From: Klebsiella pneumoniae
Lineage (GTDB): Bacteria; Pseudomonadota; Gammaproteobacteria; Burkholderiales; SG8-39
NCBI GenBank assembly: GCA_945906755.1
Contig: CAMDRJ010000013.1
Coordinates: 1-32,987 of the forward strand
DNA: 32,987 bases
Direction: 5' to 3'
Shown piece by piece: positions 1-32,987 of this stretch. The stretch's first letter is position 1. The number at the start of each line of letters is the position of its first letter. A program made the position numbers and the translations under genes. The notes beneath the pieces were generated by a model. That model had not been told where the DNA came from, did no database searches, and was given only the letters and a program-made list of their open reading frames with translations.

Positions 1-120
1 GAGCGGCGGTTCGATGCGCTCTGCAAAGTCAACCCCGATGATCTCGACGCCCAGGGCAGGCGCGAGCGGGCGCACTGCGAACGGCCAGTGGGTCTTTGAC
101 TTGGTTGGTGCGAGGTTCAT
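1..120 (-). CDS. TauD/TfdA-like dioxygenase, N-terminal fragment (runs off the left edge)
   Basis: Reading the minus strand from the ATG at 120 gives 40 open codons to the window edge. The product begins MNLAPTKSKTHWPFAVRPLA and continues through LGVEIIGVDF. The pattern of a conserved proline-rich strand followed by G-x-E-I-x-G-V-D is the usual N-terminus of Fe(II)/2-oxoglutarate dioxygenases of the TauD/TfdA family. A Shine-Dalgarno-like AAGGAAA lies just upstream of the ATG on the minus strand. The catalytic H-x-D...H residues would lie outside the window, so the substrate cannot be judged. The plus-strand reading frame over the same bases resembles nothing and is taken as a shadow. Confidence 0.6.
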   Translation of the reverse strand, partial: MNLAPTKSKTHWPFAVRPLAPALGVEIIGVDFAERIEPPL

Positions 121-259
121 CGGCTTTCCTTGGGCGGAATCGACGGCAAATGATGATACTTCGGTCGGTTGTCCGTCGTGCAGGTGGGCCATGCAGTTTT
201 TTGCGCGATGCAATCCGTGCATGGGCGTCTAGGCGGCTGCGGGTGCTAGACTAGTACGA

Positions 260-274
260 CCGTGTCTTACACGG
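260..274. promoter_or_regulatory. Candidate autoregulatory operator of the toxin-antitoxin pair
   Basis: A perfect inverted repeat, CCGTGT-CTT-ACACGG, lies 30 bases upstream of the antitoxin ATG. Ribbon-helix-helix antitoxins usually bind short palindromes in their own promoter, alone or with the toxin. The position and symmetry fit that role. No clear -10/-35 pair could be assigned with confidence. Confidence 0.4.
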
Positions 275-303
275 ACACTTTCCCGCATGAGGAGCGGTCT
301 GCC

Positions 304-519
304 ATGAGCACATTGACGATTCGGTTGGACGCCAGCTTGGAAAAGGAGCTGGAAAAATATGCCCGCAGCACGGGCCGGTCCAAGAGTGAAATTGCCCGTG
401 AAGCATTGGCGCGTCAGCTTGCGGTTGCGCGTTTTCGGTCCCTACGGAAGAAATCGTTGCCATTCGCCGAGGCGCAAGGCCTCGTCACCGACGAGGACGT
501 TTTCCGCGCCATCTCGTGA
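304..519 (+). CDS. Ribbon-helix-helix (CopG-type) antitoxin
   Basis: This 71-aa protein starts MSTLTIRLDASLEKELEKYA. That is the short beta strand of a ribbon-helix-helix domain (TLTIRLD) followed by two helices with the turn GRSKSEIAREAL. The C-terminal half (FRSLRKKSLPFAEAQGLVTDEDVF) is probably the flexible tail that wraps and neutralises the toxin. The ATG at 304 is chosen because AGGAG at 290-294 is well spaced; an upstream GTG at 262 would begin inside the operator palindrome. The stop overlaps the GTG start of the PIN gene, which indicates translational coupling. By family knowledge it binds the PIN toxin and represses the operon. Confidence 0.8.
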   Translation: MSTLTIRLDASLEKELEKYARSTGRSKSEIAREALARQLAVARFRSLRKKSLPFAEAQGLVTDEDVFRAIS

Positions 520-923
520 AGGTCTTCTTCGATACGAACGTGCTCGTCGCGGCGTTCGCGGCGCGCGGTTTGTGCGCTGATTTGTTTGAACTGGTCCTCG
601 TCCGACATCAGCTCGTTTGCGGTGTGAATGTCTTGCGGGAGCTTGACAAGGCGCTCGTCGGCAAAATCAAACTTCCCGCCAATCAGTCGAAGGATATTGT
701 TCGATATGTGACGGAGCAGGCCGTTGCGGTCGTGTCGGGCGCGCGGGCAGTCAACGCCGATGTGGACATGGACGATGCAGTGGTCCTTGGCGAAGCGCTG
801 GCGGGCGGCGCTGACGTTTTCGTAACCGGCGATGCGAAGGTGCTCGCGTTGACGGCGATTGAGCAAATGCCGATCAAGACACCGAGGCAGTTCTGGGCGT
901 TTGCGCAGGCGGAAAGGCGTTGA
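516..923 (+). CDS. PIN-domain toxin, putative ribonuclease (VapC-like)
   Basis: This 135-aa protein begins MKVFFDTNVLVAAFAARG. It shows the spaced acidic residues of a PIN nuclease: Asp in FFDTNVL, Glu in LRELDKAL, Asp in DMDDAVVL and Asp in VFVTGDAKVL. These residues coordinate Mg2+ or Mn2+ in PIN ribonucleases, which typically cut tRNA or rRNA when the antitoxin is lost. The GTG start at 516 overlaps the antitoxin stop by four bases (GTGA), as is usual for such pairs. It looks most like the 'putative toxin component, PIN family' group. It appears intact. The RNA target cannot be inferred. Confidence 0.82.
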   Translation: MKVFFDTNVLVAAFAARGLCADLFELVLVRHQLVCGVNVLRELDKALVGKIKLPANQSKDIVRYVTEQAVAVVSGARAVNADVDMDDAVVLGEALAGGADVFVTGDAKVLALTAIEQMPIKTPRQFWAFAQAERR

Positions 924-998
924 GGAAAGCGGCTCCGAGTCGTGACGACGGTGGCCGCGCCTGATGAGCGTCCTTGGTTATGGCATATTCCATCCATC

Positions 999-1940
999 AT
1001 GGCCCTTCGCATTCTTGTCGTCTATTACTCCCAAACGGGCCAGCTGCAGCGCATCGCGCGTTCGATGCTCGCGCCGCTTGCCGGGCGTAGCGACGCGCAG
1101 ATCGATTGGCATGAGGTCCGGCCGCAGCCTGCCTATCCGTTCCCCTGGACGTTTCTTTCTTTTCTTGACGCATTCCCCGAGTCGGTCTATCTCGATCCGC
1201 CGCCGGTGAACGCGCCGCCTAGCGAGGCAGACTACGATCTGATCGTGTTGGCCTATCAGGTGTGGTTTCTCGCGCCTTCGTTGCCGATCGTAGGCTTCTT
1301 GCGTCAGGCGCCGCCTGCGTTACTCAAGGGCAAGCGCGTCATCACCGTGATTGGTTGTCGCAATATGTGGACCACCGCGCACCAATCGATGCAGGCCCTT
1401 CTGAACGCGGCTGGTGCGCGCATAACGGACAACGTGGTGTTCATGGATGCAGGTTCGATGTGGTCGACCTTCATCACCACGCCCTGGTGGATGCTGACCG
1501 GCAACAAAGGTCCGCTATTGGGGATCCTGCCTGAGGCGGGCGTGAGCGAGCGCGATATTGCGCGGGCGGCGCGCTTTGGCCGTGCGCTGGCCGATGCGCT
1601 ATCTGAGGTCGCAAATGGCGGAACGGGGCCCTTTCTGCATGGCCTGGCCGCGGTCAAGGCGAGCCCACACGCCATGCTTGCGGAGCGGATCGGCCACCGC
1701 AGTTTTCGAGTGTGGGGCAAGTTGTTTCGGGCGCTTGGCAAGCCCGCCAGCGTCATTCGCAAACCGGTGTTGATTGTCTACGCGCTGTTCCTGATCACGA
1801 TGATCATCACAGTCGTACCGATTACAGGCACAATCGCCTATCTGCTCGCGCGCTTTAGCAGCCGGGTCCGTGAGCGGGCGAAATCTTTGGAGGCCCCCTC
1901 TGGATCATCCGGCGAGCGTTTATCCAGATACGATCAATAG
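999..1940 (+). CDS. darA: DarA-like flavodoxin-fold enzyme (dialkylresorcinol formation)
   Basis: This 313-aa protein has a flavodoxin-like N-terminus: MALRILVVYYSQTGQLQRIA, where SQTGQ is the phosphate-binding loop for FMN. Later strands read YDLIVLAYQVWFLAPSLPI and KRVITVIGCRNMWTTA. A hydrophobic segment near the C-terminus (VLIVYALFLITMIITVVPI) suggests membrane association. Proteins of this shape sit next to a KAS III-like DarB in dialkylresorcinol loci. There DarB is reported to condense two acyl chains to a cyclohexanedione and DarA to aromatise it. The ATG at 999 is preferred over one at 942 because the fold begins directly after it. The next gene starts 34 bases after the stop and is a DarB-like ketosynthase, which supports the assignment. 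Confidence 0.7.
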   Translation: MALRILVVYYSQTGQLQRIARSMLAPLAGRSDAQIDWHEVRPQPAYPFPWTFLSFLDAFPESVYLDPPPVNAPPSEADYDLIVLAYQVWFLAPSLPIVGFLRQAPPALLKGKRVITVIGCRNMWTTAHQSMQALLNAAGARITDNVVFMDAGSMWSTFITTPWWMLTGNKGPLLGILPEAGVSERDIARAARFGRALADALSEVANGGTGPFLHGLAAVKASPHAMLAERIGHRSFRVWGKLFRALGKPASVIRKPVLIVYALFLITMIITVVPITGTIAYLLARFSSRVRERAKSLEAPSGSSGERLSRYDQ

Positions 1941-1974
1941 TAGACTCACCCCCATTCCATTCCGAAGCCTTTTC

Positions 1975-3129
1975 GTGCCGGATCAAGCCTATATCGTGGC
2001 GCTCGGGAAATGTCTTCCCAATGCGCCCGTCGACAACGAGCAAATCGAGGAGGTTCTTGGGACGATTGGCGGCCGGCCGTCCCGTGCCAAGCGCATTACG
2101 CTGCGCAATAACGGCATCAAGACCCGCCACTACGCGATCGATCCGGCCACCGGTCTGCCAACCCATAACAATGCGCAGCTCACCGCGCTTGCGGTGCGCT
2201 CGGCCCTGAAGCGGCTCGACATGCGGGTCCGTGATATCGAGCTGTTGGCGTGCGGCACGTCCGCCCCTGATCAACTAAAGCCCGCGCATGCCAACATGGT
2301 GCATGCCGAATTGGGCGAATCCGCGATGGAAGTGCTCTCGACCGCAGGGGTCTGCTCAGCCGGTTTGGCGGCCTTGAAGTACGCATGGTTCAGCGTCAAA
2401 AGCGGCAGCGTGCGCCGCGCGGTGAGCACCGGCTCTGAGCTTGCATCCAGTTTCATGGTGGGGCGCAATTTCGCAGCTGAGTCCGAGCAAAGCGAGGGCG
2501 ATCTCGAACGCACGCCGCAGCTCGCGTTTGAAAAGGATTTTCTGCGCTGAATGTTGTCAGACGGTGCGGGCGCCGCCTTGATCGCCAATGAGCCGGTCGG
2601 GACCGACATGGCGTTCCGGATCGACTGGATCGATGGCATCTCGCTAGCCCATGAGCTGCCGGTCTGCATGTACAGCGGGGCGATCAAACAACCGGATGGA
2701 CGATTGCGTGGCTGGCGCGAGGCGCCTACGCGGGCGAGTGTGGTCGAAGACCAGTACTTCGCGGTAAAACAAGATGCGCGCCTCCTCGATGAATTGATTC
2801 CCCGCCTGATTTCCGCTGAGACGATCGGCGCGATGGCCAAGAAGCACGGCTTGGCCGCAACCGATGTCGATTGGCTGGTGCCGCATTATTCGTCGCAATA
2901 TTTCCGGCCGGTGCTGGCGCGTTGCCTCGATGGCATCCCCTTTCATATTCCGTATGAACGATGGTTCACCAATCTCACCACGGTGGGCAACGTCGGCTCG
3001 GCCTCGATGTATTTGATGTTGGAAGAATTGATGTACAGCGGCAAGCTCAAACGCGGGCAGCGCGTTCTTTGCTTTGTGCCGGAAAGCGCGCGTTTTTTTG
3101 TCTATTACATGCTGCTCACGGTCGTATAG
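1975..3129 (+). pseudogene. darB: DarB-like ketosynthase III interrupted by an in-frame TGA
   Basis: One continuous frame encodes 384 positions of a KAS III-type ketosynthase, with a TGA at 2548-2550 (position 192). The Cys-His-Asn triad is split across the stop. C127 in STAGVCSAGLAALKYA is upstream; H304 in WLVPHYSSQYF and N339 in TVGNVGSAS are downstream. The stop sits in FEKDFLR-stop-MLSDGAGA, where I expect Trp (TGG) in this family, so one G-to-A change would explain it. An ATG follows the stop directly (TGAATG), so re-initiation of the second half at 2551 is conceivable. The GTG at 1975 is chosen as start because it gives a family-like length; an ATG at 1870 would overlap darA by 71 bases. 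DarB would condense and cyclise two acyl chains. Pseudogene, sequence error and split gene all remain possible. Confidence 0.75.
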
Positions 3130-3135
3130 CACTAC

Positions 3136-3531
3136 ATGCGGGTTAAGGATATTCCGCAGGACCCATCGATTCTCGAAGGCCATCAGCGCGCGTGTTATGC
3201 GCGGGACGAGTCGGGGCGCTACGTCATTGGCACGAGCAGCGGCTGGGAGGTCGAGCGCATCGCCAATCAGCATGCGGTCGATGAAATCAATGCGGGCATC
3301 GCGCAAGTGCTCGCAGATGTTCGCGCCGGCAAAGCTAGCGTGCTCGCCTACCATATGGCGCGATATCACATGAGTCCCGGCCTGTTGGCTGCCAATACCG
3401 GCATTTGGTCATTGCGCATCCGGCGCCATATGCGGCCGCATATTTTCGCGCGGCTGCCTGAAGCGATTCTGCTCCGCTACGCCGATGCGTTTCGCATCGA
3501 TCTCGCGACGCTGGTCAAAGTGCCCGATTAA
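3136..3531 (+). CDS. Unrecognised 131-aa protein of the dar-like locus
   Basis: I do not recognise this family. The protein is soluble-looking, with no signal peptide or membrane segment. Features include MRVKDIPQDPSILEGHQRA at the start, a central helix (AVDEINAGIAQVLADVRAG), a run with several His and Tyr (VLAYHMARYHMSPGLLAANTG), and a basic segment (SLRIRRHMRPHIF) before ILLRYADAFRIDLATLVKV. The C-terminal part resembles a small helical DNA-binding or protein-binding module, but I cannot name it. The ATG is seven bases after the darB stop, and its TAA shares one base with the next ATG (TAATG). It is therefore almost certainly co-translated with the biosynthetic genes and probably serves the same pathway. 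Confidence 0.75.
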   Translation: MRVKDIPQDPSILEGHQRACYARDESGRYVIGTSSGWEVERIANQHAVDEINAGIAQVLADVRAGKASVLAYHMARYHMSPGLLAANTGIWSLRIRRHMRPHIFARLPEAILLRYADAFRIDLATLVKVPD

Positions 3532-4532
3532 TGGCCATTCAGTTCGACCACGTCCACGCCGCACACTGCGAAAGCGGCGCATTCGCCGCACTGCTTCGCC
3601 ATCACGGCTTGACGCTCACCGAGTCGATGGTGTTTGGCATCGGCAGCGGCTTGTTCTTTCTCTTTTTTCCCTATCTGAAGATGTACGGTGCACCGCTCGT
3701 GGCGTATCGCGATGCGCCCGGTCTCATCATCTCGCGTTGTACGCGCCGACTTGGTGTGAAGATGAAGAAGGCGCAATACTCCAATCAAGACGAAGGGATG
3801 CGGGCGCTCGATGCGATGCTCGCGCGTGATATTCCGGTTGGCATGCAGACCGGCGCATTCTGGCTGCCCTATTTTCCGCGCAGCATGCGCTTCCAGTTCA
3901 ATGGCCATCACATCATCGCCTACGGCCGGGACGATGATGATTACCTGATAAGCGACACGGTGTTTGAAGAGGTCGTGCGCTGTCCGTCAGACGATCTGCG
4001 CCGTGCGCGCTTTTCCAAGGGGCCGCTCGCACCAAAGGGCTTTCTGTACCACCTGGAGAGCGTCGATCCGCAGCCGGACCTCGCTAATGCAGTGCGCGAT
4101 GGGATTCGTTCGACGGTCAACCGGATGCTGCGCATTCCGCTGCCCTATATGGGCGTGCGCGGCATCCGTACGCTCGCCAAGGCAATGCGGGGATGGCCGG
4201 CACGCATCGGCGAAGAGAAGGCGCGCTCGTGGCTGGCGAACGTCATTCGCATGCAGGAAGAGATTGGCACCGGCGGCGCCGGGTTTCGCTTCATGTACGC
4301 CGCGTTTCTCGACGAGGCGGCCGCGGTGCTCGACAAACCTGCGTTGCGCGAGCTTTCGGAGCGGCTGACCGAGACGGGCGATCAATGGCGCGAGTTCAGT
4401 GTGCGCGGCGCGCGGGTCATCCGGAATAAAGACAATTCAGCCGACGTGTTCGAGGAGTTGGCCGCGATGCTCGCCGGTTGCGCCGAGCGCGAGCAAAGCA
4501 TCTTTACTGATTTGCGGCGGGTGGTTAGCTAG
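3531..4532 (+). CDS. BtrH-like acyltransferase (BtrH N-terminal domain)
   Basis: This 333-aa protein matches the pattern of BtrH N-terminal domain proteins, which have a papain-like fold. C13 lies in HAAHCESGAFAALLRHHG, the family block ESMVFGIGSGLFF follows, His126/127 lie in FQFNGHHIIAYG and Asp142 in YLISDTVF. These would form a Cys-His-Asp triad. BtrH itself moves an acyl group from an acyl carrier protein onto an aminoglycoside. The remaining ~190 residues are helical and would match the C-terminal domain (DUF4872-like) often joined to it. Next to darAB, a ketosynthase pair and an ACP, the inferred role is transfer of an ACP-bound acyl chain onto the resorcinol or another acceptor. Its TAG stop shares the palindrome CTAG with the stop of the convergent downstream gene. 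Confidence 0.7.
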   Translation: MAIQFDHVHAAHCESGAFAALLRHHGLTLTESMVFGIGSGLFFLFFPYLKMYGAPLVAYRDAPGLIISRCTRRLGVKMKKAQYSNQDEGMRALDAMLARDIPVGMQTGAFWLPYFPRSMRFQFNGHHIIAYGRDDDDYLISDTVFEEVVRCPSDDLRRARFSKGPLAPKGFLYHLESVDPQPDLANAVRDGIRSTVNRMLRIPLPYMGVRGIRTLAKAMRGWPARIGEEKARSWLANVIRMQEEIGTGGAGFRFMYAAFLDEAAAVLDKPALRELSERLTETGDQWREFSVRGARVIRNKDNSADVFEELAAMLAGCAEREQSIFTDLRRVVS

Positions 4533-5485
4533 CGGCCTTGCGGTCCATAGACACGCCAGACAAGGCGACCGATGCGGCCGTACTCATCGCGATTCCAGTG
4601 CAGGAAGGTCGTGGTCGATGGCCATGCTTTTCGGAACGCACCGACCATCGCTAACCCGACCGCGGTGGGGTAGTAGCCGGTGTGCTGCAGGTACGCGTGG
4701 TGTGTCGCCGCGCCGATGTGCTGCTTCAGTTCTGCGATGTCCGCGGCCGTCAACCGAAACCCGGGCATCACGATGATCGGATCGCCCGACACGATGTCGC
4801 GGATCGCGCTCATGCAGTCACGTTGATCCGGGTTCGGTGCGAAAACCGTGGCATCGAGCAGTTCTCCGATCGCGCCGGGCGGATCAGACCCAAGTACCAA
4901 CCATGCGCTGCCCTCGCCGATGCAATGCTCGCGCGCAAACGGAAAATGGCTGAGATAGAACGCACGTGGCACTGCGGCTTCATCGATGGCGCCGACCAAC
5001 GCCGCCTGCATCGCACCTGCCGCAAAATCGTCCGCGACAATGCTCAACGTCTGCTCGAACGATAGTTCTTCGAGTGACAAGGTGAGGTTTCTTGACAACA
5101 GGCCCATCTGCCGCGCCACAAAAAATGCCGCCATGTTGTTGCCAGATGATGCGAATTTCGCCGGCATGATCATCTCGCTCGCAGGCGGCACGATCTGGTG
5201 ATAGAGGGCATCGACGGTGACGATTTCGCCCATGCCGGTGGCGACATACAGCCGCGTTGATGGCACAAGGGCTCGCTTGATTTGCTGCGCTCCCAGCACC
5301 GCCAATTCCACATAGCGCGTTACCAGTCGCGGGGTCGGCATGTTCAGTTGCCGGGCGAGCGCGCGCAGCGAAATTGGGCTGGCATCGGCGGTGAGCGGAA
5401 CGCGGGAAGGGTCGAATAAATCCAACTCAAGATCGCCATTGGGCCCCATGCCGCCCGCCGCATGCAAATAGGCAAGCGGCCTCAT
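4529..5485 (-). CDS. Ketosynthase-like protein without active-site Cys (chain-length-factor-like)
   Basis: This 318-aa protein is a degenerate thiolase-fold ketosynthase. Recognisable parts are the start MRPLAYLHAAGGMGPNGD, the strand TRLYVATGMGEIVTVDALY, the core MIMPAKFASSGNNMAAFFVA and the glycine-containing EGSAWLVLGSD. Where an active ketosynthase has its nucleophile (TxCSS), this protein reads NLTLSLEELSFEQTL around residues 133-147, with no Cys. Such proteins occur as 'beta-ketoacyl synthase chain length factor' in aryl-polyene and type II PKS loci, paired with an active ketosynthase. The ATG at 5485 overlaps the upstream ketosynthase stop by four bases (ATGA). The longer frame up to 5689 would lie inside that gene and is rejected. 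Confidence 0.72.
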   Translation of the reverse strand: MRPLAYLHAAGGMGPNGDLELDLFDPSRVPLTADASPISLRALARQLNMPTPRLVTRYVELAVLGAQQIKRALVPSTRLYVATGMGEIVTVDALYHQIVPPASEMIMPAKFASSGNNMAAFFVARQMGLLSRNLTLSLEELSFEQTLSIVADDFAAGAMQAALVGAIDEAAVPRAFYLSHFPFAREHCIGEGSAWLVLGSDPPGAIGELLDATVFAPNPDQRDCMSAIRDIVSGDPIIVMPGFRLTAADIAELKQHIGAATHHAYLQHTGYYPTAVGLAMVGAFRKAWPSTTTFLHWNRDEYGRIGRLVWRVYGPQGR

Positions 5486-6660
5486 TGGTTGCCAATACCC
5501 ACGACGAGCGATGTGTAGTTGCCGCCGAAGCCAAAGAAATTCAACAGGTATGGGCCGGGACGCGCGGGCAATTCTGTCCGCGATGGTTCGAAGCTGAGTT
5601 CCGGATCCACATTGGCAAAACCGGCTGTTGGTGGCAGAAAGCCCGCCTCGACACAGCCAAGCAGCGCCGCCGTTTCGAGCGTTCCACAAGCACCCAGCGT
5701 GTGCCCAACATAACGCTTGAGTCCGATTACCGGCGTCTCGTGCGAAAGTTCTGTCGCGAATAGAGACCGTATAGCCGCCGCTTCCGCACGATCGCTATCG
5801 ATGCTGCCGGTGCCATGCGCTTTGATAGCGACGATGGCCGATGGGTCCACACCGGCATCCGCAAGGGCTTCCTGCATCACCGCGCGCATCACGGCGCCAT
5901 CGGGACTCGCGCCGGTCAGGTGATGGGTGTCGCACAGATTGGCGCCACCCAGCGTCAGCGCGCCGCCCGCGGCATCGCTTCGTTCGAGAATCAGTGCGCT
6001 ATAGGCCTCTCCAAGCTGCAAGCCGCTACGGTCCCGATCAAACGGCCGACAGCCGGCCGGATCGAGCAACTGCAAGGATTCAAAGCCACCGACTGCGACT
6101 GCACTCACGCCCTCAGCGCCTACGACCAGTGCGCGCTTGACGCGTCCACGATGGATCAGCTCGGATGCGGTCAACAGTGCATTCGCGCTCGATGAACAAC
6201 CGGTGCTCATCGCGAACATCGGTCCTTGCATGCCGAAATGCTGGACGATCACATTGCCGCCCCAGGCCGGACCGCGCAATCGAGCCGGTTCTCGAGTGGC
6301 ATCCGGATGTTGCCAACGCCAGAACAGTTCGGCCGCGGAGGCAAACAGAAACCCACCGGTGCCGATGACCAATGCGCAGTCAGATGCCGTGAGGCATTTC
6401 GCATCGCCACGGTAGGCATGGATCGCCTGCGCAACCGTCGCAATCAGGTGTTCCATACATGCTCGCTCACCCGGCGCATCGTTGCCAGCAGGGATCTTGC
6501 TGATGGTGGGCGCAGGTTGGCTCGGATAGCCGATACCTTCTGCTGGTTGTACCGGGCAGCGTCCGGCGCGAATGCCCGCAACCAACGATGAGAGTCCGGC
6601 ACCGTGCGCCGAGAGTACGCCAACGCCGGCAATACGTACTGCCGGAGCGGTTCTTATCAA
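5482..6660 (-). CDS. FabF-like beta-ketoacyl-ACP synthase
   Basis: This 392-aa protein has the complete KAS I/II Cys-His-His triad: C155 in AMSTGCSSSANAL, H282 in IKAHGTGSIDSD and H320 in RYVGHTLGACG. It also has the C-terminal glycine loop NFFGFGGNYTSLVVG. It would extend an ACP-bound acyl chain by decarboxylative Claisen condensation with malonyl-ACP. It lies between a Cys-less ketosynthase partner and an ACP, each with a four-base overlap. This forms a type II minimal-PKS cassette (ACP-KS-CLF on the minus strand). Primary chain building for aryl polyene or long acyl units is the likely job. No ketoreductase or dehydratase is present in the window, so reduction would rely on enzymes encoded elsewhere. 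Confidence 0.85.
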   Translation of the reverse strand: MIRTAPAVRIAGVGVLSAHGAGLSSLVAGIRAGRCPVQPAEGIGYPSQPAPTISKIPAGNDAPGERACMEHLIATVAQAIHAYRGDAKCLTASDCALVIGTGGFLFASAAELFWRWQHPDATREPARLRGPAWGGNVIVQHFGMQGPMFAMSTGCSSSANALLTASELIHRGRVKRALVVGAEGVSAVAVGGFESLQLLDPAGCRPFDRDRSGLQLGEAYSALILERSDAAGGALTLGGANLCDTHHLTGASPDGAVMRAVMQEALADAGVDPSAIVAIKAHGTGSIDSDRAEAAAIRSLFATELSHETPVIGLKRYVGHTLGACGTLETAALLGCVEAGFLPPTAGFANVDPELSFEPSRTELPARPGPYLLNFFGFGGNYTSLVVGIGNQ

Positions 6661-6941
6661 GATCGTCGCGAGCGGATGAACTCGACCAGCGCGTTGACCG
6701 AACCCATCACGCGCCTGGCATGTTTGCCGTCTTGCACGCGCACACCAAATCGTTTGCTGATCGCCACCGACGACTGCAAACCGTCGAGGGAATCGGCGAT
6801 CCAGGTCGAGTTCTCGCCCATGAGCACGTCGTCATCGCCCATCTCGGACGGGTCGCGTTCGGATTCGAGGGCCGCCAGAATGACTCGTTTTATTTCAAGC
6901 TTGAGTTCGGCGTCACTGGCGGGAATGGCAGGGGCATTCAT
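6657..6941 (-). CDS. Acyl carrier protein
   Basis: This 94-aa acidic helical protein carries the phosphopantetheine attachment motif as D50-S51-L52-D53 (STWIADSLDGLQSSVAISKR). The start is helix-rich (DAELKLEIKRVILAALESE). The ATG at 6941 is chosen; the frame extends to 7007, but the extra N-terminus (KNSTYFVTHPIVFN) looks non-coding. No strong ribosome binding site is visible. The stop overlaps the ketosynthase start by four bases. It should tether the chain elongated by the adjacent KS/CLF pair and deliver it to DarB-like or BtrH-like partners. No phosphopantetheinyl transferase is encoded in the window. Confidence 0.8.
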   Translation of the reverse strand: MNAPAIPASDAELKLEIKRVILAALESERDPSEMGDDDVLMGENSTWIADSLDGLQSSVAISKRFGVRVQDGKHARRVMGSVNALVEFIRSRRS

Positions 6942-7035
6942 GGTTTGATTGAAAACGATCGGGTGCGTAACGAAATAGGTCGAATTTTTACTGCGAAGGC
7001 CTGACATTATGCGGCACCTTGATGCAGGCGCCCTG

Positions 7036-8073
7036 CTATCGCCGTCTGGCCTCCAGGATCGATACCGGCATCGCCGTGGCAGTAACCCGTTCGCAGCGCA
7101 GAGCCGCGGTATCGAGAAGTGCTTCGTATTCTTCTTTCGTGCGCTCGCGCCCGCCGGTAATCAGCAGCATTTCCAGGTCGATGAATTTGCCGTGATCAGG
7201 TTGATTGGCCGGGGCGAGCACATGTTCGATGATCAAAAGCCGCGCTCCAGCATGCATTGCAACGGTCACGCCTTTGAGAATGCGCGCCGCATCGGCATCG
7301 TTCCAATCATGGAGGATCGCCGACATCAAGTAGACATCGCCATCCCGCGGTATCGCACCGAACAGGTCGCCTGCAACGCGCATGCAGCGACCGGTGACGC
7401 CAATTTCCTCCAGTACGCTTGCGGCGCGATCGAGCACCGCAGGCCGGTCAAACAGAATGCCGTGCGCGCGCGCGTTCCCAGCGAGGATGGAGCCCAACAG
7501 GATGCCGGTACCGCCACCGATATCGATGATGGAGCGCGCATGAGTAAAGTCGTAAGCATCGATGATTGCTTCTGCGACATGGCCTGAATAGCCGCTCATC
7601 GCTGCATCAAAAATTTGCGCGGAGGCCGGATGCTTCGCGAGATAGTCGAAGCAGTCCGCCGCGTTCTCGCGCTTGGCGATCGCTGATTGACCGGTCCGTA
7701 TCGCGTGTAACGCGTCGCCCCAACAACCCCAGTGCCAAGTGTCGCCCTGCATCCGCGCGAAGGCACGCAGATTGCCTGGGGTATCGTCCCGCAGCAACAC
7801 GCTCATCGGGGCGAGCGCGAAGCTGCGTGGCGCGACTTCACAGAAGACGCCCAAGCCCGCCAAGGCACGCATCAGCCGATAGAGGGACGGGGCATGCGTA
7901 TGGGTGGTGCGCGCCAGATCATCGATATCGCGGCCTTTACGTCCCAAGTGATCGGCGATGCCAAGTTCGGCGGCGACGTAGATCGCCTGCGATATCCAAT
8001 AGCCACTCACCAGATTCAATAGCTGTCCGGCGGGCGAAGCGGCTTCATCGGCTACGAATTCGTTGCTACTCAC
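7036..8073 (-). CDS. SAM-dependent O-methyltransferase (acetylserotonin/hydroxyneurosporene type)
   Basis: This 345-aa protein belongs to the class I small-molecule O-methyltransferases with an N-terminal winged-helix dimerisation domain (SPAGQLLNLVSGYWISQAIY...THAPSLYRLMRALAG). The SAM-binding glycine loop is SIIDIGGGTGILLGSIL. The putative catalytic His is in YLMSAILHDWNDADA, followed by GARLLIIEHVL. The GTG at 8073 gives a family-typical length; an ATG at 8160 adds 29 residues unlike the family. Neither start has a clear Shine-Dalgarno. It lies 94 bases upstream of the ACP start in the same direction, so it may methylate a phenolic hydroxyl of the resorcinol product. That role is inferred from position and family only. 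Confidence 0.8.
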   Translation of the reverse strand: MSSNEFVADEAASPAGQLLNLVSGYWISQAIYVAAELGIADHLGRKGRDIDDLARTTHTHAPSLYRLMRALAGLGVFCEVAPRSFALAPMSVLLRDDTPGNLRAFARMQGDTWHWGCWGDALHAIRTGQSAIAKRENAADCFDYLAKHPASAQIFDAAMSGYSGHVAEAIIDAYDFTHARSIIDIGGGTGILLGSILAGNARAHGILFDRPAVLDRAASVLEEIGVTGRCMRVAGDLFGAIPRDGDVYLMSAILHDWNDADAARILKGVTVAMHAGARLLIIEHVLAPANQPDHGKFIDLEMLLITGGRERTKEEYEALLDTAALRCERVTATAMPVSILEARRR

Positions 8074-8249
8074 ATTGGCCCGGGGGAAATGGCTTTGCTG
8101 CTGATGCCCGGCATTGTACCGCCGCCGTAGTATCGAAATTTCTCGTATTGAGGCAAGCATGGGGCCGCGTTCGAGGTGTAGAGTTGCCCGGTTGATGACC
8201 TCGATGGCCTGTGAGACGGATGCCGGTCCCCAAACCCGTAACGCCCGCT

Positions 8250-8957
8250 ATGACAAAAAAAAATCGACGCAACTACTACCGAATCCTGTTTGTTCAGCCC
8301 GATGCGCCGGTTGAAGTCATCAAAGCGAGTTACCGCGCATTGATGGGGCCACTCAAGCTTCATCCCGATCTGGGCGGCGATCATGAAGAGGCCGCACTGA
8401 TCAACGAGGCCTACCGCGTCTTGAAAGATCCGGTCCGCCGCGAGGCGTACACACGGACCTACAAGGCGCCGTGGGCGCGCGCCGAATCGATTTCGAGCGC
8501 AAAAACGGCGGACTGGAATCCGGCGGATTGGGTAGCGCTGGAGTGCTGTCCGTTCTGCCGGGCGAGCCTGCCACAGCTTATCGATGCCGAGACCAACTGC
8601 GAGCGTTGTCGCTGTCCGCTGTCCCCGCCAGTCGTCCATCCTACCCGCGGCAAGGAACTCATTGGCAGGCGTGCCACCCCCCGCATTGCGAAGACGGGGC
8701 CGGCCATTCTTTATCGGAGCTGGCAATCGAATCCGACCGCCGTGCGCCTGCGCGATCTATCGATGGGCGGTCTGAGTATCTATGCTGGGACGCCGTTGGC
8801 GGTAGGTCAGGCCTGCCGGGCGGCCGGGGCGCTGGTCGATGCGGTCGTCCAGGTGGTGTCATGCCAGCCGCACCAGGGCGAGTGGATGATCAATGCGCAA
8901 CTGCTTACCGCGCGGTTTGCCAAGCGAGCGGGCGTGTTCGTTTCGGACGCCACCTAG
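8250..8957 (+). CDS. J-domain, zinc-ribbon and PilZ-like fusion protein
   Basis: This 235-aa protein has three parts. Residues 8-70 form a J-domain with the Hsp70-stimulating motif H38-P39-D40 (LKLHPDLGGDHEEAALINEAY). Residues 100-122 hold two Cys pairs (CPFC and CERC), probably a zinc ribbon. Residues about 139-230 look like a PilZ domain, with a basic start (GRRATPR) and the D-x-S-x-x-G motif as DLSMGGLSIYAG; PilZ domains bind cyclic di-GMP. The ATG at 8250 places the J-domain at the N-terminus; an ATG at 8220 is also open. A run of nine A at 8255-8263 sits directly after the start and could allow slippage. The order suggests a co-chaperone whose contacts respond to c-di-GMP, which is inference. 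Confidence 0.72.
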   Translation: MTKKNRRNYYRILFVQPDAPVEVIKASYRALMGPLKLHPDLGGDHEEAALINEAYRVLKDPVRREAYTRTYKAPWARAESISSAKTADWNPADWVALECCPFCRASLPQLIDAETNCERCRCPLSPPVVHPTRGKELIGRRATPRIAKTGPAILYRSWQSNPTAVRLRDLSMGGLSIYAGTPLAVGQACRAAGALVDAVVQVVSCQPHQGEWMINAQLLTARFAKRAGVFVSDAT

Positions 8958-9082
8958 CGCGAAGATTTCCGATAGCCTGATCCGGTGTGGCAAGGTAAGC
9001 TAGCCCGCGCAATTCATGCCACTGCTTGCTGCGTCGATGTATCGGTACCCAAACTGACACCGCCACGAAAGAATGGACAGCC

Positions 9083-10459
9083 ATGAAGAAGATCCTCCTC
9101 GTCAATCCCGCGTACAAGAACAGCCTGCATTCGAACATCAAAGTGCTGGCTATTCCACCGTTGAGCCTCACCATGATCGCGCGCTATACCCCCGATCATT
9201 ACGAGGTCGAGATCGTTGACGAGGCGGTCCAGAATTTGGATTTCAATGTGCGCGCCGATATCGTCGGCATTACTTGCATGACGCCGCTGGCGCCGCGCGC
9301 TTATGAAATCGCGCAGCGTTTCCGGGAGCGCGGGGCCTTGGTGGTGATGGGCGGGATCCATGCCTCCTATATGACCGACGAAGCGTTGCGCTATGTCGAT
9401 GTGGTGGTTGCTGGTGAAGCAGAGAATCTGTGGCCGCAGTTCCTGCGCGATTACGAAGCTGGCAAATTCCAGAAAGTCTATCGGGCGACCGAGCAGCCTG
9501 ATATCGAAAATCTGCCTGCGCCACGTCGCGATCTCCTAGCGGACAAGTACTTTGTCGAGACGGTGTAGACCGGCCGCGGTTGCCCGATCAATTGCAATTT
9601 CTGCTCCGTGACGGCGTTCAATGGTGCCCGCTATCGCCTGCGTAGCACCGACAGCGTGATGAACGAAATCAATGCGATCAAATCCAAGCGCATTTTTATC
9701 GTTGACGACAATATCGTCGGATCGGGCATGAAATACATCCGGCGCGCCAAGGATTTGTTCGATCGTCTGGAAGGCAGCGGCAAGGAATGGGGTGCGCAGA
9801 CCTGCCTCAACATCGTCGAGCATGACGATCTCATGCAATCGGCCAGGCGCGGCGGTTGCAAAGCGCTCTTGATCGGCTTTGAGTCGCTCGATGCCGATAC
9901 GCTTGAGTCGATGCACAAGCCCGTCAATCTGCGACCGGCCACGCGCAATTTCAGCGACGCGATCAAGAAGATCCATGATCAAGGCATCGCGATCATCGGC
10001 TGCTTCATTTTCGGCACCGACACGCAAGACAAGGACGTCTTCAAGCGCACCGTCGATTTCGCGCTAGCGAATCGGATCGACGCGGTGCAGATGACGCTCT
10101 CCACGCCCCTGCCGGGCACCGCGCTCTATCGTCAGATGGCCGCTGAGAAGCGCCTGCTATTGACGAACTATCCGAACGATTGGAGCCACTACAACATTGT
10201 CGAGCCGGTCTATCAGATGAAGAACTTTACGCCGGAGGAGGCCTACCAGGGCCTGCTGAAGGCCTATGAGGAAGTTTCTTCATTTACGACATCGCTGAAG
10301 CGCGGCGTTCGCACCTTCATGAACACGAAGAGCGTATTTAGCACCGGTATTTCGTTCTCCTGGAACTATCAGGCGTATCGAACGATTCGCGATAATCCGA
10401 CGCCGCTGGTGGTTGGGGCGCAGAGCCCTTTGCGCCAAGTGGAGGAAGTGAGCGCGTAG
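9083..10459 (+). pseudogene. B12-binding radical SAM protein interrupted by an in-frame TAG
   Basis: One frame of 458 positions encodes a cobalamin-binding-like domain (residues 1-~145: MKKILLVNPAYKN, ADIVGITCMTPLAPRAYEIA, ALVVMGGIHASYM). It is followed by a radical SAM barrel with the 4Fe-4S motif C167-x3-C171-x2-C174 (TGRGCPINCNFCSVT) and IFIVDDNIVG, GFESLD and FIFGTDTQDKD. TAG at 9566-9568 (position 162) stops the frame five codons before the first cluster Cys. I expect Gln there (VQTGRGCP), so a CAG-to-TAG change explains it. A GTG at 9608 could restart translation but would lose the cluster motif. The best family match is radical SAM proteins with a C-terminal DUF4070-like region. The substrate is unknown. 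A link to the neighbouring dar-like locus is possible but unproven. Confidence 0.78.
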
Positions 10460-10465
10460 GAAGAG

Positions 10466-10537
10466 CGTCATACCTGCGCAGGCAGGTATCCAGACGAGTC
10501 AGATCGGGCCTGGATTCCCGCCTCCGCGGGAATGACG
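10466..10537. repeat. Dispersed paired-hairpin repeat (REP-like), possible terminator
   Basis: Two related 28-base arms face each other, 10466-10493 and 10510-10537. CGTCATACCTGCGCAGGCAG begins the left arm. The complement of the right arm begins CGTCATTCCCGCGGAGGCGG, and both end in ATCCAG. Each arm is also a hairpin in itself (ACCTGCGCAGGCAGGT and TTCCCGCCTCCGCGGGAA). Intergenic elements of this type (GGATTCCCGC...GCGGGAATGACG) are recalled as abundant in several beta- and gammaproteobacteria. It starts six bases after the radical SAM stop and may terminate transcription. Confidence 0.6.
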
Positions 10538-10565
10538 AGGTATGTGGGGGAGAAGCGGGGCATTC

Positions 10566-10676
10566 ACCCTAGACCAACAAACTTTCCCCGTTGGTAAAGG
10601 GAGCAGCGTTAGCGGGAAATCAACCCTAGGCCATCAAACTTTCCCCCTTGATAAAGGGGGCAGCGAAGCGGGGGAT
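10566..10676. repeat. Two tandem copies of a ~57-bp intergenic repeat
   Basis: Copy one starts at 10566 and copy two at 10623. Both contain ACCCTAG-CCA-CAAACTTTCCCC, then a short hairpin (in copy two CCCCC-TTGATAAA-GGGGG) and GCAGCG-AGCGGG. The second copy runs right up to the crotonase stop codon. No protein in this stretch is credible. The element looks like a dispersed non-coding repeat that has duplicated in place. Confidence 0.6.
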
Positions 10677-10678
10677 TC

Positions 10679-11476
10679 CTACCGCCCCCGCCACACGGGC
10701 TTTCTCTTAGCAAGAAACGACTCCAGCCCCTCGCGAAAATCCGCCGACGAGTAAATCATGCCGACCAGATCGTCGTCTTCGACGCGCGGTTGTGCTTGTC
10801 GATTGCGGCGTAGCAATTCTTTCGTCACCCGCATCGTGAGCGGCGCGTGATCCTTTAATTGCGTGGCGAGCGCCAAAGCACGCGCCATCAACGCGGCGTG
10901 ATCCGGCAGCACTTCGTTGACGAGGCCAATCGCGAGCGCTTCATTCGCGCCGATCAATCGCGAGGTGTAGATCATCTCGATGACCTTCGCTTCACCGACG
11001 CGGCCGACGAGCCGTGCGAGGGTCGCCGCCGAAAGGCAATTGCCGAGCGTGCGGGCAATCGGAAAGCCGTACTTCATGTCTTGGGTGCCAAGCCGCATGT
11101 CGCAGCACGCCGCAATACCCGCACCGCCGCCGGTGCAGGCCCCCGCGATCGCCGCGATGGTCGGCAATGGGCACGCCTCGATGCGCGAAAAGATCTCATC
11201 CGCCTTGCGTTCGTATTCGATGCCTTGTTCGGGCGCGCCGAAGTCGCGAAAGAGCGAGATGTCAGTGCCTGCGGCGAATGCCTTGTCGCCTGCGCCGGTG
11301 ATGATGATGACCTTCACGCTGCCATCGGTCGGCGCATTGCCGCAGATCTCGGCAAGCCGCTCATACATACCGAAGGTGAGGGCATTGCGGGCCTGCGGGC
11401 GATTGAAGGTGGCGATACCGATGCCGTCCTTCACTTCGTAGAGAAGATCGGCATTGGGGGACGAGGCGGTCAGCAT
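10679..11476 (-). CDS. Crotonase-family protein lacking both hydratase glutamates
   Basis: This 265-aa protein has the crotonase fold: VKDGIGIATFNRPQARNAL, the oxyanion-hole segments AFAAGTDISLF and ACTGGGAGIAACCDMRLG, and the C-terminal helices. Enoyl-CoA hydratases use two Glu, one in GGGCE and one in PE twenty residues later. Here those positions are G120 and I140 (GGGAGIA and GFPIART). A simple enoyl-CoA hydratase reaction is therefore unlikely. The fold also supports isomerases, decarboxylases and thioester hydrolases, and the specific reaction is not predictable from the sequence. It precedes the hemerythrin-like gene on the map but is about 100 bases away, so operon membership is uncertain. 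Confidence 0.75.
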   Translation of the reverse strand: MLTASSPNADLLYEVKDGIGIATFNRPQARNALTFGMYERLAEICGNAPTDGSVKVIIITGAGDKAFAAGTDISLFRDFGAPEQGIEYERKADEIFSRIEACPLPTIAAIAGACTGGGAGIAACCDMRLGTQDMKYGFPIARTLGNCLSAATLARLVGRVGEAKVIEMIYTSRLIGANEALAIGLVNEVLPDHAALMARALALATQLKDHAPLTMRVTKELLRRNRQAQPRVEDDDLVGMIYSSADFREGLESFLAKRKPVWRGR

Positions 11477-11575
11477 GATTGCAGTCTCGGTGAGGCCGGG
11501 CGCGCTCGGATGCCCGCCCGCAGCCTCGCCATTATCGCGGAGTCGAGAATCCGCGGGTACCGGTCGTGTAGACCG

Positions 11576-12304
11576 TCAGGGGAACGGGCCGGTCGCCTCG
11601 CACAACTTGATCCAGTCGCGGTTCGACAGATGTGGCTTCACGATTGCCAGCAACTGGTCGACCACCTCGCCCGGTGCGTTCAACCGCATGCCTGTGAACA
11701 TTGCCGCACGCTCTGGAGCGGAGATCGCAGGCACCATCCTGCGCAAGATCTCGGCCATTTCGTCTGGTGACAACGAGGCCACGATCGTCTGTTCGATTTC
11801 GGCGAGTTCGAGGTCCGTGTACGTTGACCAGAGCACCGCGTTGTGCGCGGTCTCTTCCCTGTTCATATGAACGAAGTTTTCCGCGACGAAGAGCGCCAGA
11901 CGCCGATAAAGCCCTTGTGCGGCCGCCGGGCGCGCGGTCCATTCGGCCCGTTCAAGACCTGTGAGGGCGGTCTCGATCCGTGCAATCTCTTCTTCGTGAT
12001 GAACGTGTTCGGCCACAACTTCTCCCGACGTGCCGGGGATGGCTCGCTCCATGGCGCCATGGACGTATTTGTTTTCGTGTTCAATGTGTTTGCGACACAC
12101 GCGAAGCAATGCGCGCAGTTTCCCCGCGAATTCGTCAAGTTCCGTTGCATCGAACGGATCCATGCGCCCTGCCAGCATCAGCACGTCACTCATCCAGGCG
12201 CGCAGGCCCTTATGAATGCCGGTGTAAAGGTCGTAACGAGGGGCTGGCGCCTCGTGCTCAATGACAGGTGTGGCGGGCGTTTGGATTGCAGTCGTGGTGC
12301 TCAT
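11576..12304 (-). CDS. Hemerythrin-like HHE domain protein
   Basis: This 242-aa protein has the spaced His and Glu residues of a four-helix di-iron hemerythrin-like domain: YTGIHKGLRAW, RKHIEHENKYVHGAM, VVAEHVHHEEEIARIE and FVHMNREETAHNAVLW. Such proteins bind oxygen, nitric oxide or peroxide through a di-iron site. The C-terminal ~70 residues (ELAEIEQTIVASLSPDEMAE...) form a further helical region. The start is supported by GGAG eight bases upstream of the ATG on the minus strand. The N-terminal 20 residues are Thr/Pro-rich and probably flexible. A role in oxygen or nitrosative-stress sensing is a family-based guess. Confidence 0.75.
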   Translation of the reverse strand: MSTTTAIQTPATPVIEHEAPAPRYDLYTGIHKGLRAWMSDVLMLAGRMDPFDATELDEFAGKLRALLRVCRKHIEHENKYVHGAMERAIPGTSGEVVAEHVHHEEEIARIETALTGLERAEWTARPAAAQGLYRRLALFVAENFVHMNREETAHNAVLWSTYTDLELAEIEQTIVASLSPDEMAEILRRMVPAISAPERAAMFTGMRLNAPGEVVDQLLAIVKPHLSNRDWIKLCEATGPFP

Positions 12305-12423
12305 GGTTATCTCCAGGTTGGTTATGCATCGTTGGGTGAAACGATGCCGCCATCGTGCCGGAGCGCGCCACGCGCCGTTGATAAGTTCCCCGTATTGTTT
12401 TGCTAAGAGATTCTTAAAGGACC

Positions 12424-12450
12424 GCTGATTAAGCTATCTCGCTAATCAGC
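12424..12450. terminator. Hairpin between the molybdenum hydroxylase and hemerythrin genes
   Basis: A perfect 8-base inverted repeat, GCTGATTA...TAATCAGC, with an 11-base loop lies downstream of the large-subunit stop on the minus strand. A second GC-rich hairpin (GGGGG-CGAG-CCCCC, 12478-12491) lies closer to that stop. Neither is followed by a convincing T-tract, so the terminator call is tentative. The rest of the 213-base gap shows no gene. Confidence 0.35.
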
Positions 12451-12517
12451 GTGACCAAATTTTTCAGGGAGTTACGAGGGGGCGAGCCCCCTTGTTCAGC
12501 TATTCTTAAACGCCGGC

Positions 12518-14863
12518 TCAAACGTCCGGTTCGCCGGTCAGCTCCCAGAGCCGATTCGGACTCAGCGGAATCTCATTCAACTCGATACCGCGACTGGGTG
12601 TCTGCAGCGCATCTTCGATAGCTTGCGCGAAGAGCGGCCCGACTGGAATCGCGCCCGCCTCGCCCGCGCCTTTGACGCCAAGCGGATTCAAGGGTGATGG
12701 CGTCACAGTATGGCCGAGCGTCATGCGCGGCACATCCATCGAGGTGGGTAGCAGGTAGTCGGCGAGCGTCGCGTTCTGCAACTGTCCATCATTGTCGAAT
12801 ACTAGTTGCTCGTAGAACGCATTGCCGATGCCTTGCGCGACACCACCATGGATCTGCCCTGCGAGGATGAGCGGATTGATCACCGTGCCGCAGTCATGTA
12901 CCACGACATACTTTTGCACCGTCAGCATGAAGGTTTCCGGATCGACTTCGACGATCATCGCGTGCACGCCACTCGCCGTCGCGCCGATCGGTGGCCCGAA
13001 ATAACTGGTCGCTTCCAGCCCTGGTTCGGTGCCCGGCTGCACCGCGCCTCGCATCGGATTGGCGAGATTGGCGAGTTCTCCCAGACGAATGAAGCGATGC
13101 GGAATGCCGGTGACATGCACCCGGCCGTTCGCTAGTTCAAGATCGGCTTCGGCACATTCGAAATGGCGCGCCGCGGTGGCAAAGATCTTGGTGCGCACGA
13201 TCTTCGCGGCATCGTTGATCGCATTTCCAGCGACGACCGCGCCACGACTGGCGAATGTGCCTGCGCCCCAATAGAACTGATCGGTGTCGCCGGTGATTAC
13301 TTCTACGTCGCGCACGTCGACGCCAACCTGATCGGCGACGATCTGGGCGAAGGCGGTGTAATGCCCCTGGCCCTGTGTGCCGATGCCGGTCGCAACCAAT
13401 ACCTTGCCGCTTGATTGCACCTGTACCTTCGCACCTTCATACGGACCGATGCCGGTGCCTTCGACATACGACACGATGCCGATGCCGACATGCCGGCCCG
13501 CTTTGCGCAGGCGCGGCTGTTCATCGGCAATGAATCGCTCGTAGTCGATTAACTGCAATGCCTGATCGAGGATCGGTATGTAGTTGCCGCTGTCGTATTC
13601 CAGCGGCTCGAAATCCTGATAGATGATTTCGTTCTTGTATGGGAAGGCGTTGGCCGGAATGTAGTTGCGCCGGCGGATCTCGGCGCGATCGATGCCAAGT
13701 TCCCGCGCACCGATGTCGAGCAGACGTTCCATCACGAACACGCCATGCTGGCGGCCCGCGCCACGATACGGGGTTACCGTGGGTAGATTCGTGAATACGG
13801 CAGTGAAGGTGCTATCGTAATGCGGCACGACGTAAGGCCCAAGCAGCGTGCATTGCGAATTGATCGGCACGGTGAGGCCATAAGGATCGTACGCCCCGGC
13901 ATCATGCAGGAACACGTCTTTAATGCCGAGGATCTTGCCGTCTCGGTCGAACGCGATTTCGGCATCATGAATCTGACCGCGTTCATGAGTCGTCGCGAAA
14001 AAATGCTCGGATCGGTCCTCGATCCACTTTACCGGCGCATTGAGCTTGCGTGCGATCCAGGGGATCAGCACTTCCTCCGGATAGAACAGCATGATCTTCG
14101 GCCCGAAGCCGCCGCCAATGAACGGCGCAATGACGCGCACCTGTCGCTCACTCAAGCCCAGCATCGCCGCAAGACCATTGCGCAGGAAGACGGGCGCCTG
14201 GGTGGTATCCCAGATCGTCATGCGATCGGCTTTGGCGTCCCATTGCGCGACCACGCCGCGCGTTTCGATCGGCGATGACGTGCCACGGTCATACTTGAAG
14301 CGCCGGCGGATCACGCGCGCTGCCTTACCTACGATGCTCGCGTAATTGCCCTTGGTTTGTCGCACATGCGCCGAGATGTTGGAGCCAAGATCGTCATGCA
14401 CATGGGCAGAGCCCGGTTGCAGCGCGCGCTCCAGATCCACGACCGCTGGCAGCGGTTCGTAATCGACAATTACTTCGCCCGCGGCGTCTTCTGCCAAGTA
14501 GCGATTGCGCGCGATGACGATCGCGATCGGCTCACCGACATGGCGCACTTTGTCTTTGGCGAGTGGGACTTGCGTGCGCTCGTTGAACACGCTGTCCTTG
14601 ACGGGCGGTGGTGGCACGAGCAGCGGGCCCGGCTGCCAGTAGTCGCCGAGATCGTGAGCTGTATAGATCGCGATCACGCCTTCCCGTTGCAGGGCAGCGG
14701 TTCGATCGATGCCGCGAATCCGCGCATGGGCGTAAGTGCTGCGAACGAACGCCGCATGCAACATGCCTGTTAGTTCGATGTCATCGATGAATTGGGCGCG
14801 ACCGGATAAGAGCTTGTTGTCCTCATTGCGAAGCACCGGTGCGCCGAAATAGCGAGTAGTCAT
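12518..14863 (-). CDS. Molybdenum hydroxylase large subunit (CoxL form II / xanthine-dehydrogenase type)
   Basis: This 781-aa protein has the two-part molybdopterin-binding architecture of the xanthine oxidase family. It begins FGAPVLRNEDNKLLSGRAQF, with APFIGGGFGPK for the cofactor region. At 365-371 it has PYRGAGR, where true aerobic CO dehydrogenases (form I) carry AYRCSFR. GVKGAGEAGAIPVGP near the C-terminus holds the conserved catalytic Glu. The PYRGAGR motif places it with form II CoxL-like enzymes, whose substrates are mostly unproven, so CO oxidation should not be assumed. It overlaps the FAD subunit by four bases (ATGA). The usual 2Fe-2S subunit is not adjacent. Confidence 0.85.
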   Translation of the reverse strand: MTTRYFGAPVLRNEDNKLLSGRAQFIDDIELTGMLHAAFVRSTYAHARIRGIDRTAALQREGVIAIYTAHDLGDYWQPGPLLVPPPPVKDSVFNERTQVPLAKDKVRHVGEPIAIVIARNRYLAEDAAGEVIVDYEPLPAVVDLERALQPGSAHVHDDLGSNISAHVRQTKGNYASIVGKAARVIRRRFKYDRGTSSPIETRGVVAQWDAKADRMTIWDTTQAPVFLRNGLAAMLGLSERQVRVIAPFIGGGFGPKIMLFYPEEVLIPWIARKLNAPVKWIEDRSEHFFATTHERGQIHDAEIAFDRDGKILGIKDVFLHDAGAYDPYGLTVPINSQCTLLGPYVVPHYDSTFTAVFTNLPTVTPYRGAGRQHGVFVMERLLDIGARELGIDRAEIRRRNYIPANAFPYKNEIIYQDFEPLEYDSGNYIPILDQALQLIDYERFIADEQPRLRKAGRHVGIGIVSYVEGTGIGPYEGAKVQVQSSGKVLVATGIGTQGQGHYTAFAQIVADQVGVDVRDVEVITGDTDQFYWGAGTFASRGAVVAGNAINDAAKIVRTKIFATAARHFECAEADLELANGRVHVTGIPHRFIRLGELANLANPMRGAVQPGTEPGLEATSYFGPPIGATASGVHAMIVEVDPETFMLTVQKYVVVHDCGTVINPLILAGQIHGGVAQGIGNAFYEQLVFDNDGQLQNATLADYLLPTSMDVPRMTLGHTVTPSPLNPLGVKGAGEAGAIPVGPLFAQAIEDALQTPSRGIELNEIPLSPNRLWELTGEPDV

Positions 14864-15741
14864 GCTCGATCTCCTGCGCGCGCACGCTCGAATGCAATGG
14901 TGAGCACCCGGCGCGTCAATACCCCCGCGAGATGTTTCTGGAATGCCGGCGTGGCATGGACGTTGCCAAGCGGGCGAATCTCTGTTTGGGCGATGGCGCC
15001 GGCGTCGCGCATGCGGTCCTCCGATGCACGCTCACCGAGCAACGATTGCGCGGCTTGCATCGCGAGCAAAGGAACATCCCCCGCATTGCAGTAGGCAAGG
15101 CGTGCGTCACGGCAGATGCCCTGCTGGTCGAGTTGAACAGTTGCCGCAACGCCCATCATGGCAAAATCACCTGGCCGTCTTGAGAGTTCCAGGAAAGCGA
15201 CACCGGTCCCTGCCCGGGCGATTGGTAGTTCGATTTCAACCAGCATCTCCGTTGCGGCGAGGGCAGTCGTCAGGGTACCGGCGAAAAATTCCGCAACCGG
15301 CACCACCCGCGTCCCCTTGGTCGATTGCAGGTGCATGCGCCCGTTCAATGCCAGCACGACGGCCGGCATTTCCGAAGCCGGGTCCGCATGCGCGAGATTG
15401 CCGCCGATGGTCGTGCGATTGCGGATCTGGAAGTGGGCGATATGGGGCAGCGCCGCGGTCATGAGGGGCTGCGCGAGTGCGATGGACGCATCGCATTCCA
15501 GCGCTCGGTAGCGGGTCAACGCGCCGATCCGAGTGATTGATCCTTCTTGCTTCACGTAGGCGAGCGCGGCAATCGGATTGATATCAATCAGCACGGCAGG
15601 CTGTGCCAGCCGAAAGTTCATCGCGGGCATCAGGCTTTGCCCGCCGGCAAGAAACTTCGCTTCATCGCCGTACTCGGCTTTGAAGGCAATCGCAGCGTCC
15701 ACCGAATCGGCGGCGAGGTACTTGAAGGGCGCGGGTTTCAT
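14860..15741 (-). CDS. Molybdenum hydroxylase FAD subunit (CoxM-like)
   Basis: This 293-aa protein starts MKPAPFKYLAADSVDAAIAF. It contains the two FAD-binding loops of the family, FLAGGQSLMPAMNFRLAQP and TIGGNLAHADPASEMPAVVL, and a typical C-terminal domain ending in helices (HLAGVLTRRVLTIAFERA). It passes electrons between the iron-sulphur subunit and an acceptor. It is the first gene of a two-gene minus-strand unit with the large subunit. It shares the 284-base upstream gap with the divergent urtA promoter, so the nitrogen-control sites there could also influence it, though nothing shows this directly. Confidence 0.85.
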   Translation of the reverse strand: MKPAPFKYLAADSVDAAIAFKAEYGDEAKFLAGGQSLMPAMNFRLAQPAVLIDINPIAALAYVKQEGSITRIGALTRYRALECDASIALAQPLMTAALPHIAHFQIRNRTTIGGNLAHADPASEMPAVVLALNGRMHLQSTKGTRVVPVAEFFAGTLTTALAATEMLVEIELPIARAGTGVAFLELSRRPGDFAMMGVAATVQLDQQGICRDARLAYCNAGDVPLLAMQAAQSLLGERASEDRMRDAGAIAQTEIRPLGNVHATPAFQKHLAGVLTRRVLTIAFERARAGDRA

Positions 15742-15815
15742 TATGACTTCAGCATACCTTGACGAAGCGCAGTTCGTTTAGGCCACGCAAGGATCAACCC
15801 GATGCGGATAGCGAC

Positions 15816-15830
15816 GCATCAAGTTGGTGC
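15816..15830. promoter_or_regulatory. NtrC-like enhancer site 1 (imperfect dyad)
   Basis: GCATC-AAGTT-GGTGC matches the NtrC consensus GCACC-N5-GGTGC with one mismatch. Its centre (15823) is 32 bp from that of site 2 (15855), about three helical turns. This is the spacing that lets two NtrC dimers bind cooperatively on one DNA face. Confidence 0.6.
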
Positions 15831-15847
15831 TCATGATCCTCAATGCG

Positions 15848-15862
15848 GCACCGTACAGGTGC
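15848..15862. promoter_or_regulatory. NtrC-like enhancer site 2 (perfect dyad)
   Basis: GCACC-GTACA-GGTGC is a perfect match to GCACC-N5-GGTGC. Its centre lies about 110 bp upstream of the start site predicted from the sigma-54 promoter, within the range usual for NtrC enhancers. Confidence 0.7.
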
Positions 15863-15939
15863 GTCGACGCATCGGCGCCCTTTCGTTTTTTCGATTGGTT
15901 TATCCAAGCATTCATGGAGTTATCGACTAATTCGCGGCA

Positions 15940-15955
15940 TGGCACGACGCTTGCA
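15940..15955 (+). promoter_or_regulatory. Sigma-54 (RpoN) -24/-12 promoter of the urt-ure operon
   Basis: TGGCACG-ACGC-TTGCA matches the sigma-54 consensus TGGCACG-N4-TTGCA at every stated position. The -24 GG is at 15941-15942 and the -12 GC at 15953-15954. Transcription would start near 15966, about 60 bases before the urtA ATG. With the upstream dyads this predicts activation by phosphorylated NtrC under nitrogen limitation. Confidence 0.85.
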
Positions 15956-16025
15956 CTCTTGGTGCATGAAGCGCCGCAACGAAAGGCGTTCTCTTCATTT
16001 CACTTCCTCGAAAGGAGCAGTCTCG

Positions 16026-17309
16026 ATGAAACGTCGCATGTTAATCAAAGCGGCCACGTTGGCCACCGCGATCGCCGCATTGGGCTTCGGCGCCGCCGCA
16101 GTTCAGGCGCAGCAAAAGACCGTCAAGGTAGGCATTCTGCATTCGCTGTCAGGCACCATGGCGATCAGCGAAACCGTGTTGAAGGATACGGCGCTGATGG
16201 CGATCGAAGAGATCAATGCCGCAGGTGGCGTGCTCGGTGCAAAGATCGAACCGGTAGTGGTGGATCCGGCCTCCAACTGGCCGCTCTTCGCCGAGAAAGC
16301 ACGTCAGCTTCTCACGCAAGACAAGGTTGCCGCCGTATTTGGCTGCTGGACCTCCGTTTCACGCAAATCAGTGCTGCCGGTGTTCGAGGAATTGAACGGT
16401 CTTTTGTTCTACCCCGTGCAGTATGAGGGCGAAGAACTCTCGAAGAACGTGTTCTACACCGGTGCAGCGCCGAATCAGCAAGCGATTCCGGCGGTCGAAT
16501 ACCTGATGAGCAAGGATGGTGGTGGCGCCAAGCGCTTTGTGTTGCTTGGCACCGACTACGTTTATCCGCGCACCACGAATAAGATCTTGCGCGCGTTCCT
16601 CAAATCGAAAGGCGTCGCCGACAAAGATATCGACGAGGTCTACACGCCGTTCGGCCATGCTGATTATCAAACGATCGTTGCCAACGTCAAGAAGTTCTCC
16701 ACCGGCGGCAAGACCGCGGTGATCTCCACGATCAACGGCGATTCCAATGTGCCGTTCTATAAGGAACTTGGCAATCAAGGCCTGAAGGCAACCGATGTGC
16801 CGGTGGTGGCGTTCTCGGTCGGTGAGGAAGAACTGCGCGGCGTCGACACCAAACCGCTCGTTGGGCATCTGGCTGCATGGAACTACTTCATGTCGCTCAA
16901 GAACCCGGCGAACGATGCCTTCCGCAACAAGTGGGCCAACTACGCGAAGGTGAAGAAACTCGCCGGTGCCGACAAGCCGCTCACGAACGATCCGATGGAA
17001 GCCACGTATATCGGCATCTACATGTGGAAACAAGCGGTCGAGAAAGCGAAGACCTTCGACATCGACAAAGTGATTGCAGCAACCGGTGGGCAAACCTTTG
17101 TCGCGCCCTCCGGATTCACCGTGAAGATGGACGAGAAAAACCACCATCTGCACAAGCCGGTGTTCATTGGCGAAGTGAAAGCGGACGGTCAGTTCAATGT
17201 CGTGTGGAAGACCGCCGGCCCGATCAAGGCCAATCCGTGGAGCAAGTTCATCGCCGGTAACGAAACCAAGAAGGATGAGCCGGTGGTGACGGCTGCGGTG
17301 AAGAAGTAG
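16026..17309 (+). CDS. urtA: Urea ABC transporter, substrate-binding protein
   Basis: This 427-aa periplasmic binding protein has a clear signal peptide (MKRRMLIKAATLATAIAALG, then small residues to AVQAQ; likely cut after AQA). The mature part starts KTVKVGILHSLSGTMAISET and contains the UrtA-typical VFGCWTSVSRKSVLPVFEE, FYPVQYEGEELSKNVFYTG and GDSNVPFYKELG. It captures urea in the periplasm and hands it to UrtBC. The ATG at 16026 is supported by AAAGGAG at 16011-16017 and by the signal peptide; the frame is open further upstream but through promoter DNA. It is the first gene behind the sigma-54 promoter. UrtA proteins commonly have this length. Confidence 0.95.
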   Translation: MKRRMLIKAATLATAIAALGFGAAAVQAQQKTVKVGILHSLSGTMAISETVLKDTALMAIEEINAAGGVLGAKIEPVVVDPASNWPLFAEKARQLLTQDKVAAVFGCWTSVSRKSVLPVFEELNGLLFYPVQYEGEELSKNVFYTGAAPNQQAIPAVEYLMSKDGGGAKRFVLLGTDYVYPRTTNKILRAFLKSKGVADKDIDEVYTPFGHADYQTIVANVKKFSTGGKTAVISTINGDSNVPFYKELGNQGLKATDVPVVAFSVGEEELRGVDTKPLVGHLAAWNYFMSLKNPANDAFRNKWANYAKVKKLAGADKPLTNDPMEATYIGIYMWKQAVEKAKTFDIDKVIAATGGQTFVAPSGFTVKMDEKNHHLHKPVFIGEVKADGQFNVVWKTAGPIKANPWSKFIAGNETKKDEPVVTAAVKK

Positions 17310-17324
17310 TTTTCCGCTGCGCGG

Positions 17325-17447
17325 GTGATCGGTGAAAGGTGAAGGGTGTGTAGACAGTGAAGGGTGAAAAGTGAAAGGTGATTCCTACAACTTCAACCTT
17401 TTCACCCGCGCTGCCCTGCCACCTTTCACCTCTCACTTTTCATATCT
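17325..17447. repeat. GTGAAAG-type short repeats and large inverted repeat between urtA and urtB
   Basis: The urtA-urtB gap is built from variants of GGTGAAA (for example GGTGAAAGGTGAAGGGTG near 17331). It contains an imperfect inverted repeat, with its left arm at 17357-17380 and right arm at 17420-17443, which share TGAAAAGTGA/GTGAAAGGTG patterns. A related scrap lies at 27019-27032 after ureG. A stem here could attenuate or stabilise the transcript between the abundant binding protein and the membrane components. Confidence 0.55.
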
Positions 17448-17463
17448 CACCGTAGTAAACTTC

Positions 17464-19083
17464 ATGTCAACCCAATCCATTGCTCGCCGCGCCGTCCTAC
17501 TTGTCGTCATCGCATTCGCGCTGCTGGCACGCGGCGCGGCGGCAATGGATACCAGCGCGGTTCAAGCGTTGGCGTTTGGCGATAGCGATGAACGTTCCGC
17601 TGCGATCGCAAAGCTGGTTGAAACCGCCGATCCACGTGCGATCGCGCTGCTCGAAGCATTGGGCAGCGGCGATTTGCAAACGGCCGGCAAGCGCGTATTG
17701 ATCATCAAGGGCAAGGACGCGTTCGATGCCGAGACGGGCGAACGCGTCTCGCCGCTTCCGGCGGCCAGGGAAGATGTGGTCGCCAACAACCGGGTGCGCC
17801 GCGAAATTGCCGGCGCATTGGGCGTACTGAAATTACTGTCGACGGAACGTACCGTTCGGCTGGGGGCGGCCAAGGCGCTCGCGCTCAGCACCGACGATGC
17901 GCCGCTGCCAAGCGTCAATAAGGCGCTTGAACGGGAGGCCGACGATGAGATCAAAGCCATTCTCGTATCGATCATTGCCAGTGCGGGTCTGAAGAGCGAA
18001 ATCGCCGAAGAGCGCATCGCCGCGGTCCGGGCGCTGGAGCATTCAAGCAATCCGCAGACGCGAACGTTGCTGGTCCAGCTACTCGAGAGGAAATCCGATG
18101 GCACCTATGCCGAACCCGATGAATCTGTACGTGGCGCAGCGAGCCTTAGCCTGCGCGCGGTAGAGAATCGGCTGGCCTGGGGTGAACGCGCCGGGCTCAT
18201 GTTTACGAGCCTTAGTCTTGGCAGCGTGCTGCTCCTCGCCGCATTGGGCCTTGCGATCACCTACGGTCTCATGGGCGTCATCAACATGGCGCATGGCGAA
18301 CTGATGATGATCGGCGCCTATGCCACCTATGTGGTGCAGAACGTCTTCAAGGTCTATGCACCGGAGTGGTTCGCTTGGTACCTCTTGTTGGCGGTGCCGA
18401 TCGCATTCTTTGTCTCGGCGTTGGTCGGCATGGTGCTGGAGCGCACGGTCATCCGGCATCTGTATGGGCGTCCGCTGGAGACGCTGCTTGCAACCTGGGG
18501 CATCAGCCTGCTTCTGATTCAAGCCGTGCGTACGCTGTTTGGTGCGCAGAATGTGCAGGTCGAAAATCCCTCGTGGATGTCAGGCGGCATAGCGCTTCTA
18601 TCGAATGTCGTGTTGCCCTGGAACCGCGTGTTTATCGTGGTATTCGCAGTGCTGGTATTGGTAGCGATCTGGCTTTTGCTCACCCGCACGCGGCTTGGCT
18701 TGTTCGTGCGTGGTGTCACGCAGAATCGCCCGATGGCCAGTTGCGTTGGTGTGGCGACCGCGCGCGTCGATACGCTCGCGTTCGGCGTTGGCTCAGGCAT
18801 CGCGGGCTTGGGCGGCTGTGCGCTATCGCAGATCGGCAATGTTGGCCCCGATCTTGGGCAGTCCTATATCGTTGACTCTTTCATGGTGGTGGTGCTGGGT
18901 GGGGTGGGGCAGCTCGCCGGCACCGTTTATGCGGCGCTTGGCCTGGGTTTCGTCAACAAACTGATCGAGTCATGGTCCGGCGCGGTGATCGCAAAGATCG
19001 CGGTGTTGGTGTTCATCATCATCTTCATCCAGAAACGACCGCAGGGGCTCTTCGCCTTCAAGGGCCGCGCGCAAGAGGCCTGA
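17464..19083 (+). CDS. urtB: Urea ABC transporter, permease
   Basis: This 539-aa protein begins with a signal-like segment (RAVLLVVIAFALLARGAAA). A long ~200-residue helical, HEAT-like extracytoplasmic region follows (PRAIALLEALGSGDLQTAG, RTVRLGAAKALALSTDDAP). The LivH-type permease starts at MFTSLSLGSVLLLAALGLAI with LMGVINMAHGELMMIGAYAT and ends FIQKRPQGLFAFKGRA. The long N-terminal extension is normal for UrtB. The ATG at 17464 is taken because the upstream frame crosses the repeat region. It forms the membrane channel with UrtC and lies three bases ahead of it. Confidence 0.93.
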   Translation: MSTQSIARRAVLLVVIAFALLARGAAAMDTSAVQALAFGDSDERSAAIAKLVETADPRAIALLEALGSGDLQTAGKRVLIIKGKDAFDAETGERVSPLPAAREDVVANNRVRREIAGALGVLKLLSTERTVRLGAAKALALSTDDAPLPSVNKALEREADDEIKAILVSIIASAGLKSEIAEERIAAVRALEHSSNPQTRTLLVQLLERKSDGTYAEPDESVRGAASLSLRAVENRLAWGERAGLMFTSLSLGSVLLLAALGLAITYGLMGVINMAHGELMMIGAYATYVVQNVFKVYAPEWFAWYLLLAVPIAFFVSALVGMVLERTVIRHLYGRPLETLLATWGISLLLIQAVRTLFGAQNVQVENPSWMSGGIALLSNVVLPWNRVFIVVFAVLVLVAIWLLLTRTRLGLFVRGVTQNRPMASCVGVATARVDTLAFGVGSGIAGLGGCALSQIGNVGPDLGQSYIVDSFMVVVLGGVGQLAGTVYAALGLGFVNKLIESWSGAVIAKIAVLVFIIIFIQKRPQGLFAFKGRAQEA

Positions 19084-19086
19084 GCG

Positions 19087-20262
19087 ATGACGGCGCTCCT
19101 TACCAGGTTGTATGGCACGCGCGGTTGGACAGCGATCGGCGTTTGCGTCGTTCTCCTATGCGGTGTGATGCCGCTCGCCAATCTCGTCGCAACACCCGGT
19201 AGCGCCTTCCACGTATCGGATTATTTCGTGACGCTGTCAGGCAAGATCATGTGCTACGCAATGGTCGCGGTGGCGCTCGATCTCGTCTGGGGATACGCCG
19301 GCATCTTGAGTCTTGGGCATGGCCTCTTCTTCGCGCTGGGCGGCTATGCGATGGGCATGTATCTGATGCGCTCGATCGGCACTGATGGCCATTACCGCAC
19401 CGAGCTGCCGGATTTCATGGTCTTTCTCGATTGGAAGGAATTGCCCTGGCACTGGTGGAATACCGATCAATTCTGGTGGGCGATGATTCTGGTGGTGGCG
19501 GTGCCCGGCGTGCTGGCCTATGTGTTCGGTTACTTTGCGTTCCGCTCGCGCATCAAAGGCGTGTATTTCTCGATCATTACGCAGGCGCTAACCTACGCCG
19601 CGATGCTGTTGTTCTTCCGCAATGAGACCGGCTTTGGCGGCAACAACGGCTTTACCGATTTCAAGCGCCTGGTCGGATTTGCGATCGCGCGCCCGGAAAC
19701 GCGCATGGCGCTATTCGTTCTCACTGGCCTGGCGTTGATTGCAACGCTGCTCATCGCTCGCGCCATCGTCACTTCACGCTTTGGTCGCGTGCTCACTGCG
19801 ATTCGCGACGCTGAATCGCGCGTCATGTTCTGCGGCTATGACACCAGCCGCTACAAGCTGTTTGTATGGACCCTCTCGGCCATGCTCTGCGGCATCGCGG
19901 GTGCGCTATACGTACCGCAGGTGGGCATTATCAACCCAAGCGAGATGTCGCCCGCCAATTCGATCGAGATCGCAATCTGGGTCGCGGTCGGCGGACGCGG
20001 CACGCTGATCGGCGCGATCCTCGGCGCAGGACTCGTGAATGGCGCCAAAAGCGTCTTCACCGTCCTCATGCCGGAGTACTGGCTCTATGTGCTTGGATTG
20101 TTGTTTATCGTCGTTACGCTTTATCTGCCCAATGGCATCGTCGGCTGGGTGACGCAAATGATGCGCAGGCGAAGGGGCGATTCGCGAGCGGCCGCAACGC
20201 CGGAGAAAGAATCCGGACGGCCGCAGCAAACCCCACCCGCAGCCGCAAAGCCCGCGCGATGA
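19087..20262 (+). CDS. urtC: Urea ABC transporter, permease
   Basis: This 391-aa LivM-type permease has several hydrophobic segments. Family blocks include ALDLVWGYAGILSLGHGLFF, SRIKGVYFSIITQALTYAAM, NETGFGGNNGFTDFK, AIRDAESRVMFCGYDTSRYK and ISELGAGLVNGAKS-like text near the end (AILGAGLVNGAKSVF). UrtC usually has this length and these motifs. The C-terminus is a Pro/Ala-rich cytoplasmic tail (RPQQTPPAAAKPAR). Its stop overlaps the urtD start by four bases (ATGA). It pairs with UrtB to form the pore. Confidence 0.93.
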   Translation: MTALLTRLYGTRGWTAIGVCVVLLCGVMPLANLVATPGSAFHVSDYFVTLSGKIMCYAMVAVALDLVWGYAGILSLGHGLFFALGGYAMGMYLMRSIGTDGHYRTELPDFMVFLDWKELPWHWWNTDQFWWAMILVVAVPGVLAYVFGYFAFRSRIKGVYFSIITQALTYAAMLLFFRNETGFGGNNGFTDFKRLVGFAIARPETRMALFVLTGLALIATLLIARAIVTSRFGRVLTAIRDAESRVMFCGYDTSRYKLFVWTLSAMLCGIAGALYVPQVGIINPSEMSPANSIEIAIWVAVGGRGTLIGAILGAGLVNGAKSVFTVLMPEYWLYVLGLLFIVVTLYLPNGIVGWVTQMMRRRRGDSRAAATPEKESGRPQQTPPAAAKPAR

Positions 20263-21086
20263 GCACCGCCTTGCATTCGTCTGAAGGCAGCGGCGCACCG
20301 CTCGATGCGAGTTTTGCGCGTATCGCCACGCCGGGTCTGGATACTTCGCATGGTGCGGTCCTCTATCTGGAAGACATCACCGTGAGCTTCGATGGGTTTC
20401 GCGCCCTCAACAAGCTCTCGCTCATGATCGAAACCGGCGAGTTGCGTTGTGTCATCGGGCCTAATGGCGCGGGCAAGACGACGATGATGGATGTCATCAC
20501 CGGGCGCACCCGTGCGGATTCCGGCAGCGCCTTCTTTGGTCAAACGATCGATCTAAGGCGTTTCAATGAGGCCGAGATCGCCAAAGCCGGCATCGGCCGC
20601 AAATTTCAGAAGCCGACGATTTTCGAGCACCACACGGTATTTGAGAATCTCGAACTCGCGATGAAATCCGACAAGCGCGTGCGCCGAACCTTGTTCGCAC
20701 GGCTGACCGGTGACGAGCGCTCGCGCATCGATGAAACGCTCACGCTGATTCGTTTGAGTGACAGCCGTCATCGCCCCGCAGGTCTTCTCTCGCATGGCCA
20801 AAAGCAATGGCTGGAAATCGGCATGCTGCTCATCCAGGAACCTAAGCTCCTCCTTCTCGATGAACCGGTGGCCGGGATGACGGATGACGAAACCGAGCGA
20901 ACCGCCGAACTTTTTCTGTCATTGGCCGGCAAACACTCGCTCGTCGTGGTCGAACACGACATGGCGTTTGTCGCATCGATTGCACGCAAGGTCACGGTGC
21001 TGCATGAAGGAAGCGTGCTAGCCGAAGGTCCGCTTGCGCAAGTGCAGAACGATGAACGCGTGATTGAAGTCTATCTTGGGCGGTAA
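20259..21086 (+). CDS. urtD: Urea ABC transporter, ATPase
   Basis: This 275-aa LivG-type ATPase has Walker A GPNGAGKTTMMD, Q-loop region IGRKFQKPTIFEHHTVFENL, signature LLSHGQKQWLEIGMLL, Walker B LLLLDEPVAGMTDDE and switch His in VVVEHDMAFV. The signature reads LSHGQ rather than LSGGQ, which is common in UrtD. The ATG at 20259 overlaps urtC; an upstream extension in frame to 19866 lies inside urtC and is rejected. Residues 1-35 form a short non-conserved leader before the ATPase core (VLYLEDITVSFDGFRAL). Confidence 0.94.
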   Translation: MSTALHSSEGSGAPLDASFARIATPGLDTSHGAVLYLEDITVSFDGFRALNKLSLMIETGELRCVIGPNGAGKTTMMDVITGRTRADSGSAFFGQTIDLRRFNEAEIAKAGIGRKFQKPTIFEHHTVFENLELAMKSDKRVRRTLFARLTGDERSRIDETLTLIRLSDSRHRPAGLLSHGQKQWLEIGMLLIQEPKLLLLDEPVAGMTDDETERTAELFLSLAGKHSLVVVEHDMAFVASIARKVTVLHEGSVLAEGPLAQVQNDERVIEVYLGR

Positions 21087-21093
21087 GGACGCT

Positions 21094-21786
21094 ATGCTAA
21101 CCATCACCGGTCTCAACCAGTACTACGGTGGCAGTCACATTCTGCGCAACTTGAGCTTCGACGTACCGCATGGTTCGGTTACGACCTTGCTCGGGCGCAA
21201 CGGCGTCGGTAAGACCACGCTGCTTAAGACGCTGATGGGATTGGTGGCGCCGCGCACCGGGTCGATCCGGTTCGGCGAGCATGATCTGACGACGCTCCCA
21301 TCGCATGAAAGAGTGCGGGCCGGCATTGGCTACGTGCCGCAGGGAAGAGAGATCTTTCCGCGCCTTACCGTCGAAGAGAACTTACGCATGGGCCTGGCGG
21401 TGCGGGGACGTCATGCGCGCATTCCGGAGCGGATCTACGAGATGTTTCCGGTGCTCAAACAGATGCTCGGCCGCCGTGGTGGCGATCTGTCTGGCGGTCA
21501 GCAGCAGCAACTGACGATCGGTCGCGCTTTGGCCGCCGAACCGAAAGTCCTCATTCTCGATGAGCCCACCGAAGGGATTCAGCCATCGATCATCAAGGAT
21601 ATCGAGCGCGTTATTCGCAGTCTTGCAGGGAGTGGCGAGATGGCGATCCTGCTGGTTGAACAGTATTACGATTTTGCGCGCGCGCTGGCCGATCATTACA
21701 TCGTCATGGAGCGTGGCGAGATCGTGCGGCACGGGCGGGGCGCCACGATGGATGCGGACGGAGTGCGCGAATTGATGAAGGTATGA
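21094..21786 (+). CDS. urtE: Urea ABC transporter, ATPase
   Basis: This 230-aa LivF-type ATPase has Walker A GRNGVGKTTLLK, Q-loop YVPQGREIFPRLTVEENL, signature LSGGQQQQLTIGRAL, Walker B VLILDEPTEGIQPS and switch His replaced by Gln in LLVEQYYDF, as is normal for LivF/UrtE. The ATG at 21094 has AAGGA just upstream and starts eight bases after urtD ends; an upstream start at 21064 would overlap urtD. It completes the importer. ureD follows seven bases later, so transport and hydrolysis genes are in one transcription unit. Confidence 0.94.
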   Translation: MLTITGLNQYYGGSHILRNLSFDVPHGSVTTLLGRNGVGKTTLLKTLMGLVAPRTGSIRFGEHDLTTLPSHERVRAGIGYVPQGREIFPRLTVEENLRMGLAVRGRHARIPERIYEMFPVLKQMLGRRGGDLSGGQQQQLTIGRALAAEPKVLILDEPTEGIQPSIIKDIERVIRSLAGSGEMAILLVEQYYDFARALADHYIVMERGEIVRHGRGATMDADGVRELMKV

Positions 21787-21793
21787 TGATTGC

Positions 21794-22636
21794 ATGCTCC
21801 TGCATGAACCCATTGCCACCACGAGTTGGCGCGCCGCGCTTGCGCTTACCTATGAGCGGCGCGACGAGCGGACCGTTCTTGCGACCCGCCGCCATGATGG
21901 CCCGCTCGTGGTGCAAAAGGCGCTCTATCCGGAAGGCCCTGCGATATGCCATACGATTCTCGTGCATCCGCCGGCCGGACTCGCATCAGGAGACGAACTT
22001 CAGTTCGATGCGACGCTCGGTGCGGGCGCTCAGACGCTGCTGACGACGCCGGGTGCCAGCAAGTGGTATCGGTCTTCCGGTGCGTTCGCCAGTCAGTCCA
22101 TCAACTTTGAGGTCGGTGCGGGCGCGGCGCTCGAATGGCTGCCGCAAGAGACGATTTTTTATAACGACACGCGTGCCGATTTGCGATTGGATGTCGCAAT
22201 CGATGCGGAAGCGAGCTTCATCGGTTGGGACGTCTTCTGTTTTGGCCGTACCGCATCGCGTGAACGCTTCGAGAAAGGTGAGTGTCGATTGTCAACGACG
22301 ATCCGACGCGATGGCAAACCCATTTGGATGGAACGCGGCACCATTCGCGGCGGGGATCCCTTGCTCGCCGCTGCGCCTGGGCTCGCAGGCGAGCCGGTCA
22401 CCGGTGTGCTGATCGCGGTGGGTAGCGGTGTCACCTCAAATCTCTTGCAAGAATGCCGAGTGCCGCGACCGTGTAGTGGCGATGGTGCGGTCACCATGCT
22501 GCCGGGTGTGCTGGTGGCGCGCTATCTTGGTCCAAGCAGCGAGGCCGCGCGCATGTATTTCATCGATCTGTGGACTTTGATTCGACCGGCGCTCGTTGCC
22601 TGTGAAGCAAATCTACCCAGAATTTGGAGAACTTAA
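21794..22636 (+). CDS. ureD: Urease accessory protein UreD
   Basis: This 280-aa protein carries UreD blocks: GPLVVQKALYPEGPAICHTI, LVHPPAGLASGDELQFD, TTPGASKWYRS, the core LEWLPQETIFYNDTRADL, and FIGWDVFCFGRTASRE. UreD (UreH) is the scaffold that docks on the urease apoprotein and recruits UreF and UreG for nickel delivery. The length and N-terminus are normal for the family. It follows urtE with a seven-base gap and precedes ureA by nine bases. Confidence 0.93.
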   Translation: MLLHEPIATTSWRAALALTYERRDERTVLATRRHDGPLVVQKALYPEGPAICHTILVHPPAGLASGDELQFDATLGAGAQTLLTTPGASKWYRSSGAFASQSINFEVGAGAALEWLPQETIFYNDTRADLRLDVAIDAEASFIGWDVFCFGRTASRERFEKGECRLSTTIRRDGKPIWMERGTIRGGDPLLAAAPGLAGEPVTGVLIAVGSGVTSNLLQECRVPRPCSGDGAVTMLPGVLVARYLGPSSEAARMYFIDLWTLIRPALVACEANLPRIWRT

Positions 22637-22645
22637 GGTAATGCT

Positions 22646-22948
22646 ATGGAATTAACCCCACGCGAACGCGACAAGCTGTTGATCTTCACTGCCGCCCTGC
22701 TTGCCGAGCGACGCAAGGCGCGCGGCCTGAAGTTGAACTATCCGGAGGCAGTGGCCTTCATCAGCGCGGCCATCATGGAAGGGGCGCGCGACGGTCGATC
22801 GGTGACCGATCTAATGGGCTTTGGTTCGACCTTGTTGTCGCGTGCCGATGTCATGGAAGGTGTGCCCGAGATGATTCCCGATATTCAAATCGAGGCCACC
22901 TTTCCGGACGGCACGAAGCTGGTGACCGTTCATCATCCAATCCCCTGA
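22646..22948 (+). CDS. ureA: Urease gamma subunit
   Basis: This 100-aa protein is a textbook urease gamma subunit: [80 protein letters not shown] and [12 protein letters not shown] at the end. It forms the (alpha-beta-gamma)3 urease with the next two genes. The upstream TTAAGGTAATGCT region contains a modest ribosome binding site. Confidence 0.97.
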
Positions 22949-22959
22949 GGGCCGTCGCT

Positions 22960-23298
22960 ATGATTCCAGGCGAAATGCGCATTGCAGCGGGCGACATCGT
23001 TTTGAACGAAGGTCGACCGACCGTGACTGTTCAAGTCGCGAACACCGGCGATCGTCCGATTCAGGTCGGGTCGCACTATCACTTCTTCGAAACCAACGAT
23101 TCGCTTTCGTTCGATCGCAAGCTCGCGCGTGGCTTTCGATTGAACATTGCGGCCGGCACCGCGGTGCGCTTCGAACCAGGTCAGACGCGCACGGTCGAGT
23201 TGGTCGCGGTGGCAGGGGCGCGCGAGATCTACGGCTTTCAAGGCAAGGTGATGGGGCCGCTTGATGCTGCGCGTCGCGCCCCAAAGGCGAAACCATGA
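22960..23298 (+). CDS. ureB: Urease beta subunit
   Basis: This 112-aa protein has the beta-subunit hallmarks [60 protein letters not shown] and [12 protein letters not shown]. Its stop overlaps the ureC ATG by four bases (ATGA), which gives coupled, stoichiometric translation. Separate beta and gamma genes are the usual bacterial arrangement, as opposed to the fused form in Helicobacter. Confidence 0.97.
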
Positions 23299-24998
23299 CC
23301 GCGAAAATCTCCCGGCAGGCCTATGCGGAAATGTTCGGCCCTACGGTTGGTGATCGCGTTCGCCTGGCCGATACGGAATTGTGGATCGAGGTCGAAAAGG
23401 ACTTCACCGTCTATGGCGAGGAAGTGAAATTTGGCGGCGGCAAGGTGATCCGCGATGGCATGGGACAAAGCCAGCGTCTTGCGGCCGACATCGCCGATAC
23501 CGTGATTACCAATGCGCTCATCATCGATCATTGGGGCATCGTCAAAGCAGATATTGGTATTCGCGCGGGCCGCATTTGGCGCATCGGCAAAGCCGGCAAT
23601 CCCGATATCCAACCGGCAATCACCATTCCAATTGGCGCCGGCACCGAGATCATCGCGGGTGAAGGCATGATCGTCACCGCGGGCGGCATCGACACGCATA
23701 TCCATTTCATCTGTCCGCAGCAGATCGAAGAAGCGCTGATGTCAGGTGTGACCACGATGATCGGCGGTGGCACGGGGCCTGCGACCGGAACATTCGCGAC
23801 GACCTGCACGCCTGGGCCGTGGCATATTCATTCGATGCTCTCTGCGGCCGAAGCATTTCCAATGAATCTTGGCTTTCTTGGCAAGGGCAATGTCAGCGTG
23901 CCAGAGCCCTTGCGGGAGCAGGTGCGCGCGGGCGCGATCGGCCTCAAGTTGCATGAAGACTGGGGCACGACACCGGCTGCGATCGACAATTGCTTGTCGG
24001 TAGCCGATGAGATGGATGTGCAGGTCGCGATTCATTCCGATACCTTGAATGAATCCGGTTTCGTGGAAGCGACCATCGCCGCGTTCAAGGGCCGCACCAT
24101 TCATACCTTTCACACGGAGGGGGCGGGCGGTGGCCATGCGCCTGACATTATTCGCGTGGCGGGCGAGCCGAACGTGCTGCCCTCATCGACCAATCCGACG
24201 CGGCCCTATACCGTCAACACGATCGCTGAGCATCTGGACATGCTGATGGTGTGCCATCACCTCGATCCGGCGATCGCCGAGGACGTTGCATTTGCCGAGT
24301 CGCGCATTCGCCGCGAAACGATCGCCGCCGAAGACATCTTCCATGACCTTGGCGCGTTCAGCATGATGTCATCCGATTCGCAGGCAATGGGCCGTGTCGG
24401 CGAGGTGATCATTCGCACCTGGCAGACCGCGCACAAGATGAAAGTGCAACGCGGTGCACTGGCTGGTGATTCGAAGGACGCTGACAACGCGCGGGTCAAA
24501 CGCTATATCGCCAAGTACACGATCAATCCGGCCATTGCGCATGGTGTCGGGCATGTGGTCGGTTCGATCGAACCCGGCAAGCTTGCTGATCTGGTGGTCT
24601 GGAAGCCGGCGTTCTTCGGTGTGAAGCCTTCCTTGATCATGAAAGGCGGGATGATCGCGGCCGCGGCGATGGGCGATCCGAATGCGTCGATCCCAACACC
24701 GCAGCCGGTGCACTATCGCATGATGTTCGGCGCCTATGGCAAGGCGCTGCGAAGTTCGCTTACGTTCGTCTCGCATGATGCGTTGAGCAATCCCGCGGTA
24801 CTCGCGCTGGGTCTCACGCGTCCGCTCGAAGCGGTGCGTGGCACGCGCGGCATCGGCAAGCGCCACATGATTCACAATGACTATCTACCGCGTATCGATG
24901 TGGACCCGGAAACCTATGAAGTGCGCGCCGACGGTGAACTGCTGGTGTGCGAGCCGGCCAAAGTGCTGCCGATGGCGCAGCGTTATTTTCTATTTTGA
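23295..24998 (+). CDS. ureC: Urease alpha (catalytic) subunit
   Basis: This 567-aa protein contains every nickel-site residue. H135 and H137 lie in [14 protein letters not shown], the carbamylated K218 and H220 in [16 protein letters not shown]247 in [14 protein letters not shown]273 in [16 protein letters not shown], and D361 in [12 protein letters not shown]. The catalytic flap His is in [13 protein letters not shown]. All are shifted by one from the Klebsiella numbering. It hydrolyses urea to ammonia and carbamate in the cytoplasm. No damage is visible, so active urease is expected once nickel is inserted by UreDEFG. Confidence 0.98.
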
Positions 24999-25003
24999 CC
25001 ACC

Positions 25004-25579
25004 ATGATCGAGATCCGTACCAAACTGAAGATTCGACCAAACGCCTACAACGTCGCGGTGGGGGGCGTGCTGCGTCTGCCGTTTGAAAAGCGGCAAAAGA
25101 GCCGCATGCGCGCGACGCTCGCATCGGGTGAGGATGTTGCACTGATGCTGCCGCGTGGCGAAATTCTGCGTGGTGGTGATCTAGTGGTGGCTGCCGATGG
25201 TCGCATCATCGCAATCGAGGCCGCGGTGGAGAGTGTTTTTCACGTGGAATGCGCATCGCCGGTCGCGCTTGCGCGCGCGGCATACCACCTCGGCAATCGC
25301 CATGTTGCGGTTGAAGTTGGCGACGGATTCTTGCGACTGGTGGCCGACCATGTTCTAGAGGATCTGCTCAAAGGACTCGGCGCGACCGTGAAGACGATCG
25401 ATGCGCCCTTCGAGCCGGAGGCTGGTGCCTATGGCGGCGGACACCAGCATGCCGATGAGAATTCTTCCGGGGCGAAGATTCATGAATTCGGTGCACCGGT
25501 CGCGCACGACCACCACGGTCATGAAGGGCATGAACATTGCGGACACGACCATGGCGATCATCATCACCACGAGCACTGA
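25004..25579 (+). CDS. ureE: Urease nickel metallochaperone UreE with His-rich tail
   Basis: This 191-aa protein has an N-terminal UreE domain ([40 protein letters not shown]) and the nickel-binding core [19 protein letters not shown]...[17 protein letters not shown]. It ends in a tail dominated by His ([18 protein letters not shown] and further HHHHEH), which stores or buffers nickel. The ATG at 25004 follows the ureC stop by five bases; upstream in-frame starts lie inside ureC. Tailed UreE proteins are known, and this one has about 15 His in its last 30 residues. Confidence 0.93.
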
Positions 25580-25584
25580 TGTCT

Positions 25585-25610
25585 TCCGAATTCGCGACAG
25601 CGAATTCGGA
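25585..25610. repeat. Perfect 11-bp inverted repeat after ureE
   Basis: TCCGAATTCGC-GACA-GCGAATTCGGA forms a perfect 11-base stem with a 4-base loop five bases after the ureE stop. A second, imperfect hairpin (CCCTCGCCCC...GGGAGAGAGGGGG, about 25618-25645) follows. Neither is followed by a T-tract. They may act as a processing or stability element or a dispersed repeat inside the ure operon. Confidence 0.6.
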
Positions 25611-25688
25611 CTGAAGCACCCTCGCCCCAATGCGGGAGAGAGGGGGATTGAACGTTGCCACGATCAATAGCGAAGCGAGAGTGACTCC

Positions 25689-26360
25689 ATGTCCCTAGCG
25701 CGATTACTGCAATTAGTGAGCCCAACGCTGCCGGTCGGCGCGTATAGCTACTCGCAAGGACTCGAAGCAGCGCTGGAGGCGGGAATCATCCGCGACCGGG
25801 AGTCCGCGTTGCGATGGATCAACGGTGTGCTCGTTCTTTCCGTCGCAACCTTGGAGGCGCCGATTCTCGCGCGTCTATGTCGCGCTTGGTCATGCGGTGA
25901 GGTCGATGAGGTTGTGCGCTGGAACGATCAATTTCTGGCCGGCCGTGAAACTGCGGAGCTGCGCGCCGAATCCGTGCAGATGGGCTATTCGCTACGACGA
26001 TTGATCGTCGAACTTGAAGTGATCGATCAGCCTGCGATCGATGCATTGAACGCGATCGAAGAAGTGTCGTTTCCCGCCGCGTTTGCCTGCGTGGCGACCG
26101 CGATGCATATCGATCTGCACGACACGCTGCAGGGGTATCTCTGGGCGTGGTGCGAGAACCAGGTAATGGCGGTCGTGAAAGCGTTGCCGCTCGGACAGAC
26201 CGATGGCCAACGTTTGTTGTTTGCTTTGGGCGAGAGGCTGCCGGCGATTGCGTCTGATGCGATGGCGCGTCCCGACGAGTTGTTATCGAATTTCGCACCG
26301 AGCCTCGCAATCTTGTCGAGCCGCCATGAAACGCAGTACAGCCGATTGTTCCGGTCATAG
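25689..26360 (+). CDS. ureF: Urease accessory protein UreF
   Basis: This 223-aa helical protein carries the UreF blocks LLQLVSPTLPVGAYSYSQGL, FLAGRETAELRAESVQMGYS, VSFPAAFACVATAMHI and YLWAWCENQVMAVVKALPLG. UreF bridges UreD and UreG and regulates the GTPase cycle during nickel insertion. It is separated from ureE by 109 bases that contain two hairpins, the only large gap in the ure half of the block. The start codon has only a weak GAGAG upstream. Confidence 0.92.
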   Translation: MSLARLLQLVSPTLPVGAYSYSQGLEAALEAGIIRDRESALRWINGVLVLSVATLEAPILARLCRAWSCGEVDEVVRWNDQFLAGRETAELRAESVQMGYSLRRLIVELEVIDQPAIDALNAIEEVSFPAAFACVATAMHIDLHDTLQGYLWAWCENQVMAVVKALPLGQTDGQRLLFALGERLPAIASDAMARPDELLSNFAPSLAILSSRHETQYSRLFRS

Positions 26361-26376
26361 AAAATAAGGAAAGCTC

Positions 26377-27000
26377 ATGAGCACTCAAGCAACTCGCGAA
26401 ACGCTACGCGTCGGCATTGGTGGTCCGGTTGGTTCCGGCAAGACCGCGCTCACGCTATCGCTGTGCCGCGCACTGCGCGATCGCTACAACATCGCGGTGG
26501 TCACCAACGACATCTACACCGAAGAGGATGCGCAGTTTCTGGTGCGCAATGAAGCCTTGGCGCCCGAACGCATCATCGGCGTGGAAACCGGCGGTTGTCC
26601 GCATACCGCGATTCGAGAGGACGCTTCGATCAATCTGGAGGCCGTGTCACGCCTCAATCGGCGCTTTGTGGGCCTCGATGTGATTTTCATCGAGAGCGGC
26701 GGCGATAACCTTGCCGCCACCTTCAGCCCCGAGCTATCCGACTTGACGCTCTACGTCATCGACGTCGCGGCCGGCGACAAGATTCCTCGCAAGGGCGGCC
26801 CTGGCATCACCAAGTCTGATCTGCTGATCATCAACAAGATCGATCTCGCCCCGATGGTGGGCGCATCACTGGAAGTCATGGATCGCGATGCGCGCAAGAT
26901 GCGCGGCGACCGCCCGTTCGTATTCACGAACTTGAAAACAGGCAAGGGACTCGATGTCGTGATCGCATTCATCGAGCGGGAAGGGCTGGTGGGGCGCTGA
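26377..27000 (+). CDS. ureG: Urease accessory GTPase UreG
   Basis: This 207-aa GTPase has P-loop [20 protein letters not shown], the metal-binding CPH motif in [17 protein letters not shown], Walker B-like [19 protein letters not shown] and the G4-like NKIDLAP. It supplies energy and nickel for active-site assembly in UreC. The start is preceded by AAGGAAAGCTC, a usable ribosome binding site. It is the last gene of the urt-ure block. No clear terminator was seen behind it. Confidence 0.96.
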
Positions 27001-27079
27001 TCGGTGACGCCTGCGGCTGTGAAGGGTGAAGGACCCGTAGGTTCGTTACAATGTCTTTGCACCGACCAGGGGGCCTCAC

Positions 27080-27415
27080 ATGCTAATTACATTTCGCAGC
27101 AAAGTTGGTGACATCACCATGTTCGGCGAAGTGGGGAAGAAGATGCTTGCACTCATGGGGCAAAGCGGTGTCGTCCCCGGTGCCCTGATGGCGGCTGATC
27201 TGCCGGCCGCGATCACGCGATTAAAGGATGGCGTCTTAAAGGAGGGCACCAATCGGGAAGGCCCGGCGAGTCCTTCCACAACGACGCCTGCATCACGACC
27301 GAAGGGTGCGCGCGAGCACAATGAGCCCCCCATCCAACTTGCCACGCGCGCCAAGCCATTGATCGACATGTTGGAGCATGCGGCGAAAGCCGGCGCCGAT
27401 GTTATTTGGGAGTAG
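27080..27415 (+). CDS. DUF1840 domain protein
   Basis: This 111-aa protein starts MLITFRSKVGDITMFGEVGK and continues KMLALMGQSGVVPGALMAAD, which is the pattern I recall for DUF1840, a small family of unknown function common in betaproteobacteria. A disordered linker (EGPASPSTTTPASRPKGA) leads to a second conserved helix (IQLATRAKPLIDMLEHAAKA). A TACAAT hexamer at 27047-27052 could be a -10 element, but no good -35 is seen. The gene overlaps the convergent aminotransferase by 14 bases at its 3' end. Confidence 0.75.
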   Translation: MLITFRSKVGDITMFGEVGKKMLALMGQSGVVPGALMAADLPAAITRLKDGVLKEGTNREGPASPSTTTPASRPKGAREHNEPPIQLATRAKPLIDMLEHAAKAGADVIWE

Positions 27416-28649
27416 CCGCCGCGCGGTACACCGCCAATGCTGCATCAACCCCCGCGCCGCGCGGCAGCTTGAAGCCCTCCGCAGCGAGCACCGATTCAAA
27501 CGCACCGAGGGTGACCAGCACCGCGTCTTTGCGCGCGTTGTATCCCATCGCGCCGATGCGCCAGACCTTGCCTTGCAACTGGCCAAATGACGTGCCGATC
27601 TCAATGCCGAAATCATTCAACATGGCGCCACGCGCTCGATCTGCGTTGACGCCCTCTGGTATGACAACACCGGTGATATTGGGCATCTTGTTGTTCACAT
27701 CGCCATAGACGCGCAGACCCAAGGCCTCGACGCCTGCGACCATCGCGCGACCAGCGAGCGCATGCCGCGCTTGGCACTGTTCGAGACCTTCTTGAAGAAT
27801 GATGCGCGCGCACTCGCGCGATCCATACAGCATGGTGGTTGCTTCGGTGTGGTGGTTGAGGCCCTGCTCGCTCCAGTAGTCCATCACCATCGCGAGATCG
27901 AAATAGTTTGATCCGATCATTCGGCCCGGCCCCGGCAGATAATCCTTGGGTCGCAGCCCCTCTTCGATATGACGGCGTCGATAGATCTGTTTGGCGAATT
28001 CCGGCGCAAGCGTTATGGGTGATGCGCCAGGCGGACCACCGAGGCATTTTTGCAAACCTGCGGTCGCAGCATCGATGTTCCATGCATCGATCGGGAGCGG
28101 TGTACCGCCGAAGGTCGCGGTGGCATCGACTTGCAGCAATACCCCATAGCGTCGGCAGATTGCGCCGATCTGATCAAGCGGTTGCAGCATCGTCGTGGAG
28201 GTATCGCCCTGGCATAGCGCAAGCAGGCGCGGGGTGTGCGCCTTGATCGCTTCCTCGATGCGCTCCGGTGTGAAGACGGTTCCCCAGTCGGCTTCCACCA
28301 CGCGTACATGCGCACCGACGCGCCGCGCGATTTCCGCAAGGAGCTGGCCAAAACGGCCGAAACTTGCAACCAGCACCCGCTCGCCCGGCTCGACGATCGA
28401 GGCCATCACCGCTTCGATGGCGGATCGTGCCGTGCCGTCGATGATCAGCGACCATTCATTGTTGGTTTGAAACAGTTGGCGATAAAGAACCATCACCTCC
28501 CGCATGTATTGCCGAAATTGGGGGTCGAACTGTCCAAGCATCTGCGCGGACATCCCGCGCAGTACGCGCGGATCGGCGTTGATCGGGCCAGGACCCATGA
28601 GAAGCCGGGGGAGCGGATTGATTTCGTCGAATACAGTAGGCATGGCCAT
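27402..28649 (-). CDS. pucG: Class V aminotransferase, PucG-like (ureidoglycine-glyoxylate or alanine-glyoxylate)
   Basis: This 415-aa PLP enzyme of the alanine-glyoxylate family begins NPLPRLLMGPGPINADPRVL. The cofactor Lys is in AGLQKCLGGPPGASPI and the aspartate in LLQVDATATFGG. At residues 38-43 it reads LGQFDP, with Gln where alanine-glyoxylate enzymes carry GHR. A Gln here is, as I recall, characteristic of (S)-ureidoglycine-glyoxylate aminotransferases of purine breakdown. That activity would feed nitrogen scavenging beside the urea genes. Two in-frame ATGs (28649, 28643) are possible starts, with no strong ribosome binding site. Plain alanine-glyoxylate or serine-glyoxylate activity is the alternative. 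Confidence 0.65.
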   Translation of the reverse strand: MAMPTVFDEINPLPRLLMGPGPINADPRVLRGMSAQMLGQFDPQFRQYMREVMVLYRQLFQTNNEWSLIIDGTARSAIEAVMASIVEPGERVLVASFGRFGQLLAEIARRVGAHVRVVEADWGTVFTPERIEEAIKAHTPRLLALCQGDTSTTMLQPLDQIGAICRRYGVLLQVDATATFGGTPLPIDAWNIDAATAGLQKCLGGPPGASPITLAPEFAKQIYRRRHIEEGLRPKDYLPGPGRMIGSNYFDLAMVMDYWSEQGLNHHTEATTMLYGSRECARIILQEGLEQCQARHALAGRAMVAGVEALGLRVYGDVNNKMPNITGVVIPEGVNADRARGAMLNDFGIEIGTSFGQLQGKVWRIGAMGYNARKDAVLVTLGAFESVLAAEGFKLPRGAGVDAALAVYRAAATPK

Positions 28650-28893
28650 GCGTTTGATCTCGGTGGGACGCTGAAGGGAGCGAACCTTCGCATTCTATGG
28701 AATCTTGCTCCGAGCGGGGAATCACGCCGCTGCCACCGGCGAAGGTGATAAACGCTTGCGGGAATGACAAAGATCGGCACGCCGCTGTGCATAGGCCCCC
28801 CCTATCCATCCGGCCTATTGCGTCGACTGTCGATTTTTCGGAGTATCGAACCCTCCAATAATTCTGTCGCGACGACAGCTTTCAGCGTGCGCG

Positions 28894-28937
28894 CAATTGT
28901 CGCCCGTTCAATTGTCGCCCGTTCAATTGTCAATTCG
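28894..28937. repeat. 15-bp tandem repeat upstream of the DUF937 gene
   Basis: CAATTGTCGCCCGTT occurs twice in direct succession (28894-28908 and 28909-28923), and a third partial copy begins CAATTGTC at 28924. It ends 11 bases before the DUF937 ATG and so lies in the likely leader or promoter. CAATTG itself is palindromic, so a three-site operator is one reading and replication slippage another. The remainder of the gap from 28650 shows no gene. Confidence 0.55.
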
Positions 28938-28947
28938 GTAAGCCGCC

Positions 28948-29655
28948 ATGACGCCAAACCTGCTCACCATGATCAATCGTTCCGTCGGGGACGATCTGGT
29001 CATGGCGGTTGCGCGACGCTTGGGTGAGAGCGATGCAGCGACACGGCTTGCGATCGATGGCTTGGTGCCGGTCTTGATCGGTTGCATGGCGCAACGCGCC
29101 GCATCCATCGACGGCGCGAAAAGCCTGCTCCGCATCATTTCCAGCGTTACTGTCGATACCAAAATCCTCGAAACGCCGGGCAAGCTGCTCGCTGAAGATA
29201 CCGGCGCATTGGAACGATTGATCACGATGGGGCCGGGCATCCTCGGCACTTTGCTCGATACCCAGGCGACGCAACTGGCAGGTGCGGTGGCGAGCATCAG
29301 CGGCCTCTCGGTTTCTTCTGCGAGTTGGTTGTCGGCATTCATGGCCTCGCTCGTTTGCGCCATCGTGGCGAAGGAAGCGCGCAAGCTCAATGCCAATGGG
29401 TTACAGAGTTTAATGATGAGTCAGCGGGCTCCCCTGCAAGGCGCCTTGGATCGTCGCATTCTAATGGCCCTCGGCGTCAAAAGCCTGAATAGCTATCTTG
29501 CCGAGGTCAATGGCGGTAACGGTCGTTCGCATTCGAGCCGCTTGCCGGAGACCGCATCGACGCAATCGGCATCCGGTTCCACATTGAGCAACGCCTGGTT
29601 GATCGGCGGAGCGCTGTTCATTGCTGCGCTCGTTGCTTGGACACTATCGATTTAA
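28948..29655 (+). CDS. DUF937-like protein with C-terminal membrane anchor
   Basis: This 235-aa protein has a helical body (MTPNLLTMINRSVGDDLVMA, AARRLGESDAATRLAIDGLV pattern) and Gly/Leu-rich repeats like those of DUF937 proteins (PGILGTLLDTQATQLAGAVA; LDRRILMALGVKSLNSYLAEV). A Ser/Thr-rich linker (SSRLPETASTQSASGSTL) leads to one membrane helix near residues 216-233 (AWLIGGALFIAALVAWTL). The topology suggests a cytoplasmic body tied to the inner membrane. Function is unknown; the DUF937 assignment is from memory of the family's repeat pattern. Confidence 0.65.
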   Translation: MTPNLLTMINRSVGDDLVMAVARRLGESDAATRLAIDGLVPVLIGCMAQRAASIDGAKSLLRIISSVTVDTKILETPGKLLAEDTGALERLITMGPGILGTLLDTQATQLAGAVASISGLSVSSASWLSAFMASLVCAIVAKEARKLNANGLQSLMMSQRAPLQGALDRRILMALGVKSLNSYLAEVNGGNGRSHSSRLPETASTQSASGSTLSNAWLIGGALFIAALVAWTLSI

Positions 29656-29683
29656 GACGCGCCGCACGCGAGCGCACGGTTCA

Positions 29684-30313
29684 CTACTTCGGCGCCGCGC
29701 CCCATAGCTCTTTCAGTCGAGCATCCCGTCCACAGGCCGACCGGTAGTGGTTATAGCGAACCGGATTTTTCTTGTAGTAGTCCTGATGGTATTCCTCGGC
29801 CGGCCAGAATTCGCTCGCCTTGGAAACGATCGTCACGATCGGCGCCTTGAACGGCTTGGTCTTATCGAGTTTCTCTTTCGATTTGTTCGCCGCATCGCGC
29901 TGCGCATCCGAATGCCAGAAAATTTCCGATCGGTACTGCGGGCCGCCGTCGCAGAACTGGCGATCCTTCACCGTCGGATCGATGTTCACCCAAAAGACTT
30001 CCAGCAATTTCTCAAAGGAAACGCGCTTCGGGTCATAGGTCACCTGGACGACTTCGGTGTGCCCGCTGCGTCCGCTCGATACTTGTTCATAAGTGGGATT
30101 TTTGCTCGGCCCGCCCATGTAGCCCGAAATGGTCGAGTACACGCCATCCAACTTGTCGTAGGGCGGTTCCATGCACCAGAAGCAGCCGCCGCCAAACGTG
30201 GCAACCGCTGCGCCTGGGGGCAGCGGCGGTACTTTGGCCATTTGCGCCAGAGCCTGCGTGCCAATCAGCGAAAGCAGGGCTGCGGCGAAAGTACGAACGA
30301 GACGGTGCGGCAT
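29684..30313 (-). CDS. msrA: Peptide methionine-S-sulfoxide reductase with signal peptide
   Basis: This 209-aa MsrA has the catalytic motif ATFGGGCFWCMEPPYDKLDG (C44), ISGYMGGPSKNPTYEQVSSG and the C-terminal EEYHQDYYKKNP. The N-terminus MPHRLVRTFAAALLSLIGTQ-ALAQ is a signal peptide, so the enzyme should repair oxidised methionines of periplasmic proteins. The ATG at 30313 is chosen because of that signal peptide and GGAG nine bases upstream; the frame stays open to 30529 but without coding character. It faces away from the fbp gene. Confidence 0.92.
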   Translation of the reverse strand: MPHRLVRTFAAALLSLIGTQALAQMAKVPPLPPGAAVATFGGGCFWCMEPPYDKLDGVYSTISGYMGGPSKNPTYEQVSSGRSGHTEVVQVTYDPKRVSFEKLLEVFWVNIDPTVKDRQFCDGGPQYRSEIFWHSDAQRDAANKSKEKLDKTKPFKAPIVTIVSKASEFWPAEEYHQDYYKKNPVRYNHYRSACGRDARLKELWGAAPK

Positions 30314-30531
30314 GGCTTGCGCTCCTTGGCGGGTCAGCTTACCAATACGTACAACCGATCGCGATGGATGCGGTTGCGCTTGGAAAGATGTGCGGTTCTC
30401 CCGCACTCTGCAACCGGTGCAATGTACGCCGGTTCTAAAACGGCGTCTCATCGCGTCGTGTCGGCAAGCGGCACTTGGCGTTACCGCGCGATAATCCACG
30501 ATTCGCCGCCATCCCACCCGTAGGAGCACCT

Positions 30532-31524
30532 ATGCGACGTATCACCCTCACGCAATATCTCATCGAGCAGCAGCGCGCTTCCGGCAGCGTTACCCCAGAG
30601 CTTCGTTTGCTGATCGAGGTGGTCGCCCGTGCCTGCAAAGCGATTTCACATGCCGTCGGCAAAGGAGCGCTGGCAGATGTCTTGGGTGGGGCGGGGTCTG
30701 ACAATGTGCAGGGCGAGGCGCAGAAAAAGCTCGACCTCATATCGAATGAGATTCTGATCGAAGCCAATGAGTGGGGCGGTCATCTGGCGGCCATGGTGTC
30801 GGAGGAAATGGAGCGTCCGCATGTGATGCCCGACACCGGTCGGAAAGGCGGCTTTCTATTGCTGGTTGATCCGTTGGACGGTTCATCGAATATCGATGTC
30901 AATGTGTCGATCGGCACGATCTTCTCGGTGCTGCGCTCGCCGCCAGACGGTGGCGCACCGGATGAAAAAGCGTTTTTGCAGCGCGGTGCGAATCAAGTCG
31001 CCGCCGGATTTGCGGTGTATGGCCCGCAGACGATGCTGGTGCTCACCGTGGGCAATGGCACGGTTGGGTTCACGCTCGATCGCGAGATCGGCTCATTCGT
31101 CTTGACCCAGCCCAATATCCGCATCCCCGCCGATACTGCTGAATACGCGATCAATTCATCGAATGCGCGCAACTGGGATGCGCCGGTGAAGCGTTACATT
31201 GATGAATGCTTGGCGGGCAAAACCGGCGTGCGCGGCAAGGACTTCAACACGCGCTGGATTGCCTCGATGGTGGCCGATGTATATCGCATCATCACGCGTG
31301 GCGGCATCTTCATGTATCCGCGCGATGCCAAGTACAAAGACGGGCGGCTTCGCCTGATGTACGAGGCGAATCCGATGGCGATGATCGTCGAGCAAGCGGG
31401 CGGCGCTGCGACCGATGGCAAAACCCGCATTCTCGATCTTCAACCCACTGCGCTCCATCAACGCACCGGCGTAATACTCGGTTCGAAGAACGAAGTGGAG
31501 CGCGTGGCGTCCTATTTCAGTTGA
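30532..31524 (+). CDS. fbp: Fructose-1,6-bisphosphatase class I
   Basis: This 330-aa enzyme begins [20 protein letters not shown]. It shows the metal and substrate motif [28 protein letters not shown] for a metal-binding Glu, and the C-terminal [40 protein letters not shown] and [15 protein letters not shown]. It removes the C1 phosphate of fructose-1,6-bisphosphate in gluconeogenesis, or in the Calvin cycle if one is present. TAGGAG lies seven bases before the ATG. The 3' end overlaps the convergent VOC gene by eight bases. Confidence 0.95.
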
Positions 31525-32122
31525 CCGGGAATTCGGTCAGATCAGGCGGCACGCCCTGCGGCCGCTTGAGCAGCACTTCTTCGGACTCACCCGCCTTTAG
31601 GCGTGATTTGAGTACTTCCGGATCGAACTTGATGCCGATCGGGTTCTGCGTGAACTCGCCATTGGCGAAGTATTCGGCGAATTTTTCTTCCGGCACGTTA
31701 TCGACCTGCAACTCGATCTGGTTCTTGTCCGGATCGAAGTAGTACATCGAGGTAGTGGGCCCGTGGTTGATGCAGAACTGCGGACGGATGTCGTGCTCGT
31801 CCTTCAGGCGATCATAGGTGTAGAGCAAATCCTTGAGATTCGCGTAGGTGAACGCGACATGATGCAGGCCGCATGCCATGTCGACGTGATCGGTCACCCC
31901 CGGCAAGCCAAGCACCGCCACGCGATGATGCTCATTGTCGTAGGTGACAAAGCCGATCATCGGCGTCTCCATCATGGCTTCGCCTTCCAGCACCTTTTTG
32001 TACCAATCGAGAATCTTCGGCACGCGATCCATCTTGGTCCGCAGCACGAAGTGGGCGAGCTTCTTCGGCGCGATACGCCCGCGCTCTTTGGCGGTCTTCG
32101 GCATTTTGGCTACGACGCTCAT
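31517..32122 (-). CDS. VOC-family (glyoxalase / extradiol dioxygenase-like) metalloprotein
   Basis: This 201-aa protein has a vicinal-oxygen-chelate fold with two beta-alpha-beta modules: [40 protein letters not shown] and [20 protein letters not shown]. Likely metal ligands are His24 (LAHFV), a His of GLHHVAF and the Glu of NQIELQ. That His-His-Glu set fits type I extradiol dioxygenases and related lyases. A C-terminal extension ([20 protein letters not shown]) goes beyond the core fold. The reaction cannot be decided; annotation as biphenyl-2,3-diol dioxygenase would be over-specific. Confidence 0.75.
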
Positions 32123-32211
32123 CGTTGTCTCTTCTAGTTGGCATTAAAGCGGGGTGAGGCTGCATCATTCTGCAAGGGATTGGGCGGGATATCAAATCCG
32201 GCAAGCGGCGC

Positions 32212-32724
32212 CTACCCAGCCGGTTTTAGAATCATCCTCCAAGCAGCAAGTTTGCGCTCAAACGGGATCGAGGCGTTCGCCGGGCTCGTGGACGGCAGGC
32301 GCGCATAGCTGAGCCGCGCAGCCCCGATCGTGGGCAGCACATGCCGCTTGAAACAGGCTTCGGCTGTCGCGCCGTTAAAGAACACGCGCGTGATGCTCTG
32401 ATGCGCGCGTAAAAAACCCGCGAAGTCGTTTGCCCGTTCGGCCTCACGGTCGATCATCGCATCGAGGCTCCCTTCGCGCGTACATGACTGGAGCACGTCC
32501 CAAACTGCGATGTGGGCGGATTTGAGCGCCTGGGTCCTGTCGCGGTACGGCAAGGCGGCATCGAACTGCAAGAGCGTGGCCATTACGCGCCAGAAAATGT
32601 TTTGCGGGTGAGCGTAGTAGCGGCCCGCTGCAAGTGAAGCATTGCCCGGCATGCTGCCAAGGATGAGGACTTCGGCGTTTCTATTGGCGATCGGCGCGAA
32701 GCTGCGGATGATCGGCTTGGTCAC
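32212..32724 (-). CDS. Hypoxanthine (deoxyinosine)-DNA glycosylase, uracil-DNA glycosylase superfamily
   Basis: This 170-aa protein has the motifs of the family-6 UDG superfamily: VLILGSMPGNASLAAGRYYA with HPQNIFWRVM (motif I region), VWDVLQSCTREGSLDAMI, RVFFNGATAEACF, and LPSTSPANASIPFERKLAAW as the DNA-intercalation motif. These enzymes remove hypoxanthine arising from deamination of adenine. The protein is complete and family-length. It stands alone, 89 bases beyond the VOC gene in the same direction. Confidence 0.82.
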   Translation of the reverse strand: MTKPIIRSFAPIANRNAEVLILGSMPGNASLAAGRYYAHPQNIFWRVMATLLQFDAALPYRDRTQALKSAHIAVWDVLQSCTREGSLDAMIDREAERANDFAGFLRAHQSITRVFFNGATAEACFKRHVLPTIGAARLSYARLPSTSPANASIPFERKLAAWRMILKPAG

Positions 32725-32987
32725 AAGGCTGCGTCGCGATGACTCCGATGGCGCTATGGTGCCACAGCGATCGCCGACAATCGGTTGGAACCTGGGCTGA
32801 CCGCGAATTTTGTCGTTACGTCACCGTTGTCGGAATTAGCGCTGCTTGCATTGTTGACGATGATGACGCCGTTCAATTGAGGGGACCTCTAATAATTGGT
32901 TTGCAGAAGCAGGACTGCCAAATTCATAATGCCTTCGTCATGTTCTGCCGGTTTTTGGCGAGATTTCGCTTGAAACTCACCCCTTTT
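32725..32987. other. Right-edge non-coding stretch, possible end of a truncated gene
   Basis: I see no complete gene here. On the minus strand, about 20 open codons enter from the edge and end at a TGA (32924-32926), reading KGVSFKRNLAKNRQNMTKAL. This could be the C-terminus of a transposase or another protein, but it is too short to name. The sequence between it and the glycosylase gene is AT-richer than its surroundings. Confidence 0.25.

Follow-up and report, generated by a model that had tools for sequence, protein, structure and literature searches.

A dialkylresorcinol (dar) gene cluster with an in-frame stop in darB and no ABC-2 transporter pair, probably one half of an aryl-polyene pigment pathway

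Gene content of the locus

The window (the whole 32,987-nt stretch of DNA that was analyzed) carries, between positions 999 and 8073, all eight frames named in a preliminary description of the sequence. These frames and the features next to them are as follows.

999..1940, plus strand: DarA-like protein, putative dialkylresorcinol (DAR) aromatase; open frame, 313 aa; homologues adjoin DarB elsewhere
1975..3129, plus strand: DarB, StlD/DarB-family ketosynthase (NF005293 when read through); in-frame TGA inside
2548..2550, plus strand: in-frame TGA in darB, codon 192 of 384
3136..3531, plus strand: 131-aa protein of the NCBIfam DarG family (NF053536); by place darD of Azoarcus
3531..4532, plus strand: BtrH-like acyltransferase, NCBIfam DarH_acyl (NF053550, BtrH_N, DUF4872); by place darE of Azoarcus
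4529..5485, minus strand: Cys-less ketosynthase (KS) partner, chain-length-factor (CLF)-like by profile and predicted fold; by place darK of Azoarcus
5482..6657, minus strand: KS (Pfam ketoacyl-synt; C-H-H triad by alignment); by place darJ
6657..6941, minus strand: acyl carrier protein (ACP), named by position, a DSL serine motif, and an NCBIfam match below cut-off; by place darC
6942..7035: 94-base ACP-OMT interval, the site of ABC-2 permease and ATPase genes in L019 and L020
7036..8073, minus strand: O-methyltransferase (OMT), Methyltransf_2 at 124.7 bits (Pfam)
9083..10459, plus strand: B12-binding radical SAM enzyme (family scan), possible cluster tailoring gene; in-frame TAG at 9566-9568

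Among the nine genes formed by these eight and the radical SAM gene, two were interrupted, darB and the radical SAM gene, and the remaining seven frames of the eight-gene set were open. No ketoreductase, dehydratase, or phosphopantetheinyl transferase was seen among the genes of 999-8073.

The plus-strand genes were assigned mainly by family. Read through its stop, DarB scored 520.5 bits against NF005293 (StlD/DarB family; cut-off, 450) and 454.7 against the stricter resorcinol_DarB model NF053539, below the cut-off of 550. It matched StlD (PDB 5gk0) with an E value of 6.9e-120, with Cys, His, and Asn aligned, and the expected catalytic residues were present. DarA matched no Pfam or NCBIfam family in the scans and was named by homology and by where its homologues lie, which is beside DarB in 27 of 42 loci with a BtrH-like gene (BtrH loci). 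The 131-aa protein scored 141.5 against NF053536 (cut-off, 70) and 120.1 against the flexirubin-only model NF053545, below its cut-off of 170. Its structure model (pLDDT 90.9) has a predicted Xre-like helix-turn-helix at residues 67 to 131 (best match VIA; Z 10.8, 63 aligned, rmsd 2.2), which would be a first structural lead for this protein. The BtrH-like protein carries BtrH_N and DUF4872 by Pfam and NCBIfam scans and matched NF053550, "BtrH-related acyltransferase DarH," with 443.5 bits (cut-off, 300). It had no PDB sequence match at E 0.01, and all 58 plasmid records that it matched were below 60% identity. These matches agree with the preliminary description, in which BtrH-like transfer was the candidate acylation step.

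On the minus strand, the KS belongs to the Pfam ketoacyl-synt family and has the triad C154, H281, and H319 by alignment. In its partner, Glu140 takes the place of the Cys. The partner matched neither a Pfam nor an NCBIfam family; it was named from a profile and its predicted fold, which matched 6kxd_B with a Z score of 25.5 (298 aligned, rmsd 4.5), a score at which ketosynthases tie. The ACP had no Pfam match and reached 29.9 bits against NF006617 (cut-off, 70). Its name comes from this weak match, its place, and the DSL serine motif, spotted by eye; its homologues adjoin the KS in L019 to L021. The OMT gene has a counterpart in the corresponding position of two betaproteobacterial metagenome-assembled genomes (MAGs), at L019 (53%) and L020 (55%).

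Conserved neighbors, a missing transporter pair, and a radical SAM gene

Comparison with other dar loci, from Pseudomonadota to Bacteroidota, showed that the KS adjoins darAB in 30 of the 31 other untruncated loci examined. All nine usual genes (darA, darB, darD, darE, the ABC pair, and the ACP, KS, and partner genes) occur together in 26 of 27 loci with the A-B-D-E set, found among the 42 BtrH loci; the 27th, L056, ends at a contig edge. The nine are also together in L013, L014, and L018. It could be argued that the two strands hold unrelated neighbors, as their convergent orientation would allow and as L015 might suggest, where the plus-strand set and the ABC pair are present but the KS, partner, and ACP genes are not nearby. 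The KS beside dar genes in 30 of 31 loci is taken to refute this, and its probability is practically nil. The co-occurrence of the darAB and KS/CLF/ACP halves, on which the preliminary description had staked their relatedness, was thus borne out. The pairing is not new, however: the dar cluster of Azoarcus sp. BH72 already has the set in its gene table (PMC3949708, Table 1), it is collinear in Chitinophaga, and a novel joining of darAB to a type II PKS cassette was therefore rejected. With the KS, partner, ACP, and 131-aa protein as near-fixed neighbors of darAB across phyla, their roles become testable.

Since the cassette is usual, what is unusual here is the stop in darB, the missing ABC pair, and the nearby radical SAM gene. 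Among the features that mark a dar cluster, the window has a DarB-family enzyme, DarA next to DarB, DarD with DarE, and the ACP, KS, and partner; it has neither an open darB frame nor the ABC-2 transporter pair, which is present in 30 of the 31 other untruncated loci. No match to the permease was found in the window and none to the ATPase before position 19842; the permease also had no match in genomes G083 and G060, although in G060 the locus is truncated. Within the window's own genome, the closest permease, on contig C23, had 38% identity with one aligner and 35% with a second. Relocation of the pair to C23 is thought unlikely, given 35 to 40% identity compared to 53 to 55% between L019 and L020.

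The preliminary description mentioned neither the absent ABC pair nor the radical SAM gene at 9083-10459. This gene, a rare one, lies 1 kb past the OMT gene, and its in-frame TAG falls at a Gln site. Its sole close relative found (72%) is in G083, at the margin of a combined polyene-dar cluster, likewise without the ABC pair. Both loci found with the radical SAM enzyme lack the pair, and all 30 untruncated dar loci without the enzyme in their examined DNA keep it. For the radical SAM protein, plasmids gave 114 records, every one below 60% identity. Among the literature matches listed, none was recognized as describing a dar cluster with a radical SAM gene, which is not proof of absence. These loci may represent a rare polyene-dialkylresorcinol sub-type in which the conserved ABC pair has been lost and a cobalamin-dependent radical SAM enzyme acquired for tailoring, although we consider this unlikely. 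If true, its product would be modified, in the polyene or the resorcinol part, at a carbon that is not activated. The radical SAM link, which may mark a tailoring step, is the bolder lead.

Polyene genes elsewhere and the interrupted frames

Part of a polyene half was found on two further contigs of the MAG. Contig C272 encodes an AMP-ligase (45%), a dehydratase-like and an acyltransferase-like protein, and exporter components, the remainder of the exporter being encoded at the end of C133. The locus is therefore not self-contained; the preliminary description had it borrowing from primary metabolism or a second locus. Neither a polyene KS over the family cut-off nor a PF13723 CLF was found in this assembly (G000; 91.9% complete, 381 contigs). 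The polyene KS exceeded the cut-off in 17 of the 22 genomes searched, 21 of which have a BtrH locus. A candidate polyene KS on C35 was rejected; its neighbors are FabG- and FabH-like, and its score resembles that of FabF in other genomes. The KS search had first suggested that the genome has no polyene half anywhere, which the genes on C272 and C133 overturned. PF22818 proved a poor polyene marker: of the 22 genomes, 2 had a match over its cut-off.

At the position of the darB stop, all 34 other distinct loci have Trp (31) or Phe (3), and the DarB residues on both sides of the stop are well kept. DarB is one open segment in 33 of these 34 loci, L057 being split; the gene is thus not dead in all relatives, an outcome that the preliminary description would have taken against itself. 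Split frames occur in other dar loci too (L018, L057, and L059).

In-gene stops were scanned for in 448,358 bases of the window's own genome, including the window, on contigs partly chosen for other reasons. Most of the 73 crude candidates were judged on visual inspection to be gene junctions or antisense frames and were dropped; seven were examined further, six of them by family scan. Four stops were kept. In L096, L102, and L098 a single Pfam domain runs across the stop; in L116 two GMC domains flank it. L108 was set apart as a probable selenocysteine site, and L101 and L093 were dropped as gene ends. Matches in the same genome on C370 and C98 had one stop flagged each; these are not among the stops kept. 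The count is uncalibrated and is not a rate.

Whether the two stops reflect decay or error is something that we infer from these observations. First, the cluster may be a recent pseudogene, with pigment loss under way in the genus, a reading to which we give close to an even chance. Two interrupted genes and a missing ABC pair within one cluster point this way. So does the state of the polyene half: a polyene KS over the cut-off and a CLF were found in neither the window's genome nor the same-genus genome G001, which also has no BtrH match and has its polyene exporter in pieces, one match with two in-frame TGAs. However, both genomes are incomplete (G001, 79%; G000, 91.9%), seven of the nine genes are open, in-gene stops occur elsewhere in the MAG, and other dar loci (L018, L057, and L059) have split frames too. 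If the stops are real, the genus provides a natural example of pigment loss. Second, both stops may be consensus or assembly errors in a complete, working pathway, which is plausible at somewhat worse than even odds. The four other genes with clear in-gene stops in the 448-kb sample make a general error source possible, and no frame of the eight-gene set other than darB is interrupted. Outside the stops both frames are well preserved, but a recent real nonsense change would look alike, and error leaves unexplained that the DNA of the ABC pair is absent. Third, recoding or suppression could let TGA and TAG be read through, and the well-kept residues on either side of the stop would suit this. 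It is nevertheless thought very unlikely: two different stop codons are involved, one at a Trp site and one at a Gln site, and both serve as normal terminators in the same cluster, TAG ending darA, darB, and darE and TGA ending the KS gene.

Proposed pathway and comparison with known systems

We conclude, with a probability of about 85%, that the locus encodes the dialkylresorcinol half of a pigment pathway of the arcuflavin/flexirubin aryl-polyene type, with the polyene half elsewhere in the genome, and that it is either decaying or carries a stop that is a consensus error. The relation to dar genes and flexirubin systems in the preliminary description is upheld by the family matches and the conserved gene set. 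We infer each enzymatic step. DarB would join two acyl units into a cyclohexanedione and DarA would convert this to a dialkylresorcinol, while the ACP, KS, and CLF would ready an acyl unit bound to ACP or pass it on. An aryl-polyene acyl group, supplied from polyene genes elsewhere in the genome, would be moved by the BtrH-like protein from an ACP onto a hydroxyl of the resorcinol; the OMT would methylate the aryl head. The broken DarB frame, the absent ABC pair, the polyene KS and CLF that were not found, a DarA without a named family, and L015 count against this reading.

Two earlier proposals are modified. The view of the locus as a reduced flexirubin relative stands as to reduction, but the loss is of the ABC pair and not of ketoreductase or dehydratase. 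For the proposed product, a dialkylresorcinol acylated by BtrH-like transfer and O-methylated, the acylation keeps its candidate, but the OMT more likely acts on the polyene aryl head than on the resorcinol, because arcuflavin has a methionine-derived methyl and flexirubin has one on its polyene ring (PMC3949708 and PMC3992019).

Among the nearest described systems is the arcuflavin cluster of Azoarcus sp. BH72, which according to its gene table has darA, darB, darD (conserved hypothetical), darE (BtrH-like), darC (ACP), darJ (KS), and darK as in the window (PMC3949708, Table 1); the one-to-one matches are by order and annotation in that table and not by sequence comparison. Its polyene genes, as described there, are at separate loci, as is the part of a polyene half found in the window's genome, and an ester link between its DAR and a polyene is predicted (PMC3949708). 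The tabulated cluster contains the ABC pair darF/darI, missing in the window, and PHD/PilT genes; unlike it, the window has an OMT gene, a nearby radical SAM gene, and an interrupted darB. In Chitinophaga, the flexirubin-type dar operons (L026, L027, L028, and L032) run DarA-B-D-E-ABC-ABC-ACP-KS-partner in a single run, but on one strand and with the ABC pair; their proteins are 23 to 48% identical to the window's where tblastn matched. StlD (PDB 5gk0) is a DarB-family ketosynthase like the window's DarB, whose gene is interrupted. The clusters of the MAGs palsa_1005 (L019) and RBC024 (L020) are convergent with the OMT gene at the end, as in the window, and their proteins are 42 to 67% identical; unlike the window, each carries the ABC pair and an uninterrupted darB, and both genomes have a polyene KS over the cut-off.

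Composition and conservation of the locus

The preliminary description had read positions 999 to 8073 as a compact eight-gene dialkylresorcinol (dar)-type locus, and a reading of the window sequence found all eight genes where it had placed them. The plus strand set consists, in order, of DarA, DarB, a 131-aa protein (DarD), and a BtrH-like protein (DarE) and ends at 4532, and the minus strand set, in the order O-methyltransferase (OMT), ACP, KS, and a Cys-less KS partner, ends at 4529, giving a four-base overlap. NCBIfam cut-offs were exceeded by DarB (StlD/DarB family, with its stop read through), the 131-aa protein (DarG family), and the BtrH-like protein (BtrH-related acyltransferase DarH). 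The features of the window are as follows.

301-923, antitoxin/PIN-domain toxin-like pair ahead of darA (assigned by eye)
999-8073, both strands, the eight dar-type genes
3136-3531, plus strand, the 131-aa protein
8211-8957, DnaJ-domain protein (Pfam, 44.6 bits; no family match for its C-terminal half), between the OMT and radical SAM genes
9083-10459, B12-binding radical SAM gene
15843-27000, urea ABC transporter and urease-like genes in a single run (assigned by eye)

The BtrH-like protein, used to scan genome contigs, picked out 42 loci, and the presence or absence of genes was judged within the DNA read around each, using profiles seeded by the window proteins and, for the ABC pair (ABC-2 permease and ATPase), by L020, the locus of the MAG RBC024. 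DarA, DarB, DarD, and DarE occurred together in 27 of the 42 loci, 26 of which also had the ACP, KS, KS partner, and both ABC genes; the 27th (L056) ends at a contig end. Ten loci had DarD and DarE without DarA or DarB (L040, L042, L043, L045, L047, L048, L049, L053, L054, and L055), nine of them titled Bacteroidota and one, L048, Azovibrio; little upstream DNA was available for L054. The others were L033 (DarD, DarE, and ABC pair), L022 and L058 (titled Deltaproteobacteria; DarD, DarE, ACP, KS, and partner, no DarA or DarB, with the ABC pair in L022 and L058 cut after DarE), L044 (DarB, DarD, DarE, ABC pair, and ACP, with neither DarA nor KS), and the fragment L060. The 131-aa protein gene adjoins the BtrH-like gene in every locus except this fragment (41 of 42).

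Among 101 genomes related to the window, seven, its own included, had a BtrH match, and the six further loci (L013 to L018) all carry DarA, DarB, DarD, and DarE. The set is complete in L013, L014, and L018. In L017, the ACP and KS are accompanied by a partner that matched weakly (39 bits), and the ABC pair is lacking; in L015, the ABC pair is present and no KS, partner, or ACP lies nearby; and L016 is cut by a contig end. Thus, apart from the window, 31 untruncated loci can be counted, of which 30 have a KS close to the dar genes (with a clear partner in 29) and 30 have the ABC pair; the window and L017 are the two that lack this pair. Two betaproteobacterial MAGs, palsa_1005 (L019) and RBC024, share the convergent arrangement and the OMT, and their proteins are 42 to 67% identical to those of the window. 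These loci have the ABC-2 permease and ATPase between ACP and OMT, where the window has 94 bases. L021, L046, and L052 are also convergent but have no OMT. The locus in the window belongs to a known kind, with an interrupted darB and without the ABC pair.

The KS carries C154, H281, and H319, and alignment of the partner to the KS profile placed Glu140 at the Cys position (hhalign probability, 96.8%). The partner model (mean pLDDT, 77.0; poor over the first 36 residues) best matched the ishigamide chain length factor (Z 25.5, 298 aligned, rmsd 4.5), tied with other ketosynthases. In the model of the 131-aa protein (pLDDT, 90.9), residues 67 to 131 resemble an Xre/lambda-repressor-like helix-turn-helix (best Z 10.8, 63 aligned, rmsd 2.2), which for a helical domain is suggestive only; the fold also occurs in the enzyme HppE. 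Foldseek alone found no match to this model at E 0.001, and a PDB search with the sequence profile found no relative under E 0.2.

In-gene stops

Of the 384 codons of darB, codon 192 is an in-frame TGA. Alignment with StlD (5gk0) shows the Cys, His, and Asn, which we take to be catalytic, to be present, and the stop falls between the Cys and the His/Asn. At the position of the stop, 34 distinct other loci (41 alignment rows minus 7 duplicates) have Trp (31) or Phe (3). DarB of L057 is split into two segments. When 448,358 bases of the window's own genome (about a tenth, window included) were scanned for coding potential, four more clear in-gene stops were found beyond the window, with Pfam domains flanking the stop on both sides. 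Therefore, such stops are a background of this MAG, from real decay or error, and two in a single cluster are, in our judgement, merely mildly unusual. Elsewhere in this genome, a UGSC-family gene (L108:10580-12298, contig C18) has an in-frame TGA at 10955; it probably encodes a selenoprotein, with TGA as selenocysteine, because the Pfam UGSC domain runs across it (86.1 bits).

The radical SAM gene and the polyene half

The second stop is an in-frame TAG in the radical SAM gene, at the site of a Gln in its relative. The protein scored below the cut-off for all 25 NCBIfam families listed, the best among these matches being BchE, HpnR, and HpnJ. One of 100 relatives, G083, has a close relative (72% identity), and two others, G075 and G056, gave weaker matches (35 to 37%). 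G083 was again the only one of 398 other order members (E 1e-100), and none was found in 368 other class members (E 1e-110). For the genomes of the 42 loci, where the search covered the DNA around each locus, different radical SAM genes lie near L022, L044, and L058 (21 to 38% where tblastn matched). The G083 gene (L017:284-1624) is at a contig start; the polyene KS follows about 110 bases further on in the same orientation, and the surrounding cluster combines polyene and dar genes. In each of the two carriers found, the rare gene lies close to dar genes, and the locus lacks the ABC pair. It is possibly an extra gene of the window locus. Since the radical SAM proteins of the window and G083 are 72% identical compared to 34 to 48% for the dar proteins, its sequence may reflect a separate history or slow evolution.

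Part of the polyene half is present in the window's own genome, as the RBC024 AMP-ligase query matched an AMP-ligase (45%) on contig C272 and the RBC024 exporter query matched an exporter split between two contigs, its first part (39%) on C272 and the remainder (39%) where C133 ends. Further frames on C272 are related to the dehydratase-like and acyltransferase-like genes of RBC024 and to the frame before the RBC024 exporter (called LolA-like solely from its position), and the start of this contig, judged by eye, carries the end of an ACP. A polyene KS exceeded the family cut-off (NF006618) in 17 of 22 genomes searched, the exceptions being the own genome, the same-genus MAG G001, G045, G113, and G114. 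A match on contig C35 of the own genome was rejected, as its surroundings are those of a fatty-acid-type operon and its score is like that of FabF in other genomes. The polyene chain length factor (CLF) family PF13723 was found in 11 of 13 genomes, not in the own genome or G001. The own genome may have lost its polyene KS and CLF, or the assembly may lack them. No BtrH match was found in G001 (79% complete), and its polyene exporter is broken into pieces, one match having two in-frame TGA codons (L117:7438-9609, contig C13). On C23 of the own genome, halogenase-like, AMP-ligase, 451-aa protein (no Pfam family), and ABC-2 pair genes form one run (L122:4766-11114), possibly a second biosynthetic locus.

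Proposed pathway and the Azoarcus cluster

DarB, presumably the cyclohexanedione-forming enzyme, would form a cyclohexanedione that DarA, presumably the aromatising one, would aromatise. The ACP, KS, and partner are likely to elongate an acyl unit or pass it on, and the BtrH-like protein probably transfers a polyene acyl group from ACP to a resorcinol hydroxyl; for flexirubin, the ligase-like FlxW was proposed instead (PMC3992019). Methylation of the aryl head is probably the role of the OMT, because arcuflavin has a methionine-derived methyl (PMC3949708). Names in Table 1 of that paper point to cyclase and aromatase for the DarB/DarA roles, and a dialkylresorcinol was obtained by expressing Azoarcus dar proteins or Chitinophaga pinensis darA and darB (PMC3949708, PMC3992019).

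The dar cluster of Azoarcus BH72, as given in that table (PMC3949708), comprises darA, darB, darD (conserved hypothetical), darE (BtrH-like), darF and darI (ABC), darC (ACP), darJ (KS), and darK. One-to-one matches with the window are based on order and annotation. By these matches the window has the same dar set, but the ABC pair is missing. PHD and PilT genes lie inside the Azoarcus cluster (PMC3949708, Table 1), and the antitoxin/PIN toxin-like pair of the window lies before darA.
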